Shown: positions 1 through 64,000 of the stretch, one piece after another | How positions within the stretch are numbered: the first letter of the stretch is position 1 | Layout: each line of letters starts with the position of its first letter | NCBI GenBank assembly: GCA_028714075.1 | Contig: JAQTMZ010000009.1 | Location: forward strand, 1-64,000 | Direction: 5' to 3' | Source: Gallionella sp. | Lineage (GTDB): Bacteria; Pseudomonadota; Gammaproteobacteria; Burkholderiales; Gallionellaceae | Length of the DNA stretch: 64,000 nt | The notes under the pieces: model-generated | What the model saw: the letters and a program-made list of their open reading frames with translations, nothing else | Database searches by the model: none | What the model was told of the DNA's origin: nothing | Program-made: the position numbers and the translations under genes

Positions 1-113
1 GAAAGGTGAAGCAGAGGGCTTGATCTACGCAACAAGGTCGAGCCTTAAGGATGGGCTCAAGCTTCCTCTGCTTCGTGTGGTGATAGCTAACCACCACAGA
101 GAGAAAGATACAA

Positions 114-141
114 GGTTGGGTTGAGCGCAGCGATACCCAAC
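114..141. repeat. Dispersed palindromic repeat, copy 1
   Basis: The element begins GGTTGGGTTGAGCG and ends GCGATACCCAAC, so its outer bases pair as a hairpin. Related copies are at 24135-24160 and 55105-55132. All three lie between genes. It resembles REP-type intergenic elements. Confidence 0.6.
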
Positions 142-397
142 AATAAAAAACCAAAGCAAAATCAACACCGCCGGGGGTAGCCCGGCAGCTAGTCACTTTC
201 TTTTGCTTCGCCAAAAAGAAAGTAACCAAAGAAAAGGCGACCCCGGTTTGCCGCCCTTCGGGTTCCCTGTGTTGCTCGACTGGTCAGGCGGCTGCGGAAC
301 TCGCGCTACGCGCTCGGACAGTCCTCGCCGACACCCCCTGACCAGCCTGCGCTACTCGGCGGCGCTCAGGGGAAAAGAAATTCAAAATCTTAAAACC

Positions 398-426
398 GCA
401 TGGCGGGCTATGCCCGCCATGCTTTT
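398..426. terminator. Hairpin, possible terminator for the 243-aa gene
   Basis: A perfect 11-bp stem (GCATGGCGGGC / GCCCGCCATGC) with a TAT loop is followed by TTTT on the plus strand. On the minus strand it lies about 50 bases past the stop of the secreted-protein gene, followed by GGTTTTAAG. It could end transcription from either side, though both T runs are short. Confidence 0.45.
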
Positions 427-475
427 AGTCCGAGGAGTGCAGATCAAATGCGAAGCTGACACTTCATTATTTCAT

Positions 476-1192
476 TCAGGGGGCAGGTTTAGATACTATT
501 TGTCCCGACACAAGAAAGCGCTTTAGGTCGCCAAGCTTTACTGGAACCCCTGAATTGCCTGCGACAGGGAAAGGACGTGAGCGCGTTACAACCAGATAGC
601 CAGTGATATCAGTATCCTCAGGCAATGATTCTTGTTGTGGTGCAAATGACATCGCGCCAGAATATCTAACCGATTTTTTGTTTGGTGCGGGAGGGTCGAT
701 TGAAACATCAAGCTCATATGAAACTTCGCTCAAAGCAGAAGGAGCTAGTTGGCCAACTGCACCGGTAAGTTTTCGATCTTGCAATCTCATTGCACCAGAT
801 AACTGGGTGGAAACTGGGGTTTTTGCCTCGATGTTGCATGGTCCATTTGGAGCAATTTCTGCCAATATTGCAATTGGAACAGCAAACGTCATGGGCATCA
901 TAAAAAGTCCATTTTGGGGAAATTGTTCAATTTGGGCTTGAGAATAACCTTTAACTAGAACGGCACCTTTCAGGTAATAGATTTCTACGCCTTGCCCGGA
1001 GCTTTGCTTCACCGAAAAATGGCGCTCACCATTCTTGTAGTCGGTAAGCGCGAACGAGATCGCCGAATCCATGCTCATGGTTTGAAAGGAGGGATGTGCC
1101 CATTCATTCCGGCAATCTGCAACACCTGCATATCCAGAGAACGACAATAAAATCCCGCTGACAAGAATTAAAGTTTTCCAAGCTCGTAGCAT
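476..1192 (-). CDS. Secreted protein of unknown function
   Basis: I do not recognise this protein of about 238 residues. The start at 1192 is preferred because AGGTG lies about six bases upstream and the product then begins with MLRAWKTLILVSG, the basic-hydrophobic start of a signal peptide ending near a GYAG stretch. A TTG five codons upstream is an alternative. Two cysteines in the mature part, near CRNEW and PCNIE, could form a disulfide. The rest has beta-rich character with no membrane segments. It is probably periplasmic. It stands alone next to apaH on the same strand, about 85 bases away. Confidence 0.6.
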   Translation of the reverse strand: MLRAWKTLILVSGILLSFSGYAGVADCRNEWAHPSFQTMSMDSAISFALTDYKNGERHFSVKQSSGQGVEIYYLKGAVLVKGYSQAQIEQFPQNGLFMMPMTFAVPIAILAEIAPNGPCNIEAKTPVSTQLSGAMRLQDRKLTGAVGQLAPSALSEVSYELDVSIDPPAPNKKSVRYSGAMSFAPQQESLPEDTDITGYLVVTRSRPFPVAGNSGVPVKLGDLKRFLVSGQIVSKPAP

Positions 1193-1277
1193 TAAGGCAC
1201 CTAACAAAAGTTGATTGGCAAAAACGCCGGATATTTTGGCGCAACATTTCTTATTGCAACGAAGACTATAACAGCCA

Positions 1278-2099
1278 TCACCAATGCTTCGCCACCGGGT
1301 TGTTGCAGGCCGCCTGGAACAGTTGGCGGTCTTCCAGACGCACGGCGCTCATCGGGCCGCCCCACAGGCAGCCGGTGTCGAGCGCGATGACGTTTTTCCG
1401 GTTCAGCAGGCCGAGCGCCGACCAGTGGCCGAAGATGACGGTGGCGTCGCGGCTGGCGCGTTTGGGGATGTCGAACCACGGCAGGTAGCCTGCGGGAATA
1501 TTCTCCACCTCGCCCTTGAACTTGAATTCCATCTCGCCCTCTTTCGTGCAGATGCGCATGCGGGTGAAGGCGTTGACGATGACACGCAGGCGTTTGTAGC
1601 CGGTCAGGCCGTCGTCCCATCCATGCGGGGAATTGCCGTACATGCGCCCGAGGAAGGTGGCGTAGTCGTCGCCGCGCAGCGCGGTTTCGACTTCGCGTGC
1701 CAGGCTCGCGGCCTGCGCCACGCTCCATTGCGGCAGCAGCCCGGCATGCACCAGCACGCAGCCGTCCTGCGCATGCAGCAGGCGCTGGTTGCGCAGCCAG
1801 TGCAGCAACTCGTCGCGATCCGGCGCGTTGAGAACCTCATCCAGCGTATCGGTGCGGTGCAGTTCCCCCGCACCTTCCGCGACGGCGAGCAAATGCAGGT
1901 CGTGGTTGCCGAGCACGGTGATCGCGCTGTCGCCCAGCGATTTGACCAGCCGCAACACCGCCAGCGATTCCGGCCCGCGGTTCACCAGATCGCCGACCAG
2001 CCAGAGTTTATCTGTCGCCGCGTCGAAACGGATATCCTCCAGCAACCGCGCCAGCTCGGCATAACAGCCCTGCACATCGCCCACCGCATAAATCGCCAT
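1278..2099 (-). CDS. apaH: Bis(5'-nucleosyl)-tetraphosphatase, symmetrical (ApaH)
   Basis: This enzyme hydrolyses diadenosine tetraphosphate to two ADP and so limits an alarmone made by aminoacyl-tRNA synthetases under stress. At 273 residues it has the family's usual length. The metallophosphatase signatures are in order: GDVQG at residues 7-11, GDLVNRGP from 36, and GNHD at 64-67, which hold the two metal ions. Further histidines lie in the LVHAGLLP and FGHWSALG segments. The start gives [11 protein letters not shown], typical of ApaH. It is transcribed away from the polysaccharide locus and has no obvious operon partner. Confidence 0.95.
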
Positions 2100-2224
2100 C
2101 GCGTTTTCCCGCCGTGTTTACCTGTAAAATAGCGTAACAGATTTTTGTGTCATCCTGATGAAATCCATTTTTTATTGCTGCCTGTCACCCTCTTCCCAGC
2201 ACTGGGTGAAGCAACTAGCCATTC

Positions 2225-2254
2225 GACTAGGCTGCAAACGACTGCAGCCTAGTC
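2225..2254. repeat. Perfect 12-bp stem hairpin
   Basis: GACTAGGCTGCA and TGCAGCCTAGTC form a perfect inverted repeat with a six-base loop in the gap between divergent apaH and the O-acyltransferase gene. No T run follows, so it is not a clear terminator. Confidence 0.55.
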
Positions 2255-2263
2255 GCTGGTTAT

Positions 2264-2325
2264 CTCCCGCAAGCGGGCGAGGAGGCGAACGAATCGCTAT
2301 GCGAATTTCATGTTGAAAGACTGCG
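2264..2325 (-). repeat. Dispersed repeat, partial inverted copy
   Basis: The stretch starting CTCCCGCAAGCGGGCGAGG and running on to GAATCGC, GCGA and TTTCA is the reverse complement, with changes, of part of the repeats at about 13805-13935 and 54685-54800. It ends just before the O-acyltransferase start codon. Confidence 0.55.
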
Positions 2326-2332
2326 CTGCCTG

Positions 2333-3895
2333 ATGCTGTTCAACTCCTACGGCTTTATTTTTCTGTATCTGCCCGCTGTACTGCTGGGATTTTTCTGGCT
2401 GGCGCGGATCAGCCATGCCTTTGCCGCCGGCTGGCTGGCGCTGGCTTCGCTGTTTTTCTACGGCTACTGGAACCCGGCCTATATCGGGCTGCTGCTGGGC
2501 TCGGTCATGTGCAACTACGCCTTCGGGCTGTGGATCGCCAAGGCCGGGGTACGGCATGACGCAAGGCGCAAGAAGCAGTTGCTCATGGTTGCCATCGGCG
2601 CCAATCTGGCTCTGCTGGCCTACTACAAGTATGCCAATTTCTTTGTCGGCAGCGTCAACGGCCTCGCCGGTACGCAATGGAGCCTCGGCGAGATCATCCT
2701 GCCGCTGGGCATCTCGTTCTTCACCTTCACCCAGATCGCCTTTCTGGTGGACACCTATCAGGGCAAGGTGAAGGAATACAACTTCATCCACTACCTGCTG
2801 TTTGTCACCTACTTCCCGCACCTGATCGCCGGGCCGGTACTGCACCACAGGGAGATGATGCCGCAGTTCGCGCTGGCCTCCACCTACCGTTTCAACTATG
2901 AAAACATGTCGGTGGGGCTGACCATTTTCTTTATCGGCCTGTTCAAGAAAGTCATCCTCGCGGACGGCCTTGCGGTCTACGTCGGCCCGGTGTTTGCCGC
3001 GCCCGGCGCGGGTGTGCAACTGACCTTCATCGACGCATGGGGCGGGGCGCTGTGCTACGCGCTGCAGCTGTACTTCGACTTCTCCGGCTATTCGGACATG
3101 GCGATCGGCCTGTCGCGCATGTTCGGCGTGACGCTGCCGCTGAATTTTCACTCGCCTTACAAATCGGCGAACGCCATCGAATTCTGGCGGCGCTGGCATA
3201 TGACGCTGTCGCGTTTCCTGCGCGATTACCTGTATATCCCGCTGGGCGGCAACCGCTACGGCACGCCGCGCCGCTACCTGAACCTGATGATCACCATGCT
3301 GCTCGGCGGGCTGTGGCACGGCGCGGGCTGGACGTTTGTGCTGTGGGGCGGGCTGCATGGCCTGTATCTGGTCGTCAATAACGGCTGGCACAGTTTGCGT
3401 AAACGTCTCGGGCAGAACCCCGATATGCCGCTACCCAAACCGGTGCATGCACTGGCGGTGTTGCTTACCTTCCTGGCGGTGACGGCGGCATGGGTGGTCT
3501 TCAGGGCGGACAATCTGGCTACCGCCACTGCGCTGCTCAAGGCGATGGCGGGCTTGAACGGCTTCGTCTTGCCGGATGCATGGCTCGCCAAGTGGGGCGG
3601 GGCAGGCCAGTGGCTGGTGCAACAGGGGGTGTCTTTCGGTGCGACCAACGATTTGATCATGGGCGGGGCGGTAAATTGGATCTGGATTTCGCTGCTGATC
3701 GTGTGGTTCGCACCCAACACCCAGCAGATCATGGCCGCCTACAAACCCGCGCTGGGCGTGCCGGAGGGCGGCGGCAAGGCCAAATGCCTGTTGTGGCAAC
3801 CTTCGGCATTTGCGGCACTGCTGGTTTGCGTGCTGGGTTTTGTCGCAATTATCAACCTGAACAAGCAGTCGGTGTTCCTCTACTTCCAGTTCTGA
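2333..3895 (+). CDS. MBOAT-family membrane O-acyltransferase (AlgI-like)
   Basis: This 520-residue protein has roughly ten or more hydrophobic segments and belongs to the membrane-bound O-acyltransferase family, whose AlgI branch moves acetyl groups across the inner membrane to decorate exported polysaccharides. The family's conserved histidine lies in GLWHGAGW near residue 329, preceded by the typical FWRRWHMTLSRFLRDY segment and a DFSGYSDMAIGLSR segment. The next gene, three bases downstream, encodes a single-span protein with a GAST motif that fits an AlgX/AlgJ-type periplasmic partner. The substrate is unknown; the neighbouring sugar genes suggest surface polysaccharide or LPS. Confidence 0.9.
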   Translation: MLFNSYGFIFLYLPAVLLGFFWLARISHAFAAGWLALASLFFYGYWNPAYIGLLLGSVMCNYAFGLWIAKAGVRHDARRKKQLLMVAIGANLALLAYYKYANFFVGSVNGLAGTQWSLGEIILPLGISFFTFTQIAFLVDTYQGKVKEYNFIHYLLFVTYFPHLIAGPVLHHREMMPQFALASTYRFNYENMSVGLTIFFIGLFKKVILADGLAVYVGPVFAAPGAGVQLTFIDAWGGALCYALQLYFDFSGYSDMAIGLSRMFGVTLPLNFHSPYKSANAIEFWRRWHMTLSRFLRDYLYIPLGGNRYGTPRRYLNLMITMLLGGLWHGAGWTFVLWGGLHGLYLVVNNGWHSLRKRLGQNPDMPLPKPVHALAVLLTFLAVTAAWVVFRADNLATATALLKAMAGLNGFVLPDAWLAKWGGAGQWLVQQGVSFGATNDLIMGGAVNWIWISLLIVWFAPNTQQIMAAYKPALGVPEGGGKAKCLLWQPSAFAALLVCVLGFVAIINLNKQSVFLYFQF

Positions 3896-3897
3896 AC

Positions 3898-5091
3898 ATG
3901 AGCGCAGCACACAAACATTTCTTCTGGATAGTGATGGCCTGCTTTGGCGCGACGCTGCTGCCCACTCTTGCACTGAACCTGATTCTGGTCAGCAACTCCC
4001 TGGATGGCCACGACAACACCCAGCTTGCCAGCCAGTGGCAACAGGCCACGCGCGGTATTGTCAGCGCGCCCAGCGTGCTGGACAACAATTATTTCAAATT
4101 ATTGCGCTTGCGCGACCGGATGCCGGAAATCAATACCGTGGTTTTTGGCGCGTCTACCACTTTCTCTATTGATCAGAGCATGTTTCCCGCGCCGCTGCAT
4201 ATTTACAATTTTTCCAAAAATGGCACCGGGCTCAGCACGGTGATAGGCGAAGCGGAATACCTGCTTGCCCATACAGACAATATCAAATGGCTGGTTATCC
4301 CGCTGGACTGGTCTGTCGGATTCATTTACCAGAACGATGCGCCACCCTCGCTGGACCTCTCTATTGATCCGCCCCGGACAGAGCTTCAGCAAGCGTCCCT
4401 ACTGCAAAAAATACGCGACTCGCTGTCTTACCCGCGCATAGCCGGGCTGTTCAGGTTGTTAAGGAATATTCTGGTTGCCGAGCACAAATACGCCACCTTT
4501 CGCCAGATTTTTCTGCAACCAGCCAGCGACGAATATCTGTGCCAGGACGGCACGCGCGCCAAGGATTTCGATATCCAAGGCCGGGGTAATTGCAGAGGCT
4601 TCCGCGCTGATGGCAGTTGGACATATAACGGCATGGATCGCGTGGGCGATGCACGCCGGTTAATCATGCTTGCCACCGCGTCCAATTCCAAATACCCGCA
4701 GAATCTGCTTAAAACACGGGGCGTTCCCAACCCGCTTTACTTGCAGCGGCTGGCTGCTTTGGCGCATCGAGCGGAGAAACGCGGCGGCACGGCAATCTTC
4801 TTGATGCCGCCGCTGTTAAGCGGCATGGGGGCGGAGTTCATGCGGCATCCGCAGTGGTCGGCTTATTTGGCAAGAACCAGGCAGTCGCTGTTTGACTGGG
4901 CAAAGCAGGAAAACCTGGTGCTTATAGACGCCGAACAATCCGAGAAATTTGGCTGCACGGCAAATGAGTTTACCGATGAACACCATGCAACACAAAGCTG
5001 TTATCAGAAAATTTTCTCGACTTTCTGGCAGAATGACGGAAGATCGAATGCAGTGCTGAATCGAATGTCCCATCATACAACCCATAAATAA
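3898..5091 (+). CDS. Membrane-anchored SGNH-like partner of the O-acyltransferase
   Basis: The product is about 397 residues. The ATG at 3898 directly follows the acyltransferase stop; the frame is open further upstream, but that part overlaps the neighbour. A hydrophobic segment at about residues 8-30 would anchor it in the inner membrane with a periplasmic body. The motif FGAST, with serine near residue 86, and the later DEHH segment are compatible with an SGNH/AlgX-like fold that receives acetyl groups from an AlgI-type protein. That role is inferred from motif and position. No closer family was recognised. Confidence 0.7.
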   Translation: MSAAHKHFFWIVMACFGATLLPTLALNLILVSNSLDGHDNTQLASQWQQATRGIVSAPSVLDNNYFKLLRLRDRMPEINTVVFGASTTFSIDQSMFPAPLHIYNFSKNGTGLSTVIGEAEYLLAHTDNIKWLVIPLDWSVGFIYQNDAPPSLDLSIDPPRTELQQASLLQKIRDSLSYPRIAGLFRLLRNILVAEHKYATFRQIFLQPASDEYLCQDGTRAKDFDIQGRGNCRGFRADGSWTYNGMDRVGDARRLIMLATASNSKYPQNLLKTRGVPNPLYLQRLAALAHRAEKRGGTAIFLMPPLLSGMGAEFMRHPQWSAYLARTRQSLFDWAKQENLVLIDAEQSEKFGCTANEFTDEHHATQSCYQKIFSTFWQNDGRSNAVLNRMSHHTTHK

Positions 5092-5096
5092 ATTAC

Positions 5097-6197
5097 ATGC
5101 CAACATTGAAATCCATCAATGACCTGAACCGGCATACGCAACCTATTCAAACCGCGTTGAGCGCGGCTATTGAACGGGTGCTGCACAGCGGCTGGTTTGT
5201 GCTTGGCCCGGAAGTGAAGGCATTCGAGGAAGAATTTGCAAATTATTGCGGTGTCGCGCATTGCGTATCGCTGGCCAACGGAACCGATGCGCTGGAGCTG
5301 GCGTTGCGCGCGCTGGATATCGGGCATGGCAAGACTGTCTTGACCGTGGCCAATGCCGGGATGTATGGCACGGTTGCCATCCTGGCAACGGGTGCGGTAC
5401 CGGTTTATGCCGACATCCTGCCCGGCACCCTTCTGATGGATGTTGCCGATTTGCGCCACATACTGGATAGGCAGAAAATCGATGCGGTCATCGTGACCCA
5501 TCTTTACGGTATGCTCGCCGATATTACGGAAATTGTCCGGCTGGCGCATGCCCGCAACATTCCCGTCATAGAGGATTGCGCGCAGGCGCATGGCGCGATG
5601 CTGCACGGGCAAAAGGCCGGGTCGTTCGGCGATATCGGCTGTTTCAGTTTTTATCCCACCAAGAATCTGGGTGCGCTGGGCGATGGCGGGGCGATCGTGA
5701 CCGGTCGTGCCGATCTTGCGGAGAAAGTCCGCCAGTTAAGGCAATACGGCTGGAGCGGCAAATATCATGCGGATATGGCGGGCGGGTGCAACAGCCGCCT
5801 GGATGAAATCCAGGCCGCCGTGCTGCGCGTCATGCTGCCGCTGCTCGACCAATGGAACGAGCGGCGCCGCGAGATTGCCGCGCGCTATACCGAAAGGATC
5901 ACCCACCCTGCGGTCATCGCTCCGGCTATCCATGAGGAGGAATATGTCGCGCATCTCTATGTCATTCGGACAGCCAAGCGGGACAGCCTGAAGCGGCACC
6001 TCGCAGAAGCCGGTATCCCCAGCGACATCCATTATCCCGTGCCGGACTATGCGCAAACATCCTGTCGCCATTTGTTCGAAGGCATCGACAGGCCGGTTAC
6101 TTCACTGGCGTGTGCCGAGGTGCTGACCCTGCCATGCTTTCCGGAAATGCTGGATAGTGAAACAGACCTGGTTATCGACCGCATCAATTCATGGTGA
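5097..6197 (+). CDS. DegT/DnrJ/EryC1-family sugar aminotransferase
   Basis: A PLP-dependent aminotransferase of 366 residues acting on nucleotide-linked keto sugars. The PLP lysine is K189 in FYPTKNLGALGDGG, and the phosphate-binding region includes ANGTDALELAL at about 61-71 and the VIEDCAQAHGA segment. It sits in a tightly packed run: the next gene overlaps its end by seven bases, and the second gene downstream encodes a fused 3-N-acetyltransferase/3,4-ketoisomerase. That set matches FdtB or QdtB, which aminate a dTDP-3-keto-6-deoxyhexose. Fucose-type and glucose-type products cannot be told apart here. Confidence 0.9.
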   Translation: MPTLKSINDLNRHTQPIQTALSAAIERVLHSGWFVLGPEVKAFEEEFANYCGVAHCVSLANGTDALELALRALDIGHGKTVLTVANAGMYGTVAILATGAVPVYADILPGTLLMDVADLRHILDRQKIDAVIVTHLYGMLADITEIVRLAHARNIPVIEDCAQAHGAMLHGQKAGSFGDIGCFSFYPTKNLGALGDGGAIVTGRADLAEKVRQLRQYGWSGKYHADMAGGCNSRLDEIQAAVLRVMLPLLDQWNERRREIAARYTERITHPAVIAPAIHEEEYVAHLYVIRTAKRDSLKRHLAEAGIPSDIHYPVPDYAQTSCRHLFEGIDRPVTSLACAEVLTLPCFPEMLDSETDLVIDRINSW

Positions 6198-7177
6198 ACC
6201 CGATGCTTTCCATTGTTATTCCGGTATATCGCAACGAGGAATCCATCCCCGATTTGATTGCGGCTCTGGCTGATGTCGCGCGCCGGGCAAGACAGGATTT
6301 TGATTGCGCCACGGAGGTGGTTTTTGTCGTGGACGGCAGCCCGGACAATAGCTATTCGATGCTCGAACGGGAGCTCCCGGCCGCACCTTTCGCATCGCAG
6401 CTCCTGCTGCATTCGCGCAATTTCGGCTCCTTCGCGGCCATCCGCACCGGCCTGCAGGCTGCCAGCGGAAATTATTTCGGGGTGGTGGCCGCCGACTTGC
6501 AGGAACCACCGGAGCTGGTGCTGCAATTTCTGGGGAAACTGTCAGCGGGACACTGCGACGTGGTAGTGGGATGCCGGGAAAACCGCCAGGATCCGCTGTT
6601 TTCACGCAGCGCATCCAACCTGTTCTGGAAGCTCTACAAAAAATTCATCATTCGTGAGATTCCCGAAAAAGGTGTGGATGTGTTTGGTTGCAACAAGGCG
6701 TTTCGCGACCAGTTGATCTCGCTTGGCGAGGCCAATACCTCGCTGGTCGGGTTGATCTTCTGGTTGGGATTCCAGCGTAGCGAGGTTACCTATGAACGGC
6801 GTGCGCGCCAACATGGCAAGAGTGCATGGACGCTGAAAAAGAAATTCAACTATCTGCTCGATAGCGTTTTCTCGTTTACCGACCTGCCCATCAAACTGTT
6901 GGGTCTGTTCGGATTGCTCGGCGTCGTTACCTCCGTGCTGCTGGGTATCGTGATCCTGCTCGCCAAGGTTTTTGGCAACATTCCCGTTCCAGGTTATGCG
7001 GCGACAGCGCTGACGGTGATTTTTTTTGGCGGCCTCAATTCGCTCGGGCTGGGCATCGTCGGTGCGTACGCGTGGCGTGCATTTGAAAACACCAAGAACA
7101 GGCCGCTCGCCGTCGTCATGGCCTTGCAGAAATTCGACGGTGCCGGCACGGAAAATCGACAGGGTGCCGCAGCATGA
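6191..7177 (+). CDS. Family 2 glycosyltransferase with C-terminal membrane segments (DPM1/GtrB-like)
   Basis: The 328-residue product starts with a GT2 nucleotide-sugar binding region ([14 protein letters not shown]) and carries the acidic metal-binding motif [10 protein letters not shown] near residue 100. Two hydrophobic spans lie at about 235-290, as in transferases that load a sugar onto polyprenyl phosphate. It overlaps the aminotransferase by seven bases and the next gene by an ATGA, indicating coupled translation. The nearby GtrA-like flippase and ArnT-like transferase fit a scheme in which this enzyme makes a lipid-linked sugar that is flipped and added in the periplasm. That scheme is inferred. 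Confidence 0.88.
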
Positions 7178-8133
7178 GGAAAAATATGGCAAATTATTTT
7201 GTGCATGAAAAAGCGATCTGCGAGTCCACTGCTATAGGTGAAAATACCAGTATCTGGGCATTTGCGCATGTTTTGCCCAAAGCGGTCATCGGCGCGGACT
7301 GCAATATTTGCGACGGAGTGTTCATCGAAAACGATGTGCGTATCGGTAATCGGGTCACCGTTAAATGCGGGGTGCAGCTCTGGGATGGATTGACCGTCGA
7401 GGACGATGTATTTATCGGGCCGAATGCCACTTTTACTAACGACCCTTTTCCGCGCAGCAAAGTTCATCCAGAGCAATTTGCCAAGACCGTTATCCGCAAA
7501 GGGGCTTCCATCGGGGCCAACGCGACAATCCTGCCGGGGCTGGAAATCGGTACCGGTGCGATGATAGGAGCCGGCGCGGTCATCACGCGCTCCGTCCCGC
7601 CCAACGCGATTGCTGTAGGCAATCCGGCGCGGATTACCGGCTATGTCGGTACGCGCAATACGGCGCAAGGCGCTCCTGTTGTGAAAACAGCCGGGCAGGA
7701 GAAAGAAAAAATCATGCCCTCCGATGTCAGGGGTGTAAGTCTGCATGAATTTCCCTATATCGAGGATATGCGCGGCAGCCTGAGCGTTGGGGAGTTTGAG
7801 CGATCCGTCCCTTTTTTGCCTAAACGTTATTTCCTGGTATTTGATGTTCCAAGCAGCGAAATTCGTGGGGAACATGCGCATCGAACCTGCCATCAATTCC
7901 TTATTTGCGTAAAAGGTAGTTGCATGGTTGTCGCAGATGATGGCAAGTGCCGCCGCGAATTCCTTCTGGATCGCCCCAATCTGGGTGTTTATTTGCCCGC
8001 CATGACTTGGGGGATACAGTACAAATACTCGGGCGATGCGGTGTTGCTGGTGTTTGCATCCGACTACTACGACCCGGATGATTACATTCGGGGCTATGGC
8101 GAGTTCGAAACGTTGATTGGCAACCGCCGCTAG
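7174..8133 (+). CDS. Fused sugar N-acetyltransferase and 3,4-ketoisomerase (FdtD-like)
   Basis: Two enzymes are joined in 319 residues. Residues 1-155 form a left-handed beta-helix acyltransferase with hexapeptide repeats ([33 protein letters not shown]), like WbpD/FdtC. After a linker at about 160-182 comes a cupin domain like FdtA/QdtA, with the catalytic HAHR histidines at 234 and 236. Fused enzymes of this kind are known from Shewanella. With the upstream aminotransferase they can complete isomerisation, amination and acetylation of a dTDP-4-keto-6-deoxyglucose to a 3-acetamido sugar for surface polysaccharide. The start overlaps the preceding stop as ATGA. Confidence 0.88.
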
Positions 8134-8144
8134 GGCGAGATTTC

Positions 8145-8519
8145 GTGATCTGGAAAAACATTCAAGGCGAGTTCGTCAGATTTTTGCTGGCCGGCGCGCT
8201 TAATACCCTGCTGACTTATCTGCTGTATTTATCCCTGCTTGAATTTTTTGCTTATCTGCTGGCATATTCGATTACTTATTGTATCGGTATCGCGCTCTCC
8301 TATTTTCTGAACGTGTACTTCGTTTTCAAGCGGCGCATCAGTCTTGCCAGCTTCATAAAGTTTCCGGTTGTTTATATCATCCAGTATTGCCTGGGAGCCG
8401 GAATTCTCTGGCTGCTCGTGGATATGGCAGGAATGGCTCCCGCAATAGCGATGATCGGCGTGATTGTTGTGACAATTCCGGTTACGTTTTTAGCCAGTCG
8501 TTTTGTTCTGGCAAAATGA
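8145..8519 (+). CDS. GtrA-family membrane protein
   Basis: A small 124-residue protein with four hydrophobic segments and the family's opening pattern FVRFLLAGALNTLLTYLLY. GtrA-like proteins are thought to flip polyprenyl-phosphate-linked sugars across the inner membrane. It starts with GTG eleven bases after the fused sugar enzyme. It lies between a GtrB-like GT2 and an ArnT-like transferase, the usual company of such flippases. Confidence 0.85.
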   Translation: MIWKNIQGEFVRFLLAGALNTLLTYLLYLSLLEFFAYLLAYSITYCIGIALSYFLNVYFVFKRRISLASFIKFPVVYIIQYCLGAGILWLLVDMAGMAPAIAMIGVIVVTIPVTFLASRFVLAK

Positions 8520-8589
8520 AGCATGTACCGGTAAAGTTGTTTACAGGCTGGAGGCATCACTTGTATTTATTTCCACACAGACACTTTTC

Positions 8590-9993
8590 ATGCTAACCAA
8601 TAGAGCAGACAATTTGACCAAGTGGCTGATATTCCTCGGGGCGATCAGCTTTTTGCCGACCCTGTTTTTTTATCTGGTGGGCGAGGAGGGGATTTACACT
8701 ATCACCTCCATGGAAATGTGGCACCAGAATAATTGGGTGCAGCAGATCATGTACGGTTCAGACAATAACCGTCCGCCGCTGGTGAATTGGCTGATCATGC
8801 CGGTGGCGAACCTGATCGGCTGGCAGCATATTGCCATCGCCGCCCGCTCGGTTTCTGTTGCCGCAACGTTGGGTATGGTGGGCTGGCTGTACTGGCTGAG
8901 CCGGAAATTATTTGACGACAAGTCTTTCGCCCTGTTTGCCGCGCTAGCCGGTTTGTCGCTGGCGGATTGGCTGCTTTATCGCGGTTGGCTAACCTATACC
9001 GATCCGGTATTTGCTTTCTTTACTTTTGGCGCAATGGCAGCACTTTGGGGTGCGGTCATCGAACAGCACAAGGGCTGGCTGCTGGCTTCCGTGCTGCTGG
9101 CAAGTTGCGCCATGCTGTCCAAAGCGTTCACCGTATATATCTTCTATGGCACGGTCGTACTGGTATTGTTGTGGCAACGGCCCGCACGGAAATTTCTGTT
9201 GTCGCCATCGACCTTGCTTGTTTTTGCGCTGGCCTTGACCGTGCCGTTTGCATGGTTTGCGACGCTCCCTCAAGTGGGCGGGCGCAGCTCATCCATGCTG
9301 GATGAAATCATACGCAAGTTGACGGCAATCAATACGCCCGGCTATTTCACGCAGCTCGCCATTTTTCCTTTTGAATCGGCTTTCCGGCTTTCTCCCGCGG
9401 TGCTGCTTGCCGTGTATCTGCTGCTGCGCAAGCGGGTGACGCAGCCGGAAGCTGCGCCGCTTCACTTTAATGCCGTGTTGCTGATAACCGGCTTGAGCTT
9501 TCTGCCTTATTGGCTGTCGCCGCAGAGCAGCATCCGCTACCTGCTGCCCATTTACCCGTTCATCGCCCTGGTCAGTGCGCGCATCATCTGGCGGGCCGGG
9601 GATGCGGCAAAAACTCTTGCGTTGCGCTGGTTCGCCGGAATAATCGCCTTCAAGTTTGTTTTTGGCCTGCTGCTGGTACCTTACTACCAGAGTCATTTCA
9701 GGGGAGAGAATTATGTGCGGACTGCGCAGGAGATCATGCGCCTCACGGTGGGCTATCCGTTGTACGTAATTGATAGCCGCTCCGTCGGGTTAAGTATCGT
9801 CGGGCAGATCGATGTGGAGCGCTGGCCGCAGGCACCGCTGGTGCGCCCCCCGGCTCATTGGGAGGAAGGCTTTGTGCTTGCGCCCGATGCAAATGAAGTG
9901 CTGGGCGCGGTAGCAAAAATTTACACGGTAGCGGGAGACCAAACTTTTCTGCTTTGCCGTGGAGCGGCCTGCAAAGCTATCCCCGCAAAATAA
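8590..9993 (+). CDS. ArnT/PMT-like membrane glycosyltransferase (GT39/GT83 type)
   Basis: About 467 residues with many hydrophobic spans. Near the N-terminus is the acidic-aromatic pattern of polyprenyl-phosphate-dependent transferases: GEEGIYTITSMEMW followed by NRPPLVNWL, where the first periplasmic loop binds metal and lipid-linked donor. It would transfer a sugar from a lipid carrier in the periplasm, perhaps the one made by the GT2 enzyme and flipped by the GtrA-like protein. The ATG at 8590 is chosen because upstream in-frame alternatives overlap the preceding gene; no strong ribosome site is seen. Its stop faces the minus-strand FkbM gene 15 bases away. Confidence 0.82.
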   Translation: MLTNRADNLTKWLIFLGAISFLPTLFFYLVGEEGIYTITSMEMWHQNNWVQQIMYGSDNNRPPLVNWLIMPVANLIGWQHIAIAARSVSVAATLGMVGWLYWLSRKLFDDKSFALFAALAGLSLADWLLYRGWLTYTDPVFAFFTFGAMAALWGAVIEQHKGWLLASVLLASCAMLSKAFTVYIFYGTVVLVLLWQRPARKFLLSPSTLLVFALALTVPFAWFATLPQVGGRSSSMLDEIIRKLTAINTPGYFTQLAIFPFESAFRLSPAVLLAVYLLLRKRVTQPEAAPLHFNAVLLITGLSFLPYWLSPQSSIRYLLPIYPFIALVSARIIWRAGDAAKTLALRWFAGIIAFKFVFGLLLVPYYQSHFRGENYVRTAQEIMRLTVGYPLYVIDSRSVGLSIVGQIDVERWPQAPLVRPPAHWEEGFVLAPDANEVLGAVAKIYTVAGDQTFLLCRGAACKAIPAK

Positions 9994-10008
9994 GGGGCAA
10001 CGGCCAGG

Positions 10009-10734
10009 CTATTTTTTCATGATGAAATTATTGCAGTAATCCGGCGCATCCCAGAACCGCTCGCCTTGCTGCTTCTGATGCAACTCGATACGGAATTCCG
10101 CGATGGGACGCAAGGCGCCGCGCAGGATAAACCAGCCGTCATACCCCTGTGCTTGCAGCCACGCCAGAATCTCCATCACCGTCGTCCCGGTCAGATGGCG
10201 TTGCTCGCATTCGAACACCAGCAGCGGCGCATCCTGTTTTAATATGTTTTGCGCACCGCGCAGCACGGCGAATTCGTGGCCTTCGACATCGATCTTGATG
10301 GCCGAAATTTTGCGGGTGCGCGCGGCAAAATATTCGTCCAGCGAAACCACTGCGACGGGATAGGTGGCGCAATCTTCGCGCTGCAAAATGCTCCGCTCCA
10401 GCGAAGCGCCGGGTGACGTGTCGCCGCCGGGGATCATCAGTTGCATGGTTCCGGCGTGGTCGGAAATGCCTTTTTCCTCGATGCGCACATTTTGCAGGCC
10501 GCAGCTTTGCGCCATCTCGCGCAGGTAAGCCGCGAGCTTGCGCTGCGGTTCGAAGGCGATGACTTGCCCGTTTTTTCCCGCCGCCCGGCTCAGCGTCCAG
10601 ATATAGCTGCCTTTGTTCGCGCCGCAATCCACCACGCTCGCGCCGGGCTGGATATGCGCCAGCAGGGCTTTGATTTCCTGGCGCTGGTCGCGGAAACGCG
10701 CTTTCAAATTACGATAAATAAAACGTAGGTTCAT
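10009..10734 (-). CDS. FkbM-family SAM-dependent methyltransferase
   Basis: A 241-residue class I methyltransferase. The SAM-binding motif VVDCGANKGSYIWTLSR appears at about residues 34-50, AFEPQRKL marks the end of the second strand, and SAIKIDVEGHEFAVLRGA is the FkbM hallmark. Such enzymes O-methylate sugars of polysaccharides and natural products. It is the last gene of a minus-strand set; its ATG overlaps the stop of the upstream glycosyltransferase as ATGA. The target sugar is unknown. Confidence 0.88.
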   Translation of the reverse strand: MNLRFIYRNLKARFRDQRQEIKALLAHIQPGASVVDCGANKGSYIWTLSRAAGKNGQVIAFEPQRKLAAYLREMAQSCGLQNVRIEEKGISDHAGTMQLMIPGGDTSPGASLERSILQREDCATYPVAVVSLDEYFAARTRKISAIKIDVEGHEFAVLRGAQNILKQDAPLLVFECEQRHLTGTTVMEILAWLQAQGYDGWFILRGALRPIAEFRIELHQKQQGERFWDAPDYCNNFIMKK

Positions 10735-11780
10735 GGTTGTTTTTCCGCAAAACAATTGCGATAAATTTTTTCGTATTCCTGTGCGACTTCCTTCCAGCTG
10801 CGCACAAACCTGGGTGGCGCGGTGCTGCGCCGCAGTTGCTCTTCGACCGCACCGGCCCATGTATCCGGCGGCGCGGCAAGCGGCAACACCGCACCGGCGT
10901 CCGGCGTGACCTGCGCCGCCGCGCCGCACACAGCGGAAATCACCACCGGCACTCTGGCGGCCATCGCCTCGCTGATCACCATGCCGTAAGGCTCGGCCTT
11001 GGCGGGATGCAGCAGCACATCGAATTCGGCGTAATGCGCCTGATCGCTCCAGCCCAGCAAGCGATAGCCGCCCTGCCAGCCGGCAAACAGATGCTGTATT
11101 TCTGCCGCGTCCGGGCCTGCCACCCACAACTGCAGATTGGGGCGTGTGCGGCGCAGGCAGGCGACAATCTCGACCGCAAGCGGCAAACCTTTGCGCTGCC
11201 ATTCCTTGCCGACGAAGCCGATCACACCGCCGTCGGCTGGGGCGCTGTGCGTTTCGCGCATCTGCATGGCGGCGACTCCCGGCACGATTGGTTCGGTGAG
11301 CTTGCGCGCCAGTTCGGGATAGTAATGCGCCAAGCGTTCGCGGATGAATGGCGAATTGGGCACGATGCGCTGTGCGGTTTCCAACTCGCGCCGTTCCAGA
11401 TACAACTGCATCGCCACCCGCAACGAGATCTTGCGCCACCAGGGCATATCGCGCACCGTGGCAAAAGGCGGGCCGTGAAAGGTGGTGAGGTGATGGCTGC
11501 TCAGCCGTTCATGGCTGTGAATCAGCCAGCCAGGATGCGGGTTTTCCTCCAGCCAGCGCGCCACGTTCTTGCCGAAGCGCAGCAGCGCCAGCCAGCGCGG
11601 GCGCGGGGCGATGGTACCCAGTTCGTGGACGATGATGCCGCGCGGTTTGTCGGCAAGGCACACCTCGCACAGCACCAGCACTTCATGGCCGAGGCCGCGC
11701 AGCTCCTGCGTCAGTTCCCACACATAGCGTTCCATGCCGCCGACCGGCCCGTAGCGGCGCACCACCTGAATCAGCTTCAT
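10731..11780 (-). CDS. Family 4 (GT-B) glycosyltransferase for LPS/polysaccharide
   Basis: About 349 residues starting MKLIQVVRRYGPVGGMERYV, the typical N-terminal glycine-rich loop of WaaG/RfaG-like GT-B enzymes. The C-terminal donor-binding half has VGKEWQRKGL, the EX7E-like segment HPAKAEPYGMVISEAMA and AAQVTPDAG. It adds a sugar from a nucleotide donor to LPS core or O-unit in the cytoplasm. An open frame extends 48 codons upstream but overlaps the preceding gene, so the ATG at 11780 is preferred. It is coupled to its neighbour on both sides by four-base overlaps. Confidence 0.88.
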   Translation of the reverse strand: MKLIQVVRRYGPVGGMERYVWELTQELRGLGHEVLVLCEVCLADKPRGIIVHELGTIAPRPRWLALLRFGKNVARWLEENPHPGWLIHSHERLSSHHLTTFHGPPFATVRDMPWWRKISLRVAMQLYLERRELETAQRIVPNSPFIRERLAHYYPELARKLTEPIVPGVAAMQMRETHSAPADGGVIGFVGKEWQRKGLPLAVEIVACLRRTRPNLQLWVAGPDAAEIQHLFAGWQGGYRLLGWSDQAHYAEFDVLLHPAKAEPYGMVISEAMAARVPVVISAVCGAAAQVTPDAGAVLPLAAPPDTWAGAVEEQLRRSTAPPRFVRSWKEVAQEYEKIYRNCFAEKQP

Positions 11781-12541
11781 CGCTTGCCGTCGCGCGGTTC
11801 GTTCAACAGCATCAGCTTGAGATAGCGGTAGTAGCTGTGCTCGGCATTGAGCACCGCCAGCATGAACCCCTCGCGCCCGTCGAGAAACCCAGCACGCAGA
11901 AAATAAGTGCGGATAAAACTCCACAACCCATGTGCGACTGCCGTTGCCAGACTGCCTTGCTTGCCGCGTTGCTGCTGCACCCGTGCTGCAGCCGTGGAGT
12001 AGCTGTTAAGTTTGTCCAGCGTTTGCTCGAGATTCAGGTAGGAGTAATGCAGTAACTCACCATGCAACATCCCGATGCGGCCCTGTACTTCGACGGATTC
12101 ATGCACCAGGTCATCGGAGAAGCGTGCCGCTGCACGCTTGAACAGCCGCACGATATGATCCGGATGCCACCCGGAGTGGCGCATGAAGCGCCCGCAATAG
12201 CTGGACAGGCGCGAGACGCGGTAGGCTGCGCAGGTATCCTCATCCTTGCGCAACACCGCTTCGATGGCAGTGCGCAACTCGGGGGTAACGCGCTCATCGG
12301 CGTCGATGGAAAATACCCATTCGTTTGTCGCATAGCCCAGAGCGCGGTTTTTCTGCGCGCCGAAGCCCGGCCAGTCGTGCACATAAATCTTTGCATCGAG
12401 TTCCCGGCAAATCTCCGCCGTTGCGTCCGTGCTGCCGGAGTCCACCACGATGATCTCGTCGGCCCATGCCACCGATTCGAGACAGGCGCGGATATTCGCC
12501 GCCTCGTTCTTGGTGATGAGGATGACCGACAGCTTAGCCAA
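11777..12541 (-). CDS. Family 2 glycosyltransferase (WaaE/KdtX-like)
   Basis: About 254 residues with a GT2 fold: LSVILITKNEAANI at the start, VVDSGSTDATAEI, then SIDADERVTPEL as the metal-binding DXD-type motif. The HSGWHPDHIVRLFKR segment is typical of the WaaE/LpcC group, which adds glucose or related sugars to the LPS inner core. The start is uncertain: a TTG at 12541 gives the usual N-terminus and overlaps the ligase gene by 8 bases, while an ATG at 12568 would add nine residues. Waa-type function agrees with the nearby ligase, waaC and waaA. Confidence 0.85.
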   Translation of the reverse strand: MAKLSVILITKNEAANIRACLESVAWADEIIVVDSGSTDATAEICRELDAKIYVHDWPGFGAQKNRALGYATNEWVFSIDADERVTPELRTAIEAVLRKDEDTCAAYRVSRLSSYCGRFMRHSGWHPDHIVRLFKRAAARFSDDLVHESVEVQGRIGMLHGELLHYSYLNLEQTLDKLNSYSTAAARVQQQRGKQGSLATAVAHGLWSFIRTYFLRAGFLDGREGFMLAVLNAEHSYYRYLKLMLLNEPRDGKR

Positions 12542-13793
12542 CCTTGTTCTCCAGCTTGAGCCCCGCAAACAGCACAGAAGTCATGAATGCAAAAAACAGG
12601 CCGTCGGCATGATCCAGCAATGCCGAATTGAACGCGCAGTTCACCATATACGCCAGCACCAGGCCGCGTGCCGCATCCCGCTCGAATGGGGTATTTAACA
12701 ACGGCGTACAGCGCCATTGTGTGTAGAATAAATAGAGCAGAAATGCCAGGCCGATCACGCCGGTTTGCGCGGTAATCATCAGATATTCGTTATGCGGGTT
12801 GCGTGTTTGCATCACATTCTTGCCCTGCGTCTGTCGTGCGAATGCGGCGGGAAAACCGCCGGTGCCTACGCCGAACACGGGCTGCTGCTGTATGATTTGC
12901 AGGGTATTGGAATAAAAATCCAGCCGTTGTCCGGTCGACGTATCCCTGGCCTGCTGGGCTTGCCAAACCTGTGATTCGGATACCACCAGGTTGACTCGGT
13001 CATGCAGCCGTGGCGAGACGCTGTAGATGCCAATCATTAAGGCCAGCAGGATTAACTCCACTGCTATAACCCGCCGCCAATCCCATCGCTTGCCGCGCAA
13101 GCGCATATAGTGCGCCGGGATTATCCAGGCAAGCCAGCCCAGCAAGGCCAATAAAATCATGTATCCGGTTCGACCCTTCACCATAAACAGCACATTGACC
13201 GCCGCCAATCCGGCAAACAATCCCCAGGCAATTCGCCCCCTGACTGAGGTTGCTTCACGCAAGTTAAGCAACGCCAGAAACACCGCAAATGCCATCATGT
13301 TGTTTTGCGTGATGTGGCTGTGGAAAATCACCGGATTATCTGTTGCGGCAAAGGTGCTCATCCAATGTTGCACAGGCAATATTCTTAGTTCCACCGCGTA
13401 TGACAACAACAAGGTTACGCCCATCGCGGCGAGAAAGGCGTATTGCGCCCTGCGTTTGGCGGTTGCGCCGGACAGCATCAGCATGAACAACGGGATGAAA
13501 GCCAAGTCGGCGTATTTCCCCAAGATGCTGGCGGCCTCGCGCAATGGGGTTGCGCCGTAAAACATCGCCAGAAATAACACGCCAAACAGCAACCAGGCGG
13601 CGCGTGCCACCGGGTTTTGGGACGCAATCAGCCAGACGGCGCGCGCGTTGAATAATATGCCCAGCAGCACCAGTGCCAGCAGCACGTTATCCAGAGCCAC
13701 CGAAATGGGTACAACAAAACCGATCAATGCCGTGCTGGCGCGCAGCGGCGGCATGGCGAAACGCTGCAAAAAATTTGCGGTGGCAGTTGTCAT
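12534..13793 (-). CDS. O-antigen ligase / WaaL-family membrane protein
   Basis: A 419-residue protein with about ten to twelve hydrophobic segments and a periplasmic loop bearing the Wzy_C-type signature VFGVGTGGFPAAFARQ and NPHNEYLMITAQTGVIG. The histidine in NPHNEYL is the residue expected for WaaL ligases. It would join lipid-linked O-antigen to the lipid A core in the periplasm. It overlaps the upstream epimerase gene by four bases. The Wzy polymerase family shares the same fold, so the exact role is inferred from context. Confidence 0.82.
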   Translation of the reverse strand: MTTATANFLQRFAMPPLRASTALIGFVVPISVALDNVLLALVLLGILFNARAVWLIASQNPVARAAWLLFGVLFLAMFYGATPLREAASILGKYADLAFIPLFMLMLSGATAKRRAQYAFLAAMGVTLLLSYAVELRILPVQHWMSTFAATDNPVIFHSHITQNNMMAFAVFLALLNLREATSVRGRIAWGLFAGLAAVNVLFMVKGRTGYMILLALLGWLAWIIPAHYMRLRGKRWDWRRVIAVELILLALMIGIYSVSPRLHDRVNLVVSESQVWQAQQARDTSTGQRLDFYSNTLQIIQQQPVFGVGTGGFPAAFARQTQGKNVMQTRNPHNEYLMITAQTGVIGLAFLLYLFYTQWRCTPLLNTPFERDAARGLVLAYMVNCAFNSALLDHADGLFFAFMTSVLFAGLKLENKVG

Positions 13794-15751
13794 TGCGACC
13801 GGCCTTGCTGCGGATTAATGTGAAACTCGCGCAGCGATTCATTTGCTCCCTCGCCCGCTTGCGGGAGAGGGATGGGGAGAGGGGAACGGGCATGGCAGGT
13901 TTCATTATCAGGGACGGCATTCCTGCCATGCCCGTTAGGTTGATACTCCGGAACCCAGCGCTGTAGCGCGGCGCGCACATTTTCATCGTCCATCGTTGCC
14001 GAATCTGTCCACTTCAACAACTGCGCCAGCCATACCGCATCGGCCTGCCGGGCTTGGGCGATGCGCAGCTTGGGGTGCGGGGTTGGCAGGGTTTGCTCGC
14101 TGTCCGCCAACAATTCTTCGTAGAGCTTCTCGCCGGGGCGCAGGCCGGTGAATTCAATCTTGATCTCGTCTTCGGTAAAACCGGACAGGCGGATCAGGTC
14201 TTTCGCCAAGTCGACAATTTTTACCGGCTCGCCCATATCCAGCACAAAAATTTCACCGCCCTGTCCCATTAGGCCTGCCTGCAGCACCAGTTGGGCCGCT
14301 TCGGGGATGGACATGAAGTAGCGGGTAATATCGGGATGGGTGACGGTAACCGGCCCTCCTTGTGAAATTTGCGCACGGAACTTGGGGATTACGCTGCCGG
14401 TGCTGCCCAGCACATTGCCGAAGCGCACCATCACGAAACGTGTGCCAGCCGATGGTTGCAATGCCTGGCATGCCATTTCGGCCAGCCGTTTGCTCGCCCC
14501 CATCACATTGGTCGGGTTAACCGCCTTGTCGGTGGAGATCATCACGAACTTGCCGACGCCGTGCAGTTGCGCCGCGCGTGCTACCGTCCAGGTGCCCAAT
14601 ACATTGTTGCGAATCGCCTGCCAGGCATTGTGTTGCTCCATCAGCGGCACATGCTTGTAAGCCGCCGCGTGAAACAGTACGTTCGGCTGATGTTGCCGCA
14701 TGACTTCGTTCACCCGCGCGTCATCGCGCACGTCGCCGATCAGGCAGACAAAATGCAACGCCGGGAAGGTTTGCTTCAATTCCTGTTCGATGGTGTACAG
14801 GGCAAATTCGCTCGACTCGAACAGCATCAGTTTGGCGGGAGCAAAGCGCGCAATCTGGCGGCACAACTCGGAGCCGATCGACCCGCCCGCGCCGGTCACC
14901 ATCACGGTCTTGCCGCTCAACAGACCATGCAATCCGGCATCGTCCAGCACTACCGGATCGCGCCCCAGCAGATCGTCCAGCTCGATGGCGCGCAGTTGCG
15001 ACACCGCCACTTTGCCGCTCATCAAGTCGTCAAAAGAAGGGACAGTGAGAGCTTTCAGCTTGGCTTGGTTGCACAGCTGAATCGCCCGCTTGCGTTGTTG
15101 GTGCGAGCTGGATGGCATGGCGATAATCACTTGCGACACCCCGAGCCGGGCAGCCCATTCCGGCAGGCTATCCAGCCCGCCCAACACGCGGACGCCGTTC
15201 AGCGTGTGCCCATGATGTTCTCTGTCGTCGTCGAGAAAACCCACCAGCCGCCATGCGTCGCTCTTGGATAATTCCTTGGCCAGGCTTGCCGCCGCATCGC
15301 CGGCACCCAGCACCAGCACCGGTTCGCCATGCAGTTTGAGGGTGCCGTACAGCCCCTGTTCTTTCCATAACCGGTACACAAAACGGCTGCCGCCCATCAG
15401 CAGAATCAACAAGAGCGGATTGATGACCAGCACCGCACGCGGCACCACCCAGCCCATGCGCAGCATCCAGAACAGCAGCGGAACCGCTGCCGCGGAAAGC
15501 ATGACAGCCAGAAAAATACGCCGTAAGTCCGTGGTGCTGGCATAGCGCCAGATACCGCGATACAGGCTGAATTGCCAAAAAATAACCAGTTGCAGCGGCA
15601 CAACCCAGACCAGGGTTTGCTGCATTTCCAGAACGTACCTGGGCGACAATTCAAAATTGAAGCGCAGCAGGTAGGCGAAATACCACGCCAATGCCGCAAC
15701 AACAGCATCGTGCAGCATGGCCAAGATAGTGCGCGCATTGGATTTAAACAT
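13790..15751 (-). CDS. Membrane nucleotide-sugar epimerase/dehydratase (WbpM/CapD/FlaA1 family)
   Basis: A long-form member of 653 residues. Four hydrophobic segments occupy about the first 130 residues; a CoA-binding-like fold follows with VLVLGAGDAAASL, then the short-chain dehydrogenase domain with VTGAGGSIGSELCRQI. WbpM-type enzymes dehydrate UDP-GlcNAc as the first step to QuiNAc or bacillosamine-type sugars. The last 40 or so residues do not belong to the family: they are encoded by a copy of an intergenic repeat (SPLPIPLPQAGEGAN). The stop overlaps the downstream ligase start. Confidence 0.92.
   Translation of the reverse strand: MFKSNARTILAMLHDAVVAALAWYFAYLLRFNFELSPRYVLEMQQTLVWVVPLQLVIFWQFSLYRGIWRYASTTDLRRIFLAVMLSAAAVPLLFWMLRMGWVVPRAVLVINPLLLILLMGGSRFVYRLWKEQGLYGTLKLHGEPVLVLGAGDAAASLAKELSKSDAWRLVGFLDDDREHHGHTLNGVRVLGGLDSLPEWAARLGVSQVIIAMPSSSHQQRKRAIQLCNQAKLKALTVPSFDDLMSGKVAVSQLRAIELDDLLGRDPVVLDDAGLHGLLSGKTVMVTGAGGSIGSELCRQIARFAPAKLMLFESSEFALYTIEQELKQTFPALHFVCLIGDVRDDARVNEVMRQHQPNVLFHAAAYKHVPLMEQHNAWQAIRNNVLGTWTVARAAQLHGVGKFVMISTDKAVNPTNVMGASKRLAEMACQALQPSAGTRFVMVRFGNVLGSTGSVIPKFRAQISQGGPVTVTHPDITRYFMSIPEAAQLVLQAGLMGQGGEIFVLDMGEPVKIVDLAKDLIRLSGFTEDEIKIEFTGLRPGEKLYEELLADSEQTLPTPHPKLRIAQARQADAVWLAQLLKWTDSATMDDENVRAALQRWVPEYQPNGHGRNAVPDNETCHARSPLPIPLPQAGEGANESLREFHINPQQGRSQ
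13805..13935 (+). repeat. Dispersed repeat forming the 3' end of the epimerase gene
   Basis: The block contains GCGCAGCGATTC, CCCGCTTGCGGGAGAGGG and a perfect 14-bp inverted repeat (ACGGGCATGGCAGG / CCTGCCATGCCCGT). A related block with the same order of parts is at 54685-54800, and a partial inverted one at 2264-2325. Here it lies inside the reading frame and supplies the protein's last residues. Confidence 0.7.
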
Positions 15752-16724
15752 CTGAAGCCTTTTTTTCCGTAAATTGATATTCCCGCCAGCGCCTGTCTAT
15801 CCAAGCCATCAGCACAAAGTAAACAATACTCCAAGCCAGCAACAGGCAGCTTTGCACAGTGTTGCCCATGTTCATTCCCCACAAGGCCGATGCACCCGCC
15901 AGCAGCATCAGCGCATACTCTGCAAGCGCGGTATTGCGATGCCCCCAGCCCATTTGCACCAGCCGCTGGTAATAATGGCTGCGATGCGCCTGTGAAAGTT
16001 TTTCGCCGCGCCGTGCGCGCTTGAGTAGCGTCATGGTGGCATCGGCCACAAACGGAGAAAAGACCAGCAGCGGAAACCAGAACGGCCAATAACCCTGTTG
16101 CCAGCCCCACGCGCCGAATGTCGCGGCCAAGAAACCCAGCGGTATGGAACCCGCGTCACCCATAAATATTCTGGCGGGACTAAAATTAAAAAACAAAAAA
16201 CCCAGCGCCGCCGCCGCAACCGAAAAATTCAGCAGCGCAAACGCTTCATTCCCGCCCATCCATGCGCCGGCCCCATAGCAGCCGAAACCGAATAACGCCA
16301 TGCCGCCCGCCAGCCCATCCGAGCCATCCATGAAGTTATACAAATTGGTCATCCACACGACGAATAACAATACCGGAATGAACCATAACAATGGCATTCC
16401 TGCGCCCGACACCGCAATCAGCGCGGCAATGAAATGCCCGATCAGTCTTGTTTTGGGCGACAGATTGCGCAGGTCATCCACCAGTGACAGCGCGAACAAA
16501 CCCAGCGCGGGCAAGCATACCCACCACGGCCAGAATTGCAGCAGCAGCCAGCCGGACAGCACGCCTGCCATCAACGCAATACCGCCGGTGCGCGGAATTG
16601 GTTTGTCATGCAGCGAACGTTCGTTGGGAATGTCATGAACGATGCCGCCGATCTTGCCTGTCGTCAGAACGAACGCCAGCGCCAGCGTTGCCAGTATGCT
16701 AACGAGCGGGGCGTAATGGGTCAT
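15744..16724 (-). CDS. WecA/WbpL-like polyprenyl-phosphate sugar-1-phosphate transferase
   Basis: About 326 residues with ten or so hydrophobic segments, of the MraY/WecA family that starts O-antigen synthesis by moving a sugar-1-phosphate from UDP to undecaprenyl phosphate. Conserved parts are the HDIPNERSLHDKPIPRTGG N-terminal loop, the SLVDDLRNLSP aspartate pair, the NLYNFMDGSDGLAGG segment and the cytoplasmic loop with FMGDAGSIPLG. The ATG at 16724 is preferred; other starts lie four and five codons upstream. It overlaps the epimerase gene by eight bases, and the pair would make and attach the first O-unit sugar. Confidence 0.92.
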   Translation of the reverse strand: MTHYAPLVSILATLALAFVLTTGKIGGIVHDIPNERSLHDKPIPRTGGIALMAGVLSGWLLLQFWPWWVCLPALGLFALSLVDDLRNLSPKTRLIGHFIAALIAVSGAGMPLLWFIPVLLFVVWMTNLYNFMDGSDGLAGGMALFGFGCYGAGAWMGGNEAFALLNFSVAAAALGFLFFNFSPARIFMGDAGSIPLGFLAATFGAWGWQQGYWPFWFPLLVFSPFVADATMTLLKRARRGEKLSQAHRSHYYQRLVQMGWGHRNTALAEYALMLLAGASALWGMNMGNTVQSCLLLAWSIVYFVLMAWIDRRWREYQFTEKKASDV

Positions 16725-16842
16725 GCCACTTACCATCAATTAAAGGTCGCGCATTTTAGCACTACGTCGAGCCACTTCCTAAAGCTGCGCATCATCCTAT
16801 AAGATGCGCTTCCATTACTCTTTACTGCCTGATACTTCATTT

Positions 16843-17832
16843 ATGGCGCATTCTTTCGCCGACCCACTCATACCGCGCATCCTGCTGGTTAAAACCTCGT
16901 CGCTGGGCGATGTGCTGCACAACCTGCCGGTGGTCAGCGATATCGTGCGCCATTATCCGGGTGCGCAAATCGACTGGGTGGTGGAGGAGGGTTTTGCCGC
17001 GCTGCCCAAGCTGCATCCGGCGCTGCGCAACATCATTCCGGTCGCGATGCGGCGCTGGCGCGGCAAGCTGCTGAGTGCCGTTACCTGGCGCGAAATCGCG
17101 GCGTTTCGCCACACGCTGGACGCGCAATATTACGACATCGCAATCGATACGCAAGGTTTGCTCAAGAGCGCGTTGCTGATGCGCGGCGCACGGGGGCTGC
17201 GCTGCGGCTTCGACCGGCGCAGCGCGCGTGAACCGCTTGCGGCCGGCCTGTACCAGCGGACTTTTGCTGTTGCGACGGGGCAGCATGCCGTCGAGCGCAA
17301 CCGCCAGCTGGCGGCGCAAGCGCTGGGCTATGTGCTGGAAAACCGCGCCGATTATGGTATTCACCCTCCCGCAATCGCCCGCCCCGCATGGCTTGCAGAA
17401 GGGCAATATATGGTGCTGCTGCACGCCACCAGCCGCACCGACAAGCTGTGGGATGAAGCCAGTTGGATCGCGCTGGGGCGTTTTCTGCATGAAAAAAATA
17501 TCCGCTGTGTGTTGCCGTGGGGCAGCGCAGCGGAACAGGCGCGCAGCCAGCGCCTTGCCGGAGCCATTCCCGATGCTGTTGCGCCGCCGCGCCTGAGCCT
17601 GAATGAAGCGGCTAGCCTGCTCGGCAGCGCGCAAGCGGTGATCGGCGTGGACACCGGCCTCGCCCATCTCGCGGTTGCGTTGAACGTGCCCACCATCGGC
17701 ATTTATACCGCGACCGACCCTGCGTTGACCGGATTGTATGCGGGCACCAATATCGTCAATCTCGGCGGCATCAATCATGCGCCCGATGTCGCCACCGTAA
17801 TCGATGCGCTGCAACGGGTGGTGACATGCTAG
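16843..17832 (+). CDS. waaC: LPS heptosyltransferase I
   Basis: A GT9 enzyme of about 330 residues that adds the first heptose to Kdo of the LPS inner core. The start of the domain, ILLVKTSSLGDVLHNLPVVSDI, and the acceptor-side segment IDTQGLLKSALL are characteristic. The C-terminal donor-binding part has HATSRTDKLW and IGVDTGLAHLAVAL. The ATG at 16843 is chosen, but one at 16804 in the same frame is possible and neither has a clear ribosome site. The end overlaps waaA by seven bases, giving a two-gene inner-core operon that diverges from the WecA-like gene. Confidence 0.93.
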   Translation: MAHSFADPLIPRILLVKTSSLGDVLHNLPVVSDIVRHYPGAQIDWVVEEGFAALPKLHPALRNIIPVAMRRWRGKLLSAVTWREIAAFRHTLDAQYYDIAIDTQGLLKSALLMRGARGLRCGFDRRSAREPLAAGLYQRTFAVATGQHAVERNRQLAAQALGYVLENRADYGIHPPAIARPAWLAEGQYMVLLHATSRTDKLWDEASWIALGRFLHEKNIRCVLPWGSAAEQARSQRLAGAIPDAVAPPRLSLNEAASLLGSAQAVIGVDTGLAHLAVALNVPTIGIYTATDPALTGLYAGTNIVNLGGINHAPDVATVIDALQRVVTC

Positions 17833-19124
17833 GTACGAGGTTTTTCTACACCTTTGCACTGTGGTTGCTAGTGCCCTATATTTTTTTGCGCCTGCTGTGG
17901 CGCGCGCGCAAGCAACCGGAATATCTGCGCCACATCGGCGAGCGCTTCGGTTTTTATTCGATATCGAGTGACAGGCCGGTCATCTGGCTGCATGCCGTCT
18001 CGGTGGGGGAAACCCGCGCCGCGCAAAGCCTTGTCACCCGCTTGCGCAAAACTTATCCCGATCACCAGATCCTGCTCACCCACACCACGCCTACCGGGCG
18101 CGCCACCGGCGAGCAACTGTATGGTAGCGATGTGCTGCGCGCGTATCTGCCCTACGACTATCCGTTTGCGGTGAACAGATTTCTGCGCCACTTCAAGCCG
18201 CAACTCGGCATCCTGATGGAAACGGAGATATGGTTCAACCTGATTCACGCCTGCCGCGAAACCGGCACACCGTTGCTGTTGCTGAATGCGCGCATGTCGG
18301 AAAAATCGGCGCGCAATTATGCGCGGTTCGCGCGCCTGACCCGCAACGCACTGGGCGAGCTCACCGCCATCGCCGCGCAAACCGCCGATGATGCCGCGCG
18401 CCTGACCAGCCTTGGCGCGCAGGATGTTGCGGTGACGGGCAACCTCAAGTTCGACATCGAGCCGCCTCCGGCCATGCTGCAACTGGGCGGGCGGCTGCGC
18501 GAACAGTTCGGCACCGGGCGCAAGGTGTTTCTCGCCGCCAGCACGCGCGAAGGGGAGGAGGCGTTGCTGCTGAATGCATTGAAAAATATCCATATACCGG
18601 AACTGTTGCTGATCATTGTGCCGCGCCACCCGCAACGCTTCGGCGCAGTCGCCCAGTTGCTCGAACAGCGCGGCATCGCATTTATGCGCAGGAGTGAAAT
18701 GGGTGAGCCAAACCGTGCAGTACCGGCGGAGATTCGGGCGGTGCTGGGCGACAGCATGGGCGAGATGTTTGCCTACTACGCCGCCGCCGATCTCGCCTTT
18801 ATCGGCGGCAGCCTGCTGCCTTACGGCGGGCAGAACTTGATCGAAGCCTGCGCCGCCGGAACACCGGTGCTGGTCGGGCCGCACACCCATAATTTTGCCG
18901 AAGCAACCCTGCTGGCGGCCAGCGCCGGAGCCGCAATACAGATACAGGATGCCGGCGAACTGATGGCGAAATTGCAACGCCTGCTGGATAACTCGGATGC
19001 TTTATCCGGGATGCGCCGACAGTGCGCCGGGTTTGTAAAAAGCAATCGCGGCGCGACCGATAAATCGTTGCAAATCATCATGCCGTTGCTGGCCGCCAAC
19101 CGGAATAGTTCTCGGGAACTGTAA
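17826..19124 (+). CDS. waaA: 3-deoxy-D-manno-octulosonic acid transferase
   Basis: A 432-residue GT30 enzyme that transfers Kdo from CMP-Kdo to lipid IVA at the inner face of the membrane. A hydrophobic N-terminal segment anchors it (LWLLVPYIFLRLLW). Conserved features are WLHAVSVGETRAAQ with the catalytic glutamate, LTHTTPTGRATG, METEIWFNL, and the C-terminal FIGGSLLPYGGQNLIEACAAGTPVLVGPH. The length is usual. It is translationally coupled to waaC. Confidence 0.96.
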   Translation: MLGTRFFYTFALWLLVPYIFLRLLWRARKQPEYLRHIGERFGFYSISSDRPVIWLHAVSVGETRAAQSLVTRLRKTYPDHQILLTHTTPTGRATGEQLYGSDVLRAYLPYDYPFAVNRFLRHFKPQLGILMETEIWFNLIHACRETGTPLLLLNARMSEKSARNYARFARLTRNALGELTAIAAQTADDAARLTSLGAQDVAVTGNLKFDIEPPPAMLQLGGRLREQFGTGRKVFLAASTREGEEALLLNALKNIHIPELLLIIVPRHPQRFGAVAQLLEQRGIAFMRRSEMGEPNRAVPAEIRAVLGDSMGEMFAYYAAADLAFIGGSLLPYGGQNLIEACAAGTPVLVGPHTHNFAEATLLAASAGAAIQIQDAGELMAKLQRLLDNSDALSGMRRQCAGFVKSNRGATDKSLQIIMPLLAANRNSSREL

Positions 19125-19217
19125 TTATTCAGAGATAATCCACAGGTAATTTGGTATATTGCTTCCCCGGTTTTTATGCGGCCGTTAAACCCGATAACTT
19201 AGCTCCAAAAACTTCAT

Positions 19218-20465
19218 ATGCTAGTACGTATCCATGTCAAACAATTGCGTTTAGGTATGTTTGTGCATGAGCTTTGCGGCTCGTGGATGGATCACCCGTT
19301 TTGGCGCGGCGCTTTCCTGCTGGAAGACCCCAAAGACTTGAAAACCCTGCTGGCTACCGGTATCAAGGAAGTATGGATAGATACCGCCAAGGGTCTCGGC
19401 ATCGCTGTCGAAAGCGATGACGATGAAGGGGAGACAGAAGAGCAGATTGCCGCGGAAGTCGAAGCCACGCTTGCGCAGGCGAACAAAGCTACCAAGGCGG
19501 TACCACGCGTCAATATCGCGCAAGAGGCCGCGCGTGCCGTCAAGATCTGCGCCAAGTCCAAACAGGCCGTCACCTCGATGTTTCATGAAGCGCGCATGGG
19601 CAAGGCGCTGGATGCCGAAGACGCGCTGCCTATCGTCGAAGAAATCTCCAATTCGGTGATGCGCAACCCCGGCGCACTGATCAGTCTGGCGCGCCTGAAA
19701 GACAAGGATGATTACACCTATATGCACTCGGTGGCGGTGTGCGCGTTGATGGTTTCGTTGGCGCGGCAATTGGGTCTGGATGAGGCGCAAACCCGCCAGG
19801 CCGGCTTGGCAGGCTTGTTGCACGATGTCGGCAAGATGATGATCCCGCTGGGCATACTCAACAAGCCCGGCAAGTTGACCGATGTCGAGTTCCAGTCGGT
19901 AAAGGATCACCCCAGCCAAGGGCACAAGATGCTGCTGGAAGGCAAGGGGATCAGTGAGGTCGCGCTGGATGTTTGTTTGCACCATCACGAAAAAATGGAC
20001 GGTAGCGGCTACCCCGAGAAGCTTGCGGGCGAGCAGATCAGCCTGTACGCCAGAATGGGTGCGGTGTGCGACGTGTATGACGCGATCACCTCCAACCGCC
20101 CCTACAAGAATGGCTGGGAGCCTACCGAATCGTTGAGGAAAATGGCGGAATGGAGCCACGGCCATTTCGACAAGCGCATTTTTGAGGCCTTCGTCAAAAG
20201 CATCGGCATTTACCCGATCGGTTCGCTGGTCAAGATGGAATCCAACCGTCTGGGAGTGATCATGGAGCAAACCGAGAAATCGCTGCTTCAACCCGTGGTG
20301 AAAATATTCTTTTCCATCAAATCGAATGCCCGGATTGCCCCGGAAATATTGGACTTGTCGAAACCCGCTTGTAAAGACAAAATCGTCTCGCATGAAGACA
20401 CCATAAAATGGGGCATCCACGATATTCAGGAATTGTGGAGCGACGTGCCTGCCGCACCCTGGTAG
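19218..20465 (+). CDS. HD-GYP cyclic-di-GMP phosphodiesterase with DUF3391 N-terminus (copy 1)
   Basis: A 415-residue soluble protein. The N-terminal 130 residues (VKQLRLGMFVHELCGSW) match the DUF3391 type found before HD-GYP domains. The HD-GYP domain follows with HD at residues 202-203 in LLHDVGKMMIP, then HHEKMDGSGYP from 255 and VCDVYDAITSNRPYK. All metal-binding and GYP residues are present, so it should hydrolyse cyclic di-GMP. There is no receiver domain; DUF3391 may sense or dock a partner. A close paralogue follows 116 bases downstream. Confidence 0.92.
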   Translation: MLVRIHVKQLRLGMFVHELCGSWMDHPFWRGAFLLEDPKDLKTLLATGIKEVWIDTAKGLGIAVESDDDEGETEEQIAAEVEATLAQANKATKAVPRVNIAQEAARAVKICAKSKQAVTSMFHEARMGKALDAEDALPIVEEISNSVMRNPGALISLARLKDKDDYTYMHSVAVCALMVSLARQLGLDEAQTRQAGLAGLLHDVGKMMIPLGILNKPGKLTDVEFQSVKDHPSQGHKMLLEGKGISEVALDVCLHHHEKMDGSGYPEKLAGEQISLYARMGAVCDVYDAITSNRPYKNGWEPTESLRKMAEWSHGHFDKRIFEAFVKSIGIYPIGSLVKMESNRLGVIMEQTEKSLLQPVVKIFFSIKSNARIAPEILDLSKPACKDKIVSHEDTIKWGIHDIQELWSDVPAAPW

Positions 20466-20581
20466 CGTACCCACCCGCACCTGCCGGGCTAAAGCACTGC
20501 CTGCAAGGTTTTGCCAGCGCGCCTGTTTTTGAGGTTCCATTAGGTTAAAATCCACTATCCCACCAGCAGATTGATCTGCCC

Positions 20582-21820
20582 ATGTTAAAACGTATCCCAG
20601 TCAAACAGCTGCGCATCGGCATGTACATCCATGAGTTTTGCGGCTCGTGGTATGACCACCCGTTCTGGCACAACGCCTTCATGCTGGACAAACCCGAAGA
20701 CCTGCAGGAAATTCTGTCCACCGGTATCAAGGAAGTATGGATAGACATCGACAAAGGGCTGGATGTCGAGAGCGGCGCGGGCGGCAAGAGCGAAAAAGCG
20801 GTAGCGGCAGAAGTTGACGATACGCTTGCGCGGGTAGATACCGGCGGCAAAAAAGCGCACCATGTCGATATCGCCCAGGAGGCCGCGCGCGCCGTCAAGA
20901 TTTGCGCCCAATCCAAGCAGGCGGTGACCTCGATGTTCAAGGAAGCGCGCATGGGCAAGGCCCTGAATGCCAGCGACGCGCTGCCGGTCGTCGAGGAGAT
21001 CACCACCTCGGTCGTGCGCAACCCCGGCGCGCTGATCAGCCTGGCGCGCCTGAAAGACAAGGATAACTACACCTACATGCACTCGGTGGCGGTATGCGCA
21101 TTGATGGTAGCTCTGGCGCGTCAGTTGGGCCTGGACGAGGAGCAGACTCGCCAGGCCGGCATGGCCGGATTGATGCACGACATCGGCAAGACGATGGCAC
21201 CGCTGGAGCTCATCAACAAGCCCGGCAAGCTGACCGAGGCCGAATTCCAGATAATGAAAAACCACCCCATCGACGGGCATATCATCTTGCTGGAAAGCAA
21301 GGGCATAAGCGATATCGCGCGACATGTCTGCCTGCGCCATCACGAAAAAGTGGACGGCAGCGGCTACCCGGACAAACTCGCCGACGGGAAAATCGACCTG
21401 TATGCCAAGATGGCCGCGGTATGCGATGTGTACGATGCAATCACTTCCGTCCGCGCCTACAAGAATGGCTGGGAGCCGGCCCAGTCCATCAGGAAAATGG
21501 CGGAGTGGAGCCACGGCCATTTCGACTGGCGGATATTCGAGGCTTTTGTGCGCAGCATGGGCATCTACCCGGTCGGCTCCCTGGTCAGGCTGGCATCCGA
21601 CCGTTTGGGGGTGGTCATCGGGCAAACCGAGCAATCGCTGCTCACCCCCAAAGTAAAAGTGTTTTTTTCCATCAAATCGAATGCCCGGATTCCCCCGGAG
21701 ATACTGGATTTGTCGAAACCCGCATGTACAGACAAAATCGTTTCGCACGAAGACCCAGCAGTATGGGACATCAGCGATATTCAGGAGCTGTGGAGTGATG
21801 TGTCAGCGGCACCTTGGTGA
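20582..21820 (+). CDS. HD-GYP cyclic-di-GMP phosphodiesterase with DUF3391 N-terminus (copy 2)
   Basis: A 412-residue paralogue of the preceding gene, alike over nearly the whole length, including the C-terminal ending IQELWSDV. HD lies in LMHDIGKTMAP near residue 199, followed by HHEKVDGSGYP and VCDVYDAITSVRAYK, so the catalytic set is intact. The strongest differences lie at residues 55-100 between the DUF3391 and HD-GYP parts, suggesting different partners or signals. Tandem duplication is the simplest origin. Confidence 0.92.
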   Translation: MLKRIPVKQLRIGMYIHEFCGSWYDHPFWHNAFMLDKPEDLQEILSTGIKEVWIDIDKGLDVESGAGGKSEKAVAAEVDDTLARVDTGGKKAHHVDIAQEAARAVKICAQSKQAVTSMFKEARMGKALNASDALPVVEEITTSVVRNPGALISLARLKDKDNYTYMHSVAVCALMVALARQLGLDEEQTRQAGMAGLMHDIGKTMAPLELINKPGKLTEAEFQIMKNHPIDGHIILLESKGISDIARHVCLRHHEKVDGSGYPDKLADGKIDLYAKMAAVCDVYDAITSVRAYKNGWEPAQSIRKMAEWSHGHFDWRIFEAFVRSMGIYPVGSLVRLASDRLGVVIGQTEQSLLTPKVKVFFSIKSNARIPPEILDLSKPACTDKIVSHEDPAVWDISDIQELWSDVSAAPW

Positions 21821-22147
21821 ACAACGCCTTTGGGTGTAATCAGTTCTATTGAAGGAGATTGTGGCATGAAAGAACTTCAAAAAAACAATGCGAAGCTGAC
21901 CCCTTTAATTTATTTTTTGTGATTAGAGGGGTTAGGCTCACATTAAAGCCAGATAGGGTGGGCACGCTGTCTGTGTCCATGCGGATATCGCGCCGCGTGG
22001 GCAAACGATGCAACCGTTTGTCCACCCTACCGATTTTCGGTATCCCCTCGTGAGTGATTTTTGTGTCTTTCGTGGACAGTCGGGCAGCATGGCAGGAGTT
22101 TCACATCAAGCCGTTCCGGGCGCAAAAGATTGCCGCTAAAAATGTTT
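21821..22147. other. Gene-free stretch with palindromic repeat
   Basis: No convincing gene lies between the second HD-GYP gene and the rplU promoter. The stretch holds a short segment (AATGCGAAGCTGAC) that also occurs near 450 and, at 21953-22030, a long imperfect hairpin. Confidence 0.6.
21953..22030. repeat. Long imperfect hairpin repeat
   Basis: TAGGGTGGGCA at 21954 pairs with TGTCCACCCTA at 22019-22029; inside it, GGGCAAACG and CGTTTGTCC form an inner stem. This has the look of an intergenic palindromic element. Confidence 0.55.
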
Positions 22148-22175
22148 TTGACGGAACCGGATATTTAGGTATAAT
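22148..22175 (+). promoter_or_regulatory. Sigma-70 promoter for rplU-rpmA
   Basis: TTGACG at 22148-22153 and a perfect TATAAT at 22170-22175 are spaced by 16 bases, 37 bases before the rplU start codon. This is the clearest housekeeping promoter in the window. Confidence 0.8.
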
Positions 22176-22212
22176 CCGCGCCTCGCAAAAACCGCATTAG
22201 ATCGAGGTTGTT

Positions 22213-22524
22213 ATGTACGCAGTCATTAAAACCGGTGGTAAGCAATATCGCGTTACAAACGGTGAAACTTTAAAAGTTGAAATCATCCCCGGCGACGTGG
22301 GCAGCGCTATTGTGCTGGACAAAGTGCTGATGGTGGCCGACGGCGACAAGCTGAACGTGGGCAGGCCTTTGCTGGCCGGCGCTACTGTCAAGGCGACCAT
22401 CGTGTCGCATGGCCGTGGCGACAAGGTGCGCATCTTCAAGATGCGCCGCCGCAAGCACTACCAAAAAAATCAAGGTCATCGCCAAAACTACACCGAAATC
22501 CGCATCGACGGCATCTCGGCCTAG
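22213..22524 (+). CDS. rplU: 50S ribosomal protein L21
   Basis: At 103 residues this is full-length bL21, a 23S rRNA-binding protein of the large subunit. It starts [14 protein letters not shown], and the C-terminal family signature [20 protein letters not shown] is shown here only in part: [10 protein letters not shown] then [11 protein letters not shown]. It is followed 33 bases later by rpmA. In most betaproteobacteria obgE and proB come next, but here they lie about 22 kb away on the other strand. Confidence 0.98.
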
Positions 22525-22557
22525 TTCTGGGCGCAATTCTCGTAAGGAGCAGATAAC

Positions 22558-22815
22558 ATGGCATCAAAAAAGGGCGGCGGCAGTACCAGTAACGGACGCG
22601 ACTCACACTCAAAACGCTTGGGTATCAAGAGCTACGGCGGCGAATTGATCAGCGCGGGCAGCATCATCGTGCGTCAGCGCGGCACCGAATTCCACCCCGG
22701 TGACAACGTCGGCATGGGCAAGGATCACACGCTGTTTGCCAAGATCACCGGCAAAGTAGTGTTCGCCATCAAGGGCGCGCAGCAGCGCAGGACGGTTTCC
22801 ATCGTAGCTGCCTGA
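22558..22815 (+). CDS. rpmA: 50S ribosomal protein L27
   Basis: An 85-residue bL27, the large-subunit protein whose N-terminus reaches the peptidyl-transferase centre. It starts [20 protein letters not shown] with the GGGS and NGRDS signature and carries [13 protein letters not shown] ribosome site (AAGGAG) lies just upstream. It forms an operon with rplU that ends at the terminator at 22887-22912. Confidence 0.98.
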
Positions 22816-22886
22816 CACCTGAACCCTCCCGCAGGGAGAGTAATGGTTATGAATAGAATAGCTGTAGCGCCAACTGGCGCAAATCG

Positions 22887-22912
22887 GCCCTACCGCAAGG
22901 TGGGGCTTTTTT
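22887..22912 (+). terminator. Rho-independent terminator of rplU-rpmA
   Basis: GCCCTACC and GGTGGGGC form an eight-pair stem with one G-T pair around a GCAA tetraloop, followed by six T residues. It lies 71 bases after the rpmA stop. Because it ends transcription here, it supports the view that obgE no longer belongs to this operon. Confidence 0.85.
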
Positions 22913-23005
22913 ATTTGCGGAACGACCTATAATTTCGTTTGTCTTTCAAGACGACAATGACCAGGAGGGTGCATGGAATGCACCCTTATTGATGGGTAAA
23001 GCACC

Positions 23006-24103
23006 ATGAGCGAAAACATCATCTATATTCCGTATGATCACCCCGATGCCGCACAGGCCAGTTGCAGTACGGTGCAGGCGTGGGCGAAGACCCCGCACGA
23101 ACCGGATGCACGGGAGAAGCCTGAGCTGATTGCCCGCATCAAGCACCTGTTGCGCGAGCAGGACGCGGTGCTGGTGGCGCATTATTACGTGCATCCGGAC
23201 TTACAGGATTTGGCGGAAGCTACCGGCGGCATCGTTTCGGACTCGCTGGACATGGCGAATTTCGGTCATCAGCACCCGGCCAAGACGCTGGTGGTGGCGG
23301 GGGTGCGCTTCATGGGCGAGACCGCGAAAATTCTCAACCCGGAAAAGCGCGTGCTGATGCCGGACCTGGACGCGAACTGCTCGCTGGATTTGGGCTGCCC
23401 GGCGGACGAATTCAGCGCGTTCTGCGATGCGCATCCCGACCGCACCGTGGTGGTGTATGCCAACACCAGCGCGGCGGTGAAGGCACGCGCCGACTGGATG
23501 GTGACCAGCTCGATCGCGTTGCCCATCATCAGGCATCTCAAGGAGCAAGGCGAGAAAATCCTGTGGGCGCCGGATCGCCATCTGGGCGATTACATCCGCC
23601 AGCAGACCGGCGCGGACATGCTGCTGTGGCAAGGCGCATGCATGGTGCACGACGAGTTCAAGGCGAGCGAACTGGCAGCACTCAAGGCGCAGCATCCCAA
23701 TGCAAAAGTGCTGGTGCATCCCGAATCGCCTGCGGCGGTGATCGCGCTGGCGGACGTGGTCGGTTCCACCACGCAGATCATCAAGGCATCGCAACAACCG
23801 GATGCGAATGAATTCATCGTCGCCACCGACAACGGCATCCTGCATAAGATGCGCGCCCTGTCGCCGCATAAGGTATTCATCGTGGCACCGACGGCAGGCA
23901 GCGGCGCGACCTGCAAGAGCTGCGCGCATTGTCCGTGGATGGCGATGAACGGGCTGATCAACCTGGCCGAGGTGCTGGAGCGCGGCCACAATGAGATTCA
24001 TGTCGACCCGTCCATCATCGCGCGCGCCGCGCTGCCGATACAGCGCATGCTGGATTTTGCCAGACAGATCAACCTGCCGACGCGCGGCATCGGCAACGCC
24101 TGA
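23006..24103 (+). CDS. nadA: Quinolinate synthase A
   Basis: A 365-residue cytosolic [4Fe-4S] enzyme that condenses iminoaspartate with dihydroxyacetone phosphate to quinolinate for NAD synthesis. Conserved parts are [15 protein letters not shown], the cluster cysteines in [15 protein letters not shown] and in [14 protein letters not shown], the HPESPAAV segment and [10 protein letters not shown] possible -10 box (TATAAT at 22928) lies upstream, after the rpmA terminator, so it probably has its own promoter. It is the first gene past a likely synteny break. Confidence 0.95.
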
Positions 24104-24134
24104 TTCTTGGTGGCGCAGGCTCAACGCGGCTTGC

Positions 24135-24160
24135 GGATGGGCGGAGCATAGCGTCCCATC
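24135..24160. repeat. Dispersed palindromic repeat, copy 2
   Basis: The element GGATGGGCGGAGCATAGCGT then CCCATC is related to those at 114-141 and 55105-55132. Here it is nested in a longer stem, as CGGCTTGC before it pairs with GCAAGCCG after it. It lies between nadA and the next gene. Confidence 0.55.
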
Positions 24161-24189
24161 TAGCAAGCCGATTGGGTAGAATGCGCATC

Positions 24190-24933
24190 ATGCACACACT
24201 GACCATCGCCACTTACAACATCCACAAAGGCCTTTCTTCTTTCAACCGCCGCGTGGTGCTGCACGAGCTGCGCGAACGGCTGCGCGAGCTGAACGCCGAT
24301 ATCGTGTTTTTGCAGGAGGTGCAGGGCGAGCATACGCTCCATCCCGAGCGTTACCACAACTACCATGACGGCGCACAGCACGAGTTCATCGCGGAAGAAG
24401 TCTGGCCGCATTCCGTCTATGGCAAAAATTCGGTGTATGAGGCGGGGCATCACGGCAACGCGATACTCAGCCGTTTCCCGATTGTGTGCTCGCTGAACAT
24501 GGATGTTTCCGCGCACCGCTTCGAAAGCCGCGGGCTGCTGCATTGCGAGGTCGATCTTGAAGGGCGGCGCGTGCATTGTTTGTGCGCGCATTTCGGCCTG
24601 TTCGCCAAAGGCAAGCGGGCGCAAACCAGAGCCTTGATCGAGTATGTGCGCAACGAAATTCCACCCGGGGCGCCGCTGATTATCGCGGGTGACTTCAATG
24701 ACTGGCGCAACCGGATGAGCAGGGAAATGGCCGATGAACTCGGCATGCATGATGCGTTCCATCTGCATGGCGGGAGGCTCGCGCGCAGCTATCCGGCCAG
24801 GTTGCCGCTGCTGCGCCTCGACCGCATTTATGTGCGCGGCTTCAACGTGCTGCATAGCCACGTGCATACCGGCGGGAACTGGCAGCGCCTTTCCGATCAC
24901 GCCGCACTTTCCGCGCAACTGGAAAGCATATGA
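24190..24933 (+). CDS. Endonuclease/exonuclease/phosphatase-family protein (YbhP-like)
   Basis: About 247 residues of the EEP fold: TIATYNIHKGL with the metal-binding asparagine, VFLQEVQGEH with the glutamate, IAGDFNDWRN with the catalytic aspartate and asparagine, and the final SDHAALSAQL. The start could also be nine bases upstream; no clear ribosome site is seen. The stop overlaps clsB by four bases. In many betaproteobacteria this pair follows aspS and nudB, which here lie near 47-50 kb on the other strand. The substrate is unknown; a link to phospholipid metabolism is suggested only by the coupling to clsB. Confidence 0.88.
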   Translation: MHTLTIATYNIHKGLSSFNRRVVLHELRERLRELNADIVFLQEVQGEHTLHPERYHNYHDGAQHEFIAEEVWPHSVYGKNSVYEAGHHGNAILSRFPIVCSLNMDVSAHRFESRGLLHCEVDLEGRRVHCLCAHFGLFAKGKRAQTRALIEYVRNEIPPGAPLIIAGDFNDWRNRMSREMADELGMHDAFHLHGGRLARSYPARLPLLRLDRIYVRGFNVLHSHVHTGGNWQRLSDHAALSAQLESI

Positions 24934-26114
24934 CCGGCAGCCATCTGGTCGCCGGGAATCGGCTTACGTTGCTGCAAAACGGCACAGAGTTTTTCCCGCA
25001 GTTGTGCGCGGATATAGATGCCGCGCAGCATTCGATCTATCTGGAAACCTATATTTTCGCCGCGGACGAAACCGGGAGTATGGTTGCCGATGCGTTGCGG
25101 CGTGCCGCCGCGCGCGGGGTGGTGGTGCGCGTGTTGCTGGACGGTTTCGGTTCGGCGGAATTGCCGCAACGTTGGGTGGATGGGTTGCGCATGGCGGGGG
25201 TCGAGGTGCAATGGTACCGGCGCGAAATTTCCCCGTTTACCTTGAGCCGCAGCCGCAAGCGCCGCCTGCTGCGCCTGCATCGCAAGCTGGCGGTCATGGA
25301 TGGTGGAGTGGCTTTCGTCGGCGGCATCAACATCATCGACGATATTCCCGAACATAGCAGTTTTGCCATGCCGCGCATGGATCATGCCGTGCGGGTGCAG
25401 GGAACGGTGGCCGGTGAAATCCACGCGGCCATGCGGCATTTGTGGGGCGTGGTGTCATGGGCCAGCCTGCGCCGGCGCGGCAAGGAAATCGAGCGGCTCA
25501 TTCTGGGCAAGGTGAAACATACCGCTGCACCGGCGATCATCTTTTTGTTGCGCGACAATTTGCGCCACCGCCGCGATATCGAGCGCGCCTACCTGAAGGC
25601 GATTGCCGGTGCGCAGCACGAGATTATCATCGCCAGTGCCTACTTCCTGCCCGGACGCGCCTTCCGCCGCGCCTTGATACACGCCGCGCGGCGCGGTGTG
25701 CGGGTCATATTGCTGTTGCAGGGCGTGGTGGAATATCGCCTGCAACACTATGCGACGCATGCGCTTTATGATCAACTGCTTGCGGCAGGTATCGAAATCC
25801 ACGAATACCAGGTCAGCTACCTGCACACCAAAGTTGCCGTAGTGGACGGGCAATGGGCGACGGTGGGCTCATCCAACATCGATCCGTTCAGTCTGCTGCT
25901 GGCGCGCGAGGCTAATCTCGCGATACTGGATGCCGGGTTTGCCGGGGAATTGCGCGCAAATCTGCTGGCTGCGATTAACGGCAATGCGCTGCGTATCCGG
26001 GGGGATGAATATGGCGGGGCACGCAACTTCCTGAGCCGCCTGGTCGCGCGCCTCAGCTACGGCATTGTGCGCCTGCTGATCGGCTTGTCAGGGTATCGCA
26101 GGGGCGGTTCGTAA
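24930..26114 (+). CDS. clsB: Cardiolipin synthase B-like phospholipase D-family enzyme
   Basis: A 394-residue protein with two HKD motifs: H117-K119-D124 in LRLHRKLAVMDGG and H299 in SYLHTKVAVVDG, each followed by a GGxN- or GSSN-type segment (FVGGINIID, VGSSNIDPFS). These two half-sites form one phosphatidyl-transfer centre at the inner membrane that makes cardiolipin. It lacks the two N-terminal membrane spans of ClsA, so ClsB is the better name. It is translationally coupled to the EEP-family gene. Confidence 0.92.
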   Translation: MTGSHLVAGNRLTLLQNGTEFFPQLCADIDAAQHSIYLETYIFAADETGSMVADALRRAAARGVVVRVLLDGFGSAELPQRWVDGLRMAGVEVQWYRREISPFTLSRSRKRRLLRLHRKLAVMDGGVAFVGGINIIDDIPEHSSFAMPRMDHAVRVQGTVAGEIHAAMRHLWGVVSWASLRRRGKEIERLILGKVKHTAAPAIIFLLRDNLRHRRDIERAYLKAIAGAQHEIIIASAYFLPGRAFRRALIHAARRGVRVILLLQGVVEYRLQHYATHALYDQLLAAGIEIHEYQVSYLHTKVAVVDGQWATVGSSNIDPFSLLLAREANLAILDAGFAGELRANLLAAINGNALRIRGDEYGGARNFLSRLVARLSYGIVRLLIGLSGYRRGGS

Positions 26115-26200
26115 GTGGTTGCATCAGGCGGGCAAAGGGCTTTTCAGCCCGCACGGTGTGCGCGGCTATAATCAACAATTGATATTTCCACCCACTGAAT

Positions 26201-27997
26201 ATGTGTCCCTCTCCGATCAAAACGCCAAATAGCGGCAACCGCGCCGACTGGCAGACCCTGCGCTCCCTGTGGCCTTATATCTGGGAATTCAAGGCGCGCG
26301 TGATCGCCGCGCTGAGCCTGCTGGTGCTGTCCAAGCTCGCCAATGTGGCCGTCCCGCTGGTGCTCAAGGAAATCATCGACGCGATGGACAAATCGCATGC
26401 CGTGCTGACGGTGCCGGTATTTCTGGTGGTCGGCTACGGCGTGCTGCGCATGTTCAGCACGCTGTTCGGCGAATTGCGCGACGCGGTGTTTGCCAAGGTG
26501 ACGCAGCGCGCGATCCGGCGTGTGGCGCTGCAAGTGTTCGGGCATTTGCACAGCCTCAGTTTGCGCTTCCACCTCGACCGGCAAACCGGCGGGGTGTCGC
26601 GCGACATCGAGCGCGGCACGCGCGGCATCGGCTTTCTGCTGAATTTCATGCTGTTCAATATCCTGCCCACCTTGCTGGAAATCGGCCTGGTGGCCGCAAT
26701 CCTGTTCAGCAAATACAACGTGTGGTTCGCGGTGATCACATTTGCCACGCTGCTGGTTTATATCGCGTTCACCCTGTTTGTCACCGAGTGGCGCATGGTG
26801 GTGCGCCGCTCGATGAACGACCTGGATTCCAAGGCAAACAGCCGCGCCATCGACAGCCTGCTGAATTATGAAACGGTGAAGTATTTCGGCAACGAGCAAT
26901 ATGAAGCGGGGCGCTACGACGAGAATATGCGGCACTGGGAAATCGCGGCGGTGCGCAACAATACTTCGCTGGCGTACCTGAACGCGGGGCAGAGTTTCAT
27001 CGTCGCCACCGGCATCACCGCGCTGATGTTGCTGGCCGCCGATGGGGTGGCGAAGGGAACGATGACGCTGGGCGATCTGGTGCTGGTCAACGTGTTCATG
27101 ATCCAGCTATATATGCCGCTGCATTTTCTCGGTTACGTGTATCGCGAGATCCGTCATGCCTTGGCGGACATGGAAAAGATGTTCAGCCTGCTGCGCGAGC
27201 ACCGCGAAATCGCCGACAAGCCCGATGCGCAAACTTTGCCGGCAGGCAAGGCAGAGGTGCGCTTCGAGCAAGTCAGTTTCGGCTATGCGCCGGACCGGCA
27301 GATTCTGTTCGACGTGAGCTTTGCGATTCCGGAGGGGCATACCGTAGCCGTGGTGGGGTCGAGCGGCGCGGGCAAGTCCACGCTGTCGCGCCTGCTGTTC
27401 CGGTTTTACGATGTGCAGCAGGGGCGCATCCTGATCAACGGGCGGGACATCCGCGATGTCACGCAAAGCAGCCTGCGCGCGGTGATCGGCATCGTGCCGC
27501 AGGACACCGTGCTGTTCAACGATACGATTTATTACAATATCGCCTATGGCCGCCCCACCGCGGCGCGTGAAGAAATCATTGCCGCAGCGCAGGCCGCGCA
27601 TATCCACGACTTTGTCGAATCGCTGCCGCAGGGTTATGACAGCATGGTAGGCGAGCGCGGTTTGAAGCTGTCCGGCGGCGAGAAGCAGCGCGTGGCGATT
27701 GCGCGTGCCATCCTGAAAAACCCGGCGATACTGGTTTTCGACGAAGCGACCTCCGCGCTCGATTCGAAATCGGAAAAGGCGATTCAGGCCGAGCTGCATA
27801 CCATTGCGCAGAATCGCACCACGCTGATCATCGCACACCGCTTATCCACCGTGGTGGATGCCGACCAGATACTGGTCATGGACAAAGGGCATATTGTCGA
27901 ACGCGGTACGCATGGCGAGCTGCTGGCGCAGAACAAGCTTTATGCGCAAATGTGGAATCTTCAGAAGCAAGTGGAGAAGATTAGTCCTGCCTATTGA
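26201..27997 (+). CDS. ABC exporter of the Atm1/HMT1 family
   Basis: A 598-residue half-transporter: six hydrophobic spans to about residue 340, then an ATP-binding domain with Walker A GSSGAGKST near residue 387, the signature LSGGEKQRVAIARA, Walker B ILVFDEATSALD and an H-loop in IIAHRLSTVV. The membrane part carries YETVKYFGNE and TGGVSRDIERGTRG, typical of mitochondrial and bacterial Atm1 proteins that export glutathione-linked sulfur or metal compounds. A TATAAT box at 26167 precedes the start. It lies 86 bases downstream of clsB and may have its own promoter. Confidence 0.92.
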   Translation: MCPSPIKTPNSGNRADWQTLRSLWPYIWEFKARVIAALSLLVLSKLANVAVPLVLKEIIDAMDKSHAVLTVPVFLVVGYGVLRMFSTLFGELRDAVFAKVTQRAIRRVALQVFGHLHSLSLRFHLDRQTGGVSRDIERGTRGIGFLLNFMLFNILPTLLEIGLVAAILFSKYNVWFAVITFATLLVYIAFTLFVTEWRMVVRRSMNDLDSKANSRAIDSLLNYETVKYFGNEQYEAGRYDENMRHWEIAAVRNNTSLAYLNAGQSFIVATGITALMLLAADGVAKGTMTLGDLVLVNVFMIQLYMPLHFLGYVYREIRHALADMEKMFSLLREHREIADKPDAQTLPAGKAEVRFEQVSFGYAPDRQILFDVSFAIPEGHTVAVVGSSGAGKSTLSRLLFRFYDVQQGRILINGRDIRDVTQSSLRAVIGIVPQDTVLFNDTIYYNIAYGRPTAAREEIIAAAQAAHIHDFVESLPQGYDSMVGERGLKLSGGEKQRVAIARAILKNPAILVFDEATSALDSKSEKAIQAELHTIAQNRTTLIIAHRLSTVVDADQILVMDKGHIVERGTHGELLAQNKLYAQMWNLQKQVEKISPAY

Positions 27998-28060
27998 TTA
28001 ATATCGTTATTCGTGTATGCTGTATGTAAAATATGTAGCTCAAATCGGGGGAGGTTGCAC

Positions 28061-28960
28061 GTGAGAAAAAGACTGCTGATTTGTCTGTTGACCGGACAAA
28101 TGCTGGTAGCCCATGCGGGAGGGCATGATGTAAAACGCACTGGGCATAAACCTGAGCGGATTCATGCCAGCGCAATATCCAACACCGGTACCGCACCCAA
28201 GCTGCACTCCGCGATTGCGCTGATCTACGACCAGCAGACGCAGCTTCCGTTGTACACCAAAAATCCCGATGCGCTCGCCCCCATAGCGTCGATCACCAAG
28301 CTGATGACGGCGATGGTAGTGCTGGATGCGCAACAGCCGCTGGATGAGAAGGTTTGCATCGACGCGGCAGACATCGATATGCTCAAAGGCACGCGTTCGC
28401 GCCTTCGCGTGGGCATGTCGCTTACCCGCAGCGAGTTGCTCAGGCTGGCGTTGATGGCCTCGGAAAACCGCGCGGCTGCCGCTTTGGCGCGCACTTATCC
28501 GGGAGGATATGCGGCGGCGATTGCGGCGATGAACGAAAAGGCGCGCGAGCTTGGAATGCAAAACACCCGCTTCCTCGACCCCGCCGGGTTAAACAGCAAC
28601 AATGTTTCGACTGCGCACGATCTGGTCAAGATGGTTGCGGCAGCAAGCGACTATCCTTTGATACACCAATATACTACCGCGGCATCATATTCCGTAGATG
28701 GCCGGGGCAAGCGTGCGTTGCGTTTTGCCAACACCAACCCATTGGTCAAAAATGTATCTTGGGATATCGGCGTGAGCAAGACCGGTTATATCAGCGAGGC
28801 GGGGCGCTGCCTGGTTATGGAGACTGTAATCAACCAGCGTTCGGTGATCATCGTGCTGCTCGATTCCTGGGGGAAAAGCACCCGTATCGGCGACGCCAAC
28901 CGCATCAAGAAGTGGATGGAAAGCAGCAATGCGCGCGCACGCGCAACGGTGCGCAGTTGA
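28061..28960 (+). CDS. pbpG: D-alanyl-D-alanine endopeptidase (PBP7)
   Basis: About 299 residues of the S11 family, which cleaves D-Ala-mDAP crosslinks in the periplasm. The GTG at 28061 is chosen because GGGGGAGG stands just upstream and the product then begins with a signal peptide (VRKRLLICLLTGQMLVAHA). The serine nucleophile is at residue 77 in ASITKLM with K80; the SEN triad lies in MASENRAAAAL and the KTG in GVSKTGYISEAG. It is the last core gene before the AT-rich stretch and the molybdoenzyme operon. Confidence 0.92.
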   Translation: MRKRLLICLLTGQMLVAHAGGHDVKRTGHKPERIHASAISNTGTAPKLHSAIALIYDQQTQLPLYTKNPDALAPIASITKLMTAMVVLDAQQPLDEKVCIDAADIDMLKGTRSRLRVGMSLTRSELLRLALMASENRAAAALARTYPGGYAAAIAAMNEKARELGMQNTRFLDPAGLNSNNVSTAHDLVKMVAAASDYPLIHQYTTAASYSVDGRGKRALRFANTNPLVKNVSWDIGVSKTGYISEAGRCLVMETVINQRSVIIVLLDSWGKSTRIGDANRIKKWMESSNARARATVRS

Positions 28961-29743
28961 TCGGCGCAATGCGGGTTTGCGTCGCGCCCAACCAGGTTGT
29001 TTTACTTCAGCTTCATTGCCGTTTATAGTCACCGCAGGCTGGATTAAATGCAGCGGCGTCCACATGCATTACTCTAGATTCTGTAATCCCAAGCGCGACA
29101 GATATCTTGCATGCACTACCATCAAGCTATTTACGTCTTGATCATCATCGTAAATCAAGAGATTTAATGTCAAGGCTTCGCTTCACACAATCCTGCAGAT
29201 TTTAAGTTTGACTCTTTTCGAGAAAACATTGCTAACTCGATTCGATTATTTAATTTAAAGCTATAGTTGTTTTGGCATAGAGCCATATAAAAATTATAGG
29301 CAATATTTTTTAATCTATTCAAAATGCCAATTACCCAAAAGAACTAGTTCTTTTTCTTTTGAAATTTTGACCATTTTTGTTGCAATGTATATTTCTTTTT
29401 GTTACATTTTCATAACAATGTATGGAGTGCTGTTATTAGACGTTTGTTATAAGTGGTTTCTGTTGCAAGGTGTGTTTTTTTTTGTTACATTTCAAATACA
29501 CATTATTTTGAACGGGGTTTTTAGTGCTGGTTGGAAGATAGTTAAGGAATCTCTGCAAAAGTCATCGAAATATGTTTCAGGGCTTTTTCAGAGTTTTTTT
29601 AATTATTATGTGTGTGTGGTTAAGGGAAATTAGTTTTTGTTGTGAAAGGTGTGAAAAGTTTTATCCGTTTTGTAATTTGAGTTTGAGTAGATTTAGTAGT
29701 ATCGAACAGTAATTTCAATTAATTTTAAGGGGGGTAATAAATA
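28961..29743. other. AT-rich leader ahead of the molybdoenzyme operon
   Basis: No convincing gene is found in these 783 bases. Past about 29040 the base content falls sharply to roughly 30 percent GC by eye, against close to 60 percent in the core genes. An inverted repeat TCTTGAT / ATCAAGA lies at 29136-29160. TTTTTGTTACATTT occurs twice (29396 and 29479), and TTGTTA-N8-TAACAA forms an inverted repeat at 29399-29418. An open frame at 29367-29633 has the T-rich, hydrophobic look of chance translation. This stretch probably holds the operon's promoter and regulator sites, but I cannot fix a promoter with confidence. Confidence 0.6.
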
Positions 29744-32700
29744 ATGAAGGAATTAATGAAGAATGTTGGTAGGCGCAGCTTTCTCAAGCTGTCTGCTACC
29801 GCCGGGCTCTTGGCAATGGCCAATAGAGCTTTTGCAGCCTCCTCATTTCTGAAGCCTGTTGCAGTGGACAACCCTCTTAAGGCCTACCCGAGCAGAGATT
29901 GGGAAAAGGTCTACAGGGATATGTACAAGGAAGACAGCCATTTTGTGTTCCTGTGCGCGCCAAACGACACACACAACTGCCTGCTTAAGGCTCATGTAAA
30001 AAATGACATAGTTGTCCGTATTTCACCATCATATGGATTCGGTAAGGCCGAAGGCATGGATGGAACCAAGGCCAGCCACCGGTGGGATCCGCGTTGCTGC
30101 AACAAGGGCCTGGTATTGGCAAGACGGGTTTATTCCGACAGGCGGCCCAAGGGCGCAATGGTACGGAAGGGATTCAAGGAATGGGCTGATGCAGGATACC
30201 CACGGAATGACCCAATGGGTTTTCCGGAAAAGAAATATCTGCAACGTGGTAAAGATCCATTTATCAAGCTGCCATGGGACGAGGCTTTCGCACTGTGCGC
30301 AAAAACATTCCATAACATCGCTACGACCTACTCCGGCGAGAGCGGTGCTCACCTGCTGGAAAAGCAGGGTTACGATCATGACATGATCCATTCCATGCAC
30401 GGTGCGGGTGTCAAGACCTTCAAGTTCCGTGGCGGTATGGCGCTGCTGGGTATTGTGCGCATATTCGGCCAGAAGAGAATGGCGAACATGATGGCCTTGT
30501 TGGACGCTAACGTTAGAAAAGTGGGGCCGGATGAAGCTCAGGGCGCAAAAGCACTGGACAGCTATACTTGGCATACCGATCTGGCGCCGGGAACCCCGAT
30601 GACCACCGGTCACCAGACCATGGACTATGACTTGGCCACACTGGAGCATGCCAAGTTTATCCTGCTGATGGGTACCAATCTGCTGGCCACCAAGATGCCG
30701 TGCGCGCACTGGGTAACCGAGTCCAGGATGAAGGGTGCGCATGTCACTGACATTTCCATTGATTATCATGCTACCGCCAACAAGGCGGACGACGTTATCA
30801 TCATTCGTCCGGGAACCGACTGCGCGTTTGCGCTTGGTCTGGCCCATGTGCTCATCAATGAAAAGCTGTACAACGAAAAATATCTGCTGGCCAATACCGA
30901 CATGCCGTTGCTGGTCAGAACCGATACCTGGACCAACCTGAAAGCGGCGGATGTTATTGCTGATTACCAGCAAGCCAAGCTCTCGAACCATCTCAGGATG
31001 CTCGGAGATAAGGAGCCTCTGCCGTTGCCGGTAGCGTTCCATGAAACTGCCATGGTCAGGGAAAGCCTGCGCAAGGAGTGGGGCGACGCGATGGTGTGGG
31101 ACAAGAAAACCGATAAGGCCGTCCCGTTGTCGCGCGACAAGTGCGGCGCGCAATACGCGAGCGCGGGAGTAGAGCCGGCGCTTACCGGCGGGTTCACGGT
31201 GAAATTGGTCAACGGGAAGACGGTCAAGGTTGTGCCTGTGTACCAGTTGGTTAAGGAGTATCTGGATGAGTTCTCGCCGGACAACACGGCTAGCCTTTGT
31301 GCATGCCCGAAGGAGGCAGTTCTCGATGTCGCGCACATGCTGGCGGCTAACCCGGGAAAGTCTATCATTGCCACCGGCGCCGGCAACAACCACTATTTCA
31401 ATATGCATCTGAAGGATCGTGCCTTGCTGCTGGTTGGCGCACTGACCGACAACATCGGGCATATCGGTGGTTGCAGTTTCGGTAACTTCGTGGGTAACTA
31501 TCGTGTTTCGCTGTACGGCGGATTGGGTCAGTGGCTTCTGGAAGACCCGTTCAACCCGCAACTGACTGCGCCGCAATTGAAGGATGTGAAGGATCGCAAG
31601 GTGGGTATGGCCTCCGTCAAGAAGTACGCCAAGGATGAATCGGCTAACTTCTATAACTACGGCGACCGTCCGCTGAAAGTCGGTACTCGCACATTGACCG
31701 ACCCGGGGCATATGCCTGCGCCGACCAAGACGTTGTGGCAAACCAACTCCAACTCGTCGCTCGGTAATGCAAAATGGCACTACGACTTGGTGATCAATAC
31801 CATGCCTAGGTGGGAAATGGTGTGTTATAGCGAATGGAACTGGACCGGCTCCTGCGAGTATTCCGACATCGTCTGGGGTGTTGACAGCTGGATGGAGCAA
31901 AAGCATACCGATATGTCCGGTTCGTGCACCAACTCGTTCATGTATGTCGCACCAGTCACGCCGATGAAGCGGGTGCATGACACCAGGGGTGACTTGGAGG
32001 TGTATGCCGGCGTATCGAAGGCTCTGTCCAAGATTACCGGCGACAAGAGATTTGCCGATTACTGGCATTTTGTAGGCGCGGCAGGAACCGATGCAGCACA
32101 GGATTCCGAGGTTTATCTGCAGCGGATTCTCAATGCCAGCCAGACAGGTCGAGGATACAATGTGATTGAGTTAACAGCAAAGGCCAAGCAGGGCATTCCT
32201 GCGCTGATGATGAACCGTACCTATCCACGGGTCAGCGGCTGGGAGCAGGCGGAGGAAGGTAAGCCTTGGTACACGAAAACCGGGCGTCTGGAGTTCTATA
32301 AGGACGATGCCAGACAAATCGAGGCCGGTGAAAACCTGCCGGTGTATCGCGAACCTATCGATTCGACCCGCTTTGAGCCGAATGTCATCATCGGCAAGTC
32401 GCGCGCATTCGCCCTGATGGCGTCACCCGAGAGCTACGGTCTGGAAACCGATGGAAACAGCCTGATGATTGCCGAAAACCGGCAAGGACGGAACGTTATA
32501 TTGACCACGGCGGAGCTGATGAAGTCACAGCACCCGCTCAAGCCGCAAGGGTATAGTTTCTGCTTCAATACCCCCAAGTATCGCCATGGCGCGCATACCA
32601 CGCCGATCGATACCGACCTGATGACGCTGTGGTGGGGTCCGTTTGGCGATATTTACCGCCACGACAAGAGGAAGCCGTCCACAGGTGAAGGTTTTGCGGA

Positions 32701-33265
32701 TATCAATCCGATCGACGCCAAGAAATTTGGTGTCGACGAGGGCGACTATATCTGGATTGACGCCGACCCAGGCGACAGGCCTTACCGCAACTGGAAAGAA
32801 GGCACGGCGGAGTACGAGCTGGCCAGGTTCAAAGTCAGAGCAAGATACTATGGCGGCATCTCCCCCGGAACCATCCGGATGTACTTTAACGCATACGGAT
32901 CAACGTACGGTAGCGTGGAAGGGCAGAAGACCCGGGCCGATGGACTGGCCAAGAACCCGAGAACCAACTATCAGGCGATGATGAGGACCGGGAGCCACCA
33001 GAGTTGCACGAGGGCATGGCTTGCGCCGACCCTGATGACCGATACACTGACTTTCAAGACGAATATTGGTCAAGAAATCGTCAAGGGTCACGAGGCGGAA
33101 ATCCACTGCGCGAACGGCGCCCCCAAGGAGTCATTCGTGAAAATAGCGTTGTGCGAGAAGGGCGGAACCGATGGCGGGGTGTGGCGAGTCGCTGCGCTTG
33201 GCTGGCGTCCTACCTATGAGAACGATGCGATGAAGAGGTACCTCAAGGGCGGGTTTGTCGGCTAA
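29744..33265 (+). CDS. nxrA: Nitrite oxidoreductase-type molybdoenzyme, catalytic alpha subunit
   Basis: A 1173-residue type II DMSO reductase-family protein binding Mo-bisMGD and one Fe-S cluster. The N-terminus carries a Tat signal (R10-R11 in GRRSFLKLSA, cleavage after about A31), so the enzyme works in the periplasm. H65, C70 and C78 in the CAPNDTHNC segment and the CC before NKGL are cluster candidates. D279 in TWHTDLAPGTP aligns with the Mo-binding aspartate of NarG. Length and the DTHNC / SHRWDPR pattern fit the periplasmic NXR branch better than the shorter chlorate, perchlorate or selenate reductases (about 910-930 aa). A strong AAGGGGGG ribosome site precedes the start. Nitrate or chlorate reduction remains possible. 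Confidence 0.8.
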   Translation: MKELMKNVGRRSFLKLSATAGLLAMANRAFAASSFLKPVAVDNPLKAYPSRDWEKVYRDMYKEDSHFVFLCAPNDTHNCLLKAHVKNDIVVRISPSYGFGKAEGMDGTKASHRWDPRCCNKGLVLARRVYSDRRPKGAMVRKGFKEWADAGYPRNDPMGFPEKKYLQRGKDPFIKLPWDEAFALCAKTFHNIATTYSGESGAHLLEKQGYDHDMIHSMHGAGVKTFKFRGGMALLGIVRIFGQKRMANMMALLDANVRKVGPDEAQGAKALDSYTWHTDLAPGTPMTTGHQTMDYDLATLEHAKFILLMGTNLLATKMPCAHWVTESRMKGAHVTDISIDYHATANKADDVIIIRPGTDCAFALGLAHVLINEKLYNEKYLLANTDMPLLVRTDTWTNLKAADVIADYQQAKLSNHLRMLGDKEPLPLPVAFHETAMVRESLRKEWGDAMVWDKKTDKAVPLSRDKCGAQYASAGVEPALTGGFTVKLVNGKTVKVVPVYQLVKEYLDEFSPDNTASLCACPKEAVLDVAHMLAANPGKSIIATGAGNNHYFNMHLKDRALLLVGALTDNIGHIGGCSFGNFVGNYRVSLYGGLGQWLLEDPFNPQLTAPQLKDVKDRKVGMASVKKYAKDESANFYNYGDRPLKVGTRTLTDPGHMPAPTKTLWQTNSNSSLGNAKWHYDLVINTMPRWEMVCYSEWNWTGSCEYSDIVWGVDSWMEQKHTDMSGSCTNSFMYVAPVTPMKRVHDTRGDLEVYAGVSKALSKITGDKRFADYWHFVGAAGTDAAQDSEVYLQRILNASQTGRGYNVIELTAKAKQGIPALMMNRTYPRVSGWEQAEEGKPWYTKTGRLEFYKDDARQIEAGENLPVYREPIDSTRFEPNVIIGKSRAFALMASPESYGLETDGNSLMIAENRQGRNVILTTAELMKSQHPLKPQGYSFCFNTPKYRHGAHTTPIDTDLMTLWWGPFGDIYRHDKRKPSTGEGFADINPIDAKKFGVDEGDYIWIDADPGDRPYRNWKEGTAEYELARFKVRARYYGGISPGTIRMYFNAYGSTYGSVEGQKTRADGLAKNPRTNYQAMMRTGSHQSCTRAWLAPTLMTDTLTFKTNIGQEIVKGHEAEIHCANGAPKESFVKIALCEKGGTDGGVWRVAALGWRPTYENDAMKRYLKGGFVG

Positions 33266-33278
33266 TTAAGACGTGTGG

Positions 33279-33303
33279 CCGTCGCCTTGGATCAAGGCGA
33301 CGG
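33279..33303 (+). promoter_or_regulatory. Intercistronic hairpin between nxrA and nxrB
   Basis: A perfect 11-bp stem (CCGTCGCCTTG / CAAGGCGACGG) with a GAT loop lies 14 bases after the alpha stop. No T run follows, so it looks like an mRNA-stabilising or processing element rather than a terminator. The beta start is 39 bases further on. Confidence 0.6.
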
Positions 33304-33341
33304 ACTTAAATCGAAATGATATTTGGAAAAGGGAGTACATA

Positions 33342-34484
33342 ATGGCAACAGTTAAAAACTGGCAACTAGACAGGGAGATGGAATATCCCTACGAAGGCAA
33401 CAGGCCAAAGCGGCAAATCACCATGTTCTTCGACTTGAACAAGTGTATTGCATGCCAAACCTGCACCATGGCCTGCAAGACAACCTGGACTTCGGGCAAG
33501 GGGCAGGAAGCGGTGTTCTGGAACAACGTGGAATCGAAGCCATACGGCTTCTATCCGCTGGCCTGGGACGTGAAGGTGCTCGATCTGCTGGGCTCTCAGC
33601 CTTGGTCCGGTTCTGTCTACAAAGGCAAGACCATATTCGAAGATGTTTCGTTCGATGAAAAGGTCAGGGGCTATCTCCCCGACGAAATGGACTATACCAG
33701 CCCGAACCTGGGCGAGGACGAGGCCAGCCAAATCCAGACCACCGAAGGCGACTATATCAAGGGTCCGGTACACAAGAGCTGGGGATTCTACCTGCCGCGT
33801 ATCTGCAACCATTGCACCTATCCGGGATGTCTCGCCGCTTGTCCCCGGAAAGCGATTTACAAGAGGCAGGATGACGGTATCGTTCTGATCGACCAGTCCA
33901 AGTGCCGCGGCTACCGTGAGTGCGTGAAGGCTTGCCCGTACAAGAAGGCGTTCTACAACAACACCACCCGTGTATCGGAGAAGTGCATCTCCTGCTATCC
34001 GAAGATCGAAGCGGGCGAAATGTCGCAGTGCGTGACCAACTGTATCGGCAGAATCCGTATTCAGGCTTTCAAGACAACTGATCTGACCAAGATCAGGAAG
34101 AATAATGTGGCTGATTTCCTGATTCATGTACGCAAGATCGCGCTGCCGCTGTATCCGCAATTTGGCACCGAGCCGAACAATTACTACATTCCGCCCATTC
34201 ACGTCGATCCGGCCTATCTGACCCAGATGTTCGGCCCGGGCGTCGAGAATGCGATCAAGCAGTACCGGAATGCAGGCAAGGACAAGGAATTGCTCGCGGC
34301 ATTGATTCTGTTCGGCAACACCGAGAAGATGAGCGACACATTTGCGTATGACGCAAAAACCGACGAAGCCGTTGCCTACGATGAGAAGGGTAAGGAAATT
34401 GTCAGGGTTCCGTGCACCGAGCCTATCTACATCAGGAAGGTCCTGAACGCGAAGTCCGGTGCCTTTCTTACTAACAATACGTAA
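33342..34484 (+). CDS. nxrB: Nitrite oxidoreductase-type iron-sulfur beta subunit
   Basis: A 380-residue electron-transfer subunit without its own signal, expected to be exported attached to the alpha subunit. Four cluster motifs are visible: C35-C38-C41-C45 in CIACQTCTMACK, CNHCTYPGCLAACP, CRGYRECVKACPYKK and CISCYP followed by CVTNC. In the third motif a tyrosine stands where the fourth cysteine of a ferredoxin would be, the place of tryptophan in NarH, so this cluster is probably [3Fe-4S]. The segment NVESKPYGFYPLAWDVK is typical of the NXR branch. AAAAGGGAG lies upstream of the ATG at 33342. Confidence 0.85.
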   Translation: MATVKNWQLDREMEYPYEGNRPKRQITMFFDLNKCIACQTCTMACKTTWTSGKGQEAVFWNNVESKPYGFYPLAWDVKVLDLLGSQPWSGSVYKGKTIFEDVSFDEKVRGYLPDEMDYTSPNLGEDEASQIQTTEGDYIKGPVHKSWGFYLPRICNHCTYPGCLAACPRKAIYKRQDDGIVLIDQSKCRGYRECVKACPYKKAFYNNTTRVSEKCISCYPKIEAGEMSQCVTNCIGRIRIQAFKTTDLTKIRKNNVADFLIHVRKIALPLYPQFGTEPNNYYIPPIHVDPAYLTQMFGPGVENAIKQYRNAGKDKELLAALILFGNTEKMSDTFAYDAKTDEAVAYDEKGKEIVRVPCTEPIYIRKVLNAKSGAFLTNNT

Positions 34485-34497
34485 GGGGGGAGCGATA

Positions 34498-35457
34498 ATG
34501 AAAAAGATATTTGTTGGAATAGCAGCACTGTGTTTGGCGGCCTCGTTTGCCTCTCCTGTCTTTGCCGATGACGATAAGATCGAAATCAGGTCAAAGGCAG
34601 TAACCGGCGCGGTACCGCTGGATCCGAACAGCCCTGTCTGGAAAGACGTGAAGTACCTGATGGTTGGAATGGTTCCGCAGAACTTGGTCGCTCCAGGCGC
34701 TGCCGAAGGTTCGGTTCCCAACGTGAAGGTTAAGTCGGTTCACAGCGACAAGGAAATCGCGTATTTGCTGGAGTGGTATGACGCAACTGAAAACGATACG
34801 GAAACCATGATGGACAAGTTTTCCGATGCGGCTGCCTTGATGTTCCCGGTAAAGCAAAAGACGGAGCCGTCGTTCATGATGGGTGATGCGGACAATCCCG
34901 TCCAGATCCTTTATTGGAAAGCGGCTTGGCAGAAGGATATCGACAAGGGTTATCAGGACGTGAGGGATGCATACCCTAACTATAACTACGACTCTTACCC
35001 GTTTGTCGATACTATGATTGACGCGAAAGGCAACAAGATCGTTGTGAAAGACAACGAAATCTACAAGCCAGTAGATCCGCAAGACCGCGCAATCAATACG
35101 CCGATAGGCAAGTATAGCGATGCTGCAAAGGGCTACTTGCCGGGCTTGGCGGTAAAGAACCCCAGATCCAAGATCGACAGGACAACGCCGGTTGAGGAAC
35201 TGAATGCAGTGGGTTTCGGTACACTGACTACCCAAGCGGACAGCAAGGCCAACGGCAAGGGTGTCAGGAGCTTCGGTTACTGGAAGGTGGTTATCACCCA
35301 TCCGTTGAAGGCTGAATATACCGGCCAAGACGCGGACTTGACAGCAGGTGATCACTTCATCACCGCTATCGCGATATGGGATGGTGCCAAGAAGAACCGC
35401 GCCGGGCGCAAGAACTTCTCGAACGGCGGCTGGATCTCGTTATATTTAGAAAAATAG
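34498..35457 (+). CDS. nxrC: Nitrite oxidoreductase-type heme-binding gamma subunit
   Basis: A 319-residue secreted protein with a clear Sec signal (MKKIFVGIAALCLAASF, cleavage near VFA). The mature part resembles the ethylbenzene dehydrogenase/DMS dehydrogenase gamma family, which holds one heme b with methionine and lysine ligands. Candidates occur in YLMVGMVPQNL and the C-terminal RAGRKNFSNGGWIS region. No CXXCH is present, so it is not a c-type cytochrome. It would take electrons from the beta subunit to periplasmic carriers. AGGGGGGAG lies just upstream of the ATG. The gene ends 20 bases before a terminator-like hairpin. Confidence 0.8.
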   Translation: MKKIFVGIAALCLAASFASPVFADDDKIEIRSKAVTGAVPLDPNSPVWKDVKYLMVGMVPQNLVAPGAAEGSVPNVKVKSVHSDKEIAYLLEWYDATENDTETMMDKFSDAAALMFPVKQKTEPSFMMGDADNPVQILYWKAAWQKDIDKGYQDVRDAYPNYNYDSYPFVDTMIDAKGNKIVVKDNEIYKPVDPQDRAINTPIGKYSDAAKGYLPGLAVKNPRSKIDRTTPVEELNAVGFGTLTTQADSKANGKGVRSFGYWKVVITHPLKAEYTGQDADLTAGDHFITAIAIWDGAKKNRAGRKNFSNGGWISLYLEK

Positions 35458-35477
35458 CCGTATAGCAGGAAATAAAG

Positions 35478-35510
35478 GGGGCGGCAAGAAATTGCCGCCC
35501 CTGTCGTTTT
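35478..35510 (+). terminator. Terminator-like hairpin after nxrC
   Basis: A perfect 10-bp stem (GGGGCGGCAA / TTGCCGCCCC) with a GAAA tetraloop is followed by TGTCGTTTT. It lies 20 bases past nxrC and 29 before the chaperone gene. It may end most transcripts and let a minor share read through, giving less chaperone than enzyme. Confidence 0.7.
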
Positions 35511-35530
35511 AATTATTGAAGGAGTTATTG

Positions 35531-36256
35531 ATGGCTGAAAAGGAAATGGCGCTTGCACGGGCCGATGTTTACAGGCTATTGTCAACGGCGTTTGTCTATC
35601 CCAGCAAAGAGGGGATGGAATCGTTGCGGGAGCTCGCAGCCGATGTCGAGGATTCAATAAATCTCCTCCCTTATGACATTAAGGAAGAATACCAAACGTT
35701 CAGCAGTAATGTTGCAAAGGCCGATGCGCAGGCGTTGGAACCGGAATATACCGAGCTGTTTTTGACGCGTATGTTTTGCCCGCCGACCGAAACAATTTAT
35801 GGAAAGAGCAGTTTCAATACACCGAACATTCTTGGCGATATCAGCGGCTATTACAAGGCATTCGGATTTACGCTATCCGACACGGCCCATGTTCCGCACG
35901 ATCACATAGGGGTCGAACTCGAGTTCATGAGCTTTCTCGAGCTGAAGATTGCCTATGCGCTGGAGCAGGAGAATGAGGAAAACCTTGATATCTGCAATAC
36001 TGCAAAAAGGCGATTTCTGGCCGAGCATATCGGAAGATGGACTTGGCTGTTTGGAGTAAACCTCACGGATAGATCCAAAGAAGACTATTTCAAGAGCCTT
36101 GGCCAACTGATATCCAAATTTTTCGATGCGGAACTTGAATTTAATGGAATCAAGGTTGACATCGAAGGAATTGAGCAGTTGCCTCAGGTCGACCCGGAAG
36201 TCGTGTGTCCGCAGGCAAGCGGAGAGATACCAGAGGAGAACCCTCTGCCGATTTAA
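35531..36256 (+). CDS. TorD/NarJ-family molybdoenzyme chaperone
   Basis: About 241 residues, all helical in appearance and without signal or membrane segments. The pattern ARADVYRLLSTAFVYPS near the start and EYTELFLTRMFCPPTETIYG in the middle are typical of the TorD/DmsD/NarJ family, as is the later FMSFLELKIAYAL. Such proteins hold the alpha subunit's Tat signal and help insert the Mo cofactor before export. The ATG at 35531 has GAAGGAG upstream. Its place behind nxrABC points to the NxrA protein as client. Confidence 0.85.
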   Translation: MAEKEMALARADVYRLLSTAFVYPSKEGMESLRELAADVEDSINLLPYDIKEEYQTFSSNVAKADAQALEPEYTELFLTRMFCPPTETIYGKSSFNTPNILGDISGYYKAFGFTLSDTAHVPHDHIGVELEFMSFLELKIAYALEQENEENLDICNTAKRRFLAEHIGRWTWLFGVNLTDRSKEDYFKSLGQLISKFFDAELEFNGIKVDIEGIEQLPQVDPEVVCPQASGEIPEENPLPI

Positions 36257-36358
36257 CCGGTTGGAGTGTCATTGCCGTATATCGGCGTGGCCAACTGTGC
36301 CGCGCCGTTTTTTTGGAGAAAATTATCTTAAATCGTAATTCCTTATTGTCTACGAGGT

Positions 36359-36952
36359 ATGGCTCCACTCATGGGTAATGAAGAGGTAATGGGGAGACGC
36401 GAGTTCTTCAGGAAAAGCTTTTCTTTTTTTGCGGAAAGGTCTGCCGAAAAGATTGAAGGCGAAGAAAGTGCAAAAGCTCATAGCCTGATCAGGCCACCGG
36501 GTGCGGTTGATGAGGTGGAGTTTCTTTCGCTGTGTACGAAGTGCGACGATTGCATGAATGCCTGCCCGCATGGCAGCATCAAAAAGGCCGGCAGTAAATC
36601 CGGGCCCGCAGGCAATACACCTGTTATCATTCCATCTGAAAAACCCTGCTATCTTTGCGATGACTTTCCCTGCATCAAGGCATGTACTACCAAAGCGCTG
36701 GTTCCCGTTGCGGACAAGCGGGAGGTCAGGATGGGGAAGGCGTATATTGATTTAACCCTGTGCTACAACGCAGGGGAAGACAGCGGAAAGATGTACCCGA
36801 TGTGCGTGTTGAAATGCCCATTGTCCGGAGAGGCTATTGGTATGGAGGATTCAAAACCGGTAGTCAATTACGAAAAATGCGTTGGTTGTGGTGTCTGTGA
36901 AAGTGCTTGCCTGGCGGTCAATAACCAGGTTGCTATTCGGGTGCGGAGATGA
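36359..36952 (+). CDS. NapF-like ferredoxin with several 4Fe-4S motifs
   Basis: Up to 197 residues; the start could also be 36371 or 36389. The N-terminus has GRREFFRKSF but no hydrophobic stretch after it, so it is probably cytosolic rather than a Tat substrate. RPPGA precedes the first cluster motif as in NapF. Cysteine groups are CTKCDDCMNACP, CYLCDDFPCIKAC, a group with MCVLKCP, and CVGCGVCESAC. NapF proteins help mature the periplasmic nitrate reductase. Here a like role for the alpha or beta subunit is inferred from its place between the chaperone and an Fe-S scaffold ATPase. Confidence 0.75.
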   Translation: MAPLMGNEEVMGRREFFRKSFSFFAERSAEKIEGEESAKAHSLIRPPGAVDEVEFLSLCTKCDDCMNACPHGSIKKAGSKSGPAGNTPVIIPSEKPCYLCDDFPCIKACTTKALVPVADKREVRMGKAYIDLTLCYNAGEDSGKMYPMCVLKCPLSGEAIGMEDSKPVVNYEKCVGCGVCESACLAVNNQVAIRVRR

Positions 36953-36990
36953 TTTCGCCGTGAAATAATTAATATGAAGAGAATGATTAA

Positions 36991-37899
36991 ATGACAAAAG
37001 AAGTTATAAAGTTCAAAGACAAGAAGGTCTGCGAGAGGTTTCATAGCTGCCAGATGTGTGATGTGGCAGAGAGTTGCAAACTGGATCATGACGCGCATTG
37101 CAAGTGGCTGGTCAATAAACGCATGTCCGATATCAAATTCAAGATCATCGTCGGCAGCAACAAGGGCGGCGTTGGGAAAAGCACTGTCACGGTAAATCTT
37201 GCTTTTGCGCTTGAGAGAATGGGTTTTAAGGTTGGCTTGGCCGATGCTGACTTGCACGGACCGAATATCCCGAAAATGCTGGGTATCGAAGAGGTAAGGC
37301 TGCGCGGGGTCGAGGATGGCATAGCTCCCCATACCATGCCTAACGGGATGAAAGTGGCGTCCTTGGGTCTGATGATCGAGGATCCAAACGAGCCGATTGT
37401 CTGGAGGGATGCGGTGAAATACGAATTCCTCATAGAACTCCTCGGAAACATGAGCTGGGGAAAACTCGATTTCCTGGTGATAGACCTTCCGCCTGGTACC
37501 GGAAATGAGCAAATTACGATAATGGATTTCATCCCAAACCTGGATGGCGCCGTTGTTGTCAGCACACCGCAGGACGTGGCGCTTCTCGATGCAAGGAAAA
37601 TGATTTCTTTTGTACGCGAGAGAAATATTCAAATTCTCGGCATAGTGGAAAATATGAGCGGGCTGATCTGCCCGCATTGCAGTGGTGAGATTAATGTATT
37701 CAGGAAGGGTGGAGGATTGAATGTGGCGGATGAGTTGGGTGTTCCGTTCATCGGCAATATTCCCCTGGATGGCGAGATAACCATGTGCTCGGATAAGGGG
37801 ACGCCTATTGTTCAGTCACAACCCGATTCTGTAGCGGCGAAGGCATTTATGGGGGTTGCGGAAAAGTGCGCGGAATCTTTGGGAATCAAGCGCATTTGA
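36991..37899 (+). CDS. Mrp/Nbp35-like Fe-S cluster carrier ATPase
   Basis: A 302-residue SIMIBI-class ATPase with a deviant Walker A (KGGVGKS, residues 58-64), DADLHGPNIPKMLG and VIDLPPGTGNEQ. The C-terminal CPHC in SGLICPHCSGE is the cysteine pair that bridges a [4Fe-4S] cluster between two subunits. Unlike usual bacterial Mrp/ApbC it has an N-terminal cysteine group: C14, then C20-x2-C23-x5-C29, and C37. The x2/x5 spacing is that of eukaryotic Nbp35. It is 38 bases after the ferredoxin gene, suggesting cluster delivery to the molybdoenzyme subunits. This may be a dedicated copy rather than the housekeeping one. Confidence 0.85.
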   Translation: MTKEVIKFKDKKVCERFHSCQMCDVAESCKLDHDAHCKWLVNKRMSDIKFKIIVGSNKGGVGKSTVTVNLAFALERMGFKVGLADADLHGPNIPKMLGIEEVRLRGVEDGIAPHTMPNGMKVASLGLMIEDPNEPIVWRDAVKYEFLIELLGNMSWGKLDFLVIDLPPGTGNEQITIMDFIPNLDGAVVVSTPQDVALLDARKMISFVRERNIQILGIVENMSGLICPHCSGEINVFRKGGGLNVADELGVPFIGNIPLDGEITMCSDKGTPIVQSQPDSVAAKAFMGVAEKCAESLGIKRI

Positions 37900-38038
37900 T
37901 ATGACTTTCTGGATGTAAATTTATTTTGGAAACAGCTGTTGGCGGTTTTGTAAATGCGGATGCGCGACAATGGCATTAAATCACGAGGTTTCACCAACTG
38001 CCGTTTCCAGGTTTATTGGTTAGAACAGGAATGGAGCT

Positions 38039-38470
38039 ATGCAGCAACTAAGCGATTTTGAGCAAGGGCTTAAATTTTTCTATGATGACGACTACGCCAA
38101 TGCGGCAAGCTGTTTTCTAAAAGCGGCACAGCAAGGGGATGCAGAGGCTCAATTCAGCCTGGGGAATATGTTCGTCGAAGGGCAAGGTATTCCGCGGGAT
38201 GAACAACAAGCAGCATCATGGTTCCGCAAGTCCGCAGAGCAGGGATTTGTAGCGGCACAGGTTAATTTGGGGGTGATGTACACGCAGGGCCAGGGCGTTG
38301 AGCGGAACCTGGTTGAGGCGCATAAATGGTTCAACATTGCCGGAGGTGCTGTCGATGAGGAGGGGATGGATTTGCGCGAGGTTGTGGAAGAGCAAATGAC
38401 ACCCGCCGAAATTTCAGAGGCAATGCGCTTGGCAAGAGACTGGATAACGGCATATCACAGGCTCCATTAA
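38039..38470 (+). CDS. Sel1-repeat protein
   Basis: A 143-residue protein with two clear Sel1-like repeats (AEAQFSLGNMFVEGQGIP and AAQVNLGVMYTQGQGVERN) and a preceding partial one. No signal peptide or membrane segment is seen. Such helical repeats mediate protein contacts. It starts 139 bases after the ATPase gene and could be transcribed with it. Function is unknown. Confidence 0.8.
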   Translation: MQQLSDFEQGLKFFYDDDYANAASCFLKAAQQGDAEAQFSLGNMFVEGQGIPRDEQQAASWFRKSAEQGFVAAQVNLGVMYTQGQGVERNLVEAHKWFNIAGGAVDEEGMDLREVVEEQMTPAEISEAMRLARDWITAYHRLH

Positions 38471-38535
38471 GGATTTGTGTCCAGGGTGGAGGATAGGCTA
38501 AACAAGAAAAATGTGCCGGAAACCCCGAAAATTTT

Positions 38536-40182
38536 ATGAGTAAAACTGGCCGCAACGATCCATGCCCATGCAATAGCGGCAAGAAATATAAACAATGCTG
38601 CCAGCGGCGTGATGATGAAGCTCACATAGCAAATCAGCGCTCCACAGCCCCACCCCTTCAAATTCTGCAAGCCGCACTGGCGCATCACCAGGCCGGGCGT
38701 TTGCCGCAGGCGGAAGCCATCTATCGGCAAATACTACAGGCAGAGCCCAATCATCCGGACGCCCTGCATTTTTCAGGTTTGATTGCCCATCAGACGGGGA
38801 AGAACGAAATTGCCATTGAGCTTATCAGGAAGGCGCTCTCGTTCAGGCCGGATGATACCGACGCGCACTACAACTTGGGAATTGTGCTCCATGAACAAGG
38901 CAAGCTGGACGACGCAGCCGCCAGTTACCGCAGGGCGCTTGCCTTAACCCCGGATTATGCCGATGCGCATAACAACTTGGGGAACGTACTCAAGGATCAA
39001 GGCAAGCTGGACGAAGCAGTAGCCAGCTACCGTATGGCACTCACGCTCAAGCCGGACTACGCCGATACGCACAACAACCTGGGAAATATTCTTCGGGAAC
39101 AAGACAAGCTGGATGACGCAGTCGCCAGCTACCGTATGGCGCTTACGCTCAAGCCGGATTATGCCGATGCGCACAACAATCTGGGGAATGTGCTTCAGGA
39201 GCAAGGCCGGTTGGACGAGGCTGTTGCCAGCTATCGCAGAGCACTCACGCTCAATCCGGATTATGTCGATGCGCACTACAACCTGGGAAATGTGCTCCAG
39301 AAACAAGGCCAACTGGATGAAGCGGTCGCCAGCTATCGCAGGGTGCTCGCGTTCAAGCCGGATTATGCCGAGGCACACAAAAATTTGGGAAATGTATTCC
39401 AGGAACAAGGCCAGTTGGACAAAGCGGTGGAGAGTTACCACCAGACCGTCAGGCTGGACCCGAAAAACGAAAGTGCAGAGCATTTGATAGCAGCCTTGAC
39501 TGCCAAGACTCCCGAGCGTGCGCCGAGCCAATACATCGAAAAACTATTTGACGGCTACGCAAATAAATTTGATACGCACTTGGTTCGGGATCTCGAATAT
39601 AAAATTCCGTCGGAATTAGTTGCCCTCCTCAAGCAGGCTACAGAATTGCCTGACAAGGCATGGAGTGTGCTGGACTTGGGATGCGGCACCGGGCTGGTTG
39701 GCCTGGAAATTGCGCCCCACGCGCGGCAACTGGTGGGCGTCGATCTCTCCAACAAAATGCTGGCGAGAGCGCAGACACGAAAGGTTTATCACAGGCTGGT
39801 ACATTCAGACCTGCTGCCCATGATGCGCGGCGAGGAGGCATCGAGCTACGATGTGATTGTTGCCGCAGATGTGTTCGTATATCTGGGGATGCTTGATGAA
39901 ATTGTCGCCGAGGCCAAGCGTCTGCTCCGTGTGGGCGGTTACTTCATGTTTTCGGTCGAGGCTCTTGATGCGCTGCCCGGTGGCATTATCGATCCGGAAA
40001 ATAAACCAGAGTACAAGCTGAATCAGTCAGGGCGTTATGCCCACTCCGCAAGCTATTTGGAAAGGCTGGCCTCCGCCAACGGCTTTAGCTCACTCAGTAT
40101 GGTTTCCACACCGGTTCGCCTCGAAGACGGATTGCCGATTCCGGCCTGGGCCGCAGTATGGGAAAGTGGTGCATCCCGTTGA
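38536..40182 (+). CDS. SEC-C / TPR / SAM-methyltransferase fusion protein
   Basis: A 548-residue protein in three parts. Residues 1-30 hold a SEC-C zinc motif (GRNDPCPCNSGKKYKQCC). About nine tetratricopeptide repeats follow (LDEAVASYRRALTLNPDY and variants), several almost identical to each other. From about residue 335 there is a class I methyltransferase (VLDLGCGTGLVGLEIAP, VGVDLSNKML, DVIVAADVFVYLG). The substrate is unknown; the TPR region probably binds it. It may share a transcript with the Sel1 gene 65 bases upstream. Confidence 0.85.
   Translation: MSKTGRNDPCPCNSGKKYKQCCQRRDDEAHIANQRSTAPPLQILQAALAHHQAGRLPQAEAIYRQILQAEPNHPDALHFSGLIAHQTGKNEIAIELIRKALSFRPDDTDAHYNLGIVLHEQGKLDDAAASYRRALALTPDYADAHNNLGNVLKDQGKLDEAVASYRMALTLKPDYADTHNNLGNILREQDKLDDAVASYRMALTLKPDYADAHNNLGNVLQEQGRLDEAVASYRRALTLNPDYVDAHYNLGNVLQKQGQLDEAVASYRRVLAFKPDYAEAHKNLGNVFQEQGQLDKAVESYHQTVRLDPKNESAEHLIAALTAKTPERAPSQYIEKLFDGYANKFDTHLVRDLEYKIPSELVALLKQATELPDKAWSVLDLGCGTGLVGLEIAPHARQLVGVDLSNKMLARAQTRKVYHRLVHSDLLPMMRGEEASSYDVIVAADVFVYLGMLDEIVAEAKRLLRVGGYFMFSVEALDALPGGIIDPENKPEYKLNQSGRYAHSASYLERLASANGFSSLSMVSTPVRLEDGLPIPAWAAVWESGASR
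38860..39460 (+). repeat. Tandem 102-bp repeats coding for TPR units
   Basis: Six or so units of 34 codons repeat with high identity (for example GCCAGCTACCGTATGGC recurs). Such DNA can gain or lose units by recombination and may be assembled wrongly from short reads. Confidence 0.7.
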
Positions 40183-40220
40183 TGCAGCATGCAGGCTTAA
40201 TTTTGCGGCGCAAATAGCTT

Positions 40221-40664
40221 TCAATAAAAGTCGGATTGCGCTACTCCAGTCGGCAAGCCGTCACCATCATCCGGTTCCGCCATGGCTTCCAAGGCACTTA
40301 TGATCGCAGGATCAGCACCATGACTGACCAAGCGTGAGATAACCGTAAGATGAGCATTAAAATAAGCGAGATGCAATGGGGTATAGTCAAGATGGCCTTG
40401 AGCATGGACGTTGGCACCCCGTTTCAGCAGCATGTCCACAACTTCAAGATGACCGCCACTGGCCGCATAATGCAAGGGAGTAGCTCCTGCGCTATCCTTG
40501 GAATCAACGTCATATCCTTGGTCGAGCAACCGTTGAACCTCATTCATATTTCCCGCATAGCAGGCATCATGCAAAGGCTCATCAGAGGCATCTGCCGTGT
40601 TGTTGAGTATATCTTTACCGGCTTCGAGGCCCAGAATTGATGCGGAAGTTTCTTGTGAGAACAT
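40221..40664 (-). CDS. Ankyrin-repeat protein
   Basis: A 147-residue protein with three to four ankyrin repeats: DEPLHDACYAGNMNEVQRLLDQG, seen in part as EPLHDACYAGN, then ATPLHYAASGGHLEVVDMLL and YTPLHLAYFNAHLTVISRLV. No signal or membrane segment is visible. It converges on the TPR-methyltransferase gene with 38 bases between the stops. Its partner is unknown. Confidence 0.85.
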   Translation of the reverse strand: MFSQETSASILGLEAGKDILNNTADASDEPLHDACYAGNMNEVQRLLDQGYDVDSKDSAGATPLHYAASGGHLEVVDMLLKRGANVHAQGHLDYTPLHLAYFNAHLTVISRLVSHGADPAIISALEAMAEPDDGDGLPTGVAQSDFY

Positions 40665-40771
40665 GGTGTTGACTTAAAGTATGTGACGGGTCGGTATTAC
40701 ACCACTAACTCTCCCTGTTTTCAATACCCTGAAATAAACGTCGGTATGAAAACGGACTATGTTGCTTTAGT

Positions 40772-41380
40772 TCAAGTTATGAATACCAGCAAGCTTGCCA
40801 ATATTGCCAACGCCAATGGTGCTATGGCCCAGAAAGCCTTGCCGGACTCGATCGCTTCTTCGCTTTCCCCTTGCTTGTACCCGTTGAACATGCTGCGTAC
40901 CAGATTTTCGTGGTGCGCCAAACTGCCCACAATTACTCCCAGCACGTGAAAAATGACCATGCCCAGCATGGTATAGGACAGCACGTCGTGAGCCGTTTCC
41001 ATCCACTCACCGCCCACCTCGGCATAATCTGCAATGCCGCTGGCGACAGTGGCGAAGCCAAGCAATATCAGGGTGAATATGGCGTAGCTGCCCGCTGGAT
41101 TGTGCCCCAGCCAGTGGCTCGGCTTGCCCTTCAGCAATCCGCCAAGGTAGGCAACAACCTCGCGTGGCGAGAACATGAATGATGCAAAGCGCGCATAACG
41201 TGTTCCCGCTATCCCCCAGAAAACCCGGAAAACAAGAATACCCGCCACTGAGTATCCTGCTGCCACGTGACGCAAGCGTTGCACCTCGCTATCGCCCGTT
41301 ATAAAAGTCAAAATGAAAGCAGTGACCAGAAGCCAGTGCCCGATGCGCGTGGGAATATCCCAAACCAGTATTCTTTTCAT
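40772..41380 (-). CDS. Di-heme cytochrome b561-like membrane protein
   Basis: A 202-residue protein with four hydrophobic spans and histidines suited to bind two hemes b: H14 in PTRIGHWLL, H38 in RLRHVAAGY, and later ones in METAHDVLSY and IFHVLGVIVG. It ends the three-gene cytochrome run whose other members are a tetraheme DHC and an SHP-like cytochrome. In known SHP operons this cytochrome b passes electrons from the quinol pool to DHC. That role is inferred here. Confidence 0.88.
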   Translation of the reverse strand: MKRILVWDIPTRIGHWLLVTAFILTFITGDSEVQRLRHVAAGYSVAGILVFRVFWGIAGTRYARFASFMFSPREVVAYLGGLLKGKPSHWLGHNPAGSYAIFTLILLGFATVASGIADYAEVGGEWMETAHDVLSYTMLGMVIFHVLGVIVGSLAHHENLVRSMFNGYKQGESEEAIESGKAFWAIAPLALAILASLLVFIT

Positions 41381-41419
41381 GGCAATTAACTTCTCAGGAA
41401 TCTCAAGCCGGTTTTTCAG

Positions 41420-42343
41420 TTATCGGTGTTTTTTCCACCATGCTTTTTTCTTTTCCCCGTCCGGACCTCCGGGCACGTGAATGCTGTCCTCAGACCAGTC
41501 TCCGTCTTCTACATTGATATGGCAGGCCGCGCAGTTCGCCCGGTTTTTAACAGCCGGATCGGACCAGGTATTATTCGGTATTTCATCATGCAACTCAGTA
41601 AACCAAGGCGTATCGCTGATCCGCAGGCTGGGCGCGCTATATTTCGGACGGTATGCAGCATGGTAAATCAGAAAATCAAGAATTTCCTTGTTGTCCTTCG
41701 GGTTCAGTTCTGCATTTGCATCAAAGTGCTTGCCTAGCCTCCCCATCAACTTTTGCCAGTCGGCGGCTATCAGGAATCTTGGCGGGTAAGCGAGATGGCA
41801 GCTACCACACTCCTCCTTCCATTTTGTATTGTCAGGAGGAAGAGCGCGCTTGCCAGCATCAGCATGCACTCCATCAGCATGTGGTGCCTTCTCTCCGGCT
41901 TTGGGTACGCGAATGCTGCGTTTAGACCAGTCACCGCTTCCTGCATTGATATGGCAGGCCTCGCAATTAGCCCGGTTTTTGACAGCCGGGTCGGACCAGG
42001 TATTGCTTGGTATCTTGCGATGTGCACGAGTGAACCAAGGCGTGTCGCTGATCCGCAAGCTGGAGGCGCTATTTTTCGCACGGAATCCTGCATGGAGCTG
42101 CAGAAAATCAAATATCTCTTTATTATCCCCTGCACCCAGCACTAAATGTGTACCAAAGTGATTATCAAGCCCCTCCATTAACCTTTGCCAGTCAATTGCT
42201 CTCAGTAATTTTGGAGGGTAAGCGATATGGCAGCTACCGCACTCCTTCTTCCATTTCGGATTATCAGGAGGGCGCTTGCCACTTTCGGCATGCGCCATGG
42301 TGCTACTCAAGACAAAAACTAATGCGACAACAAGCCATTTCAT
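41420..42343 (-). CDS. Tetraheme DHC-type cytochrome c (internal duplication)
   Basis: A 307-residue secreted protein with signal peptide MKWLVVALVFVLSSTMAHA. Four CXXCH sites bind heme c: residues 35-39, 127-131, 179-183 and 271-275. Residues 25-150 and 170-295 are near copies (both have WSDPAVKNRANC and LRISDTPWFT), so a di-heme DHC unit has been duplicated. DHC is the electron donor of SHP in Rhodobacter and Shewanella. The start overlaps the SHP stop as ATGA. The usual DHC has only two hemes. Confidence 0.88.
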   Translation of the reverse strand: MKWLVVALVFVLSSTMAHAESGKRPPDNPKWKKECGSCHIAYPPKLLRAIDWQRLMEGLDNHFGTHLVLGAGDNKEIFDFLQLHAGFRAKNSASSLRISDTPWFTRAHRKIPSNTWSDPAVKNRANCEACHINAGSGDWSKRSIRVPKAGEKAPHADGVHADAGKRALPPDNTKWKEECGSCHLAYPPRFLIAADWQKLMGRLGKHFDANAELNPKDNKEILDFLIYHAAYRPKYSAPSLRISDTPWFTELHDEIPNNTWSDPAVKNRANCAACHINVEDGDWSEDSIHVPGGPDGEKKKAWWKKHR

Positions 42344-42762
42344 GACTTTACTTCTTGAATGATGAATTGGATGAAGTCCGCTTTCTCGGCAGCCGTGCAT
42401 TCACGGCCGATTACTTCCGTGCAGTTACGCTTGAACCATTTCTCGACCTTCTTGTAATTGGTAAAGCGTTCCGGGTTTACCGCCGGTGAAACCGGGGCAA
42501 TGCGCTTGTCGGTGATGACATGCTTTCCGTCAGCAGTCAGGTCTTTCCCGTGGCAGGCAGTGCAATTGGGCATCTTGTGGGATACGCCCCACTCCCTGGT
42601 AAAGAAATTGTTGCCGCGTGTTGCGGATGGCGTAAACCCCGGCGTTTCCTTGGCGGCTTCTGCCGCATAGCTGGTCACCAAGCTGGCGGGCGTATCGGCA
42701 GCAAACACTGAACTTGTGCCTGCCATAAACAGTAAGGCCATACAGATTTTTTTGGTATTCAT
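42340..42762 (-). CDS. shp: SHP-like monoheme cytochrome c
   Basis: A 140-residue secreted cytochrome: signal peptide to about residue 21 (VFAA), heme site CTACH at 67-71, and a cysteine pair C114/C122 that may form a disulfide. The EWGVSHKMPNCTACH and WFKRNC segments match the sphaeroides heme protein group, in which the sixth heme ligand is a displaceable asparagine, so small molecules such as oxygen or NO can bind. It is followed by genes for DHC and cytochrome b, the standard SHP set. The physiological reaction of SHP is not settled. Confidence 0.82.
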   Translation of the reverse strand: MNTKKICMALLFMAGTSSVFAADTPASLVTSYAAEAAKETPGFTPSATRGNNFFTREWGVSHKMPNCTACHGKDLTADGKHVITDKRIAPVSPAVNPERFTNYKKVEKWFKRNCTEVIGRECTAAEKADFIQFIIQEVKS

Positions 42763-42974
42763 GATTTAGGTTCAAACATTCCAAAGGGTAAAACGGTAAA
42801 GTTGTTATACAGGTCCATCGTAACGTGACTGTATCGGGTTGCAAACTGCGGAAAGTTAAGCCACGGTTCGCTGCGAAGAACGGGCTTCGCGCAATCTCCT
42901 TTCCTGCAATCAGTCATCCATTCCCACATGGCAATTGTTATGTCATATAGGCACCAGCCGTTGGTTTGCTTCAT
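42759..42974 (-). CDS. Possible small protein coupled to SHP
   Basis: An open frame of about 71 codons (99 or so if the frame's earlier start near 43016 is used, which gives 85 residues in all) ends in an ATGA overlap with the SHP start, the same coupling used by SHP and DHC. The product is rich in aromatics and has three cysteines (WCLYDI, DCRKGDC) but no signal peptide or known family. No ribosome site is seen before the ATG at 42974. It may be a chance frame. Confidence 0.3.
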   Translation of the reverse strand: MKQTNGWCLYDITIAMWEWMTDCRKGDCAKPVLRSEPWLNFPQFATRYSHVTMDLYNNFTVLPFGMFEPKS

Positions 42975-43016
42975 TTTCGGTTGTCGTTCGACCGTTGCCG
43001 CTATCCATAAGTTCAC

Positions 43017-44146
<1,130 letters not shown>

Positions 44147-44294
44147 GGCACTCGTCTTCAGCGTACCGTTGTAGCCGCTGTTTTTGAGCATGCCGTGAGG
44201 CATGATAGCCATGCAGAATTATTGTAGTAGCTCAGCTTCATCCCATTTCTGTGCTTTGATTTGGGTGAATTTTGAATTTTAATGCCCCTATGAA

Positions 44295-44648
44295 TCAATG
44301 GGGGGTTTTCTTTTGTTCCGTAGAAGGCAATTCCAGTTGAACCACGGAACTGTTTACTTGTTGCACCTGCTGATTCACGGTCTGCGTGATTTGGCTCGCC
44401 GCTTGTTCGGCACGAAGAACTTCCTGATTCATCTTTTGCTGCATTTGGTGGAATTCTTCAACCGACATTCCGCGCGCAATGTCGACTTTGGCGCCGTCAA
44501 GGTCGGCCTTGACGCTGTTGACGAAGCGTTGCGCACGTCCCCACACATGGCCGAAAGTTCGTGCCACCTTGGGCAGGCGCTCCGGGCCGATGACGATGAG
44601 AGCCACCACCAGGATCACCATCAATTCTGAAAAGTCGACACCAAACAT
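44295..44648 (-). CDS. tatB: Sec-independent protein translocase TatB
   Basis: A 117-residue protein: one N-terminal membrane helix (MFGVDFSELMVILVVALIVIG), the GPERLPKVAR hinge, then an amphipathic helix and a charged tail. With TatC it forms the receptor for twin-arginine signals such as that of the alpha subunit here. It follows tatA by 15 bases. tatC, which normally comes next, is absent. Confidence 0.93.
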   Translation of the reverse strand: MFGVDFSELMVILVVALIVIGPERLPKVARTFGHVWGRAQRFVNSVKADLDGAKVDIARGMSVEEFHQMQQKMNQEVLRAEQAASQITQTVNQQVQQVNSSVVQLELPSTEQKKTPH

Positions 44649-44663
44649 GGAAATGTGAACCGG

Positions 44664-44882
44664 CTATACGTTGGCGTGCGTCTTGCCTTTTACTTCACCT
44701 TCGATGGTCTGGCCGCCCTGTTGCACTTGTTTAGGTGCGTCTTCTTCGCTCTTCATGCCGTCCTTGAACCCCTTTACCGCACCACCCAGATCACTGCCCA
44801 TATTGCGCAGTTTCTTGGTGCCGAAAATCAAGATGACAACCAACAAGACAATTGCCCAGTGCCAAATACTGAATGAACCCAT
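44664..44882 (-). CDS. tatA: Sec-independent protein translocase TatA
   Basis: A 72-residue pore-forming subunit: [21 protein letters not shown] membrane helix split by a short polar start, the [20 protein letters not shown] amphipathic helix seen here as [12 protein letters not shown] and VKGFKDGM, and a charged tail. It is the first gene of a tatA-tatB pair facing the chlorite dismutase gene. Confidence 0.95.
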
Positions 44883-45049
44883 TTTGTTTCTCCTAAAAAT
44901 TAACCGGCCTTAGTCGCACCGTATCATGACCGTAATGTGACCGCAGATGATATGCATATGCAGTGTGAATACTTCTTGTCTACTTTTGTTTTTCATTATA
45001 CCAATAAATATATCAGACAAGCGCAACTCGAATCCTGAGCGAATGAATG

Positions 45050-45163
45050 GTTGCTTCGCAACAGGACTAAATTGTTTTCGCCCGCCGCTATGCGGCTTAA
45101 CTTGCTGCGCAAGTTAGTCTACGCCGCAACCTGGTTCTGTTGTTTCACAACAGAACCAGGTTG
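45050..45163. repeat. Row of four small hairpins at the proB end
   Basis: Four perfect inverted repeats stand in a row: GTTGC/GCAAC (45050-45062), GCCGC/GCGGC (45084-45096), TAACTTGC/GCAAGTTA (45098-45116) and a 16-bp arm pair CAACCTGGTTCTGTTG (45127-45142) with its complement (45148-45163). The first three have three-base loops. The largest one has the proB stop codon in its loop and may serve as terminator. Confidence 0.7.
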
Positions 45164-46263
45164 TCACGGTGGATGATTTCTTCATCACCGCCGTAACCGA
45201 GCAAGGTTTCTATTTCTTTGCTGGCATGCCGGGCAATAATCCGCGCCTCTTCGGCGTTGTAGTTGGCCAAGCCGCGCGCGATGTCGCTGCCGTCTTCGCC
45301 GACACAGGCAACGACCGCGCCGCGCCCGAATTCTCCGAGCACGCTCCTGACGCCTATCGGCAGCAGGCTCTTGCCTTCAGAGCGCAACGCCTTGATCGCG
45401 CCGCTATCCAGCACCAGTTTTCCGGAAACCTGCAAATGGCCGGCCAGCCATTGCTTTCTGGCTGCCAGGGTGAGTGCGGGGGCGGTGAGCAGCGTGCCGA
45501 TGGCCTCGCCTTGCAGCAGGCGCAACAAAACATCGCATTCGTGGCCGGAGGCGATGGCGGTATGTGCCCCGCTTTGCGCCGCACGTTTTGCCGCGAGTAT
45601 TTTGGTGATCATGCCGCCGCGCCCGATCTGGCTGCCCGCGCCGCCCGCCATGTTTTCCAGTTCGGCATCGCCGGCCTGCGCTTCTTTGACCAGCGTGGCG
45701 TTCGAGTCTTTGCGCGGATCGGCGGTGTATAGCCCGCTTTGATCAGTAAGGATGATGAGCGCGTCGGCATCGATCAGGTTGGTGACCAGCGCGCCCAGCG
45801 TATCGTTGTCACCGAACTTTATTTCATCGGTGACGACCGTATCGTTCTCGTTGATGATGGGAATAACGCGCAACGAAAGCAGCGTAGTCAGCGTGGTGCG
45901 CGCGTTCAGATAGCGTTCGCGGTCGGCCAGGTCGGCGTGGGTTAACAGCACTTGCGCAGCATGTAAATCATGTTTGCGGAAGCAGCTTTCATAGGCTTGC
46001 ACCAGCCCCATTTGCCCGACTGCGGCAGCGGCCTGCAAGTCGTGTATCGAGGTAGGGCGGGCTTTCCAGCCGAGGCGCTGCATGCCTTCGGCAATCGCGC
46101 CGGAGGACACCAGCACCACCTCATGCCCGTTGGCATTGAGCGCGGTGATCTGCCGCGCCCAGTTGCCCAGCGCGTCAATATCCAGCCCGGCGCCCTGATT
46201 GGTCACCAGGCTGCTGCCGACCTTGACGACGATGCGCTTGCATTGGGTTAATACGGTTCTCAT
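45145..46263 (-). CDS. proB: Glutamate 5-kinase
   Basis: A 372-residue enzyme that phosphorylates glutamate in the first step of proline synthesis. The kinase domain has [46 protein letters not shown] and [15 protein letters not shown]-terminal PUA domain follows from about residue 280 ([13 protein letters not shown]). It lies six bases after obgE on the same strand, the usual pair. The 3' end runs into a strong hairpin. Confidence 0.96.
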
Positions 46264-46269
46264 GGTGTC

Positions 46270-47391
<1,122 letters not shown>

Positions 47392-47428
47392 CTAATGGTG
47401 CAGTTTCATTGTAGCCCACGCGGCACGG

Positions 47429-47893
47429 CTAACCGGCAAAAACATGCTGCGGCAATTGCAATATCGCCGCGCGGTTACTCGGTGAAAAAACTTTTTCTGC
47501 CGCATCCTGCAAGGCCAGCCACTGAAAATTCAAATGCTCGTTCGGCGCGAGCCGGATGGCAACGGGGTAAGGCAGTTGCAGGCCGAACACATGCTCGGTG
47601 TTGTGGGTGATGCCGGGAGGATAACGGTGCCGCCATTGCGGGTAAATCTCATAGACATTTTGCACCTGCCAGTCGGACAGCGCGTATTGGCAGGCATCCA
47701 GCCCGGTTTCTTCGCGCACCTCGCGCCTCGCCGTTTCAACCAGTGTTTCTCCCGCTTCGCAACTGCCGGTGACGGATTGCCAATAACCGGGATGGTCGGC
47801 GCGCTCCAGCAACAGCACCTTTATGTCCCGAGCCTGCCCTGAGCCTGTGTAGACCACCACCAGCACCGAGACCGGCTGTTTATTGCCAGGCAT
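47429..47893 (-). CDS. nudB: Dihydroneopterin triphosphate diphosphatase (NUDIX)
   Basis: A 154-residue NUDIX hydrolase. The Nudix box GSCEAGETLVETARREVREETGL is seen in parts as GSCEAGETL and REVREETGL, which hold the metal-binding glutamates. NudB removes pyrophosphate from dihydroneopterin triphosphate in folate synthesis and can act on dATP. Downstream on this strand one would expect the EEP phosphatase and clsB, which lie instead at 24-26 kb. It abuts the barstar gene. Confidence 0.9.
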   Translation of the reverse strand: MPGNKQPVSVLVVVYTGSGQARDIKVLLLERADHPGYWQSVTGSCEAGETLVETARREVREETGLDACQYALSDWQVQNVYEIYPQWRHRYPPGITHNTEHVFGLQLPYPVAIRLAPNEHLNFQWLALQDAAEKVFSPSNRAAILQLPQHVFAG

Positions 47894-48289
47894 TTAGGTA
47901 AAGAAAATCCAGAACGGTTTCTTGCGCTGCCGCCAATACACCACCGTATCGGCAAAAATGTCCTGCGCTATTTCCCTGTCGTTGGCGGAAAGGCCGAGCG
48001 TATCGCTGGCGTTGCGCAGCAGCAGCACATACCCGTTCGCTTCGCGCCACGACAGGTCGCACAGTTCGTCGGCCAGCGCATCCCAATTTGCACCGAACCC
48101 GGGAGGGAAACTGGCAGCTTGCGCCAAGGCATTAAGCAGATTCTGTTTGCCTTTGACACCCTTTAGATCGGCATCGAATAGCGCGAAACCGGCTTCACTG
48201 GCCGTGTTGCGCAATGTTTCCACGCTGCATCCCAGCGTATAGCTGCCCGCTGCTTCCTGGTTGTTCAGTTGTTGCGCCAGTGTGTCCAT
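47894..48289 (-). CDS. Barstar-family ribonuclease inhibitor
   Basis: A 131-residue cytosolic protein with the barstar pattern: VKGKQNLLNALAQAASFPPGFGANWDALADELCDLSW, seen as KQNLLNALAQA, FGANWDALADEL and DLSW, which forms the RNase-binding helix and loop. It lies next to a secreted RNase gene and would protect the cell from that enzyme before export. It ends right at the nudB start. Confidence 0.88.
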   Translation of the reverse strand: MDTLAQQLNNQEAAGSYTLGCSVETLRNTASEAGFALFDADLKGVKGKQNLLNALAQAASFPPGFGANWDALADELCDLSWREANGYVLLLRNASDTLGLSANDREIAQDIFADTVVYWRQRKKPFWIFFT

Positions 48290-48291
48290 GG

Positions 48292-48675
48292 CTACTCCAG
48301 AATGCGTTTGAAAGTTTTGTAATGGTCGGCGGTGTAATAATACTCGTTTAATCCGCCGCTGATAATACGGCGCATACCGCGATTGTGCGCGCCGGGCGTC
48401 TTGACGGTGTATTCGCGATAGTAGCCGCGCGGATGCTTCGGCAGGACGCGCTCGTAGTTCCTGAACGCCGCACCATCGCGCGGAGAGGCAAACGGCCCGC
48501 CCTGCTTGATGGCGCGCAGGGTTTTATGCGCTTCGACGGGCAGGTCGGCAACGCTGATTATTTCCAGGCCGTCATGTGCGCCTTGCACCGGCTGGTGCGC
48601 CTGTGCCTGCGCACCAGCCGGCAACCATAGCACCGCCAGCAAAACAACCAGCCAAGCCCGTAATAGTCGAACCAT
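48292..48675 (-). CDS. Secreted guanyl-specific ribonuclease (RNase Sa/barnase type)
   Basis: A 127-residue protein with a signal peptide (VRLLRAWLVVLLAVLWLPAGAQA). The mature part has the N1/T1-type microbial RNase pattern: FRNYERVLPKHPRGYYREYTV with the catalytic glutamate and arginine, and EYYYTADHYKTFKRI with the histidine. It cleaves RNA after G. It is encoded immediately before its likely inhibitor barstar and just after aspS. Confidence 0.85.
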   Translation of the reverse strand: MVRLLRAWLVVLLAVLWLPAGAQAQAHQPVQGAHDGLEIISVADLPVEAHKTLRAIKQGGPFASPRDGAAFRNYERVLPKHPRGYYREYTVKTPGAHNRGMRRIISGGLNEYYYTADHYKTFKRILE

Positions 48676-48677
48676 TA

Positions 48678-50480
<1,803 letters not shown>

Positions 50481-50516
50481 GATTCGGTTTCTAAAATGAA
50501 ATACAGGATAATTTGA

Positions 50517-51137
50517 TCAAGTGTTTTGAGTGTGGTTGCGATGCTTGCCGGCTTCGGTGTCCGCCACCACGCCCATCGAAACGATGGAGCGCAACGCCAC
50601 ATCCACCGACATATCCAGCTCGATGGTATCGGCCTTGCGCACGAAGAAATAAAAGCCGTTCACCGGGCTCGGTGTGGTGGGAATGAACACCGCGACATAT
50701 TCCTCATCGAACCGGTCGATCACTTCGCCCGGCACACTGGTCTGAAACGCCAGCGACCAGGCCTGCGGATGGGGGTAACGCACTAGCAGCACCTTGCGGA
50801 ACGAGTTGCCGCTGCCGGACAGCAAGGTGTCGCTGACCTGCTTGACGCCCTTGTAGATGCTGCCGACGAACGGCACATGCAGCATCACTTTTTCCGAATA
50901 TTTCCACAGTTGCTGGCCGAACACGTTGCGTATCAGCAGGCCGGTCGACAGTACCACCAGAAACGTCAGGATGATGCCCCAGCCGGGGATGTGGATACCC
51001 AGAATCCTGTCGGGATGCCACTGCTGCGGCAACAGCAGCAACGTCTGGTCCATCGTGCCAATAGTCAGGTTCAGCACCCAGATGGTGATGCCGAGCGGAA
51101 CCCAGACCAGCAGGCCGGTGACAATGTATTTTTTCAT
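50517..51137 (-). CDS. DUF502 membrane protein
   Basis: A 206-residue protein with two membrane helices (YIVTGLLVWVPLGITIWVLN and IILTFLVVLSTGLLI) and a soluble C-terminal part with VPFVGSIYKGVKQVSDTL and FIPTTPSPVNGFYFFV, the family signatures. Its function is not known. It lies between fmdB and aspS, as in most betaproteobacteria. Confidence 0.92.
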   Translation of the reverse strand: MKKYIVTGLLVWVPLGITIWVLNLTIGTMDQTLLLLPQQWHPDRILGIHIPGWGIILTFLVVLSTGLLIRNVFGQQLWKYSEKVMLHVPFVGSIYKGVKQVSDTLLSGSGNSFRKVLLVRYPHPQAWSLAFQTSVPGEVIDRFDEEYVAVFIPTTPSPVNGFYFFVRKADTIELDMSVDVALRSIVSMGVVADTEAGKHRNHTQNT

Positions 51138-51140
51138 AGG

Positions 51141-51404
51141 TTAAGCGGCACTGCTGGCCACCGGGCAGGAATCGGCGCTGGCGCAAGCCGGTGCGCACGC
51201 AGGCTCAGCCTTGGGCTTGCTGCCGTTCTTGAAGTCGGTAGCGTAATAGCCGCTGCCCTTCAGTTGGAAACCGGCAGCGGTCAATTGTTTGGTGAAAGTA
51301 TCCTTGCCGCATTCAGGGCAGGTAGTGAGCGGCGCATCGCTCATTTTCTGCATCACGTCTTTTTGCAAGCCGCAATCGCTGCACGCATAAGCATAAATAG
51401 GCAT
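51141..51404 (-). CDS. FmdB-family small zinc-ribbon protein
   Basis: An 87-residue protein starting MPIYAYACSDCGLQKDVMQK with a second cysteine pair in TTCPECGKDTF, so four cysteines can bind zinc. The family is thought to have a regulatory role but is not well defined. The C-terminal third is rich in alanine and cysteine. A -10-like TATAAT lies upstream on the minus strand (51440-51445), so this is probably the operon's first gene. Confidence 0.9.
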   Translation of the reverse strand: MPIYAYACSDCGLQKDVMQKMSDAPLTTCPECGKDTFTKQLTAAGFQLKGSGYYATDFKNGSKPKAEPACAPACASADSCPVASSAA

Positions 51405-51571
51405 AACGTCTTCCTATAGGGTAGTTTTCAAAGGCGCGCATTATACATTAGGGTGATGGCTGAAGCAGGGTATCCTTAACATATGTTCAAAGTTTGAAAC
51501 GAGCTAATTGGGTTGAGTATTATGTATCCGGTAGTTTAGAATATCCCCTCTCGATTTTTTGGATTTCAATT

Positions 51572-52378
51572 TTGCCTCCGTCAAATTTAGTCGAAATTCG
51601 CGACCTTAATTTTACCTACGATAAACGCCCTGTCCTGCAGGGTATCAATATGAACTTTCCGAAAGGAAAGTTGATTACTATCATGGGGTTAAGCGGTTGC
51701 GGCAAAACGACACTGATGCGGCTTATTGGCGGGGCGCTCAAGCCGGTCAAGGGTTACATCAAGGTGGACGGGCAAATCACCAATGATCTGAGTCAGGATG
51801 ATTTATATGCCATGCGCCGTAAAATGGGCATGCTGTTTCAGTTTGGCGCGTTGTTTACCGATATGTCAGTTTATGACAATGTGGCGTTTCAGATGCGTGA
51901 ACATACCGATTTGCCTGAAGAGCTGATTCACGATCTGGTGTTGATGAAGCTGAACGCGGTCGGGTTGCGCGGCACGCATAACTTGATGCCTTCCGAGCTG
52001 TCCGGCGGGATGGCGCGGCGCGTGGCATTGGCGCGTACGGTGGCTCTCGACCCGATGCTGATTATGTATGATGAGCCGTTTGCGGGGCTGGATCCGATTT
52101 CGTTGACGGTGGTGGGTGACTTGGTGCGTCGCCTGAATGACGCGTTGGGGGCAACTTCGATAATTGTCACGCATGATGTACAGGAGTCGCTTAAAATCGT
52201 CGATTATGTTTATTTCATGGCCAACGGCGTGATTGTGGCGGAGGGGACGCCGGATGAGATTCGTGCGTCAGAAAAAGATTTTGTGCACCAGTTTGTGCAC
52301 GGCGAGATGGATGGCCCGGTGCCATTCCATTACCCCGGCGGCGGTTATCGCCAGGATTTGAATTTGCAAGCCGTTTGA
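51572..52378 (+). CDS. mlaF: Phospholipid transport ABC ATPase MlaF
   Basis: About 268 residues: Walker A GLSGCGKTT, signature LSGGMARRVALART and Walker B LIMYDEPFAGLDPI. It powers retrograde phospholipid movement from the outer membrane together with MlaE, D, B and C, whose genes follow. No ATG fits the start; a TTG at 51572 gives the usual N-terminus PPSNLVEIRDLNFTYD. An earlier TTG at 51494 is less likely. Confidence 0.93.
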   Translation: MPPSNLVEIRDLNFTYDKRPVLQGINMNFPKGKLITIMGLSGCGKTTLMRLIGGALKPVKGYIKVDGQITNDLSQDDLYAMRRKMGMLFQFGALFTDMSVYDNVAFQMREHTDLPEELIHDLVLMKLNAVGLRGTHNLMPSELSGGMARRVALARTVALDPMLIMYDEPFAGLDPISLTVVGDLVRRLNDALGATSIIVTHDVQESLKIVDYVYFMANGVIVAEGTPDEIRASEKDFVHQFVHGEMDGPVPFHYPGGGYRQDLNLQAV

Positions 52379-52404
52379 ACTTGCAAATCTAGGAAATTTT
52401 AATT

Positions 52405-53193
52405 ATGCCGGCAGCTAAAGCTATCAGAGGGATTGGACACAGCACCATTAATGCGGTGTGGCGCATCGGCGTGGCGACGCGCTTCTTTTTTCTTACTCTA
52501 ATGTATTCGGGGAGCAGTTTCCGGCGTTTTCACCTGATTATCAAAGAGCTGTTTTCCACCGGTGTGATGTCCCTTATTATCATTATAGTGGCCGGGATGT
52601 TCGTCGGCATGGTGCTGGGCCTGCAAGGCTATGAAACGCTCAAGCGTTACGGCTCGGAATCCGCACTCGGCGTGATGGTGGCCTTGGGTTTGGTGCGCGA
52701 ACTGGGGCCGGTGGTTGCCGCGCTGCTGTTTGCCAGCCGTGCAGGTTCGGCGATGACGGCGGAAATCGGCTTGATGAAAGCGACCGAACAAATCTCGGCG
52801 ATGGAAATGATGGCGGTGCACCCGATTGCGCGCATCGTCGCACCGCGCTTCTGGGCGGGAATAATCTCCATGCCGCTGCTGGCGGCCATGTTTAGCGCGG
52901 TCGGCGTGTTTGGCGGCTATTTCGTCGGTGTGGTGCAGATTGGTGTGGACGAGGGCTCGTTCTGGTCGCAAATGCAGGCGGCAGTAGATTTTCAGCATGA
53001 CATACTGAATGGCGTGATCAAGAGCTTTGTTTTTGGCACGGCGGTGACGGTGATCGCGTTGTTCGAGGGCTATGATGCGCCACCTACCGCCGAAGGTGTG
53101 TCCGGTGCGACTACGCGCACGGTGGTTACTTCGTCATTGGCGATTTTGATGTTGGACTTTATTTTGACTGCAATGATGTTTGGAGGAAGTTAA
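52405..53193 (+). CDS. mlaE: Phospholipid transport permease MlaE
   Basis: A 262-residue membrane protein with about five to six hydrophobic segments. The family pattern ELGPVVAALLFASRAGSAMTAEIGLMKATEQISAMEMM is seen in parts. It forms the core of the inner-membrane Mla complex. It follows mlaF by 26 bases and precedes mlaD by three. Confidence 0.95.
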   Translation: MPAAKAIRGIGHSTINAVWRIGVATRFFFLTLMYSGSSFRRFHLIIKELFSTGVMSLIIIIVAGMFVGMVLGLQGYETLKRYGSESALGVMVALGLVRELGPVVAALLFASRAGSAMTAEIGLMKATEQISAMEMMAVHPIARIVAPRFWAGIISMPLLAAMFSAVGVFGGYFVGVVQIGVDEGSFWSQMQAAVDFQHDILNGVIKSFVFGTAVTVIALFEGYDAPPTAEGVSGATTRTVVTSSLAILMLDFILTAMMFGGS

Positions 53194-53196
53194 GTT

Positions 53197-53661
53197 ATGG
53201 AACGCACCGGGATAGATTTGTGGGTTGGGATATTTGTGGTGGCCGGTGTTGCCGCACTGGTGATGTTGGCGATGAAAGTCGGGAACCTGGGCACATACAA
53301 TGTGTCGGATGCTTACAAAATCCACGCATATTTTACCAATGTCGGCGGGCTGAAAGCTACTGCTTCGATCAAGAGCGCCGGAGTGCTGGTCGGGCGCGTT
53401 GATTCGATTACGCTGGATACCCAACGCTATGAGGCAAAAGTGGTGATGAGCATCGACAAGCGTTACCAGTTTTCCAAGGATACTATCGGGAAAATCCTGA
53501 CCTCGGGCTTGCTGGGGGAGCAGTACATAGGCCTGGATGTCGGTGGCGACACGGAAATGCTGAAGAATGGCGAGCAATTGAAAAAGACCCAATCCGCAAT
53601 GGTGTTGGAGGATTTGATCGGCAAGTTCATGTACAGCAAAGCGGAAGAGCCTGCCAAGTAG
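53197..53661 (+). CDS. mlaD: Phospholipid-binding MCE protein MlaD
   Basis: A 154-residue protein with one N-terminal membrane helix (WVGIFVVAGVAALVMLAMKV) and a single MCE domain (AYFTNVGGLKATASIKSAGVLVGRV in parts, then LLGEQYIGLDVGG). It forms the periplasmic hexameric ring that passes lipids between MlaE and MlaC. Confidence 0.95.
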   Translation: MERTGIDLWVGIFVVAGVAALVMLAMKVGNLGTYNVSDAYKIHAYFTNVGGLKATASIKSAGVLVGRVDSITLDTQRYEAKVVMSIDKRYQFSKDTIGKILTSGLLGEQYIGLDVGGDTEMLKNGEQLKKTQSAMVLEDLIGKFMYSKAEEPAK

Positions 53662-53692
53662 TTTTGGTTAAATAGATGAAGAGGAGTCGAAA

Positions 53693-54325
53693 ATGAAATT
53701 TTTGCTTAAGATTGTTTTGAGTTTGCTGTGCATGGTCAGCGTTGTGCAGGCCGAGACCGTTGCGCCGGATGTGCTGGTGAAGGCTACAGCGGAGGAGGTT
53801 CTTGCCATTGTCAAACAAGACAAGGATATTCAGGCGGGCAACCAGAAAAAAATTCTCGCATTGGTGGATGCCAAGGTGCTGCCGCATTTCAATTTTGAAC
53901 GCATGACCCAATTGTCCGTAGGCAAGTCCTGGCGTACTGCAACCCCCGAACAAAAACAGGCATTGGTGGCAGAGTACCGCAACATGCTGGTGCGTACTTA
54001 TACCAAAGCCTTTACCGTGTATCGTGACCAGACGATAGAGATAAAACCGTTCAAAATGGCTGCCGACGCAACGGAGGTGGCCGTCAAGACCAGCATTAAC
54101 AAACCTGGGGCACAGCCGATTCTGGTCAATTATGAAATGGAAAAGACTGTCGATGGCTGGAAAGTTTTTGATTTGACCATAGAAGGCGTGAGCCTGGTGA
54201 CCAGCTATCGCGGTACGTTCGTTTCGGAAATTCAGGAAAAAGGCATCGATGGCCTGATCAAAACCTTGGCCGACAAAAATACAAATGCAGTCAATGTCGC
54301 GCAGCACAAGGCGGATACGAAGTGA
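53693..54325 (+). CDS. mlaC: Periplasmic phospholipid-binding protein MlaC
   Basis: A 210-residue soluble lipid carrier with a Sec signal peptide (FLLKIVLSLLCMVSVVQA). Family segments include LPHFNFERMTQLSVG and VNYEMEKTVDGWKVFDLTIEGVSL in parts. It shuttles phospholipid between the outer membrane and MlaFEDB. A GAGGAG ribosome site precedes it. The stop overlaps mlaB. Confidence 0.94.
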   Translation: MKFLLKIVLSLLCMVSVVQAETVAPDVLVKATAEEVLAIVKQDKDIQAGNQKKILALVDAKVLPHFNFERMTQLSVGKSWRTATPEQKQALVAEYRNMLVRTYTKAFTVYRDQTIEIKPFKMAADATEVAVKTSINKPGAQPILVNYEMEKTVDGWKVFDLTIEGVSLVTSYRGTFVSEIQEKGIDGLIKTLADKNTNAVNVAQHKADTK

Positions 54326-54609
54326 TTACATGCGAAGGTGATCGATTGATGGTGCAAGGCCGGTTGACTATCGCAACTGTACCTGCCCTGTTTGAAGCCG
54401 GTTTGCAACATCTGGCCAGCGGAAATTTTCTGGTGGATTTCTCCAAAGTCGAGGCGGTTGATTCCGCTGCGGTCAGTTTATTGCTGGGCTGGTCAAGAGC
54501 CGCACAGCGCAGCAAGCGCGAATTGCGCGTGGCGGGATTACCTGCTGATTTGCTGAGCTTGGCGCGTTTGTATGGGGTATCCGATTTGCTGCCGCAACAA
54601 TCCACCTGA
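54322..54609 (+). CDS. mlaB: STAS-domain protein MlaB
   Basis: A 95-residue cytosolic STAS protein that binds MlaF and steadies the Mla ABC complex. The conserved loop VDFSKVEAVDSAAVSLLLGW contains the typical DSxxVSLL stretch. It starts with GTG in a GTGA overlap with the mlaC stop. Confidence 0.9.
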   Translation: MITCEGDRLMVQGRLTIATVPALFEAGLQHLASGNFLVDFSKVEAVDSAAVSLLLGWSRAAQRSKRELRVAGLPADLLSLARLYGVSDLLPQQST

Positions 54610-54684
54610 TCTTCTCTTTGCGCACGGCACGCCCAGCGCCGTGCGTATCCCCTGATAATTTTTTAGTATATTCAGGTACAAATC

Positions 54685-54800
54685 TTAACGTGAAGCTCGC
54701 GTAGCGAGAACCGCGCCCCTCTCTCCCGCTTGCGGGGGAGAGTTGGAAGAGAAAGAAATAGGCATGGCAGGTTTTATCATCAGTGGGCCGCTTATTTGCC
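54685..54800 (+). repeat. Dispersed repeat, intergenic copy
   Basis: Between mlaB and ibaG lies a block with the same order of parts as that at 13805-13935: GTGAAGCTCGCGTAGCGA, CTCTCCCGCTTGCGGGGGAG, then GGCATGGCAGGTTTTATCAT. The final inverted repeat is degraded here. Confidence 0.65.
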
Positions 54801-54865
54801 ATGCACGTTGGGCAAAATGTGCCTTTGCAAGTTATATTTTTTAATTAACGAACGACAGGATTGTA

Positions 54866-55105
54866 ATGGTTACTCCAGAAAGCATTCACCTCAACATCGC
54901 GCAAGGCATGGCAACTGAGCATCTAAACGTGGACGGTGACGGGCGTCACTTCGAGGCGGTGGTGGTCAGCGAGGCGTTTGCCGGCAAGAGCCGCGTGCAA
55001 CGTCATCAATTGGTTTATCAAACCCTGGGTGACCGGATGCGCGAAGAAATTCATGCGCTATCGATAAAAACCTATACACCGCAAGAGTGGCAGAATCAGT
55101 TGTAG
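54866..55105 (+). CDS. ibaG: BolA-family protein IbaG
   Basis: A 79-residue BolA-type protein (VDGDGRHFEAVVVSEAF, SRVQRHQLVYQTLGDRM). IbaG binds Fe-S clusters with monothiol glutaredoxins and is linked to acid stress and envelope work. The conserved histidine in RHQLVY is the likely ligand. It sits between mlaB and murA, as in other proteobacteria. Confidence 0.92.
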   Translation: MVTPESIHLNIAQGMATEHLNVDGDGRHFEAVVVSEAFAGKSRVQRHQLVYQTLGDRMREEIHALSIKTYTPQEWQNQL

Positions 55106-55132
55106 GATGGGTGGAGCGTAGCGATACCCATC
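55105..55132. repeat. Dispersed palindromic repeat, copy 3
   Basis: GGATGGGTGGAGCG followed by TAGCGATACCCATC is related to the elements at 114-141 and 24135-24160. It begins at the ibaG stop codon. Confidence 0.6.
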
Positions 55133-55147
55133 AAAGCCAACCAATAA

Positions 55148-56431
<1,284 letters not shown>

Positions 56432-56434
<3 letters not shown>

Positions 56435-56457
56435 GGGCAATTCATGAATTGCCCCTA
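56432..56457. repeat. Perfect 26-bp palindrome after murA
   Basis: TAGGGGCAATTCA and its exact complement TGAATTGCCCCTA meet without a loop. It begins at the murA stop codon. No T run follows. It looks like a dispersed intergenic palindrome and could help transcript ending. Confidence 0.7.
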
Positions 56458-56494
56458 CAAATTTTTCCGGTTCATACGGGCGAGGGATTAATAA

Positions 56495-57133
56495 ATGATA
56501 ACCATCGCGCTTTCCAAAGGCCGCATCTTCGAAGAAACCCTGCCGTTGCTGAACGCAGCAGGCATCACCGCGCTAGAAGATCCGGAATCTTCACGCAAGC
56601 TGATTCTGCCGACCAACCGTGCCGATGTGCGTTTGATCATCGTGCGCGCTTCCGACGTACCGACCTATGTGCAATACGGTGCGGCAGACCTCGGCGTGGC
56701 GGGCAAGGACGTGCTCAACGAGCACGGCGGCATCGGTCTGTATCAGCCGCTGGATTTGGCCATCGCGCGCTGCCGCATGATGGTCGCGGTGCGTGATGAT
56801 TTCGATTATGACTCCGCGGTGCGCCAGGGTGCGCGCCTGCGCGTGGCAACCAAATATGTGCAGACCGCCAGAGATCACTTTGCCGCAAAAGGGGTGCATG
56901 TCGACTTGATCAAGCTGTACGGTTCGATGGAGCTGGCCCCGCTGGTGGGGCTTTCGGATGCGATTGTCGATCTGGTGAGCAGCGGCGGCACGCTGAAAGC
57001 CAATAACCTGAAGGCGGTCGAGCATATCGCCGACATCTCATCGCGCCTAGTGGTGAATCAGGCCGCCCTGAAATTGAAGCATGACGCCATCCAGCCGATG
57101 CTGGATGCGTTTGCCCTTGCGATCAAGAGTTGA
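56495..57133 (+). CDS. hisG: ATP phosphoribosyltransferase, short form
   Basis: A 212-residue enzyme for the first step of histidine synthesis. Family parts are [18 protein letters not shown] and [18 protein letters not shown], with the PRPP-binding segment [14 protein letters not shown]. It is the short form without the C-terminal regulatory domain, so it should need HisZ, which is not in this window. hisD follows by 11 bases. Confidence 0.96.
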
Positions 57134-57144
57134 GGATTTTTTAA

Positions 57145-58443
57145 ATGAGAATCCGACAACTTTCCAGCCGTGCTGTCGGCTTCAACGAAGAGTTGACCAA
57201 GCTGCTGGCCTTCGAGGAAACAGCGGACGAGAAGCTCGAAGCGACCGTGGCGGGTATCCTTGCCGACGTGCGCAAGCGCGGCGATGTAGCCGTGCTCGAA
57301 TACACCGCCAGATTCGACCGCCTGCCGCTGGAGAATGCCGCCGCGATGGAATTGCCGCGCGACGAATTACGCGCGGCGTTTGACGGCTTGCCCGCCGAAC
57401 AGCGCAGTGCCCTGGAGCAGGCCGCGCAGCGCGTCACCGACTATCACCGTAAGCAAGTGCAAACTTCATGGAGCTACACCGAAGCGGACGGTACCCTGCT
57501 CGGCCAGCAGGTGACGCCGCTGGACCGTGTCGGCCTGTACGTGCCGGGCGGCAAGGCGGCCTACCCTTCCTCGGTGCTGATGAACGCGTTGCCCGCCAAG
57601 GTCGCGGGTGTGGCCGAACTCATCATGGTCGTGCCGACCCCGGACGGCGTGAAGAATCAACTGGTGCTGGCTGCGGCTTACCTGTCCGGTGTGGATCGCG
57701 TGTTCACCATCGGCGGCGCGCAGGCGGTGGCGGCGCTGGCCTATGGCACGGCGACCATCCCGAAAGTGGACAAGATCGTCGGCCCCGGCAACGCCTATGT
57801 GGCATCCGCCAAGCGCCGCGTGTTCGGCACATGCGGCATCGACATGATCGCCGGGCCGTCGGAAATCCTGGTGATCTGCGACGGGCAAACCGATCCGGAC
57901 TGGGTCGCGATGGACCTGTTCTCGCAGGCCGAGCACGACGAACTGGCGCAGGCAATCCTGCTGTCGCCGGATGCGAAATTCATTGCAGCGGTCGCGCAAA
58001 GCGCCGACCGTCTGCTGGAGCAGATGCCGCGCCGTGACATTATCCGGACCGCGCTGGAAAATCGCGGCGCATTGATCCATGTCGCCGACCTGGACGAAGC
58101 CTGCCTCATCAGCAACCGCATCGCCCCGGAGCATCTGGAATTGTCGGTGGCAGACCCGCAAGCCTTGTTGCCCAAGCTGAAACATGCCGGCGCGATCTTC
58201 ATGGGCCGCTACACTTCCGAAGCGCTTGGCGACTATTGCGCCGGCCCGAACCACGTCCTGCCGACCTCGGGTACCGCACGTTTTTCCTCGCCGCTGGGCG
58301 TGTACGATTTCCAGAAACGCAGCAGCCTGATCCAGGTTTCCGCGCAGGGCGCGCACAAGCTGGGCGCAATCGCATCCACGCTGGCATTCGGCGAAGGCTT
58401 GCAGGCGCACGCCCAATCGGCGCTGTTCAGGAAGGGCGACTGA
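57145..58443 (+). CDS. hisD: Histidinol dehydrogenase
   Basis: A 432-residue zinc enzyme carrying out the last two oxidations of histidine synthesis. Visible parts are [64 protein letters not shown] and the catalytic/zinc segment [10 protein letters not shown] plus [14 protein letters not shown]. In many relatives hisC would follow, but here a BrkB-like gene starts 12 bases later. Confidence 0.97.
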
Positions 58444-58455
58444 CAGGGGAGGGTA

Positions 58456-59835
58456 ATGCAGAATTCAAAACAACATAACTCGCTCTGGAATGTCTATCGG
58501 TATAAGATCCAGATCAAAAATCGTGCAGACTGGCTTTTGCAGGTTGGTTATACGACGTTGACGTTGTTGATGAAATCCGGTTTGCACAGCCACGCAAAAG
58601 CCGTTTCCTATTCCGCATTGCCGTTCTTGCTGCTTCTTGTTTATCTCATCAACACCTATCTGGTCGGCTATCCGGAAGTCAGGGAAGCATTCAACTCGCT
58701 GATCATTTTTACGCATCTCAATTTCATGAGCCAGGATACTCCACAAGATAGCTCACAGATTGTTTACGACATTCCTGCATGGCTATGTGTCATTCTCGCC
58801 GTTTGGACATCGAGAGGATTGTTTAAATCGATTCAAAGCACGTTTTCAATCATTTTTGCCGATCATGGAAGACGCAGGGTTTCGGAACGATTGTTTCCCT
58901 TGGCGGTTCCTTTTGTTCTTCTTGTTATTGCTTTTGCTGTATTCGGCGATTATGTGACCGATCATGTCGATTATTCCTCCCTGAAAATGCCCTTGCTGGA
59001 AATGACGCTAAAGTTTTTATTCAGCATGGTCTCATTGGTTGCGCTGGTGCTGGGAACTTGGGGGATCGCTTTCTTGCTCTATTATTTGCTGCCAAGAAAA
59101 AAACCTGTTCTTTCTTCGGCCTTGCTTTGCAGCCTGTTTTTTATTCTTTCCACTTTGGCGCTTATCGCCATACTCGGAAATACCCTGAAAATGGATTACT
59201 ACAGCAGGCTTTACGGCATGCTCGGGGAATTCATCTATGTGTTGATATGGGTTTATCTGGGGAGCATTTTTTTCTTCTTTTGGGCTGAATTTCTTTACGT
59301 CTCGGGAAAAATAGACATTTTCGCACTGGAGAAAATCTTTCTCGAAAGTGAGTCACTAAGCAAGCTGGAACATAAAATTGAACACTTTCTTTTCGACCGC
59401 TCCAAAAGAATATTCGAGAAGTACGGGCAGCATTTTATGGCGGGGGAAGTCATCATCAGACAGAACGATGATACAGACTCGATTTACTTTCTTTATTCGG
59501 GGCGCATTGGTCTTTATCGGGAATGTGACGGAAAGAAAACCAGGATCGGCGAATTGAAGGCGGGGGAGATATTCGGCGAAATGGCTTATCTTCTCGGGGA
59601 GAAGCGCGCAGCGACCGCAGTGACTGAAACCGAATGCTTTCTTTTCACCCTTTCACCGGCAATTTTTGAAGAGATGATCAGCCACAGCACATCTTTTTCG
59701 GCACGAGTCATCGAATCGCTTTGCCAGAGGATTTCCAAGATGAATCAGGGCAACCTGGCCTCATCAATCTCTTCTGCGATCTCTTCTGCCACAAAGAAGC
59801 ACCCGATATACCATCCAGAAGCGGGTGATGTTTAA
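58456..59835 (+). CDS. YihY/BrkB-type membrane protein fused to a cyclic-nucleotide-binding domain
   Basis: A 459-residue fusion. About the first 300 residues have six hydrophobic spans and match the YihY/BrkB family (SYSALPFLLLLVYLIN, WLCVILAVWTSRGLF, YYLLPRKK). Residues 325-440 form a cNMP-binding domain: GEVIIRQNDDTDSIYFLYSGRIGLY, with the phosphate-binding cassette GEIFGEMAYLLGEKRAATAVT. The cassette keeps the GE and the arginine that bind cyclic nucleotide. The tail is serine-rich. BrkB proteins have no settled function; here a second messenger may control it. The gene is more AT-rich than hisD and may be a later insertion. Confidence 0.85.
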   Translation: MQNSKQHNSLWNVYRYKIQIKNRADWLLQVGYTTLTLLMKSGLHSHAKAVSYSALPFLLLLVYLINTYLVGYPEVREAFNSLIIFTHLNFMSQDTPQDSSQIVYDIPAWLCVILAVWTSRGLFKSIQSTFSIIFADHGRRRVSERLFPLAVPFVLLVIAFAVFGDYVTDHVDYSSLKMPLLEMTLKFLFSMVSLVALVLGTWGIAFLLYYLLPRKKPVLSSALLCSLFFILSTLALIAILGNTLKMDYYSRLYGMLGEFIYVLIWVYLGSIFFFFWAEFLYVSGKIDIFALEKIFLESESLSKLEHKIEHFLFDRSKRIFEKYGQHFMAGEVIIRQNDDTDSIYFLYSGRIGLYRECDGKKTRIGELKAGEIFGEMAYLLGEKRAATAVTETECFLFTLSPAIFEEMISHSTSFSARVIESLCQRISKMNQGNLASSISSAISSATKKHPIYHPEAGDV

Positions 59836-59900
59836 CGAAGAGCAGGCTTGCCAATTAGAAGTTACTCTGGAAAGTGACAGTTTTTTAAGAATTACTACAG

Positions 59901-60419
59901 TTAAATCAGCCTGCCGTGGCGTACGCGAAAGCCCTTGGTTGCCAGCGCACCCAAACCTAATCCGCCGTGCGCGTGGCAAATCGCACAAGCCAGCGCATCT
60001 GCCGCATCCGGGCTGGGTGTGCCGGATAGTTTCAGCAGGCGCTGCACCATCTCCTGTACCTGCTCCTTCTTCGCGTGACCGTTGCCGACTACCGCTTGTT
60101 TGACCTGCAATGCGGTGTATTCGGCTACTGGCAGATTCGCCAGCACCGCCGCGCAAATCGCCGCGCCGCGCGCCTGGCCGAGTAGCAGGGTGGATTGCGG
60201 GTTGACGTTGACGAACACTTTTTCCACCGCTGCCTGCTCGGGCTTGTGCTGCGCGATCACCTCGCCCAACGAATCCAGGATCACCTTCAGTCGCTCCGGA
60301 AGCTCACCGGCCGGAGTCTTGATGCAACCGCTGGCGACGTAGCTCAATTGCTGTCCGGTTTTGTCCAGTATCCCGAAGCCGGTGATGCGCAGACCGGGGT
60401 CTATGCCGAGGATGCGCAT
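59901..60419 (-). CDS. ruvC: Holliday junction resolvase RuvC
   Basis: A 172-residue endonuclease that cuts four-way DNA junctions. Catalytic acidic residues lie in [16 protein letters not shown] (D7), in AAVEKVFVN (glutamate) and near the end in [16 protein letters not shown]. The start at 60419 gives the classical N-terminus; the frame is open 14 codons further. ruvA and ruvB are not in the window. Confidence 0.96.
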
Positions 60420-60549
60420 AACCCGTTCCGGTTTGCCTGCGAAACGAGAACAAGGCGGCAAGCGAACAACGACATGACAGTACCGATAAGCACGGCATGG
60501 AGTCGCGCAGCGCAGCCAACGCAGTTATCGTGAAGCAGGCGAAGCGGAA

Positions 60550-61275
60550 TCATTCCTCGATCACGGCCGTGGTATACACTTCTTGCACATCATCCAGGTC
60601 TTCCAGCGCGTCGAGCAGCTTCTGCATCTTCACCGCATCGTCGCCGGTGAATTCCACTTCGTTGGCCGGTTTCATGATGACTTCGCCGAACTCAGGTTTG
60701 TATCCAGCAGCTTCCAGCGCCTGCTTCACGTTGACGAAATCATTGGGGGCAGTGATTACCTCGATGCTGCCGTCGTCATTGGTGACGATGTCTTCCGCAC
60801 CGGCATCCAGCGCGACTTCCATCAGGCCGTTCTCGTCGGTGCCGGGGGCGAAGATCATCTGCCCGCAATGCTTGAACATGAACGATACCGAACCGTCGGT
60901 ACCGAGGTTGCCGCCGTTCTTGGTGAAGGCATGGCGCACATCGGCTACGGTGCGCGTCTTGTTGTCGGTCATGCAATCCACCATCACCGCCGCACCGTTG
61001 ATACCGTAGCCCTCGTAGCGCAATTCCTGATACTCCACGCCTTCCAGTTCGCCGCTGCCGCGCTTGATCGCGCGCTCGACGTTGTCCTTGGGCATGTTGT
61101 TGGAATACGCCTTGTCCATCGCCAGGCGCAGGCGCGGGTTGCCATCCGGGTCGCCGCCGCCCATGCGCGCCGCGACGGTGATTTCCTTGATCAGGCGCGT
61201 GAAGATTTTGCCGCGCTTGGCATCCTGTTTGCCCTTGCGGTGTTGAATGTTCGCCCACTTGCTATGCCCGGCCAT
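60550..61275 (-). CDS. yebC: YebC/PmpR-family protein
   Basis: A 241-residue protein starting [18 protein letters not shown], with [16 protein letters not shown] and [20 protein letters not shown]. The family acts as DNA-binding regulators or as translation factors that ease ribosome stalling at proline runs. It lies upstream of ruvC on the same strand, the usual pair, 130 bases apart. Confidence 0.96.
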
Positions 61276-61369
61276 GCTTACCTCCGAAAAATGTTCCGTG
61301 ATGGTATCATTTCCATTCCGTTATCCCAATACCAAGCAACCCGAACACGCCAACCCAAGCCAGACTGCC

Positions 61370-62917
61370 ATGACCGAACCGCTGCTGATCGCCAAAAACG
61401 ACAAACAAGAACTTTACCTGCTGCCGCACATGGCCAACCGCCACGGCCTGATCACCGGCGCGACCGGAACCGGCAAGACCGTCACGCTGCAAACGCTGGC
61501 GGAGGCATTCAGCCGCATCGGCGTGCCGGTGTTCCTGTCCGACATAAAGGGCGACCTGTCCGGCATGAGCAAGGCGGGCGGCGGCAATGCGAAAGTCACC
61601 GCGCGCGTAAAACAACTCAATCTGGAGAATTTCGCGCACCGCGCTTATCCGGTGACGTTCTGGGACGTGTTCGGCAAAATGGGCCATCCGCTACGCGCCA
61701 CCATCTCGGACATGGGGCCGCTGCTGATCGGGCGCATGCTGAACCTGAACGAGGTGCAGCAGGGTGTGCTGGCGCTGGTGTTCAAGATCGCCGACGACAA
61801 CGGTCTGCTGTTGCTCGACCTGAAAGACCTGCGCGCGATGGTGCAAAGCGTGGGCGAAAACTCCGCCGATTACACCACCGAATACGGCAACATCTCCACC
61901 GCCAGCATCGGCGCGATCCAGCGCGGCCTGCTGCAAATCGAGACGCAGGGCGGCGACAAGCTGTTCGGCGAGCCGATGCTCAACATCGCCGACCTGATGC
62001 AGACCGGTGATGACGGTTGCGGCATGATCAACATCCTCGCCGCCGACCAGTTGATGACTTCGCCGAAGGTGTATTCCACCATGCTGCTGTGGCTGCTCGC
62101 GGAACTGTTCGAGAACCTGCCGGAAGCGGGCGACCTCGCCAAGCCAAAGCTGGTGTTCTTCTTCGACGAGGCGCATCTGCTGTTCAACGACGCACCCGCC
62201 GCGCTGCTCGACAAGATCGAGCAGGTGGTGCGCCTGATTCGCTCCAAAGGCGTGGGCGTATATTTCGTCACGCAGAACCCCGCCGACGTGCCGGACAAGG
62301 TGCTCGGTCAGCTCGGCAACCGCGTGCAGCATGCGCTGCGCGCGTTCAGCCCGCGCGACCAGAAAGCCGTGAAGGCCGCCGCCGAAACCATGCGCGACAA
62401 TCCGAAGCTGGATGAGGCGAGCATCATCAAAGAACTCGGCGTCGGCGAGGCGCTGGTCTCCTGCCTCGATGAAAACGGCACGCCGGGCATCGTCGAGCGC
62501 GCCTTTATCGTGCCGCCGCAGGCGCAGATCGGCCCGATCAGCGAAGCCGAGCGCAAGGCATTCATGCAGAATTCGCTGCTCGCCGGACACTATGAAAAAG
62601 CCGTAGATCGCGAATCGGCTTACGAGATTCTCAAGGGGCGCGTCGGTGAAAAACAGGCGGAGAGCACAATGCAATCCGCGCCAGTGCCCGCCAGCGGCGG
62701 TAGTTTTGGCGATATGCTGGGCGGCATCTTCGGTAATATTGGTGGGGGCAATATAGGCGGGGGCGGCGGAAGCAATGCGGGCAGGGGTAGCCGTGTGGCC
62801 AGTAGGCAAGGCATCGGCGAAACCATCGTCAAAAGCGCCGCGCGTTCCATCGGCTCGGCGGTCGGGCGCGAGATCATTCGCGGTGTGCTGGGATCGTTGT
62901 TGGGAGGGCGCAGGTAG
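61370..62917 (+). CDS. HerA-like ATPase (DUF853/YjgR family)
   Basis: A 515-residue P-loop ATPase: Walker [17 protein letters not shown] near residue 28, Walker [16 protein letters not shown] and a sensor segment [32 protein letters not shown] in parts. The C-terminal 60 residues are glycine- and serine-rich and then turn hydrophobic ([21 protein letters not shown]). Related to the HerA/FtsK group; the cell role of this branch is not known. It diverges from yebC. Confidence 0.9.
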
Positions 62918-62949
62918 TTTTTATTAGTTCACGGAAAAGGCGGAGTTAA

Positions 62950-63564
62950 ATGAAAACCATTCTGATTGCAAACCCGAAGGGCGGCAGCGGCAAAACCACG
63001 CTGTCGGTCAACATCGCCGGTTATCTGGCCAACCGCGGCCAGCGCGTGGCGATGCTCGACCTGGACCGGCAACAATCCTCCGCGTTATGGCTTGCCACGC
63101 GCCCCGCCGATCTGCCGCCGATACGCACGCTCGATTCCAAAAAAGATCATGACGGCCCCAACGACTGGCTGGTGATCGATTCGCCCGCCGGGCTGCATGG
63201 CAAAAACCTCGACCATGCCGTCAAGCTGGCCAGCAAGATCATCGTGCCGGTCGCGCCCTCGCTGTTCGATCTGCATGCCAGCCGCGACTTCCTGCAAGCG
63301 CTGGCCGAAGAAAAAGCGGTGCGCAAAAATAAGTGCCACGTGGGCATAGTCGGCATGCGCATGGAGATGCGCACCAAAGCCGCCTGGGCGCTGGAACATT
63401 TCCTGTCCACGCTCGACCTGCCGATACTGGCCTGCCTGCGCGAAACACAGGTGTATGTGAATGCCGCCTTCGAGGGGAAGTCCCTGTTCGACCTGCCGCC
63501 CCATTTGGCGGAGCGCGATATCGAACAATGGGCATTTTTACAGGACTGGCTGGAGAAAGACTGA
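62950..63564 (+). CDS. Orphan ParA/MinD-family ATPase
   Basis: A 204-residue protein with a deviant Walker A (NPKGGSGKTTLSVNIAGYLA), MLDLDRQQSSALWL and LVIDSPAGLHG, all typical of ParA. There is no helix-turn-helix N-terminus and no ParB gene beside it, so it is more likely a small positioning ATPase than a plasmid partition system. It follows the HerA-like gene by 32 bases. Confidence 0.9.
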   Translation: MKTILIANPKGGSGKTTLSVNIAGYLANRGQRVAMLDLDRQQSSALWLATRPADLPPIRTLDSKKDHDGPNDWLVIDSPAGLHGKNLDHAVKLASKIIVPVAPSLFDLHASRDFLQALAEEKAVRKNKCHVGIVGMRMEMRTKAAWALEHFLSTLDLPILACLRETQVYVNAAFEGKSLFDLPPHLAERDIEQWAFLQDWLEKD

Positions 63565-63654
63565 GGGTGTTCCAAGAATTCAGGGTTCGCCCCGATGGCC
63601 AGTGTGATTGAACGTCTCAAAAGCTGCCAGCTCGTTGTTCACTTTCAGCATTGG

Positions 63655-63885
63655 TTAATGGGGCGTTCCATTGAACATGATGGCGGCGCGCCATATATGC
63701 CAATCACGGTCAACTTCAGAATATGCGTAACTGCCATCGGCATGACGCACCAAAGGATGCCCCTCGTTCGCTGCCCATCTTTCAAATGATTTACGCACGG
63801 CATCCATGCCGCTGTCGATATGGCATGCCACGGGATGCCCGTCGTTTGCCGCCCACTTGTCGAATGATTTTCGCATGGCTTCCAT
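63655..63885 (-). CDS. Small protein with internal duplication
   Basis: A 76-residue product with a strong ribosome site (AAGGAGG) just before the ATG at 63885. Residues 3-24 (AMRKSFDKWAANDGHPVAC) and 28-49 (AVRKSFERWAANEGHPLVR) are near copies, followed by a short aromatic C-terminus (DRDWHIWRAAIMF). No known family. It is probably cytosolic. Confidence 0.6.
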   Translation of the reverse strand: MEAMRKSFDKWAANDGHPVACHIDSGMDAVRKSFERWAANEGHPLVRHADGSYAYSEVDRDWHIWRAAIMFNGTPH

Positions 63886-64000
63886 GTTGCCTCCTTGCTT
63901 CGCCCGCCTTGGTTGAAATTGGATATTGTTTGAATATTTCCAATAGCCATCAGGTTTAAGCAAATATCGTCAAATAACGACAAACCTTTAGGCCATTTCA

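Follow-up and report, generated by a model that had tools for sequence, protein, structure and literature searches.

Two kinds of lithotroph, iron oxidizers and nitrite oxidizers, make up the Gallionellaceae in a 2023 survey of 103 genomes of the family, which gives nxrAB as exclusive to Ca. Nitrotoga (PMC10734462). Whether the Nitrotoga-type nitrite oxidoreductase (NXR) arose in Nitrotoga or moved horizontally was left open in 2018 (PMC6050957). The Nitrotoga-type enzyme is encoded in the order nxrABCD, mostly followed by an Mrp-type gene, and bears Tat and Sec signals; most genomes of the group also encode chlorite dismutase, and the CBB cycle is present. Periplasmic NXRs of Nitrospira, Nitrospina and anammox bacteria are of the same three-subunit type.

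The window analyzed here is a stretch of 64,000 nucleotides on one contig (C9) of a Gallionellaceae genome (G000). It contains a complete periplasmic NXR operon at 29744-37899, with the gene order and export signals of Ca. Nitrotoga, as seen in the open reading frame list and profile searches:

29744..33265, + strand: nxrA, catalytic alpha subunit, 1173 aa, with Tat motif GRRSFLKL and Fe-S and Mo motifs
33342..34484, + strand: nxrB, beta subunit, Fe-S protein, 380 aa from the probable ATG at 33342; a longer GTG frame runs from 33273
34498..35457, + strand: nxrC, heme-b type gamma subunit (EB_dh), probable ATG at 34498, with Sec-type signal peptide
35516..36256, + strand: nxrD, TorD-like/DMSOR type II chaperone, listed with a TTG start, with an ATG 15 bases in
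36359..36952, + strand: NapG/MauM-like ferredoxin-type protein (profile matches)
36991..37899, + strand: Mrp/ApbC-type P-loop ATPase with Cys-rich N-terminus, a probable Fe-S carrier (profile matches)

Pfam matches above cut-off were obtained for the alpha (PF00384), beta (PF13247) and gamma (PF09459) subunits and the chaperone (PF02613), as well as for Fer4 families and PF10609. The best or near-best NCBIfam models were TIGR03479 (alpha), TIGR03478 (beta), TIGR03477 (gamma), TIGR03482 (chaperone) and NapG models, all scoring below their curated cut-offs, so that they place the family and do not name the protein. By eye, the translations show a Tat signal on alpha, a Sec signal on gamma and none on beta. 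All genes lie where a preliminary description had placed them; of the two Fe-S proteins it listed after the chaperone, the NapG-like one stands, and the last is instead a Fe-S carrier-type P-loop ATPase. The NapG/MauM-like product has partial matches of 37-38% at the same place in three of six Nitrotoga-group loci and a full-length match of 57% in a Nitrospinota locus (L032), with no counterpart in the nxr locus of the Betaproteobacteria bacterium REEB275. The Mrp-type product is 77-79% identical in five of the six Nitrotoga-group loci, 90% in REEB275 and 65% in L032.

In a PDB search, the top matches of all three subunits were NxrA, NxrB and NxrC of Kuenenia (7b04), with NxrA matching end to end at 812 bits, compared to 150 for perchlorate reductase and 113 for NarG. 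In the alpha tree, NxrA is sister to the Nitrotoga-group NxrA with an SH-aLRT of 100, far from NarG-like proteins and ClrA. The scores and the tree together rule out NarG, PcrA (compared by PDB score), ClrA and EbdA as the identity of the alpha subunit, and agree with the preliminary assignment to the periplasmic NXR branch that includes Nitrotoga. The Nitrospira-type NxrA forms a separate clade, with only 36-40% identity to that of G000; anammox NxrA was compared through the PDB search. The operon probably equips a Gallionella species with a Ca. Nitrotoga-type periplasmic NXR, and nitrite oxidation would feed periplasmic cytochrome c.

Two further nxr loci are located on contigs C12 and C13, the former contig ending inside nxrB. 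The three NxrA copies are mutually 85-89% identical, compared to 98-100% in two Nitrotoga-group genomes, and only 65-67% identical to Nitrotoga-group NxrA. Their Fe-S and Mo-Asp (Y-4x-D-11x-Q) motifs are intact. The glutamine of the latter is followed by T in the C9 copy and C in the C12 and C13 copies, as opposed to the reported M in Nitrotoga, and the loop after the Mo-Asp also differs from Nitrotoga, with V287 replaced by T in all six sequences of the enzyme clade formed by G000, the Gallionellaceae bacterium STA_88 and REEB275. At conserved sites, the G000 copies depart in 22-27 of 350 columns, versus 0-23 for the 20 background rows when these were left out one at a time; they appear somewhat more divergent at these columns, not clearly degenerate.

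NxrB is 99-100% identical among the three loci, and nxrA exceeds nxrB 3- to 12-fold in synonymous divergence (with C12 nxrB represented by a fragment of 126 codons). As dN/dS between the NxrA copies is 0.21-0.23, positive selection is rejected as the sole cause of this contrast, and homogenization of nxrB is the better reading. Among five two-copy Nitrospira-type genomes, three likewise combine NxrA of 87-88% with NxrB of 100% identity; of the remaining two, one shows 97.5% and 99.8%, and the other has NxrA copies of 86% identity and lacks a second NxrB in the stretch. Diverged NxrA with near-identical NxrB would probably provide isoenzymes for different conditions.

By same-genus kinship and the AspS tree, G000 belongs to a Gallionellaceae genus of 76 genomes, which is most probably Gallionella sensu GTDB. 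Its AspS is nested in group g1 with a support of 99 and is 80-87% identical to that of group g11, which we infer to be Nitrotoga, excluding membership of Ca. Nitrotoga. This bears out the preliminary placement in the family and also its guess, made from GC content, of a lineage different from Nitrotoga. No NXR was detected in the 75 congeners of G000, and none was found for Gallionella in the literature searched. The operon is part of an inserted block of low GC:

28961..45144, no strand: inserted block of ~16 kb between dacC and proB
38039..38470, + strand: Sel1-repeat protein, with counterparts beside nxr in REEB275 (84%) and at one locus of the Nitrotoga group (52%)
38536..40182, + strand: TPR protein with methyltransferase domain (profile search)
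40221..40664, - strand: ankyrin-repeat protein (profile search)
40772..41380, - strand: cytochrome b561-type membrane protein (Pfam)
41420..42400, - strand: dihaem cytochrome c (DHC, two stretches; Pfam)
42340..42762, - strand: DUF1924 protein with CXXCH motif (Pfam and translation)
43310..44146, + strand: chlorite dismutase with signal peptide (Pfam, PDB match)
44295..44648, - strand: TatA/B-type protein at the right end of the block (profile search)

GC content is 50.8% over 28961-44900 and 53.9% in nxrABC, with flanks of 57.4% and 56.8%; in the relatives G066, G017 and G018, dacC and proB are spaced by 1.5-4.7 kb. The genome comprises 27 contigs with an estimated contamination of 2.25%, and a contig that ends within nxrB, as C12 does, would also fit an artifact in which contigs of a Nitrotoga-like organism were placed in a Gallionella bin. 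For the window this is rejected: it is one contig, and the genes flanking the block match G066 in order with 78-95% identity, save one small gene at 72%. The C12 and C13 loci adjoin genes that read as core genes, with names assigned by eye, and the distance of NxrA from the Nitrotoga group also argues against such an origin, which we regard as highly improbable overall. Tetranucleotide correlation to G000 core segments, a weak test, averaged 0.91-0.95 for own segments (C9 flanks, C12 and C13 included) and was 0.866 for the block. Since segments of other genomes scored similarly to own ones (0.949 for G053 and G066, 0.919 for G017), composition does not separate G000 from a close relative. Lower values were obtained for STA_88 (0.900), a Nitrotoga-group genome (0.871) and G018 (0.781).

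The chlorite dismutase gene lies 5.4 kb downstream of the operon, which would suit chlorate or perchlorate respiration, with the alpha subunit reducing chlorate and the dismutase making O2. Its product, which we take to be of clade I, matches the solved long-type structure 3q08 with 427 bits over residues 37-277. However, the alpha subunit is remote from ClrA by score and tree and from PcrA by score, and the same kind of dismutase occurs in 15 of 19 Nitrotoga-group genomes, with best copies 59-78% identical; this respiration is therefore the least likely function. Beyond G000 and the Nitrotoga group, the 158 family genomes yielded one weak match; the gene was undetected in the remainder of the host genus (75 genomes), and STA_88 gave no match despite sharing the NXR enzyme clade. 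The exported dismutase of an NXR-bearing cell would clear chlorite formed when NXR meets chlorate.

Elsewhere, G000 encodes a Cyc2-like protein, for which we looked for a signal peptide, a single N-terminal CXXCH in a FARQT motif, a porin-like remainder and a length of ~400-450 residues. The 449-aa frame has a signal peptide and the FARQT-motif CXXCH; it has no Pfam match, and 13 of 14 compared homologues align over 376-449 of its residues. Among the 158 family genomes, only G000 combines NXR with a strong Cyc2-motif match, counter to the exclusivity of nxrAB to Ca. Nitrotoga given in the survey (PMC10734462). RuBisCO and NirK are also encoded, together with five matches to the heme-copper oxidase family (PF00115), four of them above cut-off and one a 788-aa protein of qNor size.

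In the mechanism we propose, the NxrD chaperone would assist the folding of NxrAB, which Tat would export to join the Sec-exported heme-b NxrC in the periplasm. The complex would run in the direction of nitrite oxidation, forming nitrate and releasing protons in the periplasm, and electrons from NxrA would reach periplasmic cytochrome c via NxrB and NxrC and then heme-copper oxidases, with reverse electron flow supplying the Calvin cycle. As Fe(II) oxidized by Cyc2 would also feed periplasmic cytochromes, the cell could plausibly use both donors, and with a cyc2-like gene and three versions of NXR in one genome it may live on iron and nitrite. The altered loop of NxrA and the missing chlorite dismutase match in STA_88 speak against this mechanism.

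The main rival is that the complex is chiefly a periplasmic nitrate reductase, with electrons from Fe(II) passing via Cyc2 and periplasmic cytochromes to nitrate at low oxygen. NirK and the qNor-size protein, to which such an enzyme could supply nitrite, would then constitute a partial denitrification. NXR-type enzymes are taken as reversible, and some sister-clade members are nitrate reducers (PMC6050957); a periplasmic enzyme could draw Fe(II) electrons without an uphill step to quinol. NirS was not found in G000, nor was a NarG-like gene at E 0.001 with NxrA as query, although the same query picked up long NarG-like frames elsewhere in the family. Against this, periplasmic nitrate reduction uses up protons there and by general bioenergetics conserves no energy by itself, and the closest enzyme among cultivated relatives belongs to nitrite oxidizers (PMC6050957, PMC10734462). 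The dismutase shared with the nitrite-oxidizing Nitrotoga group and the retention of three NXR copies, suggestive of a main energy enzyme, point the same way, and we judge nitrate reduction unlikely, though a serious contender.

An enzyme not used for growth, detoxifying or residual in an obligate iron oxidizer, would fit an operon detected in a single one of the 76 congeneric genomes and hence probably recent and perhaps transient. Purifying selection on three intact nxrA copies and the accessory genes kept at the C9 locus make this very improbable.

We tentatively put forward, at somewhat less than even chances, a Gallionella lineage that oxidizes both iron and nitrite, with Cyc2 and NXR feeding one periplasmic cytochrome pool and with functionally distinct NXR isoenzymes, in which gene conversion would keep NxrB, and partly NxrC, uniform while NxrA diverges, including its active-site loop, as independently in Nitrospira. 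If true, iron and nitrogen cycles would be linked in one cell, a natural test of the coexistence of two lithotrophies.

The NxrA tree bears on the origin of the Nitrotoga-type enzyme, as its clade now also includes Gallionella, STA_88 and a betaproteobacterium apparently outside the family. The same wider clade comprises putative NXR/NAR of uncultured Nitrospirae, Nitrospinota, Chloroflexi and Euryarchaeota genomes (L031-L036), with nxrABC in six of six loci and nxrD in five; their NxrA, from other phyla, is 49-67% identical. The closest relatives, at 82-89% identity, are NxrA of STA_88, which has another genus code, two NxrA copies (one partial) and no Cyc2-motif match, and of REEB275, which has a single copy and an AspS identity of 73%, below the Gallionellaceae range of 80-95%. 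One G000 copy clusters with that of REEB275, pointing to horizontal spread of this NXR clade as judged from the tree. Both relatives also encode RuBisCO and a NirK 64-71% identical to that of G000.

The window operon consists, in this order, of nxrA, nxrB and nxrC for the alpha, beta and gamma subunits of the nitrite oxidoreductase (NXR), followed by genes for a TorD-like chaperone (nxrD), a NapG/MauM-like ferredoxin and an Mrp/ApbC-type ATPase, with which it ends at 37899. Its first gene is:

29744-33265, nxrA

Matches of the operon proteins passed the Pfam cut-offs; those to the NCBIfam models for DMSO-reductase type II enzymes were good, yet fell under the curated cut-offs, as expected since these models were not built on this branch. 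In a sequence comparison with the PDB, the top solved relative of all three subunits was 7b04, listed as nitrite oxidoreductase, which we take to be the NXR of Ca. Kuenenia. NxrA matched it with 812 bits over residues 8-1171, NxrB with 396 bits and NxrC with 85 bits, while NxrA reached 150 bits with 4ydd (given in its entry as a type II enzyme of the DMSO reductase family, presumably perchlorate reductase) and 113 bits with NarG. A Tat motif on alpha and a Sec-type signal on gamma were read by eye. The ATPase (36991-37899) has a Cys-rich N-terminus, is also present in 5/6 Nitrotoga-group nxr operons, the Nitrospinota locus L032 and the betaproteobacterial MAG REEB275, and is a candidate NXR-specific Fe-S maturation factor.

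For phylogeny, 64 alpha sequences were gathered, 21 dropped as redundant or poor, and the remaining 43, without anammox NxrA and PcrA, subjected to a quick IQ-TREE run with SH-aLRT support only and long-branch warnings around L087, Natronococcus, ClrA and the outgroups. NxrA of the host genome (G000), of STA_88 and of REEB275 formed a single clade (support 100), with NxrA of group g11, which we infer to be Nitrotoga, as its sister (100); the next branches were L032 (97) and the Nitrospirae sequence L031 (100). One published account describes the wider clade as nitrite oxidisers mixed with putative nitrate reducers (PMC6050957). Sequences that we likewise labelled Nitrospira-type by assignment formed a separate group at 36-40% identity. 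ClrA and long sequences of other Gallionellaceae, termed NarG-like from length and tree position, lay far outside. The tree supports the NXR-type alpha subunit proposed in the preliminary description. L087 (G161:C235) is a second, 40%-identical NxrA in a Nitrospinota MAG that has a Nitrotoga-like NXR.

The host genome (2.83 Mb in 27 contigs, with completeness of 100% and contamination of 2.25%) and STA_88, equated with G092 by the identical positions of their matches, belong to the same family, Gallionellaceae. The genus of the former, probably Gallionella, was represented by 76 genomes (G000 and G014-G088). The window AspS shares up to 95% identity with others in the genus, 88% with STA_88 and 80-87% with g11. 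In an AspS tree of 52 rows, made up of the window, 29 top-scoring sequences from the genus, G017, 19 other-group genomes, STA_88 and REEB275 rather than all 76 genomes, it was nested in the genus (support 99), in agreement with the earlier suggestion of a Gallionellaceae-like lineage other than described Nitrotoga. The g11 genomes G104 and G112 were sister to the remaining g11 rows.

Matches to NxrA with E = 0 were found in 14/158 family genomes, namely G000, STA_88 and 12/19 of g11; no such match came from the remaining 75 members of the genus, whose best hits were weak and short. In the window, the operon lies in a 16-kb block between dacC and proB, with a GC content of 50.8% (nxrABC alone 53.9%) against 57.4% and 56.8% in the flanks. 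Both dacC and proB were located in the regions of 3/5 relatives (G066, G017, G018), spaced by 1.5-4.7 kb and without a match to any nxr-block gene between them; the pair was not found within the stretches taken of G053 and G014. The flanking genes of G066 have the same order as in the window. As the contig is continuous through both flanks, the operon is carried by a chromosome of this genus.

A search of the genome contigs yielded further nxrA genes on C13 (87%) and C12 (85%). On C13, nxrABC lies near putative proS, hscA/hscB and ribonucleotide reductase genes, and the neighbourhood also contains the remnant of an integrase and two regulators of the MarR type; on C12, nxrA and the start of nxrB stand at the contig end, preceded by putative gapA, pgk, pyk and fba (core names by eye). 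The similar MarR-type regulators lie either side of the C13 nxr locus (L037 10881-11357, L038 1531-2064). A protein of about 600 residues with weak DUF2325 similarity adjoins 2/3 nxr loci:

L037 18333-19001 with L038 1-1155, DUF2325-like protein, downstream on C13
L039 12336-14162, DUF2325-like protein, upstream on C12

Among the three loci, NxrA is 85-89% and NxrB 99-100% identical (one NxrB being a 126-residue fragment), and two NxrC copies share 96%. Synonymous divergence (Nei-Gojobori) is 0.29-0.40 for nxrA, 0.03-0.09 for nxrB and 0.15 for nxrC. Between C9, the window's contig, and C13, identity climbs to about 100% where nxrB begins, fluctuates within nxrC (78-100%) and is lost beyond it. 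By these patterns, nxrB and in part nxrC look homogenised, with nxrA free to diverge. The C12 NxrA pairs with REEB275 (support 97), whose AspS is only 73% identical to that of the window, below the 80-95% seen for full-length sequences of the family; as REEB275 thus appears to be non-family, either the copies would be older than their divergence from the gene of that lineage, or there would have been transfer of genes between lineages. STA_88 has two copies from a separate duplication, of which one is partial; they are 91% identical over the part available (L029/L030, also L040/L041).

Divergence within this clade reaches the loop after Mo-Asp: residues 290-292 are HQT in C9, FQC in C13, C12 and REEB275, and HMN and HQC in STA_88, and position 287 is V in 20/20 background rows and T in 6/6 clade sequences. 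In STA_88 copy 1, Met replaces the Gln of the Y-4x-D-11x-Q motif, which is Gln in 19/20 background rows.

A like alpha/beta contrast occurs in 3/5 two-copy Nitrospira-type genomes (L216-L225; NxrA 87-88%, NxrB 100%), in an enzyme only 36-40% identical to that of G000; a fourth has 97.5/99.8%, and the fifth has NxrA at 86% and no second NxrB within the stretch. Diverged NxrA with identical NxrB has reportedly been described for N. defluvii. In two g11 genomes, by contrast, NxrA copies are 98-100% and NxrB and NxrC 100% identical.

A 38-residue N-terminal Cyc2 consensus matched G000 at C1:325399 (E 2.9e-18). The ORF codes for 449 residues with a signal peptide and a single CXXCH inside a FARQT motif, is followed by putative prmC, and had no Pfam match. 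Of 14 homologues compared with this Cyc2-like protein, 13 align over 376-449 of its residues and one over 266, at 39-76% identity. The motif (E < 1e-5) was found in 117/158 family genomes and, among the 14 with NXR, in G000 alone (Fisher p 5e-8, with 12/14 NXR genomes from one genus and hence not independent; either gene can be missed in incomplete genomes). G095 has NxrA and a weak motif match (E 0.029). Three g11 genomes (G104, G105, G112) have the motif and no full-length NxrA, and possibly represent iron oxidisers that branch basal to the nitrite oxidisers.

G000 further encodes a RuBisCO large subunit, a chlorite dismutase (427 bits to 3q08) and five PF00115 matches, four over cut-off; by length and score, one is of cbb3 size, one aa3-like (68% identical to its STA_88 counterpart, 37-38% to the REEB275 and G014 ones), one of qNor size (788 residues) and one has 571 residues. 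Among the 158 family genomes, chlorite dismutase is strong in G000 and 15/19 of g11, with one weak match elsewhere (G135); it was not detected in STA_88. NirK was over cut-off (71% to STA_88, 64% to REEB275, 44% to G014); a search for NirS, and one for NarG-like genes with the NxrA query, found none in G000. NirK and the qNor-sized gene would suit an NXR that works as a nitrate reducer, the main rival reading, but periplasmic nitrate reduction adds nothing to the proton gradient. Since the nearest characterised enzyme oxidises nitrite and periplasmic oxidation does add to this gradient, our best reading is nitrite oxidation: nitrite would be oxidised in the periplasm and its electrons passed to cytochrome c. 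With the Cyc2-like protein, the cell could possibly use both iron and nitrite as donors.

A survey of 103 genomes gives nxrAB as exclusive to Ca. Nitrotoga, with iron and nitrite oxidisers clearly delineated (PMC10734462), and no report of NXR in Gallionella was found in the open-licence literature, preprints being outside the scope. The kind of enzyme is known, and this one forms a new branch of it; the novelty lies in the host, in the occurrence together with a Cyc2-like gene and in the set of diverged alpha copies. In REEB275 (L028, JAGWPH010000266.1, 1636-9758), nxrABCD is accompanied by Mrp-type and Sel1 genes but the NapG-like gene is missing, and the genome encodes RuBisCO and NirK; apparently outside Gallionellaceae, REEB275 is possibly a further nitrite-oxidiser lineage in Betaproteobacteria.
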